Positions 1 to 61,176 of a DNA stretch of 61,176 bases are shown here, piece after piece. The position numbers were made by a program, and so were the translations under genes. This DNA comes from a virus, in IMG/VR virus record IMGVR_UViG_3300025108_004851, positions 1 through 61,176 of that record; one strand, given 5' to 3'. Each line of letters opens with the position of its first letter. Positions within the stretch are counted from its first letter, which is position 1. The notes under the pieces are model-generated. The model saw nothing but the letters and a program-made list of their open reading frames with translations. It had not been told where the DNA came from and did not search any database.

Positions 1-1
1 A

Positions 2-193
2 ACCCATATTGCAGTTAAGGAACGTTTACCTGAAGCAGAACGATTACTAAGGATGTTCGAAGAGCACATCGACATGTCAGATATTGAGGAAAATGCTCAT
101 GAATTTGACAAGGTTATGAAAGCCGCGATAATTACTCATTATGACGAAGGCTTTGATGAAGATGCAGACGAAGACGAATATTCGGAGTATTAA
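2..193 (+). CDS. 5'-truncated CDS, unknown acidic protein C-terminus
   Basis: The frame is open from the window edge to a TAA at 191-193 and encodes 63 residues without its start. The visible part is helical in character and ends in a strongly acidic tail (DEDADEDEYSEY). The next gene starts 2 nt downstream, so the two are probably co-transcribed. No family is recognised; the acidic tail alone does not define a function. Confidence 0.6.
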   Translation, partial: THIAVKERLPEAERLLRMFEEHIDMSDIEENAHEFDKVMKAAIITHYDEGFDEDADEDEYSEY

Positions 194-195
194 AA

Positions 196-657
196 ATGAG
201 TACCTGGTATAATAAAGTTGTTGGAGATTTAGGTACTATTGTAGACAGTATTACTTACTTTGAAAATGAACTACAAGAGGCCAGGTTCGAGTGTAGGATA
301 AAAGGGAGTCTGGAAAAAGCCAGTTCTTCCCTTCCTGGTTTAACAGAGTATCGTTTTAATCAACTACAAGAGATTGAAGCGATACTCGAACACTTGAATA
401 TTGAACTTCGCAAAGTTCGTTCAGTTACATTTCGCAAATACTTAGAAGCATATAACAGACAACTAAGCAGTAGAGATGCTGAAAAGTTTGTTGATAGCGA
501 ACAGGATGTAATTGACCTTACACACCTTACTAACCAATTCAGCCTTTTACGAAATCAATACTTAGGTATTATGAAAGGACTTGATACTAAGCAGTGGCAA
601 ATAGGTCACATTACAAGACTGCGAACAGCAGGAATGGAAGACATAGTAATCGAGTAA
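196..657 (+). CDS. uvsY: UvsY-like recombination mediator
   Basis: 153 aa. T4 UvsY (137 aa) loads UvsX recombinase onto gp32-coated ssDNA. The middle contains an aromatic/basic stretch (FRKYLEAYNRQLSS, about residues 79-92) like the K-x-Y-x-x-Y region of UvsY. The C-terminal third (DVIDLTHL, then YLGIMKGLDTKQWQIGHITR) resembles the conserved UvsY end, where a helix is followed by a short I-x-x-I segment. RBS ggag lies at 183-186. UvsW is encoded about 3 kb downstream, and these genes are also close in T4. Sequence similarity is modest, so this could be another small helical protein. Confidence 0.55.
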   Translation: MSTWYNKVVGDLGTIVDSITYFENELQEARFECRIKGSLEKASSSLPGLTEYRFNQLQEIEAILEHLNIELRKVRSVTFRKYLEAYNRQLSSRDAEKFVDSEQDVIDLTHLTNQFSLLRNQYLGIMKGLDTKQWQIGHITRLRTAGMEDIVIE

Positions 658-660
658 TTT

Positions 661-1041
661 ATGATATATGGTGTTGGTACTGATATTTTAGATAATAATA
701 GACTTAGCGATTACGAAAAAAGCACTAAGTTAGCATTCAAGATACTCAGTACTACAGAACTTAACATTTACCAAGAATTAACAAAATCCCAAGCAATTAA
801 GTACTTAGCCAAGCAATTTACCTGCAAAGAAGCAGTTTCTAAGGCATTTGGCACAGGTATTAGGGGCGATGTAGTAATGTCAAATATGGAAATATTGAGG
901 GATAATCAAGGTAAACCATACCTAAATCCTCTTGGAAAACTCCAGGATTATATGGATTCTATGGGTATAACTGCCGCACATTGTTCCATATCTGACACAA
1001 ATTTGCATACTATTGCCGTCTGTGTATTAGAAAACGGTTGA
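661..1041 (+). CDS. acpS: holo-[acyl-carrier-protein] synthase (AcpS type)
   Basis: 126 aa, the normal AcpS length. The enzyme transfers 4'-phosphopantetheine from CoA to the serine of apo-ACP. The N-terminal GVGTDILDNNR carries the Mg-binding Asp. The second signature, FTCKEAVSKAFGTG (about residues 53-66), contains the catalytic/metal Glu and the Lys. The C-terminal HCSISDTNLHTIAVCVLE matches the last beta-strand region. It starts 3 nt after the UvsY-like stop with no strong RBS, so translational coupling is likely. No acyl-carrier protein is seen in this window, so the substrate is either the host ACP or one encoded elsewhere. A membrane desaturase at 57821 is a possible partner in lipid remodelling (inference). 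Confidence 0.9.
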   Translation: MIYGVGTDILDNNRLSDYEKSTKLAFKILSTTELNIYQELTKSQAIKYLAKQFTCKEAVSKAFGTGIRGDVVMSNMEILRDNQGKPYLNPLGKLQDYMDSMGITAAHCSISDTNLHTIAVCVLENG

Positions 1042-1065
1042 CAAATACCAAATACTTGCTATAAT
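1038..1065 (+). promoter_or_regulatory. sigma-70-like promoter (extended -10)
   Basis: TTGACA at 1038-1043 and TATAAT at 1060-1065, spacer 16 bp, with TGC giving an extended -10. It lies at the very end of acpS and reads toward the AAA ATPase gene. Confidence 0.85.
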
Positions 1066-1117
1066 AGTGGCATAGTTAGGAAGTTAACAAAGACTTTTAA
1101 CTAGTTCAACTAAACGG

Positions 1118-1145
1118 TTGACAAGTTAGTAATTGATGTTATACT
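1118..1145 (+). promoter_or_regulatory. second sigma-70-like promoter upstream of AAA ATPase
   Basis: TTGACA at 1118-1123 and TATACT at 1140-1145, spacer 16 bp. It is in tandem with the promoter at 1038 and is followed by RBS TGGGAGG at 1171-1177. Confidence 0.75.
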
Positions 1146-1182
1146 ATACTAGTAAGTTAAATTATTGCTGTGGGAGGCAAAT

Positions 1183-2211
1183 ATGACAAACACAAACCAA
1201 GTAAAAATATTCCAAGGTACATACAGAAATGCTCCAATTACGGATACTGTATTTCCTTTGGTGAAGCCAATACAATATGGCAAAAAAGGCATGTTCATTA
1301 CTGTAGATGCCAGTAAGGTATTAGATCCATCTAAAAAAGCAATTCGAGTATTGATCGAATCTGAAAAAGATGTTTCATATGTACCGGTAGAAGATCAAGT
1401 CGTTGAGGAAGTTGTTGCTGAAACAACTGAAACAGACGAAGAAGCACTTGATCGTATTGCAAAAAGATTTGAAATCTTAGACCAAATGACTGACGCTGTA
1501 GCAAACGGTGTTGTTAGAGGACTTATTGTAAGTGGCCCTCCAGGAGTTGGTAAAAGTTTTGGTGTTGAAAAAGTGTTAGAAGAATATGACATGATGACAA
1601 AGTTGTCTAACCAAGCACCAAGGACTGAAATTGTTAAAGGTTCAATGACACCAATAGGTTTATTCCAAACATTATATAATAACTCGGCGGCAGGTAACAT
1701 CTTAGTATTTGATGACTGTGACTCTGTGTTGTTTGATGAAGTATGTTTGAATATGCTTAAGGCTGTTTTGGACTCAGGCAAGAAAAGAACTATTAGTTGG
1801 AAATCAGAATCTGTCGCTTTGCGAAGAGAAGGTATTCCAGATAGGTTTGAGTTCAAAGGTGGTTGTATCTTTATTACTAACGTTGACTTTGAAAACGTTC
1901 GTTCTAAGAAGATCAAAGATCACTTAGCGGCTCTTATGTCCAGATGTCATTATATCGACCTAGAGATGGGTAGTGTTAATGATAGGTTTTTGAGAATTAA
2001 CCAGATCGTTAGGGATGGTATGCTAGAAGAATACAACTTTGGAGAAGATGGAAACAAAGAAGTTGTAGAATTTATGGTAGACAAAGCGACTAGGTTAAGA
2101 GAAATTTCATTAAGGATGGTCCTTAAAGTTGCAGACTTAAAGCAAATGTCTCCGGACACTTGGAAGGATCTTGCAGAGACCACCTGTATGAAAAGACTAA
2201 CAGATTTTTAG
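1183..2211 (+). CDS. AAA+ ATPase
   Basis: 342 aa from the ATG at 1183, chosen because TGGGAGG at 1171-1177 is correctly spaced; an in-frame upstream TTG would place the RBS inside the gene. Walker A is GPPGVGKS (about residues 115-122), Walker B is ILVFDDCDS, and a sensor-1-like IFITNVDF follows. The N-terminal 90 residues are an acidic, AAA-free region. Related AAA proteins are common in marine T4-like phages with no assigned role. Two tandem promoters upstream and a strong terminator downstream make this a single-gene transcription unit. Confidence 0.85.
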   Translation: MTNTNQVKIFQGTYRNAPITDTVFPLVKPIQYGKKGMFITVDASKVLDPSKKAIRVLIESEKDVSYVPVEDQVVEEVVAETTETDEEALDRIAKRFEILDQMTDAVANGVVRGLIVSGPPGVGKSFGVEKVLEEYDMMTKLSNQAPRTEIVKGSMTPIGLFQTLYNNSAAGNILVFDDCDSVLFDEVCLNMLKAVLDSGKKRTISWKSESVALRREGIPDRFEFKGGCIFITNVDFENVRSKKIKDHLAALMSRCHYIDLEMGSVNDRFLRINQIVRDGMLEEYNFGEDGNKEVVEFMVDKATRLREISLRMVLKVADLKQMSPDTWKDLAETTCMKRLTDF

Positions 2212-2240
2212 TTCTCCCACACTAAAACTTTTAGTCGACT

Positions 2241-2275
2241 GGAGCACTAGCAATTATGCTAGTGTTCCTTTTATT
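2241..2275 (+). terminator. Rho-independent terminator
   Basis: A 12-bp stem (ggagcactagca with tgctagtgttcc, one G-T pair) closes a 4-nt loop (atta) and is followed by ttttatt. It separates the AAA ATPase gene from the receptor gene. Confidence 0.88.
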
Positions 2276-2301
2276 ATATTAACTTTAACTAAAGAGGTAA
2301 A

Positions 2302-3876
2302 ATGAAAGTAAGTAAAATGTTGGTAGCACTAGGTCTTCTGAGTGTGATATTGATTCCAACAAATCTGATAGCAGAAGAAATAGAAGAAGTAATAGTTGTT
2401 GGGGCAACTGTTCAAGAAACAGATACTGACGCAACACAAGAAGTATCTTTAATAGAAGTACTAATGCCAGCTCAGCCTGATATCCCAGGTGGATATGGTG
2501 GGTTTGCAGGATACAACGAAAGAGGTGCTCAAACAGTACATTCTACAATTTATGTAAATGGTGTACCATCAAACGATTCTGGATCTGGCTGGTATGACTT
2601 TGCTCATGACTTAGCAACTGGTTCTGAAAAAGTAAAAGTAGTAACCGCACCAAACGGTGTTGCTTACGGCTCCGGTTCTTTAGGCGGTGCTGTTTTTATA
2701 ACAGACTCATTTGAAACAGGTGCTACTGTAAGGTACGGCGATGAACACGAGTTTGTTAACTTACAATATGGTGAGGAAGACCTCGGGTTCAGTTTAACAT
2801 CATTTGATGTTAACAATGGTAGTGTTAGGACAGATAACGAAGAAGATGACTACTACAATAATGTTTCTGCAAAAGCAATGTTTGATGCAGGGTTGTTAGA
2901 TGTTGTAGTTACTTATTCAGACTATGAATATGATTATGATAATTGTTATACTGCTAGTTTTACTCAGAGTAACGATTGTTTACAAGCAGGTACAAGAGGT
3001 ACAATAAGTGCTAGGAATGATAATGTAACAATTGGTTATACATTCAATGATTCCGAATACTTTACAGAAGGTGTTGCAGGCACACTAAATGAATCAAGTA
3101 GATTGTATATCGATACAAGAAGGTCTAAGACATTTGGTAAAGCAACTATAACATATGGTTCAACATTAGATCAAGAACAATACAACGAGTACGAGCAAAA
3201 CAACTCGAGTGCATACTTGTTATCTAACTTTGGTGCATTTGATATTGGTATTAGAGCGTCAAGTGATGCAACTGTAGTTAGAGCAGGTTTTGAAAAGAAT
3301 GGTTGGTCAGGTAGTATTGGTAGTAGTTTTAGGAATCCTGGTCTTTATCAGTTGTATGGTGACTCGTGGGTCCAAGCAAACTCTACATTACTTCCTGAAG
3401 AAGCAGTAGGTGGAGAGATTGGATATTACGGTATTACTGTATTTAGATATAACTTTAGTGAAGGTATCGACTATGATTCACAGAGCTATATGTACATGAA
3501 CACAGGTAGTTATGCTACTGAAGGTGTAAGGTATAATAACACGTTTGCTATTCCTTATGGTGGATTAGACATAATGATCGGCTATACAAATAGTGATCAG
3601 CCTAGAATACCTGAATGGAAAAGTGCCATCAATGCATTTTTTACTGTAGGTAACTGGCGTTATACATTTACTCATTCTACTATGCTAGACAGAGAACCAA
3701 GTTTATACGATACATCACTTGACAATATTCAGGCACTTGACTTTAATGTTTCAAGAACATTTGGTCGTTTTAATTTAGCAATGCATGTACAAGATGTATT
3801 TGATGATGAGTACGAAGTTTTACCAGGATATGGTGCCGGTGGCAGAAGTTTTGTATTGACAGTAATCTACAAATAG
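2302..3876 (+). CDS. TonB-dependent outer-membrane receptor-like protein
   Basis: 524 aa. A signal peptide (MKVSK, then a hydrophobic run ending NLIA, cleavage near residue 24) is followed by EEVIVVGA, which resembles the TonB-box region of TonB-dependent receptors. Residues about 45-136 look like the plug: IYVNGVPS, VKVVTAPNGVAYGSGSLGGA and VFITD correspond to the family's vdGvp, i-rvevl-GP-s-lyGs-alGG and i-i blocks. Alternating-residue beta strands follow. The end (VFDDEY, then LPGYGAGGRSFVLTVIYK) matches the receptor C-terminus, although the usual final Phe is replaced by Lys. At 524 aa it is short for the family (usually 650 or more), so the barrel has reduced loops or strands. RBS is aaagaggt. 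Substrate is unknown. The role could be nutrient uptake during infection or altering the cell surface (inference). Confidence 0.85.
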   Translation: MKVSKMLVALGLLSVILIPTNLIAEEIEEVIVVGATVQETDTDATQEVSLIEVLMPAQPDIPGGYGGFAGYNERGAQTVHSTIYVNGVPSNDSGSGWYDFAHDLATGSEKVKVVTAPNGVAYGSGSLGGAVFITDSFETGATVRYGDEHEFVNLQYGEEDLGFSLTSFDVNNGSVRTDNEEDDYYNNVSAKAMFDAGLLDVVVTYSDYEYDYDNCYTASFTQSNDCLQAGTRGTISARNDNVTIGYTFNDSEYFTEGVAGTLNESSRLYIDTRRSKTFGKATITYGSTLDQEQYNEYEQNNSSAYLLSNFGAFDIGIRASSDATVVRAGFEKNGWSGSIGSSFRNPGLYQLYGDSWVQANSTLLPEEAVGGEIGYYGITVFRYNFSEGIDYDSQSYMYMNTGSYATEGVRYNNTFAIPYGGLDIMIGYTNSDQPRIPEWKSAINAFFTVGNWRYTFTHSTMLDREPSLYDTSLDNIQALDFNVSRTFGRFNLAMHVQDVFDDEYEVLPGYGAGGRSFVLTVIYK

Positions 3877-3884
3877 TGTATAAT
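3856..3884 (+). promoter_or_regulatory. sigma-70-like promoter for uvsW
   Basis: TTGACA at 3856-3861 and TATAAT at 3879-3884, spacer 17 bp, embedded in the last codons of the receptor gene. Only 6 nt separate the -10 box from the uvsW ATG, so transcription would begin at or just inside the start codon. Confidence 0.8.
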
Positions 3885-3890
3885 TAACTT

Positions 3891-5348
3891 ATGGCAAATG
3901 TAACTCTAGAAATAAAAGACGAAGTAAACGTTAGGTTCGTAGGACTTGACGTTAAGACTAGACGTAAAATTTCTGAAGAAACAAAATACTTTTTACCTTA
4001 CGCATATCATATGCCGGCTTACAAGTTGGGTCGATGGGATGGTTGTGTAAGGTTCTGTGACATTGGCGGCAGGACTTACATGAATTTGTTAGATCGCTTG
4101 TTGCCAATAGTTACTAAAGAGGGCTATAATGTTGATGTAGTAGACCATAGACAGAGTTGGAGTTTTGATTTCCAACATGTTGAATCAACTAGTTATGATA
4201 GTGTAAGTTGGCCTCCTAAACATCCAGCGGCTGGCTTACCTATTATACTTCGAGATTATCAAGTAGAAGTTATTAATCGTTTCCTTGATAATCCTCAATG
4301 CTTACAGCAAGTAGCCACAGGTGCAGGTAAAACACTTATTACAGCAGTATTAAGTCACAAGTGCCAGGACTTTGGTAGAACTATAGTTATTGTACCTAAT
4401 AAAGATTTAGTAGTACAGACAGAAAAAGATTATAAGAATTTAGGTTTAGATGTTGGTGTATTATTTGGCGATAGAAAAGACTATGATAAAACACACACAA
4501 TTTGCACATGGCAAAGTTTAGCAGTACTAGAAAAGAAAACAAAGGCGGGAGAAGCCGAAGTAGACCTAGATGTATTTTTAGACAATGTTGTCTGCATTAT
4601 GGTAGACGAAGTACACAAAGCAAAAGCAGATGTACTCAGAGACCAATTAAGTGGTATGTTTAAGAATGTTCCTATACGTTGGGGACTAACAGGAACAATA
4701 CCCAAAGACGACCATGAAGCAGTTGCATGTACCTGTGCATTAGGACCTGTAATAGGTAGCCTAAGTAGTAAAGAACTACAAGAAATGGGTGTATTGGCTG
4801 ACTTGGATATTAGCATATTACAAATGAAGGATGCTCCGGCAGGCTTTAATAGTTATGCCCAAGAATTAAAATGGCTTACAACAGACGAGACACGGCTACA
4901 GCACATTTCAAGTGTTATAGCTCAGTTATCTAAGAGTGGTAACACCCTGGTATTAATTGATAGAATTAGAACAGGTGAAATATTCACTGAACAAAATCCA
5001 GACTGGGTTTTTGTAAGTGGCGGAATGAAAGTGAAGGATAGGCAAACCGAGTACGATGAGATATCGGAAATGAACAACAAAGTCATTGTTGCAACATACG
5101 GTGTAGCCGCAGTAGGAATTAACATACCTAGAATATTTAATCTAGTAATGTTAGAACCAGGAAAAAGTTTTGTTCGTGTTATACAGAGTATCGGTAGAGG
5201 TATTCGTAAAGCAGAGGACAAAGATTATGTTAATGTGGTTGACATCACAAGTGATTTAAAGTATAGTAAAAGACATTTAACAAAAAGAAAAGTCTTCTAT
5301 AAAGAACAGGGCTTTAGGCACACAATTACAAAGGTGGAATATAAATGA
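3891..5348 (+). CDS. uvsW: UvsW-type SF2 helicase
   Basis: 485 aa, close to T4 UvsW (about 500 aa). UvsW is an ATP-dependent branch-migration and R-loop-unwinding helicase that acts in recombination-dependent replication. Walker A is ATGAGKT (about residues 142-148), the DEAH-type box is DEVH (about 239-242), motif III is LTGT, and the C-terminal RecA fold ends with motif VI QSIGRGIRK. The N-terminal about 100 residues match the double-stranded-DNA-binding region preceding the helicase core. The gene has no evident RBS and a promoter 6 nt upstream, so a leaderless transcript is likely. Confidence 0.95.
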   Translation: MANVTLEIKDEVNVRFVGLDVKTRRKISEETKYFLPYAYHMPAYKLGRWDGCVRFCDIGGRTYMNLLDRLLPIVTKEGYNVDVVDHRQSWSFDFQHVESTSYDSVSWPPKHPAAGLPIILRDYQVEVINRFLDNPQCLQQVATGAGKTLITAVLSHKCQDFGRTIVIVPNKDLVVQTEKDYKNLGLDVGVLFGDRKDYDKTHTICTWQSLAVLEKKTKAGEAEVDLDVFLDNVVCIMVDEVHKAKADVLRDQLSGMFKNVPIRWGLTGTIPKDDHEAVACTCALGPVIGSLSSKELQEMGVLADLDISILQMKDAPAGFNSYAQELKWLTTDETRLQHISSVIAQLSKSGNTLVLIDRIRTGEIFTEQNPDWVFVSGGMKVKDRQTEYDEISEMNNKVIVATYGVAAVGINIPRIFNLVMLEPGKSFVRVIQSIGRGIRKAEDKDYVNVVDITSDLKYSKRHLTKRKVFYKEQGFRHTITKVEYK

Positions 5349-5842
5349 AAATATTAACAGTAGAAGACGTACCATACGAACTTGATACAGTACCGGAGCA
5401 GATTGACGATTTAAGATATTGTGCTCTTGATGCCTCGGATAAAGAGTGGGTAGACTTCTTCTTTTTACCATTGATCTTTTTGGAGAGTTTTTATGCTCCT
5501 GCAATTTGTTTGCAGATAGGTGAACATAAGGTCCAAATGCCAATGGATTGGAGCATACTATTATGCGACGAGGATATGGGAGGAGTTGAAACTATCCCAT
5601 TAGCAAGTTTAAATAATAGGGGATTTAGAGCATTGTCAATGAATCCAATGAGTAACAGAATACCTGATAGTTTAGATGTAACAATAACCAACATATATCA
5701 AGACGTAAAATGGTTCTTTCCTAAACTTAAACATGGACATCTTTTAGCAGTACCTCTAGAAGATAAGAAAAGTCCTAAGTGTGTATTCTTTGTTAAAGAA
5801 TTAAATAAGGTACAAGACTTTGATATAGGAGATTTAATTTAA
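5345..5842 (+). CDS. conserved marine T4-like phage protein, unknown function
   Basis: 165 aa, overlapping the uvsW stop by 4 nt (ATGA) and the metK start by 1 nt. It has mixed alpha/beta composition with a central hydrophobic stretch (FFFLPLIFLESFYAP) that is not a convincing membrane helix. Proteins of this kind seem familiar beside uvsW in marine T4-like phages, but no enzymatic motif is visible. It is probably co-translated with UvsW. Confidence 0.75.
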   Translation: MKILTVEDVPYELDTVPEQIDDLRYCALDASDKEWVDFFFLPLIFLESFYAPAICLQIGEHKVQMPMDWSILLCDEDMGGVETIPLASLNNRGFRALSMNPMSNRIPDSLDVTITNIYQDVKWFFPKLKHGHLLAVPLEDKKSPKCVFFVKELNKVQDFDIGDLI

Positions 5843-6939
5843 TGTATGAATTTACTAGTGAGAGTGTCAGCAGAGGACACCCAGACAAAGTAGCAGATGC
5901 TATTAGCGATGCTGTAGCAACATATCTTATTGATGGTAATACTAATCATAGAGCGGCAGTTGAAACACTTGTAACAACTAATATGGTTACTCTTGCAGGA
6001 GAATATAAAAGCGACAAGTTTAGCAAAGATGTAATTGCACAAATTGTTAGAGATACTGTAAAAAAGATTGGTTACGAACAAGACGGTTTTCATTGGAAAC
6101 ATTTAAAAATATATAACGAGTTACATGGTCAGTCGCCTGACATTGCAATGGGGACAGATGATTTTGGTGCAGGTGACCAAGGACTTATGTTTGGGTATGC
6201 ATGTGATGAAACTCCTAATTATATGCCAAGTGCAATTTACTACAGTCATAAGATTCTCCAAGCATTAGATGATGCTAGGGCGGCCGGTGATGGTGATTGG
6301 TTAGGCCCGGATAGTAAAGCACAAGTTACTTTTAATTATGATAGTGTAGGAAAACCAACAGGCATTAAAACTATTGTATGTAGTACACAACATAGTGATG
6401 ATGTAAGTACACAAATGGTTAGAGATAATGTTGAAACTATTATTAGAGAATGTGTTGGTAGCGATTACAACCTGTCAGAGACAGAATTTTTAATTAACCC
6501 AACAGGCAGATTTGTAATTGGAGGACCAGATGGAGATAGCGGTGTTACTGGAAGAAAAATTATTGTGGATACTTATGGCGGGTATGCTCCACATGGTGGG
6601 GGTGCATTTAGCGGTAAGGACTGTACTAAAGTCGACCGCTCAGCCGCATATATGGCTCGCTACTTGGCAAAGAACATTGTAGCAACAGGCAAGGCAAAAA
6701 ATGCCACGGTACAATTAAGTTACGCAATTGGTGTTAAACAACCAACTAGTGTATATGTATATGCAGACGGAGAAGTAAGAAAAGAGTTTGCAGACTACTT
6801 TATGGACAATATAGATCTTACTCCAAAAGGTATTATTGATAGGTTTAAACTATTTGATATAGATTTGACAACTACTACAAACTATGGACACTTTGGTAAA
6901 GAAGAAATGCCATGGGAAAAGGTAGAGTTAAAACTATGA
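5842..6939 (+). CDS. metK: S-adenosylmethionine synthetase
   Basis: 365 aa, slightly shorter than the usual 380 or so. It forms SAM from methionine and ATP. Motif blocks are all present: the N-terminal ESVSRGHPDKVADAISDAV with the catalytic His, the hexapeptide GAGDQG, the P-loop-like GGGAFSGKDCTKVDRSAAY, and GGPDGDSGVTGRK. Stop and start overlap with apt (ATGA), giving a tight metK-apt-mtnN operon. Together these make SAM and recycle the adenine released from SAM by-products. Confidence 0.97.
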   Translation: MYEFTSESVSRGHPDKVADAISDAVATYLIDGNTNHRAAVETLVTTNMVTLAGEYKSDKFSKDVIAQIVRDTVKKIGYEQDGFHWKHLKIYNELHGQSPDIAMGTDDFGAGDQGLMFGYACDETPNYMPSAIYYSHKILQALDDARAAGDGDWLGPDSKAQVTFNYDSVGKPTGIKTIVCSTQHSDDVSTQMVRDNVETIIRECVGSDYNLSETEFLINPTGRFVIGGPDGDSGVTGRKIIVDTYGGYAPHGGGAFSGKDCTKVDRSAAYMARYLAKNIVATGKAKNATVQLSYAIGVKQPTSVYVYADGEVRKEFADYFMDNIDLTPKGIIDRFKLFDIDLTTTTNYGHFGKEEMPWEKVELKL

Positions 6940-7496
6940 GCATTAGCACAGTAAACATAGATTTAAAAAACCATATTAGAACAGTATCCGGATTTCCTAA
7001 AGCAGGTATTGAATTTAGAGACATAACAAGTTTATTAGAAAATCCAAAAGCATTTAACAAATCACTAATGGATTTAACTGGACTTGCAATGAGTTTTGGT
7101 GCTGATAAAATTGTTGGTATCGAAAGCAGAGGTTTTGTATTCGGGGCACCGCTTGCCAGAGACTTAGAAGTGCCTTTTGTAATGGCAAGAAAGCCAGGCA
7201 AGTTACCCGGACAATGTTACACCCAAAGTTACGACCTAGAATATGGTAGTGCAAGTTTAAGTATACAATGTAACACATCAGTACTAAGCACTGACAAAGT
7301 TATAATCATAGATGACTTAATTGCTACAGGCGGAACAGCAATAGCCTGTGCTGATATATTATACAATGCATTTGATGTTGCTAAAGAAAATATTTTAGTT
7401 TTAGCACTAATAGACTTGCCCGATCTGGGAGGAAGTGCTATAATACAAGAACAAGGTTACAATGTAAAGACATTGATTGAATTTGAAGGCGAGTAA
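6936..7496 (+). CDS. apt: adenine phosphoribosyltransferase
   Basis: 186 aa from the ATG at 6936, which overlaps the metK stop as ATGA; an upstream in-frame ATG at 6912 would add 8 residues unlike the family. It converts adenine and PRPP to AMP. The N-terminus reads like typical APRT (IRTVSGFPKAGIEFRDITSLL). The PRPP loop is VIIIDDLIATGGTA. The gene sits between SAM synthetase and the nucleosidase that releases adenine, so the substrate supply is encoded next door. Confidence 0.96.
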   Translation: MSISTVNIDLKNHIRTVSGFPKAGIEFRDITSLLENPKAFNKSLMDLTGLAMSFGADKIVGIESRGFVFGAPLARDLEVPFVMARKPGKLPGQCYTQSYDLEYGSASLSIQCNTSVLSTDKVIIIDDLIATGGTAIACADILYNAFDVAKENILVLALIDLPDLGGSAIIQEQGYNVKTLIEFEGE

Positions 7497-8074
7497 TGAA
7501 AAATATTATTATTATGGCACTAGAGGCCGAAGCACCAAACATGGCAGAGTGGGAAAATGTATTTTTTACTGGTGTTGGTAAAGTTAATGCGGCAATCACA
7601 ACTGCTAAGTTATTAGAACGTTATCCAGATGTAGAAAATGTTTTTAACTTTGGAACAGCAGGTGGCATAGCACCTAACCTTTCAGGCATACACAAGATGG
7701 GCAATTTTGTACAACGTGATATGTTGTGCTGTCCGTTTGGAGTACCAGAAGGCCAAACACCATTTGAAAGTTACACAAAGTTAACATTTGATTATGAAGC
7801 ACTGACATGTAGTACAGGTGATAACTTTGTTACAGATAGCAATTTATCTATTCCAGCAGATGTTGTTGATATGGAAGCCTATGCAATAGCAAAAGCAGTA
7901 TTAGTTGCAGATTGTGAACGAGGTGATACAGACGAAGCAGACTTTATAAAGTTTCATTGTTATAAATATATCAGTGACGAAGCAGACGAAAGTTCAAAAG
8001 ACGATTGGCAGAATAATGTTGCAGACGGTGAAGAACATTACATTAAAATTTATAAGGAAATAGTTAATGGCTAA
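7496..8074 (+). CDS. mtnN: 5'-methylthioadenosine/S-adenosylhomocysteine nucleosidase-like
   Basis: 192 aa, shorter than the bacterial enzyme (about 230 aa). The family cleaves MTA or SAH to free adenine. Visible motifs are MALEAEA at the N-terminus, GVGKVNAA, FNFGTAGG, VDMEAYAIA (the ribose-binding Met-Glu and substrate Glu) and YISDEADE, which contains the catalytic Asp. Start and stop overlap with apt (TAATG) and the next gene. The shortening lies between the GTAGG strand and the DMEAY block, so one surface segment is trimmed; activity is expected but not proven. Confidence 0.92.
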   Translation: MKNIIIMALEAEAPNMAEWENVFFTGVGKVNAAITTAKLLERYPDVENVFNFGTAGGIAPNLSGIHKMGNFVQRDMLCCPFGVPEGQTPFESYTKLTFDYEALTCSTGDNFVTDSNLSIPADVVDMEAYAIAKAVLVADCERGDTDEADFIKFHCYKYISDEADESSKDDWQNNVADGEEHYIKIYKEIVNG

Positions 8075-8537
8075 AAAGGCACCAGTACTACCATTAAAAG
8101 AAGTAATGGCGGCTTTGGACAAAAAGGATAAAGGTTGGTATAACAGACTAACACCTGAAAAAAGAAAAGCATTTAGCACATGGATGATGATGCGTTATGC
8201 TAGTAGTGTGCAAGGTCGTAATGCGGCTAACTTTTTGTTTATGGTTAATGAGTTAGTTAACAAAGACTTTGAAGATATTTACAAGCACCCAGAATTACAA
8301 TGGTTACTAATGAGTGCATGTGGTACAGGTAAGATTGAATTTCATCCATACATTAAGCCACCAAATAGTAGAAAGAAAAAAGATAAAGTAAGCGAGTTTA
8401 TTCTAAGCATCTATCCACATCTTAAGAGCGATGAGCTAGAACTAATGCTAAGTATAAACAGCAAAGACGATTTAAAAGAGTTTGCAAAAGCACATGGATA
8501 CGATGACAAAACAATCAAAGACATCTTCGGTAAGTGA
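8067..8537 (+). CDS. conserved protein, possible gp62-like clamp-loader small subunit
   Basis: 156 aa, helical and basic. Visible blocks are LPLKEVMAALDKKDKGWY, FSTWMMMRYASSVQG, KHPELQWLLMSA and LKSDELELMLSINSKDDL. A family with this pattern in marine T4-like phages has, as I recall, been called the clamp-loader small subunit gp62, but similarity to T4 gp62 itself is not obvious. It overlaps mtnN by 8 nt and the next gene by about 44 nt, a tight pair. Confidence 0.5.
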   Translation: MAKKAPVLPLKEVMAALDKKDKGWYNRLTPEKRKAFSTWMMMRYASSVQGRNAANFLFMVNELVNKDFEDIYKHPELQWLLMSACGTGKIEFHPYIKPPNSRKKKDKVSEFILSIYPHLKSDELELMLSINSKDDLKEFAKAHGYDDKTIKDIFGK

Positions 8538-9207
8538 TCCACAATGCAAGTGGTGTGGCAAGACATTTAAGTCTGAGAGAACTCTTGCTGTCCATATGTG
8601 CGTTAGAAAAAGACGCTGGGCAGACAAAGATTTAACTCATATTAGATTAGGCTACAGAGTATTTCAGTTGTTTTATGAACTCAATACTTCTGCTACTAAA
8701 AGTAAAAGCATGGAAGACTTTATTCGTAGTCAATACTATGAAGGCTTTACTAAGTTTGGTAGAAGTTGTGTATTGAATGAATACTTACAGCCTGAAAAAT
8801 TTGCAGAGTGGTTAATTAAAGAAGGTAAAAAACTAGCAGACTGGAGCAAAGATTCTGTATATGATGAATTCTTATTACAGTATGTTAAAAAGGAACCAGG
8901 GCTAAAAGCATTAGAAAGGAATGTAGTGTATTTGTCTGAATGGGGACAAGAACATAAATGTGATTGGCAAGATTATTTTAAGTTAGTTAGCACCGCAAGA
9001 GCAGTTCATGATTTGCGTAGTGCAAAAATCTCGCCTTGGTTACTTTATCTAAGTGAAACAGGCGATACATTGTTAACAAGGCTAAGCACAGAACAAATAG
9101 GAATGGTAGATCACATAATTGAAGCAAAGTTTTGGTTAAGTGTATTTGCAAAAAACCCAGAAGAAGTAGAACGTATTCAATCAACATGTAAGGAAGCAGG
9201 TATATAA
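8494..9207 (+). CDS. zinc-finger protein conserved in marine T4-like phages
   Basis: About 237 aa. Close to the N-terminus is a C2H2-type finger: CKWCGKTFKSERTLAVHMC, with two Cys, then His and Cys as ligands. The rest is helical with many aromatic residues (YRVFQLFYEL, SPWLLYL, AKFWLSVF). Starts at 8482 (TTG), 8494 (ATG) and 8503 (ATG) are all possible; 8494 is chosen as the first ATG. It overlaps the preceding gene extensively and is followed directly by thyX. Function unknown; nucleic-acid binding is likely from the finger. Confidence 0.75.
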   Translation: MDTMTKQSKTSSVSDPQCKWCGKTFKSERTLAVHMCVRKRRWADKDLTHIRLGYRVFQLFYELNTSATKSKSMEDFIRSQYYEGFTKFGRSCVLNEYLQPEKFAEWLIKEGKKLADWSKDSVYDEFLLQYVKKEPGLKALERNVVYLSEWGQEHKCDWQDYFKLVSTARAVHDLRSAKISPWLLYLSETGDTLLTRLSTEQIGMVDHIIEAKFWLSVFAKNPEEVERIQSTCKEAGI

Positions 9208-9881
9208 TGAAAGTAAAACTAATTAGTCACTCACAAGCACCAGATTACAATGAGTCAGCATTAGACTTAGTGGCCTATTGTGCCAGAGTAAGTAATCCAG
9301 ATAATCAAAACAACAAAGAAACAAGTGAAAAACTTGTTAAGTATTTGATGAAGCATAAGCATTGGTCACCACTTGAGATGGTATCAGCATGTTTAGAAAT
9401 TGAAACAACCAGAGACATAGCAAGACAACTGTTACGTCATAGAAGTTTTAGTTTCCAGGAGTTTAGTCAACGTTATGCAGATCCAACAAAAGATTTGGAG
9501 TTTGAAATTCGCCAAGCAAGATTACAAGATCCTAAAAACAGACAGAATAGTGTACCGCTGGATCCAGAGATGGACGGCCATGCTGTATTACAAGGCACTT
9601 GGAAAAACAAGCAACAACGGGTCATAGATGCCGCCTTAGACGCTTATAACTTCGCTGTAAGCAACGGTATTGCCAAAGAGCAGGCCAGAGTAGTACTTCC
9701 TGAAGGAAACACGTTAAGTAGGTTGTATGTAAACGGTACATTGCGTAGTTGGATACATTATATAGAATTGCGTGGTGCTAACGGAACACAATTAGAGCAT
9801 ATAGAACTTGCTCATGCTGTAGCAGATGTTATTGCTAAAATATTCCCTATTGCAGAAGAATATAAAGAAAAAAATATCTAA
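9207..9881 (+). CDS. thyX: flavin-dependent thymidylate synthase
   Basis: 224 aa. ThyX makes dTMP from dUMP with methylene-tetrahydrofolate and FAD/NADPH. The signature RHRSFSFQEFSQRYAD matches the ThyX motif RHR-x7-8-S-x-R-Y, with Gln-Glu in place of the common Asn-Glu. EQARVVLPEGN and the C-terminal LRGANGTQLEH are further conserved blocks. SHMT, which regenerates methylene-tetrahydrofolate, is encoded at 14852. It overlaps the minus-strand gene at 9878-9881. Confidence 0.97.
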   Translation: MKVKLISHSQAPDYNESALDLVAYCARVSNPDNQNNKETSEKLVKYLMKHKHWSPLEMVSACLEIETTRDIARQLLRHRSFSFQEFSQRYADPTKDLEFEIRQARLQDPKNRQNSVPLDPEMDGHAVLQGTWKNKQQRVIDAALDAYNFAVSNGIAKEQARVVLPEGNTLSRLYVNGTLRSWIHYIELRGANGTQLEHIELAHAVADVIAKIFPIAEEYKEKNI

Positions 9882-10579
9882 CCCGGAGCATCTCTGTGTG
9901 CTACACCATCTTTATTTGTTCTATCTAAGGCATTATCGTCATGCACCATTAATCCTTCGAACAGGAAGTCATAGTAGTATCCGTTTATATTAGATCTGCT
10001 CCACACAATATCATCTACTAACATATCTTGAAAATGTATTCCTGTGTTTCTTGTACCTGATTGCACATGCACCGGAATACTGTAACATAACTGTGGTGCT
10101 GTGAAAACTCTATACCCAGCATCTATTAATCTAACCATTCCTACTGGTCTAAAATGTGAACATGCTCCCCAACTTCCGCCACCAACTATAATTGTACCAC
10201 CAGGTGGCACAAATTGGCTCACATCTTCGAGTTCGCACTCAGCATACATTTTTTTACGTGGATTGCATAGATAGTGTTTGTAATGCATTGGTGTAAATTC
10301 TTTGTCTTGATCTTCGCCTGTTAAAATTTTATCCTTATCAAAAGTAGGAGCATCTGAAGTTCTATAAGTAGCACTAATCAGTGTATCAAACTTAAAATTT
10401 TGTAGGAAACCGTGACATTTTTCTTGGTATACGGTTTGATAATCCAGCCATTCATCATAAGAGTACTTAGCAAATGCATTGGGACCATCTGCCGCTTTGA
10501 TAATCGAAACCATTGAAAATGGGCTCCATATGTCTATCAATATCACTGCATCTACGTGGATTTGTGGCTTTTTATTCAT
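9878..10579 (-). CDS. hypothetical protein (minus strand, late)
   Basis: 233 aa. N-terminal VDAVILIDIW, a central GGTIIVGGGSWGACSHFRP and an alternating alpha/beta pattern suggest a Rossmann-like or hydrolase-like fold, but no catalytic set is recognised. It is convergent with thyX with no space between them, and divergent from the promoter at 10608. A GATAAGTA late box lies exactly 5 nt upstream of the ATG, and no RBS is present. A possible isochorismatase-like fold was considered but not supported. Confidence 0.7.
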   Translation of the reverse strand: MNKKPQIHVDAVILIDIWSPFSMVSIIKAADGPNAFAKYSYDEWLDYQTVYQEKCHGFLQNFKFDTLISATYRTSDAPTFDKDKILTGEDQDKEFTPMHYKHYLCNPRKKMYAECELEDVSQFVPPGGTIIVGGGSWGACSHFRPVGMVRLIDAGYRVFTAPQLCYSIPVHVQSGTRNTGIHFQDMLVDDIVWSRSNINGYYYDFLFEGLMVHDDNALDRTNKDGVAHRDAPG

Positions 10580-10584
10580 ACTAT

Positions 10585-10592
10585 TACTTATC
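10585..10592 (-). promoter_or_regulatory. late promoter box GATAAGTA, leaderless geometry
   Basis: On the minus strand GATAAGTA is followed by atagt and then ATG at 10579, a gap of exactly 5 nt. Confidence 0.7.
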
Positions 10593-10607
10593 TTTTTCTA
10601 AAAACGG

Positions 10608-10635
10608 TTGACAAAACACAGATATTTGCTATAAT
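10608..10635 (+). promoter_or_regulatory. sigma-70-like promoter with conserved leader
   Basis: GGTTGACA (TTGACA at 10608-10613), 16-bp spacer, TGCTATAAT (TATAAT at 10630-10635). The leader ends in AGGTAGGAGT before the ATG at 10671, 35 nt from the -10 box. The same cassette occurs at 12408, 13209 and 58608. Confidence 0.9.
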
Positions 10636-10670
10636 AGTTGAACATTAAGCAAAAACAGGTAGGAGTGTAT

Positions 10671-10928
10671 ATGAACTTATTGGAAATCAAAAAAGCCGTT
10701 CAAAGCGGAAACTTCAGTTTAGCAGAACTTAATGAGCTTGGTGCTTATATCAATTCTGTAAAAACTTTCAATGCTAAAACTAGCATCAACGTTGGCGACA
10801 AAGTATACGTGGTTCAAAAGACCAAACGTACTTTAGGTACTGTTGAAAAAGTCAACATTAAAAAAGCCATTGTGACTTTGCCAGAAGGCCGTTACAATGT
10901 TCCTCTTTCAATGTTAGAATCTGCATAA
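10671..10928 (+). CDS. small conserved protein with SH3/KOW-like C-terminus
   Basis: 85 aa from the ATG at 10671; the preceding AGGTAGGAGT fixes this start over an in-frame upstream TTG. The N-terminal half is helical (LLEIKKAVQSGNFSLAELNE). The C-terminal half (VGDKVYVVQKTKRTLGTVEKV, then AIVTLPEGRYNVPLSML) has the small five-strand barrel pattern of KOW/SH3-like domains, which commonly bind RNA or protein. Function not assigned. The lipoprotein gene follows after 9 nt and probably shares its transcript. Confidence 0.75.
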   Translation: MNLLEIKKAVQSGNFSLAELNELGAYINSVKTFNAKTSINVGDKVYVVQKTKRTLGTVEKVNIKKAIVTLPEGRYNVPLSMLESA

Positions 10929-10937
10929 GGAACCCAA

Positions 10938-12404
10938 ATGAGAATATCAAAATCTGCAGGGTTAATCTGTATAGTTTTTCTCATTGGTTGTGGTGGAAGC
11001 GGAACATCGCCTTCTGTTGCGTTGGAACCACTTACACCGCCACCAACATCACCGCCACCAACACCACTATTTAATACAGAACCAATTGTATTAGATGACC
11101 CACAAACATACTACAATACGATTTGTAGTAGTCCTGTAATCTCTTCGGTTATACCAATCGATATAAACACAGATGAATATGATGATTTTGTAATTCATTA
11201 CTGGTGCGATCAAGAAGAATTCGGTACTTCTGTTAGAGGTGAAACTGCTAACATTCTTGTAGCATTTGTCAGTGATGGTTTTGGTGGTTACAATGTAGAC
11301 AACTATAATGTATTTGGCGAAAGTTATCCTAGTCTAGGTGGTGCAAGTAGAAAGTTCAAAGTGTTTGACATCAATGGCGACGGCAAACAAGATATTGCGT
11401 ATGCTATGAATAACGAAGATGGCCGTAGTGCATATTCGTGGGAAGATCAACTAAGCAACGGCACACAACCAACTGTATTGTTAAGTACTGAAACAGGATT
11501 TACTGTTGAGCGTATGGGAGAAGAAGACTGGGGACATGCTGTTAGTATAACTGAATCAGGCGATGTTGTGTTTGCAGGATTTAATTACGGCACACAGGCA
11601 TATAGATTACAAGGAGAGGAATGGATTGATGTTACATCAGAGTATCCTACAGTTAGTCCTTCGGCACATTTGATAAAAAATGGCACTATAGCAAATGCTG
11701 AAAGGCAACCAGACGGTTTTGGATTCTACTTAACCAAAGTTACCAATGGCGTTTGGGAAAGGTTTGCAGAATATATGTTTACAAAAGACTTTGATATACA
11801 ATGGGAGTCTTGGAATAACAGTGGCACAGGAAACTATGACCCATATCCTGTATCAACATTCTATGGTAAAAAGTATATAGGAGGCATGTTTGATACAATG
11901 TGCGAATTTGATGGTATGTTAATTGCAAAATTAAATGCCGCTACTCTCAAAGATGGGTCAGAACCTATTGAGGGGCAATATTATCAAGAGACAGATACAT
12001 ACCCTGTAAACATGTTGATGTTTTTTGCACTAGTTGATGGAGAAATAGTGTTGCAAGATAGCCCTATTACAGTTGAAGACATAAATGTAAATTACAACAA
12101 CTGGACTTGCAATGATATAAACAATGATCAAGGCAGTGATATTGTTGCTAGTGTATTCTCTGAAACATGGATTGATAGCAGAGAATATAGGGGCGGTGTG
12201 CCGATTGTTTATCTCAATGATGGAACTGGTAGTTTAACAAGTGTTGATATTAGCGAATGGCCCACATTCTCACAAGAAGTAGATACTGCTGGATTTATGC
12301 ATGATATTGACAATAATGGCACCACAGATCTCATTATTCACACCCTAAGTACCCATCAAGTTAGGGCAGATATAGAGATTTATACCACAAATAGTGGCAT
12401 TTAG
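10938..12404 (+). CDS. lipoprotein with FG-GAP/VCBS-type beta-propeller repeats
   Basis: 488 aa. The N-terminus is a lipoprotein signal: two basic residues, a hydrophobic run and a lipobox LIGC with Cys18. A Pro/Thr-rich linker (residues about 31-45) follows. The remaining part carries calcium-loop repeats of the FG-GAP/VCBS type: DINTDEYDDFVIHYW, DINGDGKQDIAYA, DINNDQGSDIVAS and DIDNNGTTDLIIH, as in integrin-alpha-like propellers. It should be acylated and anchored in the host cell envelope. RBS is aagga. Surface display of a ligand-binding propeller could block superinfection or mediate adhesion (inference). No phage structural feature is seen. Confidence 0.85.
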   Translation: MRISKSAGLICIVFLIGCGGSGTSPSVALEPLTPPPTSPPPTPLFNTEPIVLDDPQTYYNTICSSPVISSVIPIDINTDEYDDFVIHYWCDQEEFGTSVRGETANILVAFVSDGFGGYNVDNYNVFGESYPSLGGASRKFKVFDINGDGKQDIAYAMNNEDGRSAYSWEDQLSNGTQPTVLLSTETGFTVERMGEEDWGHAVSITESGDVVFAGFNYGTQAYRLQGEEWIDVTSEYPTVSPSAHLIKNGTIANAERQPDGFGFYLTKVTNGVWERFAEYMFTKDFDIQWESWNNSGTGNYDPYPVSTFYGKKYIGGMFDTMCEFDGMLIAKLNAATLKDGSEPIEGQYYQETDTYPVNMLMFFALVDGEIVLQDSPITVEDINVNYNNWTCNDINNDQGSDIVASVFSETWIDSREYRGGVPIVYLNDGTGSLTSVDISEWPTFSQEVDTAGFMHDIDNNGTTDLIIHTLSTHQVRADIEIYTTNSGI

Positions 12405-12407
12405 TGG

Positions 12408-12435
12408 TTGACAAAACACAGATATTTGCTATAAT
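12408..12435 (+). promoter_or_regulatory. sigma-70-like promoter with conserved leader
   Basis: TTGACA at 12408-12413 and TGCTATAAT ending at 12435, spacer 16 bp. The spacer is identical to that of the 10608 promoter (aaacacagatatttgc). The leader ends GGTAGGAGTTTTTATG. Confidence 0.9.
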
Positions 12436-12469
12436 ATACGCATAATTTGTAAAAAAGGTAGGAGTTTTT

Positions 12470-12985
12470 ATGCAAACATTAGTAATCCATACACAACACA
12501 AAGAAAACTACGGTGCTCACGACTGGAATGGTGAGGGTGAATGTCCTCAGTATTGGAAGTTCAAGGGCGGTAGCACTTACTTTGTGACTGACCTAACTGG
12601 TAAGCAGATCAACAAGATCGCCCAGCATGGTATTCCTACCCTCTCAGCAATGATTGAGAGTAGCAATGAAAGTTTCGAAGAATATATCCTGGATTGGGAA
12701 ATCCGTGACCTTGGTAAAAATGGCGACGGCAAAGGTCCTATTTGCGAACCATGGGAAACTCCAGTAGAGTTTTACTGGAAGATGGACCGTTGGTTATGTC
12801 GTACCCATCACACTCCCAATCCTGAATATAGCCATTGGAACCGTGCCATTATTGGCAAGGCAGAGCAATGGATTCCGTTAGAAGAAAACGGACGTTCAGA
12901 CTACCAATGTCAGTATAAGACTGCTAATGGTTGGTTTGATTCAAGCTCTGATCAACTCAAAGCAGAAATACAAGGAGCGGCGTAA
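12470..12985 (+). CDS. conserved hypothetical protein
   Basis: 171 aa, rich in Trp, His and Gly. Notable blocks are HTQHKENYGAHDWNGEGECPQYWKF near the N-terminus and FYWKMDRWLCRTHHTPNPEY in the middle; the His/Cys content would allow metal binding, but no known motif is formed. It has its own early-type promoter and the GGTAGGAGT leader, so it is likely made early. Function unknown. Confidence 0.75.
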   Translation: MQTLVIHTQHKENYGAHDWNGEGECPQYWKFKGGSTYFVTDLTGKQINKIAQHGIPTLSAMIESSNESFEEYILDWEIRDLGKNGDGKGPICEPWETPVEFYWKMDRWLCRTHHTPNPEYSHWNRAIIGKAEQWIPLEENGRSDYQCQYKTANGWFDSSSDQLKAEIQGAA

Positions 12986-13212
12986 TGAAGTTTACTTTAA
13001 ATTTAACACACCTAGCAACAAATATACCTGCTAGTGAACCACTTTCAAGTCTAGAGGCTATGTGGTGGTTGGCAAGTTTAGCCGCTGACGATTCTAGAAA
13101 CCATGTTAACAGTTATTTTTTAGAAGACAGGGTTTTTAGAAGTGTTTCCAGTAGGACTGGTATCGAATATGATGACGGCAATTGGGAAATAGACGGGGTA
13201 GTTTCTGGTTGA
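12985..13212 (+). CDS. small hypothetical protein
   Basis: 75 aa, ATG overlapping the previous stop by 1 nt (TAATG). Largely hydrophilic, with a helix SSLEAMWWLASLAADD. The gene's last bases contain the -35 element of the ligase promoter. No family recognised. Confidence 0.65.
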   Translation: MKFTLNLTHLATNIPASEPLSSLEAMWWLASLAADDSRNHVNSYFLEDRVFRSVSSRTGIEYDDGNWEIDGVVSG

Positions 13213-13236
13213 CAAATCCTATAATTTTGCTATAAT
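13209..13236 (+). promoter_or_regulatory. sigma-70-like promoter for DNA ligase
   Basis: TTGACA at 13209-13214 and TATAAT at 13231-13236 with a TGC extension, spacer 16 bp. The leader aataaaaaggtaggagtttt precedes the ATG at 13272, 35 nt from the -10 box. Confidence 0.9.
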
Positions 13237-13271
13237 ACATGTATAGTTTAAATAAAAAGGTAGGAGTTTTT

Positions 13272-14543
13272 ATGAACCCATGTAACATTATACAACAACT
13301 AGAAAGCGATAACAGTTCTCTAGCCAAGCAACAAATACTTAAAGACAACATTGACAATGCAGAATTTATTGCAGGGTCTACAATGTGTCTTGATCCTCTT
13401 GTAACTTTTGGCGTTAAGCAAGTGCCAACAACAGACACTATGGGACCAGGAGTTAGTTGGGATTTATTTAAGTCATTAGCAGACAAATTAATTGCTAGAG
13501 ACCTAACAGGACATGCGGCAAGAGATGCCATTCAAACACTAGCAGACCATAGCACTATCGACCAATGGAACGATTGGTACCGTAGGATTCTTATCAAAGA
13601 CCTACGTTGTGGTACTGGTGCTAAACTGTTCAACAAAGTACAAAAAGATACTATTCCTCTATTTGGTTGTATGTTAGCACATGATGGTGCTAAACATCCT
13701 AAAAAGATTGTAGGCGAATGCTTTATTGAATACAAGTATGATGGAGTAAGAGTTATTGCTATTGTGCAAAACGGTGATGCTACATTGTATTCACGTAATG
13801 GTAAGTTACTAGAAAACTTCCCACACATCAATGAAGCACTAAGCAGATCAGAGTTTGAAGGCTTAGTATTTGATGGCGAAGTAATGAGCGAAGATTTTCA
13901 AACATTGATGAGACAAGTACACAGAAAAGAGGGTGCTCAAACTGAAGATTCATATCTAGCAGTATTTGACATGCTCACACTTGAAGAGTTTAACGCAGGT
14001 GGAACAGAGCATGGTGCTATGTTTAGACGCCAACGTATACTAGACATTAGCAGTAACTTTAACAGCAGAATACAGTTAGTTGATGCAACAGTTGTAGACT
14101 TAGACACAGACGAAGGGCAGGTACAGTTCAAAGATATGAACAAACTTGCGTTAGCCGAAGGCTATGAGGGTCTAATGATAAAGCCTATCAATGATCCGTA
14201 CAAGTGCAAACGTTCACATGCTTGGTTAAAGATCAAGCCGTTCATTGAGGTAACACTTGAAGTAGTAGGCGTTGAAGAAGGCACAGGCAAAAACGAAGGC
14301 ATGTTAGGTGCTCTTGTTGTTGCTGGTAATGACGATGGCAAAGACTTTCATCTAAATGTTGGTAGTGGCTTAACTGATGACATGCGTAAAGATGTATGGG
14401 CAGTTAAAGATGCTGTAATCGGACAGTTAGTTGAGATTAGAGCTGATGCGGCAACACAAAGTCAAGACGCTGATGACATTTGGAGCCTTAGGTTCCCAAG
14501 GTTTAAGACCTTTAGAGGATTTGAACTAGGAGAAAAGTTGTAA
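13272..14543 (+). CDS. 30: ATP-dependent DNA ligase (T4 gp30 type)
   Basis: 423 aa from the ATG at 13272, set by GGTAGGAGT. It seals nicks using ATP via a covalent lysyl-AMP. Motif I is EYKYDGVR with the nucleophilic Lys, followed by SRNGK (motif III), FDGEVM (motif IIIa/IV region), EGLMIK (motif IV) and WLKIKP (motif V). The N-terminal helical DNA-binding domain (about 150 residues) and the C-terminal OB fold (VGVEEGTGK onward) are both present. Somewhat shorter than T4 ligase (487 aa). Confidence 0.95.
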   Translation: MNPCNIIQQLESDNSSLAKQQILKDNIDNAEFIAGSTMCLDPLVTFGVKQVPTTDTMGPGVSWDLFKSLADKLIARDLTGHAARDAIQTLADHSTIDQWNDWYRRILIKDLRCGTGAKLFNKVQKDTIPLFGCMLAHDGAKHPKKIVGECFIEYKYDGVRVIAIVQNGDATLYSRNGKLLENFPHINEALSRSEFEGLVFDGEVMSEDFQTLMRQVHRKEGAQTEDSYLAVFDMLTLEEFNAGGTEHGAMFRRQRILDISSNFNSRIQLVDATVVDLDTDEGQVQFKDMNKLALAEGYEGLMIKPINDPYKCKRSHAWLKIKPFIEVTLEVVGVEEGTGKNEGMLGALVVAGNDDGKDFHLNVGSGLTDDMRKDVWAVKDAVIGQLVEIRADAATQSQDADDIWSLRFPRFKTFRGFELGEKL

Positions 14544-14845
14544 TGGCTTGGCAGAAAGATTTTTTAGTTGAGGAGAAACCTCATATGGATGGTACTTGGG
14601 GAGGAACCCACAGAGTCTATGCTTTCCCTAACGGCTATGGAGCAAGTGTTATACCAGAGTATAAAGATATAACAACCAGAGACGGTAGGTTTCGTAGAAC
14701 GCCTATCAAGGGTAGTTGGGAAGTAGCAGTTCTATTTGAAGACGAACTTTGTTATACAACACCTCTTACTAGTGATGTTATTCGCAGACTCAATGACCCA
14801 CAAGTAGATGATATCCTGATTAAAATACGCAATCTAAATAGTTAG
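14543..14845 (+). CDS. hypothetical protein
   Basis: 100 aa, start overlapping the ligase stop by 1 nt. Mainly beta in character (GGTHRVYAFPNGYGASVIPEY, then GSWEVAVLFEDELCYTTPL). No motif recognised. It is co-transcribed with ligase upstream and SHMT downstream. Confidence 0.65.
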   Translation: MAWQKDFLVEEKPHMDGTWGGTHRVYAFPNGYGASVIPEYKDITTRDGRFRRTPIKGSWEVAVLFEDELCYTTPLTSDVIRRLNDPQVDDILIKIRNLNS

Positions 14846-14851
14846 GTAAAT

Positions 14852-15994
14852 ATGGGTATGGACCAAAAAATACTCGATATTCTCGGCAGAGAAAAAAACA
14901 GACAAGATAATTCAATAGAACTCATAGCAAGTGAAAACTATGCCAGTGAGGCAGTGATGGAACTAAGCGGAAGTATATTTACAAATAAGTATGCTGAAGG
15001 TTATCCAGGAAAACGTTACTATAATGGTTGCGACCACATGGACGAAATTGAGTCTATGGCTATAGAAGAAGTTACTAAACTGTTTGGTTGTAACTTTGCT
15101 AATGTACAACCACATTGCGGAGCAAATGCCAATACGGCAGTTTACCAAGCATTCTTAGAACCAGGTGATAAGATACTAGGCATGGACTTAGCAAGTGGTG
15201 GACATTTGAGCCACGGGTCACCACCTAACATTTCAGGTAAAATTTACCAAGCATATCATTATGGCGTAGATGCCGAAGGGTTATTAGATTACGATGCTAT
15301 AATGGACCAAGCAAAAGAAGTACGACCACAGATGATTGTTGCTGGTGCTAGTGCATACCCAAGACAAATAGATTGGGCAAAGTTTAGAATTATAGCAGAT
15401 GAAGTAAATGCTTTACTTCTAGTTGATATGGCACACTACAGCGGTCTTATAGCAGGTAAATGCTACGATAGTCCTATTCAGTATGCTGATGTAGTAACAA
15501 GTACAACACACAAGACGCTACGCGGTCCTAGGGGCGGTATTATACTGTGGAACAAAGAAGAATACAGTAGACGTATTAATAGTGCAATCTTCCCAGGCAC
15601 ACAAGGTGGCCCATTAATGAATATGATTGCCGCTAAAGCACAATGTTTTGTTGAAGCAAATTCTTCTGCATTTGGCATGTATGCAAATGATGTATTAGTA
15701 AATGCTAGAGCATTTGCAGAACAACTTACAGCAAATGGATTTGAATGCTTGACAGGAGGCACAGATTCGCATATAATATTACTTGACTTAACAAACAGAG
15801 GAATGAGCGGTAAGTCCGCGGCAAACTTATTAGAGATGAATGGTATAACAGTTAACAAAAATGGTATACCAAACGACCCTAGGAGTTTTACAGAAACAAG
15901 TGGTATCAGGTTAGGTACTGCGGCTGAAACAACTAAAGGCCACGACACTCAATGGTTTAGAAATTTAGCAGATGAGATTGCTGATATTATATAA
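14852..15994 (+). CDS. glyA: serine hydroxymethyltransferase
   Basis: 380 aa, shorter than bacterial GlyA (about 417). It interconverts serine and glycine while making 5,10-methylene-tetrahydrofolate. Conserved blocks are IELIASENYAS, NKYAEGYPGKRYYNGC, the PLP-binding STTHKTLRGPRGG with the Schiff-base Lys, FPGTQGGP, and SGIRLGTAAETTKG. Its one-carbon product is the methyl donor for ThyX at 9207, so the phage carries both methyl supply and thymidylate synthase. The MazG-like gene follows with a 1-nt overlap. Confidence 0.97.
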   Translation: MGMDQKILDILGREKNRQDNSIELIASENYASEAVMELSGSIFTNKYAEGYPGKRYYNGCDHMDEIESMAIEEVTKLFGCNFANVQPHCGANANTAVYQAFLEPGDKILGMDLASGGHLSHGSPPNISGKIYQAYHYGVDAEGLLDYDAIMDQAKEVRPQMIVAGASAYPRQIDWAKFRIIADEVNALLLVDMAHYSGLIAGKCYDSPIQYADVVTSTTHKTLRGPRGGIILWNKEEYSRRINSAIFPGTQGGPLMNMIAAKAQCFVEANSSAFGMYANDVLVNARAFAEQLTANGFECLTGGTDSHIILLDLTNRGMSGKSAANLLEMNGITVNKNGIPNDPRSFTETSGIRLGTAAETTKGHDTQWFRNLADEIADII

Positions 15995-16245
15995 TGAAAA
16001 AGAAAGAAGAAATGTTAGTAATCACAATGGAAGAATGTGGTGAACTAATACAAGCATGTAGCAAGATGATACGTTTTGATGAGCCATGCGACACAAAGCA
16101 GTTACAAGAAGAAATAGGTGACGTTATGTGTATGATAGAAATACTTAAAGATGGCGGGCTCGTAACAGATGAACAAATACAAAAACGTGTAGCAGTTAAA
16201 AAAGAAAAACTAATGAAGTGGAGTTTATTGTTTAGTGAAGATTGA
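15994..16245 (+). CDS. MazG-like nucleotide pyrophosphohydrolase
   Basis: 83 aa, all-helical. MazG/dUTPase-like pyrophosphohydrolases cleave NTPs, dNTPs or related nucleotides to monophosphates. The metal-binding pattern is visible: EECGE (E-E-x-x-E, about residues 13-17) and, about 26 residues later, EEIGDVMC (E-x-x-D). It is a single-domain phage form. A (p)ppGpp-hydrolase-like HD protein is also encoded at 59410. Confidence 0.85.
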   Translation: MKKKEEMLVITMEECGELIQACSKMIRFDEPCDTKQLQEEIGDVMCMIEILKDGGLVTDEQIQKRVAVKKEKLMKWSLLFSED

Positions 16246-16804
16246 TTTTGATGTAGATATCGATATGGCTAATAGAGATGATCTATTGCGTCTCATTAAT
16301 CATACACCTGCAAGTATTTGTAAAGATGGCAATTACAATAAGCACAACACAGGTGTATATTTACAAAACATTCCTTTCTTTCCAGTAGAAGGTTTTAGTA
16401 CAATAGATCACAAACAAGCAGAAGAGGACGGATGGTTTAAATTAGACGTACTCAATAACAGCATATATAAAGATGTTAAAGATGAAGCACACTTAGATAG
16501 ACTGTTAGCAACAGAGCCTATGTGGGAATTGTTTGAACACGAAGAAGTTGTAGAAAAATTATTCCACATTAATAATCATTATGATATTGTTAAACAGCAT
16601 TTGCCTACAAGTGTTGAACAACTAGCAATGATTCTTGCACTGATAAGACCGGGTAAAAGATACTTGGTTGGTAAAAGTTGGGAAGAAATAGAAGCAAGTG
16701 TTTGGACTAAAACACAAAATGATACTTATTTCTTTAAAAAGTCTCACTCATATTCTTATGCTGTGGCAATTATTGTGCAACTTAATTTGTTGTGTGAAGG
16801 TTAG
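16235..16804 (+). CDS. miniature DnaE (Pol III alpha)-like protein
   Basis: 189 aa. Order and spacing of several blocks recall the bacterial DnaE palm/fingers but in strongly condensed form. DFDVDIDMANRDD (residues 4-16) resembles the catalytic P-D-x-D-x-D-F strand. KHNTGVYL (36-43) resembles KHAGGVVI. GWFKLDVLNN (66-75) resembles G-x-V-K-F-D-x-L-G-L, with the third catalytic Asp at D71. SVEQLAMILALIRPGK (126-141) resembles the F-x-D-i-x-A-x-x-A-L-x-R-P-G block, and FKKSHSYSYAVAI (167-179) resembles F-N-K-S-H-A-x-x-Y-A. PHP, thumb and OB domains are absent. It overlaps the MazG-like gene by 11 nt. Function unknown; it could be a polymerase relic repurposed for replication (inference). Confidence 0.6.
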   Translation: MKIDFDVDIDMANRDDLLRLINHTPASICKDGNYNKHNTGVYLQNIPFFPVEGFSTIDHKQAEEDGWFKLDVLNNSIYKDVKDEAHLDRLLATEPMWELFEHEEVVEKLFHINNHYDIVKQHLPTSVEQLAMILALIRPGKRYLVGKSWEEIEASVWTKTQNDTYFFKKSHSYSYAVAIIVQLNLLCEG

Positions 16805-17167
16805 TTAGTCTGTCTTTCTAACTAGTTGAATAGAACGTCTCTTAACTCTTTTCTTAATTAAATTCTGTAGACTAGTAACAGGTCCGAACAAAATTTCTAC
16901 GTCTTTCATTGCAAAAGTTTTTAAGAAAGGATAAAACGGTTTCATCTCATGATGTAAAAACACATCGATAGGTAGCATACGATTAGATTCCCACCACCAA
17001 ATATTGCCAAGTTCTAAAAACTCACGTTTTAAATCTTTACTTCCGATCATATCGGCATCATAAAATGTAAGTATCTGGTTATCAGTGTTTACCACTATTC
17101 CAACATACTCGTTGCCAGCATATTTAATGCCTGTTAAAAATTCGATTTCGGTAGTTATTTCTGTCAT
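16805..17167 (-). CDS. conserved hypothetical protein (minus strand)
   Basis: 120 aa, with a distinctive WWWESNRMLPIDVFL segment (about residues 56-70) and a basic C-terminus (KKRVKRRSIQLVRK). Such proteins seem familiar from marine T4-like phages but have no assigned function. Convergent with the DnaE-like gene with no gap between stop codons. A GGTAAATA box lies 7 nt upstream of the ATG on the minus strand. Confidence 0.7.
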   Translation of the reverse strand: MTEITTEIEFLTGIKYAGNEYVGIVVNTDNQILTFYDADMIGSKDLKREFLELGNIWWWESNRMLPIDVFLHHEMKPFYPFLKTFAMKDVEILFGPVTSLQNLIKKRVKRRSIQLVRKTD

Positions 17168-17174
17168 GCAACTG

Positions 17175-17182
17175 TATTTACC
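17175..17182 (-). promoter_or_regulatory. probable late promoter box GGTAAATA
   Basis: Minus-strand GGTAAATA, 7 nt before the ATG at 17167; no RBS in between. It sits back to back with the plus-strand box at 17196. Confidence 0.5.
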
Positions 17183-17195
17183 AAATACAAAAACA

Positions 17196-17203
17196 GATAA
17201 ATA
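17196..17203 (+). promoter_or_regulatory. late promoter box GATAAATA, leaderless geometry
   Basis: GATAAATA, then cagtt, then ATG at 17209: 5 nt. No RBS exists between box and start. Confidence 0.8.
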
Positions 17204-17208
17204 CAGTT

Positions 17209-18027
17209 ATGAGCAACTTTACAGCAAAATTGTATTCTTTTGACACTATAGTGGATTTAGTGGCAACAGATACACAAATTATTTTGGATAACAGACCTAT
17301 GAACAATAGAAAATTAAAAGTCCATAAGGGTGTTAACAACGAATTACTTTTTAGCATCACAAATAAGGACAGAAAAAAAACAAACGTTTTTGCAGACAAC
17401 TTGTATGCATATATCGTCGCACCAACAAACAAAGGAAGGCTAGTCACTAAGCAATTAGTACATACGTCAGATGTTGGTGTTGTAAAACTAGTATTAACAG
17501 ACGGTGATCTACAGAATGTTAAGAAAGGGTTATATCATATGCACATTGTTAAGAATGATCAAAACGACCAAACCTACCTACCTTTGTACAGTGATCAACA
17601 AGGCAATGCTAGAATTGAAATAGAAGTAACAGACCAAGTAGTTCAAGATCCAGTTGCAACGCAAGAAGACCTTACATTCTTACAAACTGCAGATACTGAT
17701 ACTGGTGCTGATGCAAATGTTTATGTTTCTAATGCTATGTATGGTAACCTAGAAAAGAATTTTCAAAATTGTCAGCATACTGTAGCAGTATATCCTGCGT
17801 CTGCATACACAGGACAAGTAACAGTCCAGGCAAGCCTAATTGCAGGTGTACCAAATTCGGATGATACAAGCAACGATTGGTTTGATGTAAAACATATTGA
17901 TATGACTGCAAACACAAAAATTAGAACTGAAACTTTTACTGTCAGTGCTAATTGGATTAGAGTAGTTAGTAAGCCAACTGTGAGTGATACAACTGCTAAT
18001 TTAACTAAAGTTTTATTAAGAAACTAG
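17209..18027 (+). CDS. probable virion structural protein
   Basis: 272 aa, beta-rich. The N-terminal half (ILDNRPMNNRKLKV, then LYAYIVAPTNKGRLVTKQLV and KKGLYHMHIVKND) has the look of phage baseplate/fibre Ig-like or BppU-like N-terminal modules. The C-terminal half (HTVAVYPASAYTGQVTVQASL to WIRVVSKPTVSDTTANLTKVLLRN) looks like a carbohydrate-binding or discoidin-like sandwich. Late transcription from the 17196 box supports a structural role. Identity with a named protein is not established. Confidence 0.7.
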   Translation: MSNFTAKLYSFDTIVDLVATDTQIILDNRPMNNRKLKVHKGVNNELLFSITNKDRKKTNVFADNLYAYIVAPTNKGRLVTKQLVHTSDVGVVKLVLTDGDLQNVKKGLYHMHIVKNDQNDQTYLPLYSDQQGNARIEIEVTDQVVQDPVATQEDLTFLQTADTDTGADANVYVSNAMYGNLEKNFQNCQHTVAVYPASAYTGQVTVQASLIAGVPNSDDTSNDWFDVKHIDMTANTKIRTETFTVSANWIRVVSKPTVSDTTANLTKVLLRN

Positions 18028-18055
18028 TTGACATTTACATTAACTATGCTATAAT
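18028..18055 (+). promoter_or_regulatory. sigma-70-like promoter for primase
   Basis: TTGACA at 18028-18033 and TATAAT at 18050-18055 with TGC extension, spacer 16 bp. Five nt separate TATAAT from the ATG at 18061, so the transcript would be leaderless. Confidence 0.85.
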
Positions 18056-18060
18056 AACGC

Positions 18061-19035
18061 ATGGTCGAACACATTGTAGAATCTGTACATAGGTTATTAT
18101 TAGATAACTTACCCGTTAGAACGAATACTACTCCAAGTGGTTGGAGGACGTTTGATTGTCCTATGTGTTCTGATACAAGAAAACGTGCAGGTATTATTAC
18201 TGGCGGTCCTAAAATAAGTTATCATTGTTTCAATTGTAGTTATACTACAGGCTGGAGCCCTACTCCTCACTTAGGAAGAAAGTACAGAGAACTAGCAGAC
18301 AGGTTAGGTGCAGATTCTAAGACAATACATGACGTACAGATATCGCTTATGCAGAATAGTGAACTTTTACAAGACACTGACACAAACGATTATGTCTATA
18401 ACTTCAAAGCATTTGAAACAATTGAACTTCCAGAAAACACAGAAATGGTCGAATCATTACCTGACGGCAATCCGTTGAAAGAGTATGCCAGAGACAGAGG
18501 CATACTAGGTATGTATCCGCTACTGCATATAAATGACTTACCAAACAGAAAGAGAATAGTTGTTCCGTTTACATATAACAGCGAACTAATAGGTTGGACA
18601 GCAAGACATATTGCACCACCAGATAAAGAGACACCTAAGTACTTACATAATATGCCAAGTGGATATGTGTTTAACATTGATGCATTTGCAAACAACGATA
18701 GAGAGATTGTTATTGTTACTGAAGGAGTGTTTGATGCTATTATGATTGATGGCATTGCTGTACAAGGCAATCATGTAACACCAGAACAAGCACACTTAAT
18801 TGACAAGTTAGGAAAACGTGTTATAGTATGTCCTGATAAAGATGAAGCAGGTATTGAGTTAGTAGAACAGGCAGTTGTTTTAGGTTGGGAAGTAAGTTTT
18901 CCAGACTGGCACACAGACTGTAAAGATGCCGCAGATGCTGTACTTAGGTATGGTAGACTTGCAACAATAAACAGCATTATAAAAAATGCAACAAGTAACA
19001 AGATCAAGATTCAAGTAAAATCTAAGATGTTTTAA
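18061..19035 (+). CDS. 61: DNA primase (T4 gp61 type)
   Basis: 324 aa (T4 gp61 is 342 aa). It makes RNA primers on the lagging strand with the gp41 helicase. The N-terminal zinc ribbon has CPMCSD and CFNCSY pairs (Cys ligands about 35-38 and 56-59). The TOPRIM core shows VTEGVFDAI (catalytic Glu) and VICPDKDEAG (DxD-type metal site). The replicative helicase follows after one gene. No RBS is visible before the ATG; the promoter is immediately upstream. Confidence 0.92.
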   Translation: MVEHIVESVHRLLLDNLPVRTNTTPSGWRTFDCPMCSDTRKRAGIITGGPKISYHCFNCSYTTGWSPTPHLGRKYRELADRLGADSKTIHDVQISLMQNSELLQDTDTNDYVYNFKAFETIELPENTEMVESLPDGNPLKEYARDRGILGMYPLLHINDLPNRKRIVVPFTYNSELIGWTARHIAPPDKETPKYLHNMPSGYVFNIDAFANNDREIVIVTEGVFDAIMIDGIAVQGNHVTPEQAHLIDKLGKRVIVCPDKDEAGIELVEQAVVLGWEVSFPDWHTDCKDAADAVLRYGRLATINSIIKNATSNKIKIQVKSKMF

Positions 19036-19064
19036 CTAAGTAACTTAAAAGGAAAGTAATAAAT

Positions 19065-19772
19065 ATGGCACAAAATTTATATGTTGATGGTACAGAGATG
19101 ACACGAGGAGAGTTTTCTTGGGCAAATGTAGTAGCAACAAGTTTTGATGGTTTCCACAATATGGCTGAGCCATATAATAGTTCCGAAAGAATATTACAAT
19201 CCTTTTTTAATTTTATCAATGAAATAGGTGCTTTTGATGAAGAAGAATTTGTGAGAGATGTTAGAAACAATGTATTCATTATAGAATTTCCTAATCCTTA
19301 TAATCAAACACTTTGGATTCCAGAGTACGGCACACATGTAAATGTATGCGGTGATACTGGTAATCAATGGATAGCAGATGAGGAACTAAGGGCAAATCCT
19401 ACAGAACATTTTTTAGAACTAGTAAAACGTCAACATTTAAAATTAAATGCATGGACAGATTTACGTGGAGATACTGAAGTATATAACGATCAAGCAAAAG
19501 CAATTAACACAATAGCATTGTTTACTAGAGCATATCATTGTGTTGCTAGAATAATTGTTAGAGAAACATCACACTTGCCAGATGGTGATGTGTTAAGAAG
19601 TGTGTATCACCCATATATGACAACAAAGACACATTGGTATTTGAATATGCCGTCTAGTGTGTTATCTGAACATCATATGAGTGGAACATCGCCTACAGAA
19701 GAAGGACAAAAAGTATTTGGTAGGAATGTTGCTAAACGTTTAACCAGAGAAAACATTGTGGCTAAAAAATGA
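19065..19772 (+). CDS. hypothetical protein between primase and helicase
   Basis: 235 aa, with RBS ggaaag and ATG 7 nt after it. Mixed alpha/beta, rich in aromatic residues (FDGFHNMAEPYN, NQWIADEEL, YHPYMTTKTHWYLNMPSS). No catalytic signature recognised. It overlaps the helicase start by 4 nt (ATGA) and so is translationally coupled to it; a replication role is a reasonable inference from position only. Confidence 0.7.
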   Translation: MAQNLYVDGTEMTRGEFSWANVVATSFDGFHNMAEPYNSSERILQSFFNFINEIGAFDEEEFVRDVRNNVFIIEFPNPYNQTLWIPEYGTHVNVCGDTGNQWIADEELRANPTEHFLELVKRQHLKLNAWTDLRGDTEVYNDQAKAINTIALFTRAYHCVARIIVRETSHLPDGDVLRSVYHPYMTTKTHWYLNMPSSVLSEHHMSGTSPTEEGQKVFGRNVAKRLTRENIVAKK

Positions 19773-21148
19773 GTGAAATAAAAGAATACAACGAAGATAT
19801 ACAAAGACTGTTTATACAGTTTTTAATCAGTGATCATGATCTATTTGCAAGATGTCAAAACATTGTAAATGCAGATGCATTCAGTAGAAAGTTTAGACCT
19901 ACTGTTGATTTGCTGATATCTCATAGCAAAGATTATAATTCTATGCCTAACCTTGAGCAAATAAATGCAGTAGGTGGTATAGGATTTGAAGAAATACAAA
20001 ACATAACACCAGAGCATCAAACTTGGTTTATGGATGAGTTTGAAACTTTTTGCAGACACAAAGCAATGGAAACTGCAATCATTGAAAGCACGGACTTATT
20101 AGAGAAACAGGACTATGGAACTGTTGAACAAAAAATTAGAGGTGCAATGGAAGTAAGTCTTGTTAAAGACTTAGGACTAGACTACTTTGAAAATCCAAAA
20201 GAAAGATTAGAATGGATCAAGAAACAAAGTGGTGCAGTTAGCACAGGTTGGAAAGGAATAGATCAAAAGTTATATGGCGGACTAAACAGAGGAGAGATAA
20301 CAATCTTTGCTGGTGGTTCAGGTGCTGGTAAGAGTTTGTTCTTACAAAACTTTGGTGTAAACTGGAGTTTAGCAGGACTTAATGTTGTATATGTTAGTTT
20401 AGAACTTAGTGAACAGTTAATTAGTATGCGTTTAGATGGCATGGTTAGTGAATATGCCGCTAAAGATATTATGAAAAATATTGACGACGTAGATTTAAAA
20501 GTGCGTATGAAAGGCAAAAAAGCAGGTAAGTTTAGAGTTAAGTATATGAGTAGTGGTATTACTACTAACGATCTTAGAGCATTTTTGCGAGAGTATGAGA
20601 TACAATCGGGTGTTAAAGTAGACTGTTTATTGGTTGACTACTTAGACTTAATGATGCCTATAAGCGGAAAGATTAGTGCAGAAAACACATTTATTAAAGA
20701 TAAATTTGTATCTGAGGAGTTGCGTAACTTAGCACAAGAACGAGAGTTGCTAATGGTTACAGCATCGCAGTTAAACAGAAGTGCTGTAGAAGAAATAGAA
20801 TTTGACCATCACCATATTGCAGGTGGTATCAGTAAAATACAAACAGCAGATAATGTTGTGGGTATATTTACAAGTAATGCTATGCGAGAACGTGGCAGAT
20901 ATCAAATACAGTTTATGAAAACACGTTCTAGTAGTGGTGTTGGTAGTAAAGTAGACTTAAAATTTAATCCAGACACATTGCGTATCGAGGATTTAGACGA
21001 AGGCGACGAAGATACACTCACAATGACTACTAATACTTTAGTAGATCAACTCAAACGGACCAGCACAATTAACTCTGATGACTCGTCTGCACAGGATGTT
21101 GTAGAAGCAGGCCTACAGTTAAGAGACTTTCTGAAAAGTAAAAAGTGA
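19769..21148 (+). CDS. 41: replicative DNA helicase (T4 gp41, DnaB type)
   Basis: 459 aa (T4 gp41 is 475 aa). This is the hexameric 5'-3' helicase of the phage replisome. The N-terminal helical domain covers about 150 residues. The RecA-like core begins STGWKGIDQKLYGGLNRGEI. Walker A is AGGSGAGKS, Walker B is CLLVDYLDLM, followed by TASQLNRSA and KTRSSSGVG as in DnaB motifs H3/H4. Adjacent to the primase, with which it works. Confidence 0.95.
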   Translation: MSEIKEYNEDIQRLFIQFLISDHDLFARCQNIVNADAFSRKFRPTVDLLISHSKDYNSMPNLEQINAVGGIGFEEIQNITPEHQTWFMDEFETFCRHKAMETAIIESTDLLEKQDYGTVEQKIRGAMEVSLVKDLGLDYFENPKERLEWIKKQSGAVSTGWKGIDQKLYGGLNRGEITIFAGGSGAGKSLFLQNFGVNWSLAGLNVVYVSLELSEQLISMRLDGMVSEYAAKDIMKNIDDVDLKVRMKGKKAGKFRVKYMSSGITTNDLRAFLREYEIQSGVKVDCLLVDYLDLMMPISGKISAENTFIKDKFVSEELRNLAQERELLMVTASQLNRSAVEEIEFDHHHIAGGISKIQTADNVVGIFTSNAMRERGRYQIQFMKTRSSSGVGSKVDLKFNPDTLRIEDLDEGDEDTLTMTTNTLVDQLKRTSTINSDDSSAQDVVEAGLQLRDFLKSKK

Positions 21149-21154
21149 TAAATA
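21147..21154 (+). promoter_or_regulatory. late promoter box GATAAATA
   Basis: GATAAATA overlaps the helicase stop codon. About 27 nt of leader with an aaagga RBS follow before the ATG at 21182. It opens the internal-protein block. Confidence 0.8.
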
Positions 21155-21181
21155 CTCATAGTAATATCACAAAGGAATGAC

Positions 21182-21469
21182 ATGCGTAAAACAAGAAGCA
21201 TTTTAGAAGAATTAAATTCTATATCTGTTGACAGGTCAAAAGACTATGTTGTAGAGAATCGTGGCGAGCATGTTATTAATAGTGCAATTAACCTTATAGA
21301 GCAAATTGAAACCAATTATGATGACAAGATTGCTAAGGATTTAACTAATAGACTTATTAATAGTATTCGTAGTAAGGATACTAAAAAGTTTTCCCGTGGT
21401 ATTAAAAAAGTTATAAAAGAATCTCAAGGGAAACATAATGAAAATTTCGGAAGTAGTTCAACAGAATAA
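21182..21469 (+). CDS. small helical late protein
   Basis: 95 aa, predicted all-helical, basic at the C-terminus (KFSRGIKKVIKES). N-terminal MRKTRSILEELNSI is weakly like the capsid-targeting N-termini of the following genes. Its end overlaps the next gene by 32 nt. Similar short proteins occur in marine T4-like phages; role unknown, possibly head assembly. Confidence 0.65.
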   Translation: MRKTRSILEELNSISVDRSKDYVVENRGEHVINSAINLIEQIETNYDDKIAKDLTNRLINSIRSKDTKKFSRGIKKVIKESQGKHNENFGSSSTE

Positions 21470-22271
21470 GATTGTTGCTGAAGCAGAGCCTAGAGAGCCA
21501 GGTTGGCTCGAAAGAGCAGGTGATGTATACCGAACCATTGCAGGCGGTCAGTTCTTTGACAAAGTAAAAGCCACCCTTGGTGCAAACTTTGGTAATGAAA
21601 AAGCCAGATTAGAATACAACAACATAGTAATGAGCGGCGCATTAGTGCAAAGTTTTCTAGCAATTACTTCTGCAGGTGGTAATAAAAATCCAAATTCAGA
21701 AGACCTAGCACAGTTTTTAATTGATGCAGATATCAATCCAGATGCTATACAGATGGCATTTCAAAAAGTTACTCCAGGCAAAGCACCAGACCCTGAACCT
21801 GAATCTTCTGCTAATTCAATGGACCCTAATATAGACTACGATAAACCTGCATATCAAAGAAAAGCAGAAAAAGACAAAGAACAAGGGCAACAACCCGCTC
21901 CAGAGAGACCTAAGCAAAATCCTAGTTTTGACGGGGGAATTTTAGATGCAAACGGCAGGCTAATGCAACCTGAATCTGTAATTTACGAAGAAAACAAAGT
22001 TTTAAATAAAAAAGAAATATTAGGAATTGTTAAACAAGCAGTAACTAATGCTAGTGCTAAAGGAAGATTTAATAGCATAAGTATTCCTGCAAGTGCTAGA
22101 AATCCAGAACTTACAGCAAAACAGTTAGTACAGGCAGTCGCTAATGGCCAAAAACAAGATGCTACAGGTACTACAGGCCCAGGCGATGCTGAAGTTTATC
22201 AAGCAGTAAAAAATATAAAATCTATGAGTCCAGAACAAAGGGCTCAATTAACAAAAGAACTACAGGCTTAA
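21438..22271 (+). CDS. putative internal head protein with capsid-targeting N-terminus
   Basis: 277 aa. The N-terminus MKISEVVQQNKIVAE followed by Ala fits the T4 pattern of a short amphipathic capsid-targeting sequence ending in hydrophobic-x-Glu and cut by the gp21 prohead protease. The middle is a Pro/Glu/Gln-rich linker (PDPEPESS to PAPERPKQNP). The C-terminal about 100 residues are helical. A second possible targeting-like element is ENKVLNKKEILGIVKQAV. No enzymatic motif. It is the first of a run of such proteins to about 37.6 kb. Confidence 0.6.
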   Translation: MKISEVVQQNKIVAEAEPREPGWLERAGDVYRTIAGGQFFDKVKATLGANFGNEKARLEYNNIVMSGALVQSFLAITSAGGNKNPNSEDLAQFLIDADINPDAIQMAFQKVTPGKAPDPEPESSANSMDPNIDYDKPAYQRKAEKDKEQGQQPAPERPKQNPSFDGGILDANGRLMQPESVIYEENKVLNKKEILGIVKQAVTNASAKGRFNSISIPASARNPELTAKQLVQAVANGQKQDATGTTGPGDAEVYQAVKNIKSMSPEQRAQLTKELQA

Positions 22272-22276
22272 ACACT

Positions 22277-23152
22277 ATGCGTTTAATGGAAGTCACTCAA
22301 CAAAGGATTGACACTATCAATGAAAGTGGTAGTATGTCTGGCGTTGGTGCTATACATATCTCTGAAATAGAGCCTACATTAGATTATTTAGAAAAATCTT
22401 TGGGCATGGACTTAAAAAATAACGTACTAGGTTCCGTAGGTAAAAAAGAATTTTCAGGAGATATAGATGTTGCAATTGATGTCGAGCCTGAAGCAATGCC
22501 TGAACTATTAGACAAATTAAAAATAAATCCAGATATCATAGACATTGCTAAAAGTAGTGTGATTATGACAAAGGTTAAAATTGCCAAGTTTGATGCAAAC
22601 AAAACATGTGATAGAGCAAGGACAGGATATGTGCAACTAGACTTTATGCCAGGGAATCCGGGTTGGATGAAAACATATTATCATTCTCCTGCAGACGGTG
22701 AAAGTCAATACAAGGGTGTGTTTAGAAACATTTTGTTAGCAGTCATATGTGCATTATATGATAGAAAAGATTCTGCAGAACAAACAGAAGATGGCAGAAG
22801 TTTACAATCAGAGCAATACTTATTTTCACCCACAAAAGGTTTAGTCAGAGTTAGAAGAAATCCTGTGCCTAAAAAGAACGGCGAAGGTTACACTAAACAA
22901 AATAACAATGTTATTATAGACGGTCCTTGGTTAACACCAGATGAAATAGTAAAGGTATTAGGACTTGATAAGAAAGAAGATTTAAACAGTTACGAAAGTT
23001 TAAAAAGTGCAATAGAACAAAACTATCCAGCAGAACTCACAGCAAAGATACTAGACAGTTTTGCTAACAACAAGCAAGTACAAGACATCGGTGTTCCATC
23101 AGATTTACAAATACAAGAAGATGTATTAATGTACATGAGGAAACTGTCGTGA
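22277..23152 (+). CDS. nucleotidyltransferase-like protein with capsid-targeting N-terminus
   Basis: 291 aa. The N-terminus MRLMEVTQQRIDTINE before Ser resembles a head-targeting leader (possible cut after E16). The core matches the pol-beta nucleotidyltransferase superfamily: G52-S53, then EFSGDIDVAID with D62 and D64, and a third acidic residue at D122 in GYVQLDFMPG. Such enzymes transfer NMP to proteins, RNA or small molecules. The substrate is unknown. It overlaps the ligase-like gene by 4 nt. If packaged, it would be delivered with the DNA, as T4 Alt is (inference). Confidence 0.65.
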   Translation: MRLMEVTQQRIDTINESGSMSGVGAIHISEIEPTLDYLEKSLGMDLKNNVLGSVGKKEFSGDIDVAIDVEPEAMPELLDKLKINPDIIDIAKSSVIMTKVKIAKFDANKTCDRARTGYVQLDFMPGNPGWMKTYYHSPADGESQYKGVFRNILLAVICALYDRKDSAEQTEDGRSLQSEQYLFSPTKGLVRVRRNPVPKKNGEGYTKQNNNVIIDGPWLTPDEIVKVLGLDKKEDLNSYESLKSAIEQNYPAELTAKILDSFANNKQVQDIGVPSDLQIQEDVLMYMRKLS

Positions 23153-24279
23153 GATTTAGAGAAATAAAAACACTCATGGAAGCCGCAAGGATACAACATG
23201 CGGAAGATGTGATCTTTTGGGAAGGCTCTAAGGGTGCTATGCGAGTGGTTAATAGTCTCAAAAGTTTGGAGAAGAACGGTCACAAGGACGTGACAATTAA
23301 ATGGGACGGCATGCCTGCAGTTATATTTGGAAGAACGCCAGATGGACAATTTGTGTTCACAGACAAAAGTGGATGGAGTGCAAAAGGCTATAACGGTAAA
23401 ACAACTTCAGCAGAAGAAGTTAAGAATATGTTTTTATCACGTAGCGGCGGTGCAAAAAGAGAAGACCCTGCACAAATAGAATTTGCTAATACTATGGCAG
23501 ACTTATTTAATCAGTTTGAATTAATTGTTCCTGATGATTACTCAGGATTTTTTAAGGGAGACTTGTTGTACAGTCAAACACCACCAGTTGTAAATAACAA
23601 TTTTGTGTTTGAGCCTAATATTGTTGAATACGCAGTAGATGTGCAATCAGAATTAGGACAAAAAATTAGACAAAGTAATGCAGGTATAGTTATACATAGA
23701 ATGATAGATGAACAAGGTAATGAAACACCTTTACAGGACTATGATATATTTACAGGTAACAATGTATTAGTTGTTCCGCCTATTAGTGTTGAGAGTCCTG
23801 CACAAAAGATTAGTCCCGCACTTAACAAATTAGAAGAACTTGTAACAAAAAATGCTACATTAATAGATGAGCTATTGAATCCAACAGAACTTTCGATGCT
23901 TAAAATGACAGACTTTCCACAGATACTGTATAGGTATATAAACTCTAAAGTAGATACAGGACTTGATGGGTTAGGCATAGACTTTATAGATTGGCTACAA
24001 ACATCTAATGTAAGCGGTGTTAAGCAACAACGTATTTCAGATTATATACAAAAGCATGGCAGAGCGTATGCGGCAATGTGGAAAACAGTTTCATCGATTA
24101 TGCAAGTAAAAGACAAAATTATATCTCAGTTTGAGAACCAAGGTGGCGATATACAACAACGTATTACAGGGCACACCACAAACAGTGGCGAAGGATATGT
24201 ATTAGCACATCCTGAAGGTGATATTAAGTTAGTGCCGAGAGCAACATTTAGTGCGGCAAACAGGGCGGTATCCAGATAA
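23149..24279 (+). CDS. ligase/capping-type covalent nucleotidyltransferase-like internal protein
   Basis: 376 aa. The N-terminus MRFREIKTLME before Ala fits the head-targeting pattern. The remainder has the motif order of the ATP-grasp-unrelated ligase/capping superfamily: motif I IKWDG with K51, possibly motif III FTDKSG, FKGDLLY near residue 136, GIVIHR near 180, EGYVLAHPEG (E348-G349) as motif IV, and DIKLVPR with K360 as motif V. Families like this occur as uncharacterised proteins in marine T4-like phages. Enzymatic activity is not established; the spacing of late motifs is longer than in DNA ligases. Confidence 0.6.
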   Translation: MRFREIKTLMEAARIQHAEDVIFWEGSKGAMRVVNSLKSLEKNGHKDVTIKWDGMPAVIFGRTPDGQFVFTDKSGWSAKGYNGKTTSAEEVKNMFLSRSGGAKREDPAQIEFANTMADLFNQFELIVPDDYSGFFKGDLLYSQTPPVVNNNFVFEPNIVEYAVDVQSELGQKIRQSNAGIVIHRMIDEQGNETPLQDYDIFTGNNVLVVPPISVESPAQKISPALNKLEELVTKNATLIDELLNPTELSMLKMTDFPQILYRYINSKVDTGLDGLGIDFIDWLQTSNVSGVKQQRISDYIQKHGRAYAAMWKTVSSIMQVKDKIISQFENQGGDIQQRITGHTTNSGEGYVLAHPEGDIKLVPRATFSAANRAVSR

Positions 24280-25103
24280 TGGAGTTAACACTAGTAAATC
24301 AAGAGTTAGCAGAAGCAAGACTGTTTAGATATTCTAGAAGTTTTGGTGCTTTTACAGGAAGACAAGTCGCTGACTTAATGTTTCTAAATACATTAGTATT
24401 ACAATTATTGTTTTTAGACGATAAAACAGTTAAGAAAGCAATGAGTTATGCAAAACTAACAGCATCTTATGGTTCATTTTCTTTATTTAGAACAGCGGCA
24501 ACAGACTTATATTTGTTGGCTTATGCTTTAAATTATCCAGATAATAGAAACATGAAATTTTCAAAGCACGTTGAAAGTTTATCATTTCTAAAAACACTAC
24601 AGTTTGATCACAAGATGTTTTTAAGGTATATGCGTATGGTTGCTCAAGCACATAATGATAAGCAATATGCAACTACATATTTTTACAGATTAGAAACACA
24701 ACTTAAAATACGTGATTCTCGTTACAAAAGGTGGCGAAGATTGATAAGTACATATAGTACTTTAAAATTTGCACAAAAGAATGCCTTGATTGCTCAAATA
24801 TTATTTGAAATCAAAAGGCAAGGTGGCGGAGCAGGTAGAGGTTCAGAGCTTGTTCCTGCATTAGAACCATTCCTCAAAAAGAGAGGTTATAGCAATTCTG
24901 ATAGTCAGTTACAAAAGCAAGTTGATAAAGCAAACAGCACATCTTTTGCTAAAAGAGCCGCAGGTACTGTAGCAGGTGCTATAGCAGGTAAATATGCAGT
25001 AGATAAATTTGCAAAAGCAAAACCATCTACACAAAAGAAGATAGGCACAGGTATAGGAGCAATAGCAGGTTACTGGGCTAGTGGAAGGAAGAAACAAAAA
25101 TGA
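24279..25103 (+). CDS. internal head protein candidate with C-terminal glycine zipper
   Basis: 274 aa. Starts MELTLVNQELAE then AR, a good gp21-type site at E12. The main part is helical and basic. The C-terminal 60 residues contain AAGTVAGAIAGKYAVDKF and GTGIGAIAGYWASG, two glycine-zipper hairpins of the kind that insert in or span membranes. The protein ends KKQK. A packaged membrane-active protein could help DNA passage across the inner membrane (inference). Overlaps neighbours by 1-4 nt. Confidence 0.6.
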   Translation: MELTLVNQELAEARLFRYSRSFGAFTGRQVADLMFLNTLVLQLLFLDDKTVKKAMSYAKLTASYGSFSLFRTAATDLYLLAYALNYPDNRNMKFSKHVESLSFLKTLQFDHKMFLRYMRMVAQAHNDKQYATTYFYRLETQLKIRDSRYKRWRRLISTYSTLKFAQKNALIAQILFEIKRQGGGAGRGSELVPALEPFLKKRGYSNSDSQLQKQVDKANSTSFAKRAAGTVAGAIAGKYAVDKFAKAKPSTQKKIGTGIGAIAGYWASGRKKQK

Positions 25104-25642
25104 AAATATTTGAAATAATAAACGAGTTAGACGGAAAGGATGTTGATCTTAAACCAGATACTGGACGTAATTTTTCAAGTGGTGGACAAAGTTCAGAGAT
25201 AAACCAAAACGACCTAAGAGATATGAAAATTGCATATAGAAAAAATCCACAGTTTGTGGCATTAGTTATGCAAGGACTAGCACAACCTCATATTAAAACA
25301 GTTGCTCAAGCAGTACAATGGGCACAGAACGAAGTAGTAGCAGGCAATGACGCTAAACCATCCGATACTAAATTACCAACATCAGGACCTGCTAAACAAA
25401 ATCCTCGATGGTGGGACGATGCTCAACTTAGTGTTAGCAAGTCTAAAAATAAAGATTTTGGCAAGAATTATAGTTCAAGCGGCAGTAAACGAGGTAAACT
25501 TAGCGATCTTATTCCAGGCATGGATAAGGTAAAAGACAAAATTGCTGATTTAAAAAATTATACAAAAAATAAAACAGGTTTTGACATAGACGGTGCTGAT
25601 AGCAGTTCTAGTAGAGCCGCTGATTACTTAAAAGGCAAATAA
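25100..25642 (+). CDS. putative internal head protein
   Basis: 180 aa. The N-terminus MKIFEIINE is a compact capsid-targeting-like leader, with possible cut after E9. The rest is hydrophilic: NPQFVALVMQGLAQPHIKTVAQAVQWA forms one helical segment, followed by a Lys/Ser-rich low-complexity tail. No enzyme motif. Last gene before the hairpin and late promoter at 25654-25682. Confidence 0.55.
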   Translation: MKIFEIINELDGKDVDLKPDTGRNFSSGGQSSEINQNDLRDMKIAYRKNPQFVALVMQGLAQPHIKTVAQAVQWAQNEVVAGNDAKPSDTKLPTSGPAKQNPRWWDDAQLSVSKSKNKDFGKNYSSSGSKRGKLSDLIPGMDKVKDKIADLKNYTKNKTGFDIDGADSSSSRAADYLKGK

Positions 25643-25653
25643 GCCACTACATA

Positions 25654-25682
25654 TTACATACTCACCGTATGTAAGATAAGTA
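25654..25682 (+). promoter_or_regulatory. hairpin followed by late promoter box GATAAGTA
   Basis: An 8-bp inverted repeat (ttacatac, loop tcacc, gtatgtaa; 25654-25674) abuts GATAAGTA at 25675-25682. The box is exactly 5 nt (ttagc) from the ATG at 25688, a leaderless arrangement. Confidence 0.65.
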
Positions 25683-25687
25683 TTAGC

Positions 25688-26749
25688 ATGCCTTTATTTG
25701 ATGACCCACTTATTATAAACGATCACATCTTAGAAATGAGTTCCACTCAGTCTATGTTTGGTAACTTTGAAATTCCAATGGAAGTTGCTAACGCAAGACA
25801 AGGAAAACTTATAACAACATCCACTCCAGGTTTTGAAAAATCAAGAGAGTTTTTTAACTACGAATGGTTCTATTCATTTAACACTGAGTTCTTTGAACAA
25901 GACGACAATGTGCTTTGGGCAGGTAGTTGCATAGTGCAAGACTTTGCAAGTTTATTTGAGAAGAAGGGTTGGACAACTAATAGAGTGTTTAGATATGGGC
26001 AAGGGGTGTTTAATATGAAAACTCTTGCAATGCATTTGAGGTGGTTGTTTGAAGAAGATTCGTTGTACAACGAAGATATATGGGAAGGCTATAATGCCAA
26101 AGAGTTTAAATTAGGCAAAAGAGACAGAGGCTTTTTGCTTGAAAAAATGCTTAACTTTGATAAGGTTGTATTGTTTAGTGGAACCACAGACATATATTAC
26201 GATGAAGTAACAGGGCAAGACCTACATGCGGCACCTATACTAAAATATCTTGACCCAGCAAGGCATAAAGTTCGTAGAATGTCACATGACGAAGTGTTGC
26301 AATCACACAAAGAGGTGTTAGAACTAGTACACAAACATATATGTAAAGATGTATTGTTTATACTAAGCCCATTTGGATTTGCTAGCCAGTCGTTTGAAAA
26401 CGACCATCCACCTTTACCATTATCGTTGGTTGCTAAATCAAGTATTCGTATTGCTGTAGAAGAGACTATGCGAGAAAATTACTTTCCTCTGTACGAAATG
26501 ATACAAGAATACTTTACAGAATACAGAGACAAAGGTTTACATATACATAACGACATTATTCAAGCAATGATTGAAATATTAGGTACATGGTATGGCGACT
26601 TTAGAGATGCAAGAACTAAGTCCGAAGTAATGAAAGACTTCCAAGTTACAAGAAAAGCATTTGTTCAACGGGCATTACTTAATAAGTCTCTACCTAAAGA
26701 GGAAGTATACATGCCACAAACAACAAGATCCAAAGACGTCCCTTTCTAG
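25688..26749 (+). CDS. GSCFA-domain (SGNH-like) hydrolase candidate
   Basis: 353 aa. AGSCIVQDFASLFEKKGW (GSC at residues 79-81) resembles the family-naming G-S-C-F-A block. It is followed by YGQGVFNMKTLAMHLRWLF, a SGTTDIYYD strand (compare T-L-G-T), RHKVRRMSHDEVLQSHKEV, FILSPFGF and FPLYEMIQEYF, all in the order expected for GSCFA proteins, a branch of SGNH/GDSL-like acyl hydrolases. The leaderless late promoter implies a virion protein, perhaps a polysaccharide de-esterase on the tail (inference). Confidence 0.55.
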   Translation: MPLFDDPLIINDHILEMSSTQSMFGNFEIPMEVANARQGKLITTSTPGFEKSREFFNYEWFYSFNTEFFEQDDNVLWAGSCIVQDFASLFEKKGWTTNRVFRYGQGVFNMKTLAMHLRWLFEEDSLYNEDIWEGYNAKEFKLGKRDRGFLLEKMLNFDKVVLFSGTTDIYYDEVTGQDLHAAPILKYLDPARHKVRRMSHDEVLQSHKEVLELVHKHICKDVLFILSPFGFASQSFENDHPPLPLSLVAKSSIRIAVEETMRENYFPLYEMIQEYFTEYRDKGLHIHNDIIQAMIEILGTWYGDFRDARTKSEVMKDFQVTRKAFVQRALLNKSLPKEEVYMPQTTRSKDVPF

Positions 26750-26774
26750 ACTCCAAAACAATATTGTAAAAACT

Positions 26775-26782
26775 GATAAATA
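26775..26782 (+). promoter_or_regulatory. late promoter box GATAAATA
   Basis: GATAAATA 40 nt before the ATG at 26823; a leader with RBS tggaga at 26812-26817 follows, unlike the leaderless cases. Confidence 0.75.
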
Positions 26783-26822
26783 GTGTAAGCAAGTACATTA
26801 ATGTCTTGCTATGGAGACACAC

Positions 26823-27227
26823 ATGGCGTTAACAAGAAGCGGAGCAATGAATAACCAGGAAGTTTTATCTGGTAATATAGAGTTTTATTCATTGTTTACA
26901 TCATTAGATATTACCAGAACAGGTGATTTTAGTGATAACACACAAAAAGACTTTGAGAGTATAGTACAAGTAATAGGATTAAGGGCAATGCCTGTAGTAA
27001 TGAACAATCCTGTTGCATTAAGTGGAGTAGGTGCATTAGTATTAGAAGGTTACGGTGCTCCAACACTAACAGGAGCAGGTTGGATTTTTAAATTTGCTTT
27101 TGAACGTGAAGGCGTTCATACTATAGATACTCTCAGAGATGAATTAAATGGGATAGTACTGAACGGTGGTACAATAGATACGAAGGATTCTGTAAATATG
27201 GAATTCTCCAAACAAGATTTATTATAA
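26823..27227 (+). CDS. late protein, probable virion component
   Basis: 134 aa from the ATG at 26823, chosen for the correctly spaced tggaga; an ATG 12 nt upstream overlaps that RBS. Beta-rich (FYSLFTSLDITRTGDFSD, VIGLRAMPVVMNNP, LEGYGAPTLTGAGWIFKFAFE). No family recognised. Late promoter and composition suggest a small structural protein. Confidence 0.65.
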   Translation: MALTRSGAMNNQEVLSGNIEFYSLFTSLDITRTGDFSDNTQKDFESIVQVIGLRAMPVVMNNPVALSGVGALVLEGYGAPTLTGAGWIFKFAFEREGVHTIDTLRDELNGIVLNGGTIDTKDSVNMEFSKQDLL

Positions 27228-27237
27228 GAGATAAACA

Positions 27238-27486
27238 ATGGCTAGGAAAAAAGTAGAAACTAAAGAAATACCACAACCGGAACAATATATCCAGGAAGGC
27301 GGTGTAGAAGCACATATTATTGCAGATATGCTGAGGATAGAAAGTATCACTACAGAACTCAGAGAGTTTAAAGAAGATACAAAATCAAGGTTTGATAAAT
27401 TAGAAGGCTGGATTGTTGCAATAGTAGGTATTACAATTACTACATTATTAGCCACTGTAGGAACATTAATAGGAAGTATGTTATGA
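27238..27486 (+). CDS. small coiled-coil plus transmembrane protein (XhlA-like)
   Basis: 82 aa. Residues about 22-55 form a charged heptad-like helix (IADMLRIESITTELREFKED), followed by one transmembrane helix WIVAIVGITITTLLATVGTLIGSML to the C-terminus. This architecture is that of XhlA-type membrane proteins, which assist holins, but also of other phage tail-anchored proteins. Position among late genes would fit a lysis role; no endolysin is seen beside it. Confidence 0.45.
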   Translation: MARKKVETKEIPQPEQYIQEGGVEAHIIADMLRIESITTELREFKEDTKSRFDKLEGWIVAIVGITITTLLATVGTLIGSML

Positions 27487-27962
27487 AAATAGTAGAAGTT
27501 GCAGGTCCAGATAAATGCTGGCCCGGACATAAGAAAGTTGGCACTCAGCCAGGAACAGGAAAGAACAAAGGCAAACGTGTAAACAAGTGTAAAAAAATTG
27601 AATCTGTCAAGGAAGAAGAGATTACTTTAGAGGATACACAAGACTTCCACGAGGAATTTGGTGTTCTAGGATATAGCGAGTGCGACGAAGACGTATTTGA
27701 AGCAGAGTATCAAGGACGTAAAGTTAAACTAAACAAGCCTATGCAAGGTGACGTTAAAAAGTTTAAAGTATATGTCAAAGATCCAAAGACAGGTAATGTT
27801 AAAAAAGTAAACTTTGGACACGGCGGTACAAGTGCTAAGGGTAAGTCAATGCGTATTAGGAAATCTAATCCTAAAGCAAGAAAAAGTTTTAGAGCAAGAC
27901 ATAATTGTGCTAATCCAGGACCAAAAACAAAAGCACGTTACTGGTCATGCAGGAAATGGTAG
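27483..27962 (+). CDS. basic internal head protein with conserved C-terminal module
   Basis: 159 aa. Starts MKIVEVAG. A Cys/Gly/Lys-rich segment (CWPGHKKVGTQPGTGKNKGK) precedes an acidic stretch that ends DVFE followed by AEYQGRKVKL, a possible gp21 site. The C-terminal part (KKFKVYVKDPKTGNVKKVNFG, RKSFRARHNCANPGP, KARYWSCRKW) is a module that I recall from many marine phages. After cleavage the C-terminal fragment is strongly basic, suggesting DNA binding inside the head. Overlaps the previous stop by 4 nt. Confidence 0.6.
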   Translation: MKIVEVAGPDKCWPGHKKVGTQPGTGKNKGKRVNKCKKIESVKEEEITLEDTQDFHEEFGVLGYSECDEDVFEAEYQGRKVKLNKPMQGDVKKFKVYVKDPKTGNVKKVNFGHGGTSAKGKSMRIRKSNPKARKSFRARHNCANPGPKTKARYWSCRKW

Positions 27963-28307
27963 ATGAGAATCAACGAAGTCGACGATACAGAAATATTTGA
28001 AGCCAGACTTGTTTGGCGTAAAATGGGTAAAACAGTAAAACGTGCTGTTCGATGTACTAGTGGTAGACGTAAAGGTAGAGTTGTATCTAAGCCTAGCCAA
28101 TGTGGTGCACCAATAGACTTCAAAAAACGATTAACACTTAAAAAAACAAAAGCAAAATTTGGTGCCAGGATAGCTCGTAAGGCGAGAAGATCTAAAAAAT
28201 ACAATCCTATAAGTAGGAGGGTAGCATCACTTAATAAATCAGTTAGGTTTAAGCCTACAAGAAAAACTAAATCAACATCAAACAGATTCCCAAATAGGAA
28301 AAAGTAA
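27963..28307 (+). CDS. highly basic, histone-like internal head protein
   Basis: 114 aa. The leader MRINEVDDTEIFE before Ala is one of the clearest capsid-targeting/gp21 sites here. The remainder is extremely rich in Arg and Lys (VKRAVRCTSGRRKGRVVSK, RIARKARRSKKY, FKPTRKTKSTSNRF), and after removal of the acidic leader almost no acidic residues are left. A DNA-condensing or charge-neutralising packaged protein is the natural reading. It starts right after the previous TAG and abuts the giant gene. Confidence 0.7.
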   Translation: MRINEVDDTEIFEARLVWRKMGKTVKRAVRCTSGRRKGRVVSKPSQCGAPIDFKKRLTLKKTKAKFGARIARKARRSKKYNPISRRVASLNKSVRFKPTRKTKSTSNRFPNRKK

Positions 28308-31300
28308 ATGAAATTTAACGATGTACAGACTCTTGAGTCGTTATTAAAAAAATTGAATGAGTACGGGAATACATCAGGCAGTCCATCATATAGTGCTGGC
28401 GGAACTAGTTCTACAAAAAGCTCACCTACTACATCGCAATCATCTACTAGTGTAACAAAGCAATCAACAAGTCCTACAGCAAATGGTACCAAACCACCTG
28501 AGCCTAAATTAGTCAAAGTAACAGCAAAAGATCTTGACGATGGGTCAGAGTTTAAAGACAATAAAGGAAACGTACAAGGAAAGGTTGTAAGTAAAGTAGG
28601 TATGTTGCCAAAACCTGATAGAGTTGTTGTACAAACTACTGACAATGAATATCATTTATATGATCCTAAAATGGAAGTAATGGTAGATGAACATATAGGT
28701 CATGACATCCTTGATAAAATGACTATTAAGAAAAGCCATAAGAAAAACTCATTAAAAAGACGAATTAAAAAACTTACAAGAAAACGTTTAGGTGAAGCAC
28801 CTCTTTGTGAGATTAACTTTAACAGAAAAGAAATTGTTACAGACGCATTAGACTCACCTGTTAGATGTGGCTTTGAAGCGGAAACTTCATGGGACGGTAT
28901 CTCTGGCAGTAGCGGCGAAGATGTTAACGATATGGGCTGGGACGAAGTATCTGATTCTGTATATGTATCAAGTAGCGACAATGATTATATTATGGAAGGC
29001 TTTTCAGAGTATGTAAGAGAAAACTTAGTACCTGATTACTACGACGATGTAATGGCAAGGTACATGGAAAATGAACGTGATGAAGATTCATCGTATACAC
29101 GTTTTATGGAAGAAGGCTCAGACGCACCTACAATAGATGCTGTAGAAGAATACAGAGATAATTTTAAACATGAAGATCCTAACGAATATGAAAACCGTGA
29201 AGAAGACGGTTGGGAAAAAATAAACTGGATAAGAGAATACATTGACGAAGAATACGAAGATCAATACTTAGACTTTATACGAGAATATTTAGACGACGAC
29301 GGTGAGGTTTATCAAGAAGCATATGAAGAAGCAGAAAGAGAAACATCAATAGACGAATGGATAGGTAATGAATTTTACAGTATGTCAAATTTCTTAGACG
29401 ACTATGGTATTGATTATTCAGAACTAAATGGTGAAGGTGGATTGCATGAGATTGCAGACCTATTATCTGAATGGCAAAAACAAAACAGTAAATTTTCACA
29501 GTATCCAGAAGTAGGCGATTATGATAACACTTCAGGTGATGCAGAAAATTGGGCAGTTGAAACAGATAGTAGTATTGACTCATCCGGACAAGGTGCAGAA
29601 ATTATTTCCCCAGTCTATGAGACTCCAAGAGAGATGCTTGAAGAACTAAAAAGTTTTTGTGAATGGTTAGAGGAAAAAGGAGCAGACACAAACAGTTCAA
29701 CAGGCTTACATGTTACTATGAGCTGGTACGGAGAAAATCCTAAGTTCACTCAAGATGAAGACGACGAATTTTGGGGTAGCAAAGGCGGACCAAATAAATT
29801 AAAAATGGCATCACTACTAGGTGACACTTATCTATTACAAACATTTGGTAGAGAAAACAATTCTTATACAAAACAACAAAGTAAGAATATAAAAAGAAAA
29901 GCCAACGATGCACGGAAATTTTCAGGCAAAGGCACAGAAGGATTTTCAGATATCGAAAGAGAATTAGCAAAAGGTATAGACGGTGGTAAATTTAATAGTA
30001 TTAACTTCAAGGGTCAGATTGATAGCAAAACAAAAACCAACCTCATAGAGTTTAGAATAGGTGGCGGTGATGATTATCATTTAGACATGCCTAAGATTGT
30101 TAAAGCAGTTATACGTTATGCAACGGTAATGAAAGCAGGTTATACTGATGCGTTTAATAAAGACTATGCAAATGCTATACACAGAATAGTTCACGGCGCC
30201 GGAAAAATTAGTCGAGCAGATATGAACATTGGCTCAGACGTTAACGAGCCACTATTAGATTTGTTTAAGAGTATGATAAGCAAGGATAACTATTTTAATG
30301 GTGTTACTGCAATAACTAATGCTTACTTGTCTTTATATCAAGTAGGAATAAACGAAGAAGAACCTGAGCCTGATACAAACGCATCTCAACAAGAAGCACA
30401 AAAACAATACGTTAAAGGCATGGGATTACTTGCTCTTGATGTAGGATTAGATAGGCACCGAACAAATATTAATGCTAAATCAATAGGCGTTATTCGTAGA
30501 AGTTTTAAAGAATTTGATATATCAGAAGATCAATTTACTGATCTTATATTTTCTCGAATAAACCAATACCCAATTCCTACACAAAATGACAGGATAGACC
30601 AAAAAGCATCTGTACTTAAAAAAGGTATTGACTCTTTATTTAAGAAAGACATGTTATCAATGCCAAAATTTTTAAACATACCAAAAGCAGAAAGAATTGT
30701 TAAAGGTACATGGAATGCAATACACAGCGATGGTTGGTCTAAAGAAGATCAAGAAGAGTTAATAGACAAATTAATAAATCTAACTACACCAGATGTAGCA
30801 GATGAAACTAAAAGAAACAATATAAAATATAGCATCATTAATATGATAGAAGATGAAGAGTTTAACAGTTTCTATTCTAACATGACCAGAGGCGGATATA
30901 ACAGTTCTAATCCTCCAGCACAGCCTGGTGAGATTTACTATGAGAACGAATTTAAAGATCTAATGAAGTTCCTCAATAAGTATAACAATTATTCGCAACC
31001 AGTTGCACCTCATTTTAACTCAAACATATCATCCAGCGATACATACTTAGAAAACTACTTAAACTCGTACACAATGAAATTGCGTAAACGTTTCTTACAT
31101 TTAGAAGAAATCAAAGACGACAACTTCCAGTTATATGTTGAGTCTGTTAAGAAAATAGGGGAACTATCGAGGACGTTACTTAATGCATGGGGAGACCATG
31201 AACAAATAGAATTTGACGGAGTACATAATAGATTAGTATTTACTGTTTACGTTAAAGAAAAACTGATAGAGATTTTTAAAGATATTAAAAGTAATGAAAT

Positions 31301-34300
31301 GTCAAATCCAAATTCTGGAAGTGTTTTAAATCGTTTGGGAGATCGTATGACAGATGGTATACGAGATGCACTTGGCAGGTATTATAAAGATATCGAAGGC
31401 GGAGATCCTGATAATTTAAAAATTATTGGCCAAACTGGTGATGTTAAAACAGCAGTAAAGCAAAAATTTAAGGCTTTAAAAGATTGGATGCAAGGATTTG
31501 ATAAAATTGCACAAGAAGTTGGATTTGAAAGCCAAGCAGATGAGATTGCAGGCAAAAATAATATTCCTGGCAGAGAAGATGACTTTGCGAGAAGTGTACA
31601 GGAAAGACCACCTATAACATTAAATATACCTGCACATTCTCAGGCATACATGTGGACAGATCTGTACAGAGATTTAACTAATCCAGACTTTACTAAACAG
31701 GTTAGAAAATCAAAACAACTAAGAGCTAGATCACAGTTTACAACTAAGTTGAACAGCGGAAAAGTTTTTGTAATTCCATCGGCACATTTCAGCCAGGCTC
31801 TAGATGCATATGAAATACAAAAGTATGAAGAGAATCATCGACCATGGAGAGTTAAAGCCGCTCAAAAGGTAATGAAAGAGTTTTATAAAACATACGGAAA
31901 AGCATTTAAAGATCTCGTTGATAACCCTGCTGACTATGTTAGTATAAACGGACTGAAGGCTGAATTAAAGAAGGAAGGCATAGCAATATCAACTGAAGGT
32001 GATTCTAGAGAACCTAATGTAGAACCATTAGTACCTCATTCAGAGACGTCACAACCAGGAGTAGGAACGCCTCTGTCTACAACAGCCGCCGCGGCTTGGC
32101 ATGTAAACAACCCAGAGTTATCTAAAAAAGCAGACGCATTAGATAAAAACGCAGACCAACATCGAAATAATACAATATCAACGCCACCAGAAAAAGAGGT
32201 TAATTCAGATTATGATAAAGCCAGAGCAGAACATCCAGGCTTCGATAGAATGATGCAACGCGGTATGCAGAATTACTTAGCACGTGGCGAAGTAAATTAC
32301 CTAGTAGGATTTTTAAACGATCCATTGAAAGATAATGTTTTCAAATCGCATGTTTTAAATACTATAGCAAATCGAGGTGATATGGAAAACGGTCCTTTTG
32401 CTACTTTCCAAGATGCATTAGCAGTTACTCGTAGACAAGGTCATGAAAGTGTATTTACTAAATTTAATAAACTGTCATTGCAGGAACAAATAGCAAAGTT
32501 AGAAAACATAGATGCAAATAGAATTAGTCAATTACATGGTAAATTTGTTGAAGGAAATTTAAACAGAACTGAACTATCCAAAGACCAATCCAGATTTGAT
32601 GCTTTTGTTAACAAAATTAATGCAGGAATACCATTTCAAATGACTGATAAAGCCGGCGGCGGCGAAATTGTATTACACCCAGATATGATTAAGGGTGTAA
32701 CAGTTGCAAGTGATTTACCTGATCCTATAGACATAGATGGCAATAACGTTGCTTGGAACAAATTAGAAAAAACAGCAGAATTTGGTTCTAGGACAGGCGG
32801 AGAAAAAGTCTCTAACAAAGGTGAAGTAGCAGAAGGTATATTAGGATGTGCCACATTTGCTAGATTGCTTAAACGACCTATTGCTCCTATCACAGACGGT
32901 GATATAAAATCAGTTATGAAAAGATTGCCAACAGACGCACCAGATAAAGGTGGTTGGCATGAGTTAACACTTACTGCTAGAGAAACAGATAATCCTATAG
33001 CAGACTTCTTTACACTCACACTTAATCTTAAATCAGATACTTATAAAGATTTTATAAACCCTGAGAAATGGTCTCTGATGAATAATATCAGTAACAATGT
33101 TGTAGGATATGTAAATGACAACATGGACAAGTACACAAAACTTTTTGCTAAAAACGGCAAAGTTGATGCTGTAAAAGTAATTGCTGATGGTGTAAGCGGA
33201 GAAACAGATACCAAAGTAGATGTATTTTTAACTCACAGTTTAGACGGCGGCCCAGAAAGAACACTACAACATTATGATATGAGTGTTAAAGTAGGTAGTA
33301 CAAAACAAATGGGACAAGTAGGCGGCGGAAAAACAGCACAAGGTGTATCAACGGAACGTTTCTTTATATTGAAAGAAATGTTTGAAAAATTTGGTGCAGA
33401 TTTATCTGTAATTGAAAACCAGTTTATGTCTTCAGCAACAATAAATGATGCTTATGTTATTGCATACAGTGAAGCGGCAAAACAAATAAACACTCATCTA
33501 ACAACTGAAGATAAAGAAGTAGATTGGCTTATGCAATTCTTGAATACTATTAAGTTCTTTGCCACTCTCAATGACGATAGAGTTAAGTTAGTGCAGTTTG
33601 AAGATACTTTAAAAGGTGGCTACTATGTGCTAGACTTTAAAAAGTTAGACAGAATGATGGATAAAGACAAAGTTGATCTAGAAGCGGTATTTATAGATGA
33701 TAAAGCTCAGCCAAAAATTACTATTATTAACACAGTAAATAACAAACCGTTTTTATCTATAAGAAAAAAACAAGCACAAAATGACGGCTACATTAGAAAC
33801 TACATTGAAAAAGAAAAAGGCTTAGTAGAGTTAATCAAAGTAAGAGGCTCGGGTATGCGTAAGAAAGTTGAAAGTGTCCAAGAAAGAGCTAGTTACGGTG
33901 TTTCTCTTGCAAACAAGGAAAAAATCCCTGCAATGATTAAATTAGTAGGTAAACTATTTCGCAAAAAACTTCCAACAGTAGAAGTGCAAAACAAATTAAG
34001 ACAAGAGTTTAATATTCAAGCCTTCGAAGCAAGGCATGTTATTAGCATGTGGAAAGAATTGAATAGTGTTAAGGAAGGTGCAGTACCTAACAACGATACA
34101 ATCAGAAAGTTAAAAGAAATTTTTGCAAAACCTTTAATGTCTGATGATATTAAATCACAAATGGATGCGTATATATGTATTCCAGATCCTGCAATGATTA
34201 GAGACTTTAGAGCCGCTAGAGCTCAATACGGCGACAATTTTGACATGAGAAGTATTGTTAGAGGTTATGCAAAAGTAAAATTACACAAAACATTACAAAA

Positions 34301-34316
34301 GCAATTAAGTAAATGA
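28308..34316 (+). CDS. 2002-aa giant internal protein with amidoligase-like domain
   Basis: N-terminal MKFNDVQTLESLLKKLNE resembles the neighbouring targeting leaders. A Ser/Thr-rich region follows, with a possible internal cut at LGE before APLCEI (near residue 165). Residues about 185-600 look like the Amidoligase_2 family (glutamine-synthetase-like fold): GFEAE (188-192), TDSSIDSSGQGAEIISP (from about 419), GLHVTMSW (from 466) and IEFRIGGG (from about 580), with a very acidic insert (about 215-390). The long middle is helical. Residues about 1500-1665 show NKGEVAEGILG, TKVDVFL (D1638) and MSVKVGST (K1661), a possible PD-(D/E)XK-like nuclease core. It is probably a virion protein, given its neighbours. 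Confidence 0.65.
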   Translation: MKFNDVQTLESLLKKLNEYGNTSGSPSYSAGGTSSTKSSPTTSQSSTSVTKQSTSPTANGTKPPEPKLVKVTAKDLDDGSEFKDNKGNVQGKVVSKVGMLPKPDRVVVQTTDNEYHLYDPKMEVMVDEHIGHDILDKMTIKKSHKKNSLKRRIKKLTRKRLGEAPLCEINFNRKEIVTDALDSPVRCGFEAETSWDGISGSSGEDVNDMGWDEVSDSVYVSSSDNDYIMEGFSEYVRENLVPDYYDDVMARYMENERDEDSSYTRFMEEGSDAPTIDAVEEYRDNFKHEDPNEYENREEDGWEKINWIREYIDEEYEDQYLDFIREYLDDDGEVYQEAYEEAERETSIDEWIGNEFYSMSNFLDDYGIDYSELNGEGGLHEIADLLSEWQKQNSKFSQYPEVGDYDNTSGDAENWAVETDSSIDSSGQGAEIISPVYETPREMLEELKSFCEWLEEKGADTNSSTGLHVTMSWYGENPKFTQDEDDEFWGSKGGPNKLKMASLLGDTYLLQTFGRENNSYTKQQSKNIKRKANDARKFSGKGTEGFSDIERELAKGIDGGKFNSINFKGQIDSKTKTNLIEFRIGGGDDYHLDMPKIVKAVIRYATVMKAGYTDAFNKDYANAIHRIVHGAGKISRADMNIGSDVNEPLLDLFKSMISKDNYFNGVTAITNAYLSLYQVGINEEEPEPDTNASQQEAQKQYVKGMGLLALDVGLDRHRTNINAKSIGVIRRSFKEFDISEDQFTDLIFSRINQYPIPTQNDRIDQKASVLKKGIDSLFKKDMLSMPKFLNIPKAERIVKGTWNAIHSDGWSKEDQEELIDKLINLTTPDVADETKRNNIKYSIINMIEDEEFNSFYSNMTRGGYNSSNPPAQPGEIYYENEFKDLMKFLNKYNNYSQPVAPHFNSNISSSDTYLENYLNSYTMKLRKRFLHLEEIKDDNFQLYVESVKKIGELSRTLLNAWGDHEQIEFDGVHNRLVFTVYVKEKLIEIFKDIKSNEMSNPNSGSVLNRLGDRMTDGIRDALGRYYKDIEGGDPDNLKIIGQTGDVKTAVKQKFKALKDWMQGFDKIAQEVGFESQADEIAGKNNIPGREDDFARSVQERPPITLNIPAHSQAYMWTDLYRDLTNPDFTKQVRKSKQLRARSQFTTKLNSGKVFVIPSAHFSQALDAYEIQKYEENHRPWRVKAAQKVMKEFYKTYGKAFKDLVDNPADYVSINGLKAELKKEGIAISTEGDSREPNVEPLVPHSETSQPGVGTPLSTTAAAAWHVNNPELSKKADALDKNADQHRNNTISTPPEKEVNSDYDKARAEHPGFDRMMQRGMQNYLARGEVNYLVGFLNDPLKDNVFKSHVLNTIANRGDMENGPFATFQDALAVTRRQGHESVFTKFNKLSLQEQIAKLENIDANRISQLHGKFVEGNLNRTELSKDQSRFDAFVNKINAGIPFQMTDKAGGGEIVLHPDMIKGVTVASDLPDPIDIDGNNVAWNKLEKTAEFGSRTGGEKVSNKGEVAEGILGCATFARLLKRPIAPITDGDIKSVMKRLPTDAPDKGGWHELTLTARETDNPIADFFTLTLNLKSDTYKDFINPEKWSLMNNISNNVVGYVNDNMDKYTKLFAKNGKVDAVKVIADGVSGETDTKVDVFLTHSLDGGPERTLQHYDMSVKVGSTKQMGQVGGGKTAQGVSTERFFILKEMFEKFGADLSVIENQFMSSATINDAYVIAYSEAAKQINTHLTTEDKEVDWLMQFLNTIKFFATLNDDRVKLVQFEDTLKGGYYVLDFKKLDRMMDKDKVDLEAVFIDDKAQPKITIINTVNNKPFLSIRKKQAQNDGYIRNYIEKEKGLVELIKVRGSGMRKKVESVQERASYGVSLANKEKIPAMIKLVGKLFRKKLPTVEVQNKLRQEFNIQAFEARHVISMWKELNSVKEGAVPNNDTIRKLKEIFAKPLMSDDIKSQMDAYICIPDPAMIRDFRAARAQYGDNFDMRSIVRGYAKVKLHKTLQKQLSK

Positions 34317-34426
34317 ACGAAGAAATAAAAGTAAGAGAACCGCAACTGCCTGTAGAAGGCGAATACACACTTTGTAATAGAGGTGAAGTTGCTGTATATA
34401 GAAATGGGAAATGGGTAAGACCGTGA
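34313..34426 (+). CDS. 37-aa small ORF between the two large cargo genes
   Basis: ATGA overlap with the stop of the giant gene. The product MNEEIKVREPQLPVEG and a YTLCNRGEVAVYRNGKWVRP end look like a compact beta protein. Its TGA overlaps a GTG at 34423 that could start the next gene. The coupled layout on both sides and sensible composition support a real gene; function unknown. Confidence 0.5.
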   Translation: MNEEIKVREPQLPVEGEYTLCNRGEVAVYRNGKWVRP

Positions 34427-37290
34427 AGCAATCAATATTTGAAGCAATGGTAAGTACATTACCACACAATGTTCAAGGAACACCTGTTCCTAGAGCCGAG
34501 ATGCCTCAATTAAAAGTGCCAGACTTAGAAAATTATAATACTGTACGAATAGATTTTCCAATAGATAGAATTAAACCAGTACAAACAGAAAGAGTGCCAG
34601 GACTAGCAAGAAAGGTTGCTCGAGATTTTGATGGTAAAGACAAACCGTTTATATTAGACAAAGACTACAAACTTGTTAACGGGCATCACAGATATGATGC
34701 CGCTAGATTGCTAGGTAAAGAAGTTGTAGATGTAGTTATAATCAGAGATAAAACCTTAGATCAACTAATGGGACTGCATAAAGATACAACAAGCAACACA
34801 CCAACTATTCAAACTGAAGACGACATGTCTGACTTTCACCGCAAACTAAAAATCGCACTAGAGAAAAGAAACCTTTTCGCTGACGGCGGAGGCGGCGGTG
34901 GCGGTGGAGGCGGTGGCGGCGGAGCCGGAGGTGGTGGTGCCGGTGGTGGTGCAGGAGCCGGAGGTGGTGCTGGAGCAGGAGCAGGAGCAAGTGCCGGAGC
35001 AGGAGCAAGTGCCGGAGGAGACTCAGGAGGCGACAGCGGTTCATCAGGTAGCAGTGATTCAGGACCAAGTACAGACAGTGGTGATAGTTCGCCAGCACCT
35101 GCAAGAGGTTATATGTACTTTGGTTCAATGCCAGCATACAGTAAAAGCAAAAAGAAGAAAAAGAAAAAGAAAAAAACTAGTACTAAATTTGGCAAAGGTG
35201 CATCGGTTTATGAAGCACAAGAAAATACTATATATGCAAAATGTGAATTAGAACATATTGTAGATGGTGTCGATAAAGGAAACTTTTTATTCAAGCAAGA
35301 ACCTGGTAAGCCTGTACTAGTTGTAGGAACAGTTACAGGACTAACACCAGGTAAGCATGGTTTTCATATACATGAATTTGGAGACCTAAGCAATGGCTGT
35401 GAAAGTGCAGGCGGACATTATAATCCAGACGGTGTAGATCACGGAGACTTAGATAGCGGACATGCAGGTGACTTAGGTAACATAGTTGCTGATGAAAACG
35501 GTATTGCAAAAATAGGAATAGTTTTAAAACGTGTAGACTTACACGGAGATAGAAACATTGTAGGCAGAGCAATAGTTGTTCATGCTGATGAAGATGATTT
35601 AGGCAAGGGCGGAGATGAGGAAAGTGCAAAAACAGGTAATGCAGGTGATAGATTAGGTTGTGGTGTTATTAGATTAGCAACATTAAATGAAACCATAGAA
35701 GCCGCACAAGATATGAAAGCATTAATGAAAGGCATAGATTCAGACTTAGCACAACGTAAAAAAGACCTCAAAAAGAAAATTAAGGCAAGTGTATACGAAG
35801 CACCAATAATTAGACCACAAGATTCATATGATCCAAACGCCAACGATGCATATAATTCTGCAACAAATAGACAACCTCCTAAATATGATTATGATCCTGA
35901 GGTAGATTATAGACCAGGTAAAAGTTTAGGTAAAATTCCTAACATACAATCTGAAACAGAAGTAGTACAGATGCCTAATAGAGATTTGTATTTGTTTTAT
36001 TCTAATACTATGCCTAAATCTACTACACCTGAACAAAAGACAATGTGGCAAAAATTTGTAACAGCAATGTTACACAATCCAAAAGCAAATCAAACTGGTC
36101 CTACCAAAGAAAAAAATGTAATAGGTTTTTTAAAATTAAAACCTTTTGAAGATGGTTATAGAGTTGCTGGTGTTGGAATGGATCCTGAAATACGAGGACA
36201 AGGCAAAGCAATTAAATTATACATGGCTTTTAGTGCCTGGAAAAGTGTTCCTATATATTCTGACTTTACACAAACGCCTAGTGCTAAAACAATGTGGAAT
36301 AGTATAATAGGCCGTTATCCTAAAAGAGTTGTTGCATATGATCAACAAAGTAAACAAGATATACCGTTATCTAAAGCAGGTGAGATGTATCAAGACGCAC
36401 CACCTGACTATAAAAAATTAACTCAATTCGACGTAGCGAAAGCTCATAGTGGCACTAAACTGTTTAAATTATTACCAGAAGGTGTAACAAAGGGCAACTT
36501 TGGTGGACTTATATATCCTCGACTACCACATGAAGAAGTGGTAGATGCCATTAGTGAGTGGGAGTACGGTAACACACCTATTGAACTTAGTAATGGATAT
36601 GTTATAAATGCCAGAGAAGAAGGCTATAACGAAGACGACAATGCTTGGGTATTATTAGACCCACAGGGTAAAATAATTGATGATGGTGAAGGTTCTATTG
36701 AAGATGTAATGCAGGACTTTACACCAATAGCAATAGAAGAAAACTTTGCTGACGGTAAAAAGAAAGGCAAAAGTCGTCCAGGTAGAGTAAAACGTTCAGG
36801 AGCAAGTTGCAATGGCTCAGTAACTGATCTGCGTAAACGTGCAAAAAATAGCAGTGGTGAGAAAGCAAAAATGTATCACTGGTGTGCTAACATGAAGTCT
36901 GGTAAAAAGAAAACTAAAGAAAGTTACTATAGTAGAATGGCAGTTGATAAGATAGAAATGAGACCAAAAGACTTTAATGACAAGTACGGTACAGCAGACG
37001 CCTATACTGGCATAGCTCAGCCTCAACAGAAACTAAAACCATCTAAGTGGGAAGTTGGTAACCCAACAGGACCTCATAGCGAAAATGTTTTTATAAACAT
37101 TCGCACTAATCAAGTATCAGGAGCCACTGCAATAAAACAAATAACTGCTCAATACACACATGACCAAATGGTTAAACCTCTAGAGCAGGGCGGTTTAGGT
37201 GCAAGGCAGACAAAGAATACAAGTGATAACAAATACTATATGCCTTATGTGTTATTTGATAAACATGTAAAGTCCGGAAAGATAAAATAG
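34411..37290 (+). CDS. ParB-like / Cu-Zn superoxide dismutase / GNAT polyprotein, putative packaged head protein
   Basis: 959 aa from ATG 34411; GTG 34423 would give MKQSIFE before AM, a perfect leader. Residues 45-120: ParB-like fold with LVNGHHRYDAARLLG (H92-H93-R94). Then a Gly/Ala run, a Ser-rich part and ten Lys. Residues about 270-420: complete Cu/Zn SOD with GFHIHEFGD (H319, H321), GGHYNP (H336), H344, HAGDLGN (H351, D354), VVHADEDDLG (H391), and cysteines C330 and C417. The SOD lies between two identical sites, ASVYE before AQ (E268) and ASVYE before AP (E463), so cleavage would free a 195-aa enzyme. Near 560-650: GNAT motif VGMDPEIRGQGKA. Near 785-835: basic Cys module (RPGRVKRSGASCNG, MYHWCANMK). 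Confidence 0.85.
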   Translation: MGKTVKQSIFEAMVSTLPHNVQGTPVPRAEMPQLKVPDLENYNTVRIDFPIDRIKPVQTERVPGLARKVARDFDGKDKPFILDKDYKLVNGHHRYDAARLLGKEVVDVVIIRDKTLDQLMGLHKDTTSNTPTIQTEDDMSDFHRKLKIALEKRNLFADGGGGGGGGGGGGGAGGGGAGGGAGAGGGAGAGAGASAGAGASAGGDSGGDSGSSGSSDSGPSTDSGDSSPAPARGYMYFGSMPAYSKSKKKKKKKKKTSTKFGKGASVYEAQENTIYAKCELEHIVDGVDKGNFLFKQEPGKPVLVVGTVTGLTPGKHGFHIHEFGDLSNGCESAGGHYNPDGVDHGDLDSGHAGDLGNIVADENGIAKIGIVLKRVDLHGDRNIVGRAIVVHADEDDLGKGGDEESAKTGNAGDRLGCGVIRLATLNETIEAAQDMKALMKGIDSDLAQRKKDLKKKIKASVYEAPIIRPQDSYDPNANDAYNSATNRQPPKYDYDPEVDYRPGKSLGKIPNIQSETEVVQMPNRDLYLFYSNTMPKSTTPEQKTMWQKFVTAMLHNPKANQTGPTKEKNVIGFLKLKPFEDGYRVAGVGMDPEIRGQGKAIKLYMAFSAWKSVPIYSDFTQTPSAKTMWNSIIGRYPKRVVAYDQQSKQDIPLSKAGEMYQDAPPDYKKLTQFDVAKAHSGTKLFKLLPEGVTKGNFGGLIYPRLPHEEVVDAISEWEYGNTPIELSNGYVINAREEGYNEDDNAWVLLDPQGKIIDDGEGSIEDVMQDFTPIAIEENFADGKKKGKSRPGRVKRSGASCNGSVTDLRKRAKNSSGEKAKMYHWCANMKSGKKKTKESYYSRMAVDKIEMRPKDFNDKYGTADAYTGIAQPQQKLKPSKWEVGNPTGPHSENVFINIRTNQVSGATAIKQITAQYTHDQMVKPLEQGGLGARQTKNTSDNKYYMPYVLFDKHVKSGKIK

Positions 37291-37297
37291 ATAAATA
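37290..37297 (+). promoter_or_regulatory. late promoter box GATAAATA, leaderless geometry
   Basis: GATAAATA overlapping the polyprotein stop codon, then caatt, then ATG at 37303: 5 nt and no RBS. Confidence 0.8.
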
Positions 37298-37302
37298 CAA
37301 TT

Positions 37303-37629
37303 ATGCTTATAAACGACATTATAACAGAAACAACTTCCGGTGGTATTGCCATTGTTGCTTCACCAATGGGCAAAATGCAAAAGAGACCTAACCCAAGTGT
37401 TTTTGCAAAAAGCAAAAAGAGAGTTTCAGAAGATACAGACCCAAAAGCAGATCCAGAAATTGTTGCCAAGTTTGCTAGGGTAAGTGATAAAGACAGATCT
37501 TACTATATTATGAAGTGGGCTGAAGAAAAAGGAATTAATAGCGACGATGCTATGTGCCTAGCAGGTTATGTAAGAGATGGATATATAGGCGCAGGTGCTT
37601 GGAACTGGGCATATCGACCAAAAGGTTAA
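37303..37629 (+). CDS. small internal-protein candidate
   Basis: 108 aa. Leader MLINDIITE resembles the head-targeting N-termini, followed by TTSGGIAIVASPMGKMQKRP, a pattern I associate with small marine phage proteins. The C-terminal half (YYIMKWAEEKGINSDDAMCLAGYVRDG, then WNWAYRPKG) is a helical module. Transcribed from its own leaderless late promoter. Function unknown. Confidence 0.6.
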   Translation: MLINDIITETTSGGIAIVASPMGKMQKRPNPSVFAKSKKRVSEDTDPKADPEIVAKFARVSDKDRSYYIMKWAEEKGINSDDAMCLAGYVRDGYIGAGAWNWAYRPKG

Positions 37630-37631
37630 TT

Positions 37632-37856
37632 ATGAAAGCAGTTAAATGCAAAGACGGCCACCTCAGTTTCATTAGTTCTAATGATGCGAGACTCTTCAAC
37701 AAAATAGACTTTGACAGATTTTTAGATATAAATACATTAGACGAAGGAACTTTACATCAATGCGAAGAGATGTATAAACAAAACGTCATCCGTAAAATAA
37801 CTACAAAGGAAGGAAAAGTTGGCTACAAAATCTACCCACAAAAAACAGAAGTATAA
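37632..37856 (+). CDS. hypothetical small protein
   Basis: 74 aa from the ATG at 37632, 2 nt after the preceding stop; the open frame extends upstream but only in an alternative frame of the previous gene. Contains two Cys and a mixed alpha/beta pattern (CKDGHLSFISSNDARLFNKI). No family recognised. Its end overlaps the following TTG-start gene by 38 nt. Confidence 0.55.
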   Translation: MKAVKCKDGHLSFISSNDARLFNKIDFDRFLDINTLDEGTLHQCEEMYKQNVIRKITTKEGKVGYKIYPQKTEV

Positions 37857-38277
37857 CAAAAGACAGAAGCAAGATCTAGCAGTTAAGTTAGATAAACTTG
37901 CTCAAAATGTGTCTAAACGTGGTGCCTATGTGGTTACTAGGAATGCTACTAACGATTTCTTCGTTATAGTAGAGGCTTTAAATAAAAAGGTGGTATTGAC
38001 ACATATACTTCAAAAAAACACAGCACAAGGGCTTTGTGTACGTCTAAACAGCCGAAATAAGCCCAACTCACCTTATGAACCAGTGACAGATATGCAACTA
38101 ACTAGAACACAAAAGTTGTTAAATAGATATGCTGATCTATTCACCGAATCAATATTTCACAAATACACAATCAAAACAACAAAAAAGAATTTTACAAGAG
38201 ACGTGGCATTTATAAGATTACACGAAACAGTTCTCAAACTCAAAGGCATTGCAGAAGAGCTAAGACACCAGTTATAA
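37819..38277 (+). CDS. basic hypothetical protein with TTG start
   Basis: 152 aa. TTG at 37819 is preceded by aaggaagg with 5-nt spacing, and no ATG occurs until late in the frame, so TTG is the likely start. The N-terminus is Lys/Gln-rich (KSTHKKQKYNKRQKQDLAVK), then a beta region (GAYVVTRNATNDFFVIVEA) and a helical C-terminus. No domain recognised. Confidence 0.6.
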   Translation: MATKSTHKKQKYNKRQKQDLAVKLDKLAQNVSKRGAYVVTRNATNDFFVIVEALNKKVVLTHILQKNTAQGLCVRLNSRNKPNSPYEPVTDMQLTRTQKLLNRYADLFTESIFHKYTIKTTKKNFTRDVAFIRLHETVLKLKGIAEELRHQL

Positions 38278-38302
38278 AACTTTTAATAAATTTTGCAATT
38301 AT

Positions 38303-38310
38303 GATAAATA
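38303..38310 (+). promoter_or_regulatory. late promoter box GATAAATA
   Basis: GATAAATA 34 nt before the ATG at 38345, with a leader carrying taggaaa as a plausible RBS. Confidence 0.75.
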
Positions 38311-38344
38311 AGTGTAATAACTAACTTATAACTAGGAAATCACT

Positions 38345-39634
38345 ATGTTTTTGAATGAATTTAATCAAACATCAATTAGTAAGGTAGCATCGCTTAACAA
38401 AATGCTGTCTGAAGAATTTGGTATAAAAATCAATCCAGGAACAGTCAATCTCACAAAGTTAATGAAGATTAACGAGCAGGCCAAAGCGGCTTTGTATAAA
38501 ATTAGAGGTAGTAAGAAGAAATTTCAATTAGAGCCAGAGTATGCAAAATACTTAGGTTTAAAAGATATTTCAGAGACGATGATTGTTGAAGGGTACTACG
38601 AATCCAGCCCAGGCTACCAAGCACTAGAGGCTAAAATCTATGAAAGAGTAATGGAACTTTGTAATTCAGGGTACACGGCAGAAGAAGCCAGAAGCCAATG
38701 TATGAACGAAGTTAGACAAGACCCGTCTCATTGTTATGAAGATGCATGTACAGAGACTATGGTTATGTCTGCAATTGGCAAATTCGAAGAGTCATGTGGT
38801 AGTAAGCATGAATCAATTGAAGAAGAGTTAGGCCTTCCAGAAACTGATATGAGTCCAAGACTAGTAAGAGAACTTGCTACTGAAATTGGAATAGATCTTG
38901 CAACAATGGAAGATTACAATGCTATCGAAGAAAAACTTAAAACTTTTGCTGAAGTTAGTGGCAAAAGCAGAGACTCAGTTGTTGGTTTCCTAAACGGTCT
39001 CGAAGAAGATTCAGTAGTTAGTGGTATCCAAATGTTTGGCAGAAAGATTGAAGAGCAAAATAAATTTACTGGTGCTAGAAAAGATGCTATTGCACAAGGC
39101 AAAGATTCTTTTGAAGTAGATGGTAAAACATATAAAGTAACTGGTGATACTTCCGATGAAGAGGAAGCAGTAGAGGAAAGTACAATGTTTGATTCAATTA
39201 TAGATGAAATGCTTAACGAAGAAGTTGGCGAAAAAGAAGCAGAAGTTGTTATGGCTGTTAGAGCATTAGCAGATGATATTCAAGACCAAGTAGAAAGAAT
39301 TGGTAGAATGGTTAATGAAGATATTCCAGCAATAGCAGATTCTATTAGAACTGAAATGGGAGCCGATACAGCATTATCATTCTCAGATGGTTCATCACAA
39401 TTACTTACAGCACACTTAGAAGCAGTTAAGGCTGTTAAGTCTGCATTTGATCAACAAATTAGCGGATTAACAGGCGGCGAAATGGTTGGCGGTCTTGGTG
39501 ATACGGCAGATTTAGGTGCCGAACTAAACAGCGATCCTTCAATGGATAGTTTAGGAATGGAAGAGCCAGTAGCAGACAACGTTCCAGCAATGGCAGGCCC
39601 AGAAGAAGAGCCACTCGGAAGAGCAGAGGTTTAA
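38345..39634 (+). CDS. late acidic protein, possible head core or internal protein
   Basis: 429 aa, acidic and helical. The N-terminus MFLNEFNQTSISKVASLNKM is similar in style to the targeting leaders. A MIVE site followed by GYYESSPGYQ near residue 80 could be a protease cut. A Cys-rich helical segment follows (ELCNSGYTAEEARSQCMNEV, SHCYEDACTETM, ESCGSKH). The C-terminal third is helical with an acidic Gly/Ala/Pro tail. It could be a scaffold/core protein or packaged cargo; no function can be named. Confidence 0.6.
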   Translation: MFLNEFNQTSISKVASLNKMLSEEFGIKINPGTVNLTKLMKINEQAKAALYKIRGSKKKFQLEPEYAKYLGLKDISETMIVEGYYESSPGYQALEAKIYERVMELCNSGYTAEEARSQCMNEVRQDPSHCYEDACTETMVMSAIGKFEESCGSKHESIEEELGLPETDMSPRLVRELATEIGIDLATMEDYNAIEEKLKTFAEVSGKSRDSVVGFLNGLEEDSVVSGIQMFGRKIEEQNKFTGARKDAIAQGKDSFEVDGKTYKVTGDTSDEEEAVEESTMFDSIIDEMLNEEVGEKEAEVVMAVRALADDIQDQVERIGRMVNEDIPAIADSIRTEMGADTALSFSDGSSQLLTAHLEAVKAVKSAFDQQISGLTGGEMVGGLGDTADLGAELNSDPSMDSLGMEEPVADNVPAMAGPEEEPLGRAEV

Positions 39635-39637
39635 TTA

Positions 39638-39985
39638 ATGCTCATTTCAGAAGTAGTCAGTTCTGGAATGGCAGGTCCAGAAGATGAATTGGTAGTTGCC
39701 ATTGAGGACCTACTAAGTAGATATATGGCTGATGGTAATGACGAGGCTGATATCCCTACAGATGAATTCAAAAGTAATTTAGAGGCTGATATTAATAGGC
39801 CAATCGACATGGGCACTTTAATTAGTGTATTAGGTCAAAGCGGTTTTGCTAGTAGTGTAGATAAAACAACTATTAGAGCAAAAGGCGACCTAAGTAAGGA
39901 TATAGACACAGACCCAGAAAAAACAGTTGATGTTGGTAAAATGGCTGGTGATCAAGCCATGAAAGATATTAAGGCAGATCTATAA
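39638..39985 (+). CDS. small acidic late protein
   Basis: 115 aa, starting 3 nt after the previous stop. N-terminal MLISEVVSSGMAGPEDE recalls the leader pattern. Acidic throughout (DGNDEADIPTDEF, KDIDTDPEKTVD). A helix-turn-helix-like segment (MGTLISVLGQSGFASSVDKTTI) is not convincing as a DNA-binding motif. Role unknown. Confidence 0.55.
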   Translation: MLISEVVSSGMAGPEDELVVAIEDLLSRYMADGNDEADIPTDEFKSNLEADINRPIDMGTLISVLGQSGFASSVDKTTIRAKGDLSKDIDTDPEKTVDVGKMAGDQAMKDIKADL

Positions 39986-40305
39986 TGGCAAGTATATTTT
40001 CTAATGCGGCAACGGCCCGTAAAGATACTAGGAACAATTCAGTTATTCATGCTGAAGTGCGTAGCATTGAAACTGCTGTACTAGGTAACATTGATGCCGG
40101 AGTATTATACGCAAACGTATCTACAGGCACAACAATGACAGATAGTAATGCGTATTACAAAGCATACTATGGTGTTACTACAGATGTAACTAAAAAAGAT
40201 CAAGTAGACTATGTCTGTAAGTATTTTAAAGACTTAGGATATGGTGTCAAAATAGCACAAAACTTAACAACCACAGATACAATTACCTGGAATATTAGTT
40301 GGTAA
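39985..40305 (+). CDS. small late protein, probably structural
   Basis: 106 aa, overlapping the preceding stop by 1 nt. The repeating Thr/Asn/Tyr-rich beta pattern (VLYANVSTGTTMTDSNAYYK) and a C-terminal LGYGVKIAQNLTTTDTITW fit a small virion component. I recall related short proteins from marine T4-like phages without assigned function. Confidence 0.6.
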   Translation: MASIFSNAATARKDTRNNSVIHAEVRSIETAVLGNIDAGVLYANVSTGTTMTDSNAYYKAYYGVTTDVTKKDQVDYVCKYFKDLGYGVKIAQNLTTTDTITWNISW

Positions 40306-40316
40306 TATAACATACA

Positions 40317-40324
40317 CATAAATA
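40317..40324 (+). promoter_or_regulatory. late promoter box CATAAATA, leaderless geometry
   Basis: CATAAATA, then tgtgt, then ATG at 40330: 5 nt. This favours 40330 over the ATG at 40324, which overlaps the box. Confidence 0.65.
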
Positions 40325-40329
40325 TGTGT

Positions 40330-41100
40330 ATGGAACGTATTGATATATGGTTTGGCGACAGTTGGGCTATAGGTAATGAATTACCAAGCAAACTAAACTC
40401 AGCAGAAATTAGAACACTAAAAAAAACTGGTTTTCCTAACCTCAGAGATAATACTCAAAATCCACAAGAATCATACCCAGCACTTGTCTCTAAGCAACGA
40501 GGCACAACATATCAAAATTATGCGATTGCAGGTGGAAGTTACGAATTTGCATACTTTCAAATGTGTAATTGGCTAGCAAATGGTAACTTCACTGATGACA
40601 ATGAATATACTTTTTGGTTACAAACTACTGCGGCAACAAGAGATTTTGGCATAGACTATAATTTTAAAAGACATCATTTTCAAGGAATAAAAAAGTTTTC
40701 TAGAGGTAAACTTTTAAATTTTCAACAAGCAAAGAGCCTACCAGAGTTTGCTGATTTTGATGCTAATATGACGTTAAATGCTATATGGACTCTTTGTAAA
40801 TCAAATTATATCAAACTTAAGATTGTTCCATTGTGGATAGGCATGAATTTAGTACCGGAAGTAAATATTGTTCCACAAGGAAAATGGATAGCAGATCCTA
40901 ATACTAATATGTTACAAAATATATTTGGCAAGAATGTCTTTCCCGATGGTGGTATAGACACATCTGATATAGATAACGAACATATTATAAAACAAATCCA
41001 GCAGTACGACTATATCTCACCTAACGATTGCCATCCAAATAAACAAGGACACAAACGTATTGCGGACTATATAATTAGTATATTAAACAAAAGAAAATAA
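40330..41100 (+). CDS. SGNH/GDSL-type hydrolase
   Basis: 256 aa from 40330. Block I is FGDSWAIG with the nucleophile Ser11 in G-D-S. A later NYAIAGGSYEFAY supplies the block II/III Gly-Asn region. The C-terminal NDCHPNKQGH (D about 233, H about 235) is block V with the D-x-x-H dyad. SGNH enzymes are esterases or lipases acting on acetylated sugars or lipids. The leaderless late promoter suggests a virion-associated enzyme, perhaps for de-acetylating surface polysaccharide (inference). Confidence 0.8.
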   Translation: MERIDIWFGDSWAIGNELPSKLNSAEIRTLKKTGFPNLRDNTQNPQESYPALVSKQRGTTYQNYAIAGGSYEFAYFQMCNWLANGNFTDDNEYTFWLQTTAATRDFGIDYNFKRHHFQGIKKFSRGKLLNFQQAKSLPEFADFDANMTLNAIWTLCKSNYIKLKIVPLWIGMNLVPEVNIVPQGKWIADPNTNMLQNIFGKNVFPDGGIDTSDIDNEHIIKQIQQYDYISPNDCHPNKQGHKRIADYIISILNKRK

Positions 41101-41103
41101 TTT

Positions 41104-41778
41104 ATGTTAGTAGAAAAGTTTGAATACCCAACACTTAAACGGGTAACAGCAAAAAACGGACAACGACAATACACTGGAGACGACGACCAACCAGTTCCAA
41201 GTGTAACCACAGTACTTTCAGATACTGGTGATAAAACTGCCCTAATAGCCTGGCGCAAACGTGTAGGTGATGCAGAAGCAAACCGTGTAAGCAAAGAAGC
41301 CGCAGGACTTGGTACTAAAGTACATAATGCTTTAGAAAAGTATGTGTTACAAGAAGACTACGATATCAAAGGTAACAATCATATCAGCATAATGGCTAAA
41401 AACATGCTTGACGAGATGATAGACAAGGGTCTAAGTCAAGTAAATGAGATATGGGGTGTTGAAGTAGCCTTAATTGCAAAAGGCTTATACGCAGGTACAA
41501 GCGATGCTGTGGGCATGTTTAACGGAGTTGAAAGTATTATTGACTTCAAGACTGCTAAAAAGATTAAGAAACGTGAGTGGATTGAAGATTATTTTATGCA
41601 AGGTTGTGCTTATGCATTGGCACACAATGAAATGTTTGGTACAAACATTAAACAAGTTGCTATCCTTATGATAGACAGAGAAGGCAAATATGCTGATTTT
41701 GTTATAGAAGGCGACGAGTTTGAAGAGTACTGTCATAAATGGGCACAGAGACTAGCCGACTACTATAACAAAGTTTAA
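41104..41778 (+). CDS. PD-(D/E)XK exonuclease (RecB/Cas4/MGME1-like)
   Basis: 224 aa. The core motifs of RecB-family nucleases are present: GTKVHNALEKYV (helix with His), GTSDAVGMFNG (Asp), SIIDFKTAKK (the D-x-K pair) and DYFMQGCAYALAHNE (the Q-x-x-x-Y motif IV). Families related to mitochondrial MGME1 nuclease occur in marine T4-like phages. It starts 3 nt after the SGNH stop. Likely degrades or processes single-stranded DNA ends in recombination. Confidence 0.85.
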   Translation: MLVEKFEYPTLKRVTAKNGQRQYTGDDDQPVPSVTTVLSDTGDKTALIAWRKRVGDAEANRVSKEAAGLGTKVHNALEKYVLQEDYDIKGNNHISIMAKNMLDEMIDKGLSQVNEIWGVEVALIAKGLYAGTSDAVGMFNGVESIIDFKTAKKIKKREWIEDYFMQGCAYALAHNEMFGTNIKQVAILMIDREGKYADFVIEGDEFEEYCHKWAQRLADYYNKV

Positions 41779-41789
41779 CTGCTAAATGT

Positions 41790-41797
41790 GATAAATA
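41790..41797 (+). promoter_or_regulatory. late promoter box GATAAATA
   Basis: GATAAATA with a 24-nt leader that contains taaggaga, a good RBS for the GTG start at 41822. Confidence 0.8.
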
Positions 41798-41821
41798 CTG
41801 TTAAGTAAGGAGACAGTAACA

Positions 41822-44800
41822 GTGGCAGATAATGACAAAACAATAGTATCGAGAATACAACACCGCAGAGGTCTTAAGCAAGATCTTCCTCAGCCATTAC
41901 GTCCTGGGGAAATAGGATTGGCTACAGACAGTAGACAACTCTATATTGGCGGCGATCCAACTAATCCAGCAACAGCAGATTATCATAGTGTAAGTTACTA
42001 CGAAAATACTTTAAGTGCAAAAGACCATGTGGCTAGTATTGCCAATAATAATATTGTTGCATTTAATGTTCCTAGTGTACGATTTGTTGAAGGCGAATTT
42101 AACGGCACTAGCAAAGTTAAAAGTTGGCAACCAACTGATGCAAGAAGCATATTATCAGGCTCATCTGCATCAGCATTTTCAGATTCAACATACCCTGTTT
42201 TCTCTCCAATATCAACAGCATCAATTTCAAGTACATTAAGTGCAACCAAAGCCGCTGGTAGTTTTGAGTTAGCAGTATCGATAGTTTCTGGACAAGATAC
42301 TACAGGTAACATTAGAGTAAATGATGAAATCATTATATCTGGTTATGCAGGTACAAGACCAAAAGTTAATACAGTAAGCAGACATGTTTCTGGTGGATAC
42401 TATGTAGTTACTATTGACCAATCTATAACAGAACTTGCAAGTGGTACAGCATTAGAATTTGTACCTAAGCATCAAAAGAATATTTTTACAGATAGAGCAT
42501 TCCATTCACAAGACGTTACTGTAGTTAAAAATTCTATATCTCAAACAGGCGAAGCGTCTAGTACAACATTTACACCGTCAGCAAACGTTGACTATGCAAT
42601 AGATGGTAGTAATATTACAAGTGTTGGTTCACATAGTTTAACAATGAGAACAGCACCAACAGTTTATGATTCAATTGCATTAACATATTATTCAAATGCT
42701 AATGTTATAGCCGCAATAGAAGGTGTAGAATCAGGCTCACACAAAGGCAATATATCAGCATCAGTACCAATGCCAAGTTTTTATCAAAATACAACACTTT
42801 GGGATTCTGGATTATTACCTTCATACAAGCATTTCAAGAAAGAGAATATACGAATAAGTAAATCAACAGGGGTTGGTTATGTTGGTATGGATTTAGTTCA
42901 TATAAGTGCAACAGCCGATGGTGCAAACATAACAGCAACAACAGGCCTAACTTTAGGTAATTTATACATTGCTAGAGAAGATGAAGCACTAGGCTTAACT
43001 TCGTTAGTATCTTCAAACAATGGAGAAAGTTATGTAGTAACATTTGCTTCCTCTAATGACGCAGGTAAATTCCAAACACAAGCAACAGCAGGTGTTTACA
43101 AATACAGTGAAATAATGTTTATAGGTAAAACAGGCTTCACTGACGAATACTTACACAGGTCAAAATTTGCTGTAACAGGCACAGGCGGATCTGCAGTAAC
43201 AATTTCAATGCCAGCATTACCGTATTCAATCTCACGTTCAGCAAGTGCTAACGTTGAAGTAGACCCTGTATTCCCAGGTAACGGCTTTACAAATACGTCA
43301 CCTACAACATGTGTTATTAGAATTTACGACGATACATTAAAAGCAGACGAAGTTAAACCAAATGATTACGTTAGAATTATTGACAACTTAGGTAATGCTT
43401 CCGCTTGTGAGTTAGACGATACATTATTTAAAGTAGTATCAACTAAAACAGGAAGCCATTTTAATATTCGAGTTAACACTAATGATATTTTAGCAGGTAA
43501 CAGTAATGTTACATTTACTGCAAATATTGCCGCTGGTGGCATCAAGTATGTTAATCACGGTAGTTCGGCGGCAGATGTCGATGATACTATCCAGGTTATA
43601 GCAGAAGCACATGGTATTAATCCAGGTGGAACGTCAAATGTACAAATTAACGGTCCTGCTGTATTTACAACAGGAACTGCATATGATATTAAGACTTCAG
43701 CAAGTGATATTACAAAAAATACATTCTTTGTAGAAAACTATCCAGTACTAATGAAAGAATCAGCATTACTACTTAATGAGTCGGGTGCAGGTGGATTCAT
43801 CGCCGATTCGGCACAAGGTGTAATGCCACAGTCGTTACTAAGTTTTAGTAGCACAGGTTTTGATGCTGTTCCAGTATTAGCAATTGACTTATCTGGCAAC
43901 ACTACAGTTGAAAGTGCTATTACCACAGTTAATAAAAATTTAGTAGAAATAGCAAGTGCAAATGTGCAGATATATCCGCAAATGAATTTTATACCACAGG
44001 ATGATAATGCCAAAAATGCTGTGTATATAAGTCAAAGACCAGCATACTCATCAGTAGCAACAGGTGGCTTAGAGTTTACACTTTTTGAAGATAAAATAAC
44101 ACCAACATTATCTGTACTAGGTTTAGAAGATAAACTATATGACAGAGCAAACAATACTGTAAAAGCAAAATTTGAACAATGGTTAAACAGTACAGTAAAC
44201 AGCAGAGATGTAAATTTATTTAGTAATGTATTCCCAGGAGATAATGACGGTGCAACACCACCAGTAAGTACAACATACGCAACATTAAATCCTAAGAGCA
44301 CAAACATGGCTACACCATACAGTTTGGCAATTGATAACACATTCAATGAAATCACATTTGGTAGTAGAGAAGAAGCAGGCATATTTAATAATATTGTCAA
44401 CAGAATATATGGTACAAGTTTATATGACAAACTACTAGATTCTAATAAAGGATCAAGAGGTTTAATTAATCTTAAAAATAACATTGAGATTTCTACAAGA
44501 GAAGCCGCAACGTTTGGTAACAAAGTAACAAGTTTTAACAGTATGGAACAAACTATATTACTACCAGGTGATAACGGTATTTCAGGCACAGGCGCAGTAC
44601 AACAAGCAACATTAAATGCGGCTAAGTTAGTTGCTTCGTTTGATGCAAGTAGTACATACAATGTATTTAAAGTAGATTACAGTATAGCAGAAAGTGTAGG
44701 TAGTTCTGCTAACAAATACATTAGAACAGGTGTTTGGACTATTGCAGGTAGAACCGACTTTACAGATCAAGCAAATGCTGTTATCTTTAATGATTCATTC

Positions 44801-45001
44801 TCTAGTCATTCGGAAATCACAACTCATACAAACAGTTTGGTAGAACCTAAGTTTAGAGCATTAATGAATAGTTCCGGACTCATATCTGTGTATCTAGTTA
44901 ATGATCAAAAGGAAATAGAGACGGACACAAATATAACGCATAATTTAGGTGTCCAGTTAAGAGTTAAATATATACAAGACCGTTGGTCCTCATCTAGTTA
45001 A
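41822..45001 (+). CDS. large tail-fibre/structural protein
   Basis: 1059 aa with a GTG start. The N-terminal IQHRRGLKQDLPQPLRPGEIGLATDSRQLYIGG is a block typical of marine T4-like tail-fibre or structural proteins, where it probably attaches the fibre. The remainder is a long, Ser/Thr/Ala/Asn-rich beta series with several repeated strand patterns (SVPMPSFYQNTTLWDSG, TVQAS-like strands) and no enzymatic motif. The C-terminus (VQLRVKYIQDRWSS) is a beta end. Host specificity may lie here (inference). Confidence 0.85.
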   Translation: MADNDKTIVSRIQHRRGLKQDLPQPLRPGEIGLATDSRQLYIGGDPTNPATADYHSVSYYENTLSAKDHVASIANNNIVAFNVPSVRFVEGEFNGTSKVKSWQPTDARSILSGSSASAFSDSTYPVFSPISTASISSTLSATKAAGSFELAVSIVSGQDTTGNIRVNDEIIISGYAGTRPKVNTVSRHVSGGYYVVTIDQSITELASGTALEFVPKHQKNIFTDRAFHSQDVTVVKNSISQTGEASSTTFTPSANVDYAIDGSNITSVGSHSLTMRTAPTVYDSIALTYYSNANVIAAIEGVESGSHKGNISASVPMPSFYQNTTLWDSGLLPSYKHFKKENIRISKSTGVGYVGMDLVHISATADGANITATTGLTLGNLYIAREDEALGLTSLVSSNNGESYVVTFASSNDAGKFQTQATAGVYKYSEIMFIGKTGFTDEYLHRSKFAVTGTGGSAVTISMPALPYSISRSASANVEVDPVFPGNGFTNTSPTTCVIRIYDDTLKADEVKPNDYVRIIDNLGNASACELDDTLFKVVSTKTGSHFNIRVNTNDILAGNSNVTFTANIAAGGIKYVNHGSSAADVDDTIQVIAEAHGINPGGTSNVQINGPAVFTTGTAYDIKTSASDITKNTFFVENYPVLMKESALLLNESGAGGFIADSAQGVMPQSLLSFSSTGFDAVPVLAIDLSGNTTVESAITTVNKNLVEIASANVQIYPQMNFIPQDDNAKNAVYISQRPAYSSVATGGLEFTLFEDKITPTLSVLGLEDKLYDRANNTVKAKFEQWLNSTVNSRDVNLFSNVFPGDNDGATPPVSTTYATLNPKSTNMATPYSLAIDNTFNEITFGSREEAGIFNNIVNRIYGTSLYDKLLDSNKGSRGLINLKNNIEISTREAATFGNKVTSFNSMEQTILLPGDNGISGTGAVQQATLNAAKLVASFDASSTYNVFKVDYSIAESVGSSANKYIRTGVWTIAGRTDFTDQANAVIFNDSFSSHSEITTHTNSLVEPKFRALMNSSGLISVYLVNDQKEIETDTNITHNLGVQLRVKYIQDRWSSSS

Positions 45002-45010
45002 TAGGTAACT

Positions 45011-45448
45011 ATGTTTACAAACACACAGGACGGAAACGCCCGGCTTCGTGCATGGCGATCTTTTAGAAATGACTTCCCGCAAGACGGTACTATGCTTGAT
45101 GTTGCCCAAGGTTTCAAGGATGTCAAACCCAAGCAACGTTACATAGATTACTACAGCCCCCACAATTGGCCTAACGTTTTTGAGATAGTCTCAGAAGGCT
45201 ATTTGTGTCAGACCGGACTGTCTATTGTCATAGCATCAACCCTTCATAATTTTGGCTTCATAAACACAGATTCTGTAAAATTTGAGATGATAAGTAATCA
45301 TGTTACAGGAACAGAAGGAGCAATATTTGAGGTAGATGGGTCCTTTTTTAACTTCACTCCGGGCGAGATTGTTGACGAAAAATACGTCAGAGATAACTCG
45401 GTTACGTTCCATTCAAGTATAATAACACTAGATAAATTATATGCTTGA
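45011..45448 (+). CDS. conserved hypothetical protein downstream of tail fibre
   Basis: 145 aa, 9 nt after the fibre stop with RBS aggtaac. Blocks ARLRAWRSFRNDFPQDGTML, RYIDYYSPHNWPNVFEIVS and GYLCQTGLSIVIASTL define a family I associate with marine T4-like phages. The C-terminal GTEGAIFEVDGSFFNFTPGE is beta. Function unknown; the position suggests a virion or assembly role. Confidence 0.7.
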   Translation: MFTNTQDGNARLRAWRSFRNDFPQDGTMLDVAQGFKDVKPKQRYIDYYSPHNWPNVFEIVSEGYLCQTGLSIVIASTLHNFGFINTDSVKFEMISNHVTGTEGAIFEVDGSFFNFTPGEIVDEKYVRDNSVTFHSSIITLDKLYA

Positions 45449-45473
45449 CAAACTAAATAATAGCATGTATAAT
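45445..45473 (+). promoter_or_regulatory. sigma-70-like promoter for the nrd operon
   Basis: TTGACA at 45445-45450 and TATAAT at 45468-45473, spacer 17 bp. The nrdA ATG follows 40 nt downstream, with RBS acaggaa. Confidence 0.85.
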
Positions 45474-45512
45474 AAAGCATAGAGTCATACTATCTAACAC
45501 ACAGGAACACGA

Positions 45513-47822
45513 ATGTCAAAAGAAATTTTAATTACTAAACGGGACGGGAGACGAGAGCCGCTAGAGCTTGATAAGTTACATAAGGTTGTTTTCCATGCTT
45601 GTGAAAATATTACAGGTGTCAGTGAATCCGAAGTAGAAATAAAATCACACATACAGTTCTTTACTGGCATTACCAGTGCTGAAATACAAGAGACACTTAT
45701 CAAAAGTGCCGCAGATCTAATCACAGAAGAAACTCCAAACTATCAATTTGTAGCAGGTAGATTAATTAACTATCATTTGCGTAAGCAAGTGTATGGAACA
45801 TTTACTCCTCCTTGTCTGTGTGATATTATTCAGGGTAATATTGATAGAGGTTTCTATGATGCAGAAATTTTGGAACTATACACAAAAGCAGAAATTGACG
45901 AACTAAGTGACTACATCGTACACGAGCGTGACGAAAGTTTAACGTATGCCGCGATGGAACAGTTTAGAGGAAAATATTTGGTGCAAAATCGTACAACAGG
46001 GGAGATATTTGAAACTCCTCAGGTTGCTTACATGTTAATTTCAGCAACATTGTTTAGTGATTATCCAACAGAGACACGTCTACAAACAGTTAAAGAATAT
46101 TATGATGCTATTAGTACACATTACATTAGTTTACCTACGCCTGTTATGGCTGGTGTTAGAACACCACAAAGACAGTTTAGTAGTTGTGTGTTAATTGAAA
46201 CAGGTGATAGTTTAGACAGCATTAACGCAACTACAACAAGTGTAGTTAAGTATGTAAGTCAAAAGGCAGGTATTGGCATTGGTGCAGGTAGTATTAGAGC
46301 AATTGGCTCGCCTATTAGGAGTGGAGACGCAACTCACACAGGAGTTATCCCCTTCTATAAACTATTCCAAAGTGCTGTAAAAAGTTGTAGCCAAGGTGGA
46401 GTAAGAGGCGGAGCGGCAACACTATACTATCCTATTTGGCATTTAGAAATTGAAGATATGCTTGTACTAAAGAACAACAAAGGCACAGAAGAAAACCGTG
46501 TAAGGCACATGGACTACGGTGTACAGTTTAATAAACTAATGTATGAGAGACTACTTGAAGGCGGTAATATAACATTGTTTAGTCCTCATGATGTTCCTGG
46601 TTTGTATGAAACATTCTTTAACGATCAAGATAAGTTTAAAGAATTATACGAAACAGCAGAACGTAATACTCGACTAAAGAAGAAGTCTATTAAAGCAATT
46701 GATTTATTCAGTGCTTTTGTAACAGAAAGAAAAGACACTGGTAGAATATATTTAATGAATGTTGACCATGCTAATACACATGGTTCGTTTAAAGAAGACA
46801 TAGCACCTGTTAGACAAAGTAATTTGTGTTGTGAAATTAACTTACCAACCAAGCCATTAATGCATAGCAATGACCCAGACGGTGAGATTGCATTGTGTAC
46901 GTTGTCAGCAATTAACTGGGGAAGAATAAAGACGCCACAAGACTTTGCCAAGCCTTGCGAACTTGCTGTAAGAGGCTTAGATGCGTTGCTAGACTACCAA
47001 AAGTACCCAGTACTGGCGGCAGAACTAGCCACATATAAAAGACGTCCTCTTGGTGTAGGTATTATTAACTTTGCATTTTGGTTAGCAAAAAATGATACAA
47101 ACTATCAAGATCCTAATTTAGAATTAGTTGATGAATATGCAGAAGCATGGAGTTACTACCTAATTAAAGCAAGTGCTGATTTGGCTGTAGAAAAAGGCGC
47201 ATGTCCAGGTACTAACGAAACAAAGTACGGCGATGGCATTACACCAAATCAAACATACAAGAAAGAGATTGACGAATTAGTTAAACATAAAGAAAGAATG
47301 GATTGGAAAGGTTTAAGAGAGCAACTAAAATATTCAGGCATTCGTAATTCAACATTAATGGCACTAATGCCAGCAGAAACATCTGCACAAATTAGTAATA
47401 GTACAAATGGTATTGAGCCACCACGTAGTTATGTTAGTGTTAAGCAAAGCAAACATGGTGTGTTAAAACAAGTAGTACCACAGTATGCAAAATTAAAAAA
47501 CAAGTATGATCTATTGTGGGATCAAAAAAGTCCCGAAGGTTACTTGAAGATTATGGCAGTTTTACAAAAATACATTGACCAAGGTATTAGTGTAAATACT
47601 AGTTACAACCCAGAGCACTATGAGGATGAAAAAATCCCAATGAGTGTATTACTACAACATATCATCATGTTTTATAAATATGGTGGAAAGCAATTATATT
47701 ACAACAATACTTACGATGGACAAGGTGAGATTGATATCGACAAAGAAGAAAGTAGAAAGACTGTCGAAGCCAATTTTGTAAGTAGTGTCGAAGATGATGA
47801 TTGCGACAGTTGTAAAATTTAA
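45513..47822 (+). CDS. nrdA: ribonucleotide reductase class Ia, alpha subunit
   Basis: 769 aa (T4 NrdA is 754). It reduces NDPs to dNDPs. The N-terminal ATP-cone-like segment (ILITKRDGRREPLELDKL) is present but short. Active-site blocks are SSCVLIETGDS, RQSNLCCEINLP (Cys), and ALMPAETSAQISNSTNGIEPP. The C-terminal redox tail ends DDDCDSCKI with the two cysteines reduced by glutaredoxin or thioredoxin. Followed by nrdB and a glutaredoxin gene, a complete reductase operon. Confidence 0.97.
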   Translation: MSKEILITKRDGRREPLELDKLHKVVFHACENITGVSESEVEIKSHIQFFTGITSAEIQETLIKSAADLITEETPNYQFVAGRLINYHLRKQVYGTFTPPCLCDIIQGNIDRGFYDAEILELYTKAEIDELSDYIVHERDESLTYAAMEQFRGKYLVQNRTTGEIFETPQVAYMLISATLFSDYPTETRLQTVKEYYDAISTHYISLPTPVMAGVRTPQRQFSSCVLIETGDSLDSINATTTSVVKYVSQKAGIGIGAGSIRAIGSPIRSGDATHTGVIPFYKLFQSAVKSCSQGGVRGGAATLYYPIWHLEIEDMLVLKNNKGTEENRVRHMDYGVQFNKLMYERLLEGGNITLFSPHDVPGLYETFFNDQDKFKELYETAERNTRLKKKSIKAIDLFSAFVTERKDTGRIYLMNVDHANTHGSFKEDIAPVRQSNLCCEINLPTKPLMHSNDPDGEIALCTLSAINWGRIKTPQDFAKPCELAVRGLDALLDYQKYPVLAAELATYKRRPLGVGIINFAFWLAKNDTNYQDPNLELVDEYAEAWSYYLIKASADLAVEKGACPGTNETKYGDGITPNQTYKKEIDELVKHKERMDWKGLREQLKYSGIRNSTLMALMPAETSAQISNSTNGIEPPRSYVSVKQSKHGVLKQVVPQYAKLKNKYDLLWDQKSPEGYLKIMAVLQKYIDQGISVNTSYNPEHYEDEKIPMSVLLQHIIMFYKYGGKQLYYNNTYDGQGEIDIDKEESRKTVEANFVSSVEDDDCDSCKI

Positions 47823-47834
47823 GGAAAATTAAAG

Positions 47835-48962
47835 ATGTCAGTATTCAATTCCAAAGCCAAGGATCATACCAAGGCTAACATGTTCCTCGACTCGTCAGGT
47901 GGAGTAGGCATTCAGAGATATGATACATTAAAGTATAGACAGTTTGACAAGTTAACGGACAAGCAGTTAGGATTCTTTTGGAGACCAGAAGAAGTAGATA
48001 TTACTAAAGACACAAAAGACTTTAGAGACTTAACTGAACAAGAACAGCATATTTTTACAAGTAACTTAAAGCGACAAATCATTCTAGATAGTGTTCAAGG
48101 CCGTTCACCTAACTTAGCATTACTACCTATTGTTAGTATACCAGAGTTAGAAACTTGGATTGAAACATGGGCATTCTCTGAAACAATTCACAGCAGAAGT
48201 TATACACACATTATTAGAAATGTGTATTCAGATCCTAGTATAGTATTTGATAACATGTTAAATGTTAGAGAAATTAATTCATGTTCTGATACAATCAGTA
48301 AAGGTTATGATGAGCTCATTGAAAGTATTAGTTACTTTAATTTATTAGGCGTAGGCACACATACAGTTAACGGCAAAAAAGTTGTAGTCGATTTATACGA
48401 GCTCAAAAAGAAACTGTGGTTATGCTTAATGAGTGTAAATATACTTGAAGGTGTACGTTTTTATGTTTCCTTTGCATGTAGTTGGGCTTTTGCAGAACTT
48501 AAGAAAATGGAAGGTAATGCAAAAATTATCAAACTTATTGCTAGAGATGAGAACGTTCATTTAGCAAGTACTCAGCAGATGTTGAAACTGTTAAAAACAG
48601 ACGACAAAGATTTTGCCAAGATTGCAAAAGAAACTGAGGGTGCATGTATAGAGATGTTTATGGAAGCCGTACAACAAGAAAAAGGTTGGGCTGACTACTT
48701 ATTTGAGAATGGTAGTATGATAGGATTAAATGCCGAACTGCTTAAGAATTACATTGAGTGGATTGGTGCTAAAAGGATGAGAGCAGTTGGACTAACTTGC
48801 CCTTATACAGTTAGTGCAAGTAATCCATTACCGTGGACACAAAAATGGATTAGTGGTGGCGAGGTACAAGTAGCACCACAAGAGACAGAGATTAGTAGTT
48901 ATGTTATTGGTGGTACTAAACAAGACGTAACAGAAGACACATTTAAAGGATTTAGTTTATAA
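47835..48962 (+). CDS. nrdB: ribonucleotide reductase class Ia, beta subunit
   Basis: 375 aa. It carries the diiron-tyrosyl radical. Ligand regions are visible: DLTEQEQHIF (first-helix acidic), ETWAFSETIHSRSYTHI (E-x-x-H with the following radical Tyr region), and ARDENVHLAS (E-x-x-H). RBS aaggaaa lies 12 nt after the nrdA stop. The C-terminus FKGFSL resembles the peptide that docks on NrdA. Confidence 0.97.
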   Translation: MSVFNSKAKDHTKANMFLDSSGGVGIQRYDTLKYRQFDKLTDKQLGFFWRPEEVDITKDTKDFRDLTEQEQHIFTSNLKRQIILDSVQGRSPNLALLPIVSIPELETWIETWAFSETIHSRSYTHIIRNVYSDPSIVFDNMLNVREINSCSDTISKGYDELIESISYFNLLGVGTHTVNGKKVVVDLYELKKKLWLCLMSVNILEGVRFYVSFACSWAFAELKKMEGNAKIIKLIARDENVHLASTQQMLKLLKTDDKDFAKIAKETEGACIEMFMEAVQQEKGWADYLFENGSMIGLNAELLKNYIEWIGAKRMRAVGLTCPYTVSASNPLPWTQKWISGGEVQVAPQETEISSYVIGGTKQDVTEDTFKGFSL

Positions 48963-49204
48963 TGAAAGTAGAGATTTACAGCAAACCACAATGTCCATTT
49001 TGCACACAGGCAAAAGCATTAGCAGAAAGAGAAGGATATGAACTAACATATAAAATGTTAGATGAAGACTTTGACAGAGAAACACTAATGGAAACATTTC
49101 CAGGTGCAAGAACTTTCCCTCAAATTATTGTTGATGATGAAAAGATTGGCGGATTTACAGAGTTTAAATCATTAGTAGATACTAAAAAATTAGGCGACAT
49201 ATAA
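48962..49204 (+). CDS. grx: glutaredoxin
   Basis: 80 aa. Thioredoxin fold with the CPFC active site in YSKPQCPFCTQAKALAE. The cis-Pro region is TFPQIIVDDEKIGGF. It overlaps nrdB by 1 nt and is the probable reductant for NrdA. Confidence 0.95.
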   Translation: MKVEIYSKPQCPFCTQAKALAEREGYELTYKMLDEDFDRETLMETFPGARTFPQIIVDDEKIGGFTEFKSLVDTKKLGDI

Positions 49205-49515
49205 TGTACACAGAACAGTTACACGATTTACTAGGTAAGACAGTTACAGTTAGAAGCATTAATAATGACGAATTCATTGGTAAACTAATATCAATGGATG
49301 AAGATTTTATTGTTATGCAAAACCCTAGATCAGTATTAATAAATGGACCAGATGTAATACTTGGACCATTTTTATTAACCGCAAAGGCAGATATTGTGCC
49401 TATGCAACTAAACAACGTATTATGCGTTGTTCCAACCTTGCCTGAGGCAGAAAAAGATTATAAAGATTCTGTACTTGAAGAGGCAAATGCTGAAGAAAGC
49501 ATTAAAGAAGATTAA
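49204..49515 (+). CDS. Sm/LSm-like protein
   Basis: 103 aa, overlapping the glutaredoxin stop by 1 nt. The N-terminal GKTVTVRSINNDEFIGKLIS followed by MDEDFIVMQNPRSVL has the pattern of the Sm1 motif of LSm/Hfq-like barrels. The second half (PFLLTAKADIVPMQLNNVLCV) matches the last Sm strands, and an acidic tail follows. Related short proteins occur in marine T4-like phages. RNA binding is a possibility, not demonstrated. Confidence 0.55.
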   Translation: MYTEQLHDLLGKTVTVRSINNDEFIGKLISMDEDFIVMQNPRSVLINGPDVILGPFLLTAKADIVPMQLNNVLCVVPTLPEAEKDYKDSVLEEANAEESIKED

Positions 49516-49530
49516 TGGTACACACTTGGG

Positions 49531-49560
49531 TATAGCAGTTATAGTGCTATATTTTGTGTT
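49531..49560 (+). terminator. possible Rho-independent terminator
   Basis: Stem tatagca / tgctata (7 bp) with loop gttatag, followed by ttttgtgttt. AT-rich and weak, but placed correctly after the nrd operon. Confidence 0.5.
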
Positions 49561-49576
49561 TGCTATTTGTATTTTC

Positions 49577-49584
49577 GATAAATA
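49577..49584 (+). promoter_or_regulatory. late promoter box GATAAATA, leaderless geometry
   Basis: GATAAATA, then aaagt, then ATG at 49590: 5 nt and no RBS. Confidence 0.8.
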
Positions 49585-49589
49585 AAAGT

Positions 49590-49874
49590 ATGTTCGGAAT
49601 AGGTAAAGTAGGTATGTCAATGTGCGGGCCGGGTGGTATTGTAATAGGACCAGGTGCTCCTATGGTACTTGCTGAAGGTCTACCAGTTAGTGTTGCAAAC
49701 GATAAGGTTACACCACATGGTGAGAACATGCATGCCAAACCAAATGTTCTTTTACCAACATGTAGTAAAACCGTTTTTGCAATGGGCAAGCCAGTTGCAA
49801 TGCAGGCACAAACTACAGCCACATGTTTTCATCCTATGACATTAGGTGCTGTTACTGTTAAAGTTGGTATCTAA
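49590..49874 (+). CDS. PAAR-repeat spike-tip protein (T4 gp5.4-like)
   Basis: 94 aa from the ATG at 49590, close to T4 gp5.4 (97 aa). PAAR proteins cap the central tail spike and pierce the outer membrane. The sequence shows repeated glycine-rich hairpins: CGPGGIVIGPGAPMVLAEG, DKVTPHGENMHAKPNVLL, TCSKTVFAMGKPVAMQAQTT, and a terminal GAVTVKVGI. Cys and His residues could bind the metal ion at the tip. Start chosen for the leaderless late-promoter geometry. Confidence 0.85.
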   Translation: MFGIGKVGMSMCGPGGIVIGPGAPMVLAEGLPVSVANDKVTPHGENMHAKPNVLLPTCSKTVFAMGKPVAMQAQTTATCFHPMTLGAVTVKVGI

Positions 49875-50911
49875 CTAAAATACGATTGTATTTTTCTTTC
49901 ATTTAAAAACGTCTTATTAAACTTTTGTGCATAATATAAAGTCTTTAATGCGTATTCATCTGAATGATTAATCTTTGAAACTGTCTTACTAGTCATGTTC
50001 CAATCAGGACATAACATGTTTACAAACATATAAAACTCTTCACCGTTTTCTGTAACATGTCCAGACGGAGTTACATGTATATCATTCTTATCTGGATTGT
50101 CGAAGCCTTGAAGTTGTGAATGATTAATTGCTTGACTTACCATAGGAAATTGTAATAATCCTCTACCATCTTTTTCAGCAACAAAAGTTCTTAAACTGTT
50201 ATAGTTTTCTAAATGTCGTTGTAATGGCACTGGTTTAATGTTATTATACTTGTCTTTGATTTCTCGTAGTTGTACGGCATCATAATCATCATCTAACATT
50301 TCTGTTTCTAATTGTACTGGAACTACATCGTATAGCCAATTACCTGTTTGATCAATAACACATGAGCCTATAACATCATTTTTTATACCAGGTGTAAACT
50401 TAATTTTTACACTTCTTTGAGCACAAAAAGTAGTTATGTAAGGTATCTGATGTTTGTTATGCTCGTACACAAAGAACTCTACCATTGCGTTAGAGTTTGC
50501 TAGGCTAAGTACATTTGCTACTGATTCCCAAGTTTGTCCTAAGAATATTTTACCACACTCTTGTTCAAACCCATCGCAAAATACATGTATCATTGCTTGA
50601 TGGTCTTTTAATGTTTCTACAGTTTTTGATGGTATCATACCATATGTAGAGATTGTAAGCATACCGCCTACTAGTTTAGATATTCTAGTTGCATCTTTCC
50701 ACAGCCCTGCATCACCATAAGTACTTTTTAAATATATAGGCTCATCAAACACAAAGAACCCTTCTGAGATGCTGTCTAAACTGTGTAGCACACTTTCTAA
50801 GTCTAAGTTAAGTTCTGGGTAATCTCTTTTACCGAATCGGTGTTGTGCCCATTGTCCTTGCGAACCCAACGGATTGTAAACTGTACTGTGTGTTGTAGGA
50901 TCTATAATCAT
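49871..50911 (-). CDS. hypothetical protein, possible degenerate radical-SAM barrel
   Basis: 346 aa. The central part (LVGGMLTISTYGMIPSKTVETL, IHVFCDGFEQECGKIFLGQ, WESVANVLSLANSN, VEFFVYEHNKHQIPYI) follows the strand order of radical-SAM TIM barrels after the first strand: T-N-G, i-D-G, and f-v-x-x-x-N. The N-terminal CxxxCxxC that binds the cluster is absent, so catalysis of that type is not expected. A late promoter-like box and a hairpin lie upstream. Function unknown. Confidence 0.5.
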   Translation of the reverse strand: MIIDPTTHSTVYNPLGSQGQWAQHRFGKRDYPELNLDLESVLHSLDSISEGFFVFDEPIYLKSTYGDAGLWKDATRISKLVGGMLTISTYGMIPSKTVETLKDHQAMIHVFCDGFEQECGKIFLGQTWESVANVLSLANSNAMVEFFVYEHNKHQIPYITTFCAQRSVKIKFTPGIKNDVIGSCVIDQTGNWLYDVVPVQLETEMLDDDYDAVQLREIKDKYNNIKPVPLQRHLENYNSLRTFVAEKDGRGLLQFPMVSQAINHSQLQGFDNPDKNDIHVTPSGHVTENGEEFYMFVNMLCPDWNMTSKTVSKINHSDEYALKTLYYAQKFNKTFLNERKIQSYFS

Positions 50912-50952
50912 AAAAAAACCGTGCTATTGTTTATATTTAGCACGGTTTTTTA
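50912..50952. terminator. bidirectional-type hairpin between two minus-strand genes
   Basis: A 13-14-bp stem, aaaaaaccgtgcta with tagcacggtttttt, with a loop ttgtttatatt. A and T runs flank it on both strands, as in Rho-independent terminators. On the minus strand a GCTAAATA sequence (50941 to 50934) lies within the hairpin, a possible promoter for the downstream minus-strand gene. Confidence 0.8.
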
Positions 50953-50966
50953 TTAACTTAAACTTA

Positions 50967-52526
50967 TTACGGTTTGTAGTTGATCGCTGTACTATAGTTT
51001 ACAACTTCATCGTATGATGCATCATCTGTGTCGTAATAAAATGAACTTGGGTCATTATCAATATCTAATTCACTTTCAGCAGTTTCATATAAACCAACTG
51101 AGAATTCTTCTACCATTGTTGCTGAAGTAGTATCTGTACCTGTTCCTGGCACCATACCTCTTACTGCAAACAAGTAAATACCTGGCGTTCTATCTGCTGG
51201 GCATGTACTTGCATCAGTTGTATCAATGCTTAAAATACCTGTTGATACATCAAATGTCATCCATGGTGGTAAAGGAGCAAATGGTAATACTACAACACTA
51301 GTTGCATTGTCGGCAAGTCCTAAATCTACTGTACTAGCCGCCGCCCCTCGTTGTATGTTAGCAATTCTTCCTGAAGGAACACTTGTAAGTACTCTGGAGT
51401 CAACATTCTTAGTGGCAAGAGACGCTCTATAAACTGATGAATAATCAACATCTGGATCTGATTCATCAAACGTTAAAGTAAATGAACCACTTGCGTGACC
51501 ATATGCTAACATCTGTTCTTTAATCTCACTTGATGTAAGAGCAGTATCTCTTTCGACAAAGTGTGTTACAACACCTGCTACTAATCCTGATGATAAACTT
51601 GTTCCTGTACCGTCTAAATAATTTGATACATTAGCACTATCGGCAACATCTATGCCAACACCTATTGCAAACATATCAAGTTGAGCACCAAAGTTAATAA
51701 AACTATTACCTGAACTGTGTGGAGCATTAGTAAATGATGTAACCTGTAAATCATTATTGAATGATCCAACTGTAATAATTTCGTCAACGCCTGCTGGAGA
51801 TTTAGTATCAACGTTTACGCCATCATTACCAGCCGCCGCTACAACAACTAAGTTACTTGCGTTCATTTCTAATATCTTTGCATCAACAAAAGCATTTGTA
51901 GGTATAGTCCATGGTAAACATACCGCTTTAACATTTGAATTTGTGTTTGCATTATGATGCACTAAAATTGCACTTAGTGAATTAATAATTTCACCAACTG
52001 TAACTGAACCACCGTTTGTATTAAACAGTTTAACGTTCTGTAAGATACAGTCTGGTGCTGTACCAATATTTTTACCTATGATCATTGATGCTACTGCTGT
52101 ACCGTGTCCTGCAGTATCACCGTAATTGCTTATCGCACTATCGTCTTCGAAGTTTGTCCATAAGTTTTGAATTTGTCTTCCGTCAAACTCGGTGTGTAGA
52201 TTGTTAATACCTGTATCTACTAGGTATACAAATTTACCGCCACCTGTTCTTGCTGGGTTCCAGTTCCTTTCACCTGATGTATGAATACATTTGTCTAGGT
52301 GGTCTGTTGTATATGTTGCGCCTGCTTGTACGGTTACAGTTACTGATTCTGATGCATCTTGACTGGCTGTAACACCTATGATTGCATCTTTTTGTGCCTC
52401 TGTGGCGTCTATTTCGTACGTTAGGTTAAATCCTAATGTACTAATAACCGTAGCACCTGCTGTAGTAATCGCACTCTGAGCCGCCGCATCATCGGCACTA
52501 TTCATGCTCACTAAGTATCTTGCCAT
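50967..52526 (-). CDS. subtilisin-like serine protease (S8 family), virion-type
   Basis: 519 aa. An I9-like propeptide segment (RYLVSMNSADDAAAQSAI, then VISTLGFNLTYEIDATEAQ) precedes the catalytic domain. The triad is complete: D104 in YLVDTGIN, H141 in GHGTAVAS, and S310 in GTSLSSG, with N234 of AAGND forming the oxyanion hole. A C-terminal beta region (about 380-519) with Ig/cadherin-like strands (GIYLFAVRGMVPG) follows. RBS ggaga and a minus-strand late promoter at 52581-52574 suggest virion production. No signal peptide is seen. Confidence 0.9.
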   Translation of the reverse strand: MARYLVSMNSADDAAAQSAITTAGATVISTLGFNLTYEIDATEAQKDAIIGVTASQDASESVTVTVQAGATYTTDHLDKCIHTSGERNWNPARTGGGKFVYLVDTGINNLHTEFDGRQIQNLWTNFEDDSAISNYGDTAGHGTAVASMIIGKNIGTAPDCILQNVKLFNTNGGSVTVGEIINSLSAILVHHNANTNSNVKAVCLPWTIPTNAFVDAKILEMNASNLVVVAAAGNDGVNVDTKSPAGVDEIITVGSFNNDLQVTSFTNAPHSSGNSFINFGAQLDMFAIGVGIDVADSANVSNYLDGTGTSLSSGLVAGVVTHFVERDTALTSSEIKEQMLAYGHASGSFTLTFDESDPDVDYSSVYRASLATKNVDSRVLTSVPSGRIANIQRGAAASTVDLGLADNATSVVVLPFAPLPPWMTFDVSTGILSIDTTDASTCPADRTPGIYLFAVRGMVPGTGTDTTSATMVEEFSVGLYETAESELDIDNDPSSFYYDTDDASYDEVVNYSTAINYKP

Positions 52527-52573
52527 GTTTATATCTCCAATAAAGTTCTAAGTTGAAACTAATTTATACTAAG

Positions 52574-52581
52574 TATTTATC
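52574..52581 (-). promoter_or_regulatory. late promoter box GATAAATA (minus strand)
   Basis: On the minus strand GATAAATA precedes the subtilase ATG by 47 nt, and a ggagat RBS lies near the start. Confidence 0.75.
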
Positions 52582-52607
52582 ATAAACGGACAGGAAACAA
52601 ACCTTTA

Positions 52608-53708
52608 ATGGAAAATACAACAATAGAAATTGGTAATACCACAACAGTAGAGTTAGACTTCATTGCTGGGTCTACAGCAATACATTTATCTAAACCAAGT
52701 CAACCTAACCTAATGAATCTTTTTGAAGAGCAGTTAGCATCTTTGGAAAAAGTTACTGTTTGTTTAAGTGGTGGACTAGATAGTCAGTTCTCAGCAAACC
52801 TGGCAAAGAAATTTTGTAAAGATGTTAATGCTGTGTGCTTTAGATTTATGTGGGACGACAACATAATCAACTCAGACGATGTAGTTACTGCACAACAATT
52901 TGCAGACAAAATAGATCTAGAACTACATTACGAAGACATTGATATCAAAGAACACTTAACAAACAGTTCAGCAGAATATACTAGAAAGTACACAACTGTA
53001 AGTCCTCAGATATCAGTGCAACTAGCGGCAATTAAAAAATCCAAGTTTAATGATAGAACACTTATGCTTGGCGGAGACGCACCTACGATAGCAGTAACAA
53101 AGCATTTTGATCAAGTATATTTGCAACGTAAAACATACTATAACGAAGACGGTAAAACAACAGGCACAAATACATCAGCACCTAACTTTTATTATGCCTT
53201 TAGTGCGCCTTTCAGTATACTTGAACAAACACATGGATTACATATTATAAAAGATCCGTTTTTACTTACTCCAGAGATACTATATGCTGGCTACTATCAA
53301 AACAAATATGTAATAGAGTCTTTTGGTGAAGTTATGTTAGTAAAGAACAATGCTAAAACAAATGCAGACAAGTACAAAGAAAACTATTACAAATCATTTG
53401 AAGACTTTGAATATGTATTTCCTATTGCAAAACGCACAGGGTTTGAAAACTTGAAGTTACATCTTGCAAGTGTCACAGGTAACTTTGATGAATTTGACGA
53501 AAAGTATAGACAACCATTGTATAGTGTAGCACAAGAATGCACTTGGTTTAATCCTTTACTATTCAATAAAGGAAGAATTGTAGCGGCTAGTACAAAAGCA
53601 AAAGTATTTTTTCCAGATAAGGAGTCAGTGGAGTTAGAAGATATAATACTTAATAGTGTGAGAGAAATAGAACCTTCTGCTTGTAATATATATAACTTCG
53701 ATTGGTAA
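52608..53708 (+). CDS. PP-loop ATP pyrophosphatase-family protein
   Basis: 366 aa. The PP-loop VTVCLSGGLDSQFSANLA (S-G-G-x-D-S at about residues 54-59) identifies the N-type ATP-pyrophosphatase superfamily (asparagine synthetase, GMP synthetase, QueC, TilS and relatives). A second block FNDRTLMLGGDAPT resembles the later nucleotide-contact motif of asparagine-synthetase-like enzymes. The glutaminase domain is absent, and the QueC zinc cysteines are not seen. The substrate cannot be assigned. Divergent from the subtilase gene. Confidence 0.75.
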   Translation: MENTTIEIGNTTTVELDFIAGSTAIHLSKPSQPNLMNLFEEQLASLEKVTVCLSGGLDSQFSANLAKKFCKDVNAVCFRFMWDDNIINSDDVVTAQQFADKIDLELHYEDIDIKEHLTNSSAEYTRKYTTVSPQISVQLAAIKKSKFNDRTLMLGGDAPTIAVTKHFDQVYLQRKTYYNEDGKTTGTNTSAPNFYYAFSAPFSILEQTHGLHIIKDPFLLTPEILYAGYYQNKYVIESFGEVMLVKNNAKTNADKYKENYYKSFEDFEYVFPIAKRTGFENLKLHLASVTGNFDEFDEKYRQPLYSVAQECTWFNPLLFNKGRIVAASTKAKVFFPDKESVELEDIILNSVREIEPSACNIYNFDW

Positions 53709-54086
53709 ATGTTACACGTCTACATCACAGGACAGATTAAAAACAAAAAGAAAATAGAACAATTTTCTATTGATTGTTTAGAGCATTTTTTTAAACATAG
53801 AATAAAACGTGATGTAGATATTGATATTAGAATCACAAAGTCTCACACAGATAATTCGCATGGTGGTTGTTACGGCGACCATCAACATGTTGTTTTAGAG
53901 ATTGCTAAAGGCCTCAATGAGGACAGCACATATCACCCGTTTGATTATAAAGAAATAATAGTTACAATAGCACATGAGTTAGTACATGCAAAGCAACACA
54001 TTAGACGAGAACGTATAGACCAATTAGATTCTGAATCAGAGGCTTATAAGTTAGAATATATGTTGTACGATAAGTACTGGACTTAA
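53709..54086 (+). CDS. small HExxH metallopeptidase-like protein
   Basis: 125 aa starting right after the PP-loop gene. IAHELVHAKQH (H-E-x-x-H) gives the zinc site, and a downstream Glu in DSESEAYKLEY could be the third ligand, as in SprT-like or gluzincin-type enzymes. The short N-terminal half is beta. A protease role is likely but untested. Confidence 0.7.
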   Translation: MLHVYITGQIKNKKKIEQFSIDCLEHFFKHRIKRDVDIDIRITKSHTDNSHGGCYGDHQHVVLEIAKGLNEDSTYHPFDYKEIIVTIAHELVHAKQHIRRERIDQLDSESEAYKLEYMLYDKYWT

Positions 54087-54087
54087 A

Positions 54088-54297
54088 CTATGTAGTTTGT
54101 TCTGGAGTCTTCCAAACTATTTTTATACCACGTCTAACAAGTTCGTTCATGCATTTCTGCTTAATTTTATTTTTTTGACCTTTATTAATATAATCTATTA
54201 GTTCTTCTTTAGATTGTTGTTTAATATAAGAATGTACTGTTACTTTACCTTTGCCTTTTACAAAAGTAGTTTGACTTGGTTTAAATTTTACTGGCAT
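54088..54297 (-). CDS. small basic conserved protein (minus strand)
   Basis: 69 aa, Lys-rich (KPSQTTFVKGKGKVTVHSYI, then KNKIKQKCMNELVRRGIK). Such short proteins are common in marine T4-like phages. RBS aagga precedes the ATG, and a minus-strand late box lies at 54348-54341. The 5' leader contains an inverted repeat (actacaaaa with tttttgtagt). Convergent with the peptidase gene. Confidence 0.7.
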   Translation of the reverse strand: MPVKFKPSQTTFVKGKGKVTVHSYIKQQSKEELIDYINKGQKNKIKQKCMNELVRRGIKIVWKTPEQTT

Positions 54298-54340
54298 GAT
54301 CCTTCTTGTTCTACTACAAAATAATTTTTGTAGTTGCGAA

Positions 54341-54348
54341 TATTTATC
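54341..54348 (-). promoter_or_regulatory. late promoter box GATAAATA (minus strand)
   Basis: Minus-strand GATAAATA 43 nt before the ATG at 54297. Confidence 0.7.
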
Positions 54349-54387
54349 AAAAACTTAACACTATGCTTAACCAAAATGGCACTATGC

Positions 54388-54395
54388 GATAAATA
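54388..54395 (+). promoter_or_regulatory. late promoter box GATAAATA
   Basis: GATAAATA 48 nt before the ATG at 54444, with RBS aaagga in the leader. Divergent from the minus-strand box at 54341. Confidence 0.7.
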
Positions 54396-54443
54396 TTGGT
54401 ATAGATATAATTAAATGTACATTATACAAAAGGATTTAAAAAC

Positions 54444-54611
54444 ATGTCAAAAACACCCTATGAAATTAGGTTAGACTTAGTCAAAGAAGCAAAAGAGATT
54501 CTACAAGCAAAAGCAAAGAATCCAGAAGATATGCCTACAACTGAAGAAGTACTAAAAGAAGCAGAACGTCTTAACGAGTTTGTATCTAAAAAGCCATTCG
54601 GCGAAAGATAA
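54444..54611 (+). CDS. 55-aa conserved small protein
   Basis: Product MSKTPYEIRLDLVKEAKEIL continuing to KKPFGER, helical and charged. Short proteins beginning MSKTPYE-R are, as I recall, widespread in marine T4-like phages with no assigned role. The RBS aaagga lies 10 nt upstream. No DSL motif, so it is not an acyl-carrier protein. Confidence 0.75.
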   Translation: MSKTPYEIRLDLVKEAKEILQAKAKNPEDMPTTEEVLKEAERLNEFVSKKPFGER

Positions 54612-54648
54612 AATACACCAAAATATATCCCACCTCTCCCCCACTATA

Positions 54649-54656
54649 AGTAAATA
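54649..54656 (+). promoter_or_regulatory. possible late promoter box AGTAAATA before tRNAs
   Basis: AGTAAATA then ctatt, 14 nt before the first tRNA. Matches the late core at 6-7 positions; weak evidence. Confidence 0.4.
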
Positions 54657-54670
54657 CTATTAACAAAAAG

Positions 54671-54746
54671 GCTCGAGTAGCTCAGTTGGTAGAGCAACTG
54701 ATTTGTAATCAGTAGGTCGTAGGTTCGACTCCTATCTCGAGCTCCA
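54671..54746 (+). tRNA. tRNA-Thr (anticodon TGT)
   Basis: Acceptor gctcgag pairs with ctcgagc over 7 bp. The D arm has agctcagttggtagagc; the anticodon stem is ctgat/atcag with loop tTGTa; the T arm has the ggttcgact loop. CCA is encoded. Confidence 0.95.
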
Positions 54747-54762
54747 TTTTGTTATACCGCGT

Positions 54763-54838
54763 GGGGCGGTAGCTCAGTTGGGAGAGCGATTGGTTTGCAA
54801 CCAATAGGTCGGAGGTTCGATCCCTCTTCGCTCCACCA
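54763..54838 (+). tRNA. tRNA-Ala (anticodon TGC)
   Basis: Acceptor ggggcgg pairs with tcgctcc allowing two G-T pairs. The anticodon stem is attgg/ccaat with loop ttTGCaa; the T arm has ggttcgatc. CCA is encoded. It follows the Thr tRNA by 16 nt. Confidence 0.95.
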
Positions 54839-54876
54839 TTATTGCCTTAAAAGTTTCCAAACAAACATTGTAAAGT

Positions 54877-54884
54877 GTAAATAC
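54877..54884 (+). promoter_or_regulatory. possible late promoter box TGTAAATA
   Basis: TGTAAATA 32 nt before the glycosyltransferase ATG at 54916, with aaggt as RBS. Deviates from GATAAATA at two positions. Confidence 0.4.
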
Positions 54885-54915
54885 ATTTAACTAATATTCT
54901 ACAACAAGGTAAACA

Positions 54916-55809
54916 ATGTCAGAGAAAAACGCAAACAACAAATCACACAAACAGCCACAAGAAGCCAGTGATGAGGTGATGCATAGATTACTTGATCAAA
55001 AAATTGAAATCCCCATTGGCTTACTAAGAAAAAAACATATCTTTATTGCAACTCCTTGTTATGGTGGCCAACTAGGTGAGCCATATTTTAGAAGTATGAT
55101 GAAACTTGCAATTATGTGTAACAAGTATGATATTCCTTATACTATTAGCACGTTAGCAAATGAAAGTTTAATTACAAGAGGTAGGAATACACTTACAAGT
55201 TTCTTTATGGCAAACGAAGAAGCAACACATTTATTCTTTGTTGATGCAGACATTGAATTTGAACCAGAAGATCTATTGCGTATGGTTGCATACGACAAGC
55301 CTATTACAGTAGGAGCATATCCTAAAAAAGCAGTAAATTGGGATAGTATTATACATGCCGCTAGAGCAAACCAAGAAGAAACAGCACATACAATCGAAGG
55401 ACATAGTTCAAACTATGTTGTAAACTTTGACTTTCTAAGAGATGAAAGTGGTAACAAAACACCGCAAGTACAAATTCAAGATAACTTGATTAAACTTAAA
55501 GATGCTGGTACAGGATTCATGTGTATCAAAAAAGAAACTATTCAACAGATGTTTGATAAACACACAGACTTAAAATATGTTAATGATATTAATGTAGATA
55601 ATAAGTTTGAGCCATTTATGTATGCATTGTTTGATTGTATCATTGACCCAGATAGCAGACGTTATTTGTCAGAGGATTATACATTCTGTAGACGTTGGCA
55701 AGAGATGGGAGGAGATGTATGGCTAGATCCTAGAACAGCACTTAATCACGTAGGGCATTATACGTTCCGTGGAAACATTAGAAAATTATTAACCGGAGAT
55801 CCTGTATAA
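54916..55809 (+). CDS. GT-A type glycosyltransferase
   Basis: 297 aa. N-terminal FIATPCYGGQLGEPYF is the nucleotide-sugar strand-loop. FFVDADIEFEPEDLLRMV contains the D-x-D metal site. GTGFMCIKKETIQQMF and SEDYTFCRRWQEMGGDVWL resemble the acceptor/E-D motif of GT2-like enzymes. It could glycosylate phage DNA, a virion protein or a host glycan; nothing in the sequence distinguishes these. Overlaps the next GT gene by 1 nt. Confidence 0.8.
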   Translation: MSEKNANNKSHKQPQEASDEVMHRLLDQKIEIPIGLLRKKHIFIATPCYGGQLGEPYFRSMMKLAIMCNKYDIPYTISTLANESLITRGRNTLTSFFMANEEATHLFFVDADIEFEPEDLLRMVAYDKPITVGAYPKKAVNWDSIIHAARANQEETAHTIEGHSSNYVVNFDFLRDESGNKTPQVQIQDNLIKLKDAGTGFMCIKKETIQQMFDKHTDLKYVNDINVDNKFEPFMYALFDCIIDPDSRRYLSEDYTFCRRWQEMGGDVWLDPRTALNHVGHYTFRGNIRKLLTGDPV

Positions 55810-56699
55810 TGGCAGAAGAAGTAAAAACAGTAGACAGCAAAATAGATAAAACAGTAATTTCTGTACTATTACCTACCAGAGGTAGAACAGACCTTTTAAA
55901 GAAAAGTTTAGAGAGTTTAATTAATTCAGCAAGTGATCCTAGTAGGTTAGAGATACTCCTAGGACTAGATGACGATGACGAAGATATAAGACCGTTCATT
56001 GAAAAAGAAATAGCACCCTTTATGCAAGAGAAAGGTGTTGAATGCAGGGCAAACATATTCGAACCATTGGGCTATAAGAAATTAAATGTATACGTTAACA
56101 CACTTGCCTCATCGGCAACAGGACAATGGATTTTCTTTTGGAACGATGATGCAATTATGGAGACACAAGGTTGGGACGATGTTATCGAGAGCAAAAATGG
56201 TCAGTTTAAGTTATTTGCTCCACATGATAATCATAATGGACACCCTTATGCAATCCTACCAATTTTACCAATGGATTGGTTTCGCTTAATGGATCATTTA
56301 AGTTTAAATGCACAAAACGATGCATGGTTAAGTCACATTGCTTACATGTTAGATATATTTGAAAGAATAGACATTACATTTTTACATGATCGTGCTGACT
56401 TAACAGGCAACAATGATGATGATACATTTAAAGCAAGAGAATACGCAGAAGGCAATCCAGATGACCCAGCAGACTTTTCTCACACCGATATGCAAAATCA
56501 AAGAGTAAGAACTGCATATAAAATTGCTTGGTTCCTTGATAGAATAGGACAGCATTCAGATTGGTGGGACAATGTCGTAGCAGGTGAGCAAGATCCATTT
56601 GAAAAAATGATATGGCCTGAAAATGTTGCTGGTGCAGGGCAGTTGGATTCTATATCTTCTAAACCAGAAATTTCAGACGACGAAATCATAGAGCTGTAA
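55809..56699 (+). CDS. GT2-family-like glycosyltransferase
   Basis: 296 aa. VISVLLPTRGRTDLLKKSLE is the typical GT2 opening; LLGLDDDDED and FFWNDDAIMETQGWDDVI carry acidic metal-binding motifs. The C-terminal about 100 residues are acidic and helical. Works in tandem with the preceding GT, sharing its transcript. Confidence 0.8.
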   Translation: MAEEVKTVDSKIDKTVISVLLPTRGRTDLLKKSLESLINSASDPSRLEILLGLDDDDEDIRPFIEKEIAPFMQEKGVECRANIFEPLGYKKLNVYVNTLASSATGQWIFFWNDDAIMETQGWDDVIESKNGQFKLFAPHDNHNGHPYAILPILPMDWFRLMDHLSLNAQNDAWLSHIAYMLDIFERIDITFLHDRADLTGNNDDDTFKAREYAEGNPDDPADFSHTDMQNQRVRTAYKIAWFLDRIGQHSDWWDNVVAGEQDPFEKMIWPENVAGAGQLDSISSKPEISDDEIIEL

Positions 56700-56707
56700 A
56701 AAAACAC

Positions 56708-56736
56708 TTGACAAACACCAAGTAATCCAGTATAAT
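56708..56736 (+). promoter_or_regulatory. sigma-70-like promoter
   Basis: TTGACA at 56708-56713 and TATAAT at 56731-56736, spacer 17 bp. The exonuclease ATG lies 22 nt downstream with RBS ctggagt. Confidence 0.85.
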
Positions 56737-56758
56737 AGTTATTTACTGGAGTATTCGT

Positions 56759-57295
56759 ATGGCCACACATGCAATGATAGACATAGAAACACTAGGCACA
56801 GAACCTGATTGTGTTGTATTATCAGTGGGTGCAGTTAAGTTTGATCCGCACAATTCTCAAGAACCACATGCTAAAACATTGTGGAAGCCTAACGTAGATC
56901 AGCAAACAGTTGCCGAACGCAGTATATTAGACAGCACACTTGAATGGTGGGCAAAGCAACCACAACACATACAAGACGAAGCATTCAACGAAGAAGGTAG
57001 AATGCAACTTGCTGATTTTATGCAGGACTTAAACAAGTACCTTGTGGGTGTTGATAAGATTTGGTGTCAAGGACCTCAGTTTGATATGGTCATTCTTGAA
57101 AACTTGTTCACACAATTTAACCATCACAAAGGCTGGGCTTTTTGGCAAATAATGGATTGTAGAACACTTTTTAACATAATGCCTACAGATCCACGTAAAG
57201 CAATACAACAAAACCTACATAGTGCTGATGCTGATGCATTCTACCAAGCAGTATGTGTACAGCAATCTTACAAGCATTTTAATGTTGTTCAATGA
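56759..57295 (+). CDS. DnaQ-like 3'-5' exonuclease
   Basis: 178 aa. RNase-H-like DEDD exonuclease: motif I AMIDIETLGTEP (D-x-E), motif II WCQGPQFDMVILENLF (second Asp), and motif III HSADADAFYQA (H-x-x-x-D). Resembles phage exodeoxyribonucleases such as T4 DexA. Overlaps the next ORF by 4 nt. Confidence 0.9.
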   Translation: MATHAMIDIETLGTEPDCVVLSVGAVKFDPHNSQEPHAKTLWKPNVDQQTVAERSILDSTLEWWAKQPQHIQDEAFNEEGRMQLADFMQDLNKYLVGVDKIWCQGPQFDMVILENLFTQFNHHKGWAFWQIMDCRTLFNIMPTDPRKAIQQNLHSADADAFYQAVCVQQSYKHFNVVQ

Positions 57296-57588
57296 GTCAA
57301 TACACCGACAAGATTAATGCAATAGCGGAAGACTTTGCAATGATTGATAAGTATGAATCAATAACTGCTCTTGAAGGCAGAGACGGTATGCTAATCTTAC
57401 ATTATAGTCATGGCGGCAAAAAAATAGATTTTAGGACTGACAGCGAATATGAAGGAACAGTAGGTAAAGCAGGCGAAACAGTAATAGTTCCTGCAACTGA
57501 TGGTACTTACATAAGGCTTAAACAAAAATATACATCAGAAACATGGGGTTCTAAAATTGCAAAGTTTTGGAACAAAATTCGTGGTTGA
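57292..57588 (+). CDS. hypothetical protein
   Basis: 98 aa with an ATGA overlap. A beta-rich core (GMLILHYSHGGKKIDFRTDS, then VIVPATDGTYIRLKQKYT) with a basic C-terminus. No family recognised. The promoter at 57585 overlaps its stop codon. Confidence 0.6.
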   Translation: MSQYTDKINAIAEDFAMIDKYESITALEGRDGMLILHYSHGGKKIDFRTDSEYEGTVGKAGETVIVPATDGTYIRLKQKYTSETWGSKIAKFWNKIRG

Positions 57589-57613
57589 CAAAAAGCATAA
57601 ATACAATTACAAT
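57585..57613 (+). promoter_or_regulatory. sigma-70-like promoter for small membrane protein and desaturase
   Basis: TTGACA at 57585-57590, spacer 17 bp, TACAAT at 57608-57613. The following RBS is ggagaggt before the ATG at 57642. Confidence 0.65.
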
Positions 57614-57641
57614 ATGCTTTTACTTTCGGAGAGGTAATTTT

Positions 57642-57821
57642 ATGGATCCAGTACTATTTTTTATACCATATGTAATTGGTACATTACTAGGACTACATTG
57701 GGGATTTAAAAGTGGTGTCAGGAACGGTTCTGAAGCCACTGTAGATGCACTAATGCAAAAAGGTTTCTTAAAATGGAAAGAAGGGAGGGACGGCAATATT
57801 GAATTTACAAAGGTAAACTAA
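57642..57821 (+). CDS. 59-aa membrane protein
   Basis: Start at ATG 57642 set by ggagaggt; the frame extends upstream but without RBS. One transmembrane helix (VLFFIPYVIGTLLGLHWGF) followed by a short cytoplasmic tail. Adjacent to and overlapping the desaturase start by 1 nt, so it could be a partner subunit or anchor. Function unknown. Confidence 0.6.
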   Translation: MDPVLFFIPYVIGTLLGLHWGFKSGVRNGSEATVDALMQKGFLKWKEGRDGNIEFTKVN

Positions 57822-58567
57822 TGCTGTTCAAACTGTTTGGTAAAAATAATGGAAAAATACACACAACAATTTTTATGTTGTGTTCCCTTATATTTGCTTA
57901 CTTAACATTCTTTCATTTTACACTTGCTGAATGGTTAATACTATTTGTGAGTGCAACTATATTCACTGGCTTTACTACATCAGGCTTCTTGCATAGATAT
58001 TGTTCGCATAGAAGTTGGCGTATGCCACGTTGGCTAGAAGTATTTTTATTAGGTAGTACCACAGCATTACTTAATCAACCTGCAATGGGTTGGGCGGCTA
58101 TACATTTATCTCATCATAAACACACAGATCAAGAGGGCGATCCACACGGTCATATTCATAGTATATGGGATAATTTTTGTGTGTTTAACAAAATACCACC
58201 ACTAAGACATATACCGCGTTGGATGTTAAGAGATAGGCTGTATGCTAATCAAACCAAATACTATTGGGAAACAGCAATAACATTACAACTGATAGTTTCT
58301 TACTTTTTGGGCTGGCAAGTAATGGTATCATTTATTGCATTATCTTATCTTTACCAAATAGGACTAAACTTAGTTGGGCACTCAAAAGAACTAAAACCTA
58401 TTAACAATTCACTACTTGCTATACCTTGGATGGGCGAATTATACCATGCAAACCACCATTGGCAACCAGGTAATGCTAGGTTTGGTATGCTGGACGGAAC
58501 GTACTATTTCATGATAAAGTGGGCTCAAATGCTCGTTTCTGAGCCAAAAACTCCTAAAAATAATTAA
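57821..58567 (+). CDS. membrane fatty-acid desaturase (delta-9 acyl-CoA type)
   Basis: 248 aa. Three histidine boxes bind the diiron site: HRYCSH (H58, H63), HLSHH (H95, H98, H99) and HANHH (H209, H212, H213), the order and types of stearoyl-CoA-desaturase-like enzymes. Two hydrophobic blocks (TTIFMLCSLIFAYLTFFHF and TAITLQLIVSYFLGWQVMV with neighbours) give about four membrane spans. It would introduce double bonds into host membrane acyl chains. Shorter than typical delta-9 desaturases (about 300 or more aa). Confidence 0.9.
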   Translation: MLFKLFGKNNGKIHTTIFMLCSLIFAYLTFFHFTLAEWLILFVSATIFTGFTTSGFLHRYCSHRSWRMPRWLEVFLLGSTTALLNQPAMGWAAIHLSHHKHTDQEGDPHGHIHSIWDNFCVFNKIPPLRHIPRWMLRDRLYANQTKYYWETAITLQLIVSYFLGWQVMVSFIALSYLYQIGLNLVGHSKELKPINNSLLAIPWMGELYHANHHWQPGNARFGMLDGTYYFMIKWAQMLVSEPKTPKNN

Positions 58568-58607
58568 AAACCTACTAAAAACAAGCAGTTACACCCTATG
58601 AAAACGG

Positions 58608-58635
58608 TTGACAAATCGCCAGAATTTGCTATAAT
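58608..58635 (+). promoter_or_regulatory. sigma-70-like promoter with conserved leader
   Basis: AAAACGGTTGACA (TTGACA 58608-58613), spacer 16 bp, TGCTATAAT (TATAAT 58630-58635). The leader ends aaggtaggagttttt before ATG 58671. It is the fourth copy of the cassette. Confidence 0.9.
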
Positions 58636-58670
58636 AGTTGTATAAATTAAATAAGAAGGTAGGAGTTTTT

Positions 58671-59087
58671 ATGCATTTAGATAACGAAGTAAAGATAGCA
58701 GGCGAGACACAACGTAAAGAGCGTTTTGGTTTAGCATCTATAAACGATGATCACAAAACATTTACTGGTGATGTACTTTATACGTCACAAAAAGGTAACA
58801 ACTTTTCAAGTAGTATTGAAGAGAAGTTCCAAGATACTGCTCAGGTAGACGGACTTACAGTTTGGAAGTCAAACGGTGAAGTTCCATTTGCTGACATGCT
58901 GTTGGATTTTGTGCAAATTGATGCTATCACTTTTGAGCAGGCTGAATTCTCAACAATTCAAAAGAACAAAGATGCAGAAGCATCGTTGGAAACTTTATTC
59001 AGACACACAGATGGTAACATCTACTTAGGTGAAAATGCTCTTGATTACAGAGCAGAACGTTTAGCAAAAATTGAGGAGACAGTATAA
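58671..59087 (+). CDS. hypothetical protein
   Basis: 138 aa from the ATG at 58671, fixed by GGTAGGAGT. Acidic, mixed alpha/beta, with no recognised motif. It heads the last early-type operon, which goes on to the HD-domain and SWIM genes. Confidence 0.7.
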   Translation: MHLDNEVKIAGETQRKERFGLASINDDHKTFTGDVLYTSQKGNNFSSSIEEKFQDTAQVDGLTVWKSNGEVPFADMLLDFVQIDAITFEQAEFSTIQKNKDAEASLETLFRHTDGNIYLGENALDYRAERLAKIEETV

Positions 59088-59410
59088 TGTTAACAGTAGA
59101 AATTCATAACGAAGCAATACAAGAAGCCGCTCAGGCAACTCAACACTATTTAGATACAGTTGGTGAGCATCCATTTAATTGTGGTTTTGCTTGGGTAACT
59201 GCTAATGTTAAAGGCAACACCAAAGTAGGCAAAAGTTTTATTGCACAAGGTTTTGAGAAAAGTTATAACGGAGGATTTCAAATTTGGAATCCAAGCGGTA
59301 GTTACACTCAAGACGTTGGTGCTAAGATGGCTGGTGCAGATGCTTATGTGTCTACTGTTAAAAAATATATTCCAGAAGCACCACTTTACACAGGTTCAAG
59401 GTTAGATTAA
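59087..59410 (+). CDS. hypothetical protein
   Basis: 107 aa, ATG overlapping the previous stop by 1 nt (TAATG). A helical N-terminus (EIHNEAIQEAAQATQHYLD) and a Gly/Asn-rich middle (CGFAWVTANVKGNTKVGKSF). Co-transcribed with the HD protein. No family recognised. Confidence 0.65.
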   Translation: MLTVEIHNEAIQEAAQATQHYLDTVGEHPFNCGFAWVTANVKGNTKVGKSFIAQGFEKSYNGGFQIWNPSGSYTQDVGAKMAGADAYVSTVKKYIPEAPLYTGSRLD

Positions 59411-59907
59411 TGTTAGACAAAGCAGTCAAATTTGCCACTTTGGCACACGGTAGCCAGGTACGAAAGTACCATGGCACTCCGTACATATCGCATCCTTTAG
59501 CAGTAGCGGAAATTGTTAAGTCAGTTCCGCACACTGAAGAAATGCTTATGGCGGCTGTTTTGCATGACGTTGTCGAAGATACCCCTGCAACTATAGAGCA
59601 AATAGAAAAACACTTTGGATCTACAGTTGCAGAGTTAGTTTTCTTTTTAACTGATATATCTAAGCCTGAGGACGGTAACAGAGCCCATAGAAAGCAGTTA
59701 GATGCTGAACACAATGCTAACGGTCCTGCTGAAGCACAAACAATTAAAGTTGCTGATTTGATACATAACAGTTCAGACATAGCCGCACATGATCCTAGGT
59801 TTTGGAAAACATACAAGACTGAGAAATTGCAAACTTTAAACTTGTTAGATAAAGCAGATGCTACACTTAAAGCAAGAGCATTTGCACAAATTATGGAAGG
59901 TAAGTAA
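59410..59907 (+). CDS. (p)ppGpp hydrolase-like HD protein (MESH1/SpoT type)
   Basis: 165 aa, the size of single-domain MESH1-like enzymes. FATLAHGSQVRKYHGTPYISHPLAVA gives the first His (H28). AAVLHDVVEDT gives the H-D pair (H52, D53) and catalytic E56-D57. FGSTVAELVFFLTDISKP and KVADLIHNSSD complete the RelA/SpoT hydrolase motif set. The family removes pyrophosphate from the 3' position of (p)ppGpp. It starts with a 1-nt overlap and precedes the SWIM gene the same way. Confidence 0.85.
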   Translation: MLDKAVKFATLAHGSQVRKYHGTPYISHPLAVAEIVKSVPHTEEMLMAAVLHDVVEDTPATIEQIEKHFGSTVAELVFFLTDISKPEDGNRAHRKQLDAEHNANGPAEAQTIKVADLIHNSSDIAAHDPRFWKTYKTEKLQTLNLLDKADATLKARAFAQIMEGK

Positions 59908-60227
59908 TGATTAGCATATTGCAAGAAACAACCGATTGGGGCAAATTCAAAGTCAATAACGGCATTTATCATATAAATGGTGCTGGTAGTTTAGTTGCAT
60001 ACCAAGTTAACCAAGATGCAGAAGTGCAAGTTCTTAAATCGCCTAGCAAACAATTTTCCAAGTCGCGAAGAAAATTTGTGAAGATTGGTGAGCGACCAGA
60101 AGAAGTTGCAAGTCATGTTATTGAAGTCAAAGGTTCTAAAGGTAATGTTTACTATGTGGACACAGAAAAGAACACTTGTACTTGCCCAGGATTCACATTC
60201 CGAGGTAATTGTAAGCATATTAAATAA
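59907..60227 (+). CDS. SWIM zinc-finger protein
   Basis: 106 aa. The C-terminal CTCPGFTFRGNCKH (C-x-C-x8-C-x-H) is a SWIM finger, here at the extreme C-terminus, a zinc-binding motif that contacts DNA or protein. The N-terminal half is a beta-rich region (FKVNNGIYHINGAGSLVAYQV). Its partner or substrate is unknown. Confidence 0.75.
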   Translation: MISILQETTDWGKFKVNNGIYHINGAGSLVAYQVNQDAEVQVLKSPSKQFSKSRRKFVKIGERPEEVASHVIEVKGSKGNVYYVDTEKNTCTCPGFTFRGNCKHIK

Positions 60228-60230
60228 ATA
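60223..60230 (+). promoter_or_regulatory. late promoter box AATAAATA, leaderless geometry
   Basis: AATAAATA then ctagt then ATG at 60236: 5 nt, overlapping the previous stop codon. Confidence 0.7.
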
Positions 60231-60235
60231 CTAGT

Positions 60236-60742
60236 ATGTTAGTAGAACCAAATCACCAAGCATTACATATGAAGGCAGACGTTGATCCGTTTACTGCTGA
60301 CGATGTGAATTGGCCTGAACGACAAAAAGAAATGTTCCAACTTATGAGAGATAAGTTTGGTATAGGATTGGCCGCTCCACAGTTAGGTGCTAGTTACAAT
60401 ATGTTTGTAATGAATCACACAACATTAGGTGACATAGGTGTTTACAATCCAGAAATTATTTCGCAGTCGGAAGAAACTGTATGCCAGGAAGAAGGTTGTC
60501 TAACATTTCCTTTATTATTTTTTATGGTAACAAGACCTGCAAAATGCACAGTTAAGTTCTCTGATGCTTTCCAAGAAGAGCATACACTAGAACTAGAAGG
60601 TACTGATGCTCAATGCTTTCAACACGAATTTGATCACTTACAGGGTAAGTTATTTTTAGAATATGCTAGTGACATGAAATTGCAAAGAGCAATGAAGAAA
60701 CGTGAAAAGAGAGTAAAACAGTTATTAAAGATGCAGGCATAA
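60236..60742 (+). CDS. def: peptide deformylase
   Basis: 168 aa. It removes the formyl group from N-terminal Met. All three motifs are present: GIGLAAPQLG (motif I), EEGCLTFP (motif II, metal Cys) and QHEFDHLQG (motif III, H-E-x-x-H). Basic C-terminal helix (KREKRVKQLLKM). No RBS is present upstream; a late box sits 5 nt before the ATG. Confidence 0.95.
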   Translation: MLVEPNHQALHMKADVDPFTADDVNWPERQKEMFQLMRDKFGIGLAAPQLGASYNMFVMNHTTLGDIGVYNPEIISQSEETVCQEEGCLTFPLLFFMVTRPAKCTVKFSDAFQEEHTLELEGTDAQCFQHEFDHLQGKLFLEYASDMKLQRAMKKREKRVKQLLKMQA

Positions 60743-60750
60743 GGTAACTT

Positions 60751-61176
60751 ATGGACTATCCGTTTTTTGTTAATAACTTCGACAGAGTTAAAGATCACAA
60801 ATTAACCCATCCAGCAGTAAGCGAAATATTTAAACACCCTGTATCCTTCTGGTATGGCCAACGTAACGGTAGGAATTGTAAAGACTTACACAAAGGCATA
60901 CAACGTTTACTAAACCGTACATTGCCGCAACTACCAGTATTTGTTATATATAATTTGCCTTCAAGAGACATGGGACATTACAGTAAAGGCGGCGCAAGTG
61001 GAGAACAAGAATACTTAGACTTTTTATTTCAGTTCTGCAATGGAATTGGAGATCATAAACCTATAGTAATATTTGAGCCTGATGCTTTACCTCATAGTAC
61101 ATTAATGGATAATAACGATAAAGAGTTTCGTATTAGACTTATGAAAGCAGGCATTGATGTTTTAACACAGAACAGT
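60751..61176 (+). CDS. 3'-truncated GH6-like glycoside hydrolase
   Basis: 142 residues visible; the gene runs off the window. RBS aggtaac precedes the ATG 8 nt after the deformylase stop. VFVIYNLPSRDMGHYSKGGASGE is like the GH6 block v-Y-x-l-P-x-R-D-C with the catalytic Asp region, and PIVIFEPDALPHS resembles the second GH6 block (v-i-E-P-D-s-L). GH6 enzymes hydrolyse beta-1,4-glucan chains by inversion. The N-terminus lacks a signal peptide. The rest of the catalytic domain is not seen, so substrate cannot be stated. Confidence 0.7.
   Translation, partial: MDYPFFVNNFDRVKDHKLTHPAVSEIFKHPVSFWYGQRNGRNCKDLHKGIQRLLNRTLPQLPVFVIYNLPSRDMGHYSKGGASGEQEYLDFLFQFCNGIGDHKPIVIFEPDALPHSTLMDNNDKEFRIRLMKAGIDVLTQNS

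Follow-up and report, generated by a model that had tools for sequence, protein, structure and literature searches.

A Cu/Zn superoxide dismutase between head-protease-style sites in a predicted head-cargo precursor of a marine phage

What is a Cu/Zn superoxide dismutase (SOD) doing in the middle of a large phage protein, between two copies of the same short peptide? This question is raised by a gene in the window, by which we mean the whole 61,176-nucleotide stretch of viral DNA analyzed here. The patterns described below suggest that the SOD is carried inside virions and reaches a new host cell together with the phage DNA. In the reading we prefer, to which we give a probability of roughly 0.7, the protein serves a marine T4-like phage as the precursor of head cargo, and the head protease would free the SOD for delivery with the genome. 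Packaging, cleavage, delivery, SOD activity, and benefit are what we infer from these patterns.

The window protein and its SOD module

The gene (positions 34411..37290, with all of its features on the + strand; ORF list, translation, and Pfam) starts with ATG and encodes a putative mosaic precursor of 959 aa, P0001. The protein joins several unrelated domains, as polyvalent proteins do, and is predicted to be injected. A Pfam scan of the 959-aa protein gave Sod_Cu as the sole match (PF00080, residues 289-420, 35275..35670, E = 4.7e-44). By sequence, the protein begins with a capsid-targeting-like peptide, MGKTVKQSIFE/A (34411..34446), which contains an IFE/A site (a slash marks a putative cut throughout). 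Next come a ParB-like module (residues 28-130, 34492..34800), a segment common to relatives with a phrog_620 match at residues 75-118 (E = 7.4e-5), and a linker, first Gly-rich and then Lys-rich (34885..35199), that is shared with the related loci L071, L099, and L126. Beyond the SOD lies a module, ENFADGKKKGKSRPGR..YHWCANM (residues 775-834, 36733..36912), that is widespread among relatives. Residues 464-775 show no more than a motif resemblance to GNAT; Pfam gave no match and the GNAT-like label was rejected. When residues 459-763 were used as a search query, only two loci were found.

The first-pass annotation had described a complete Cu/Zn SOD, with all seven metal ligands and the disulphide cysteines, between two ASVYE/A peptides, and this description held. 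The peptides were located at residues 264-269 (35200..35217) and 459-464 (35785..35802), and H319, H321, H336, H344, H351, D354, H391, the pair C330-C417, and R414 are all present. The Cu/Zn ligands, disulphide cysteines, and Arg were invariant among 40 aligned phage SODs. We take the metal-binding residues to be those of human SOD1, which is consistent with the structure alignments here. A model of residues 269-463 (pLDDT 90.9) showed the SOD fold followed by a single long helix, with TM scores of up to 0.96 of target against SOD1 structures, and the closest solved structures were eukaryotic SOD1-type enzymes. The window SOD also matched a phage SOD family, phrog_1975 ('superoxide dismutase precursor', E = 1.8e-16). 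The window protein carries a complete Cu/Zn SOD, and its dismutase activity is a prediction.

The repeats and the fusion might be an assembly artefact or chance, given that the window is a single metagenomic contig. ASVYEA is the only 6-mer repeated in the protein outside the Gly/Lys stretches, and any repeated 6-mer arose in 71 of 5000 shuffles (~1.4%), a test of the repeat alone that ignores its placement at the SOD borders. A chance repeat, unlikely by this test, was overtaken by the family-wide pattern given below. The two copies differ in their codons (TCG/AGT, GTT/GTA, TAT/TAC), so a recent DNA duplication was rejected as their source. The relative L070, identical over the SOD but possibly not an independent sample, speaks against an artefact, and L071, with the same architecture and 79% identity over the SOD, contradicts it. 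We regard an artefact or chance as very improbable.

It had also been proposed that the SVYE repeats be compared in related phages. L071 keeps VYE/AQ upstream and ASVYE/AP downstream of its SOD, despite a different downstream protein, and the lack of conservation that would have spoken against the first-pass reading was thus not seen. Its homology to the window begins in the linkers, continues across the SOD, and ends at ASVYEAPI, with the ENFADG module and part of the N-terminus as exceptions, so the second ASVYE site is a module border. In L128, RLLE/AP and not ASVYE precedes the module that comes next.

The size of the released enzyme was less clear-cut than the 195 residues first suggested. 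The second ASVYE/A, on which that size depends, is present, but LNE/T (residues 425-428, 35683..35694), a C-side site at the usual family position that reads LNE/S in L071, offers a rival end giving a predicted mature SOD of 159 aa (residues 269-427, 35215..35691). In L099 the Lys-linker and the helix segment are contiguous, with no SOD between them: GKGIYE-TIEAAQD in L099 corresponds to GKGASVYE/A, the SOD, and LNE/TIEAAQD in the window. By this comparison the SOD insert spans A269 to E427, and its end at E427 argues for LNE/T as the true C-side site, at which the P1' Thr (428) is unusual. The last residue of the mature window SOD would be either E427, giving 159 aa, or E463, giving 195 aa, and the shorter product seems at least as likely as the longer. 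The Lys-rich tail after the SOD (residues 425-462, 35683..35796) forms one long helix in the structure model, and a cut at the second ASVYE would release this tail from the next module.

Sites bracketing the SOD across the phage family

Searching IMG/VR with the window SOD gave 139 confirmed relatives, of which 80 were kept. Together with other loci they supplied 167 frames, which were reduced to 50 non-redundant phage SODs at 90% identity; L069 (the window itself), SOD frames unmatched by the regular expression, and rows merged at 90% were left out. All 50 had [ILV]-x-E directly upstream of the SOD. The P3 residue was I in 28, L in 16, and V in 6, so that T4's L/I occurred in 44 of 50 and V in the window and five others. 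At P1', A was the most frequent residue (33), followed by D (5), S (4), Q (4), T (2), G (1), and N (1). On the other side of the domain, every one of the 24 proteins that extend beyond the SOD had a site within 14 residues of the SOD end, against a background of 20% for 14-residue windows further downstream. The C-terminal fusion was gained or lost in at least five changes on the SOD tree.

The 50 sequences share common descent and so do not amount to 50 independent events. The presence of the motif alone is not the strong part either, since the motif is by its definition picked up wherever it occurs, and shuffled linkers also held [ILV]xE, with a mean of 30 and a maximum of 41 among the 50 (2000 rounds). 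The strong part, as read from the alignments, is the fixed place and the invariant Glu. On the SOD-domain tree the P1 Glu had no changes and P3 had 16, all within I/L/V, while P8-P4, P2, and P1'-P6' had 13-25 changes each; P9 and P7' were likewise slow, with 5 and 4 changes. A cellular origin of the motif was rejected, as only 3 of 32 cellular SODs from a genome collection had it on the N-side (46 loci, of which 36 frames were read and four phage-like ones from MAG bins excluded; the other ten were unreadable by the regular expression). The relatives turn the single window case into a family rule, at the level of sequence, in which [ILV]-x-E brackets the SOD. The earlier view was supported in part: by comparison the sites resemble those of the T4 prohead protease and bracket the SOD throughout the family, while the rule itself is [ILV]-x-E and not literally SVYE.

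The SOD could instead be packaged within an uncut multidomain 'polyvalent' protein in which the [ILV]xE peptides are mere linkers. Multidomain phage and plasmid proteins with predicted injection are known from the available text of Iyer et al. 2017 (PMC5512222), and T4 packages and delivers foreign proteins fused to IPIII, as the accessible part of PMC9026906 describes. In an inert linker, however, neither an invariant Glu within a fast-changing stretch nor sites at both borders with varied partners would be expected, and the motif is scarce in the cellular SODs above. We therefore judge an uncut protein unlikely. On the sequence patterns, a head-maturation protease appears to free the SOD from its precursor.

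Upstream of the site, 48 of the 50 phage SODs carry a three-Cys propeptide (CPRTK..CxC), which was found in none of the 32 cellular SODs. Its three Cys were invariant in 46 aligned sequences, and the conserved Glu follows CxC by 8 residues in 42 of the 48 and by 7 residues in the other 6. A DNA-pattern scan for the propeptide gave 103 stretches, and 101 loci were read. An SOD was present in 94 of these (93 by regular expression, L181 by sequence); L231 and L238 were cut at the contig end, and L164, L190, L203, L214, and L252 were short frames of 32-35 residues that were taken as chance. The idea of a general tag was unsupported, as the scan showed the propeptide on SODs only. Since it is confined to SODs and also occurs deep within fusions, the propeptide is not just a targeting signal. 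It was poorly ordered in the model of L107. The eukaryotic copper chaperone CCS has a CxC end with a chaperone role. One tentative and rather doubtful idea is that the SOD is a pro-enzyme whose three-Cys propeptide would serve as a built-in metal/disulphide chaperone and be removed by the head protease, leaving a loaded SOD stored with the DNA. The propeptide is absent from the window SOD and L071, which counts against its being essential.

Four genes for SODs with this propeptide (L257-L260) were found in MAG bins assigned to Betaproteobacteria TMED41, Candidatus Pelagibacter, and Rickettsiales MED657. They probably represent phage contigs, and the bins give a weak hint of the host.

Neighbouring genes, fusion partners, and the head protease

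The SOD gene lies in a block of 18 genes with capsid-targeting-like N-termini (21438..40305, + strand), defined by a start pattern. The start M[KRLF][ILFM]x[DEN][ILVF] was found in 10 of the 18 block genes and in none of the other 47 + strand window genes (65 taken in total), with the pattern defined after viewing the block. A site within the first 40 residues occurred in 7 of 18 block genes and 5 of 47 genes elsewhere. The block includes a 2002-aa neighbour with an amidoligase-like match at residues 380-472 (28308..34316, + strand), in which LGE/A at residues 161-164 lies far upstream of the amidoligase-like stretch. With respect to T4 capsid-targeting sequences (CTS), only look-alike peptides were found here. 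The N-terminus of the window SOD protein departs from the start consensus of the neighbouring genes and is not kept in L071, which lacks the IFE/A site, and the targeting signal of this protein is therefore uncertain.

Elsewhere in the window, positions 2302-3876 encode a protein that resembles TonB-dependent receptors and whose start looks like a signal peptide, and host-type metabolic genes were found for methionine adenosyltransferase (5842-6939), serine hydroxymethyltransferase (14852-15994), and holo-ACP synthase (661-1041). Cys-rich metallothionein-like modules (CSDKCCGADVKAEDC..CPHCNC) occur in the cargo-like relatives L006, L016, L020, L004, L024, and L026, some of them directly after VTE/A or close to MKISELL starts. 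By their sequence, these modules are possibly metal-binding head cargo.

The SOD could also be an ordinary metabolic gene that acts in the infected cell and is not packaged, its sites being incidental or meant for another protease. This would suit the 26 of 50 proteins without a C-terminal fusion, which end within five residues after the SOD and many of which are small single proteins. Against it, the SODs on other contigs share the start consensus of the cargo-like neighbours: 17 of 33 had the strict pattern and 28 of 33 a loose one (the 33 starts include two internal Met, L126 and L148), compared with 1 of 47 other window genes for the loose pattern. The SOD is also fused to DUF6267, poly-Lys, and Gly-rich modules. 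We find a purely metabolic role quite unlikely, and return to the head-cargo precursor as the preferred reading.

With a simple score cut, the SOD partners formed eight groups on the downstream side and another eight on the upstream side; the upstream grouping covered 16 rows, among which L133 is probably a start-codon error. The partners included pterin carbinolamine dehydratase (L189), cytidylyltransferase together with DUF5661 (L196), and DUF6267 (L193), and in L220, a 2472-aa protein starting with MKISDLFEY, the SOD is close to the C-terminus. A DUF6267 protein is also encoded near the SOD gene in the window (23149..24279, + strand; sequence and Pfam), with LME/AARIQHAED at its N-terminus. 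In L193 and L241, LKE/AARIQHAED stands right after the SOD, so that the DUF6267 N-terminus forms an internal junction (Pfam was run on L193 only). It looks as if separate cargo genes were fused and their cut sites retained. That N-terminal site was absent from both of the DUF6267 relatives read from isolated cyanophages.

Which protease might cut these sites? Among 50 records, two had a T4-type prohead protease (PF03420) and two had gp23 (PF07068); among 20 records read next, the count was three for each. Most contigs and records are fragments, and neither protein was found in the window, itself a genome fragment. The SOD occurred together with both in the contigs G034, G051, and G054; the other two protease/gp23 records, G049 and G070, entered through the ENFADG module and lay outside the SOD check. 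Homology placed the gp23 sites at YLAE/A (G034), YLSE/Q (G051), SLQE/T (G054), and HLQE/S (G049), and P1' was as loose in the first three as in the SOD sites. The protease C-termini read AIYE/G (G034), PIYE/G (G054), PIYE/H (G051), and TIYE/S (G049), with SLQE/S instead of IYE in G070, one of the five proteases read. The IYE at the protease C-termini closely resembles the window SVYE. In T4, gp21 cleaves after L/I-X-E, CTS propeptides direct cargo into the head, and Alt receives a C-terminal cut as well, according to the accessible part of PMC9026906.

Proposed route and relation to known systems

Late in infection, the multidomain precursor would be synthesized and would enter the prohead core, probably through capsid-targeting-like sequences. 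After shell assembly, a T4-type prohead protease would cleave past [ILV]-x-Glu where modules meet. Within the head, this would release the eukaryote-type Cu/Zn SOD in folded form, as residues 269-427 or 269-463. The freed enzyme would remain beside the DNA, be delivered to the next cell, and clear superoxide there or in the particle.

Parts of this route have precedents. The T4 proteins IPI-III and Alt likewise have a short N-terminal peptide, [L/I]xE cleavage, and cargo retained in the head, and IPI is injected into the cell (available text of PMC9026906 and PMC9958956). The predicted phage precursors differ from them in placing enzyme modules between internal sites, in having SOD as cargo, and in allowing V at P3. 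Polyvalent proteins, as the available text of PMC5512222 presents them, share the mosaic multidomain build, the ParB-like domains, and the predicted injection; for them, embedded metallopeptidases were proposed for processing, whereas the sites here fit a head protease. A term search of that paper's text gave no hit for 'superoxide'. The chlorovirus PBCV-1 also encodes a Cu/Zn SOD, which is packaged in virions and linked to reduced superoxide in infected cells, but it is an algal virus, and the accessible part of PMC7019647 describes no propeptide or cleavage.

When 50,697 phage records were searched at the protein level, three hits came up at E ≤ 0.01, the best being the phage SOD sodC of Acinetobacter phage MD-2021a (35% identity over 54% of the query), and an SOD of the present type was not found there. 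A library of predicted virus structures gave 7 rows at E ≤ 0.001, of which the 5 named rows were from viruses of animals. Literature searches, with most subscription papers outside their coverage, found no phage SOD of this kind. The parts are known (T4 head cargo, polyvalent proteins, and the PBCV-1 virion SOD), and their combination is new as far as we found.

If the proposed route is true, phages use the head protease to cut enzymes, already folded, out of mosaic cargo proteins, and phage particles carry an antioxidant enzyme. The [ILV]xE motif at module borders would then be a sequence rule for finding head cargo in uncultivated phage genomes, and it would become testable what else marine phages inject along with their DNA.
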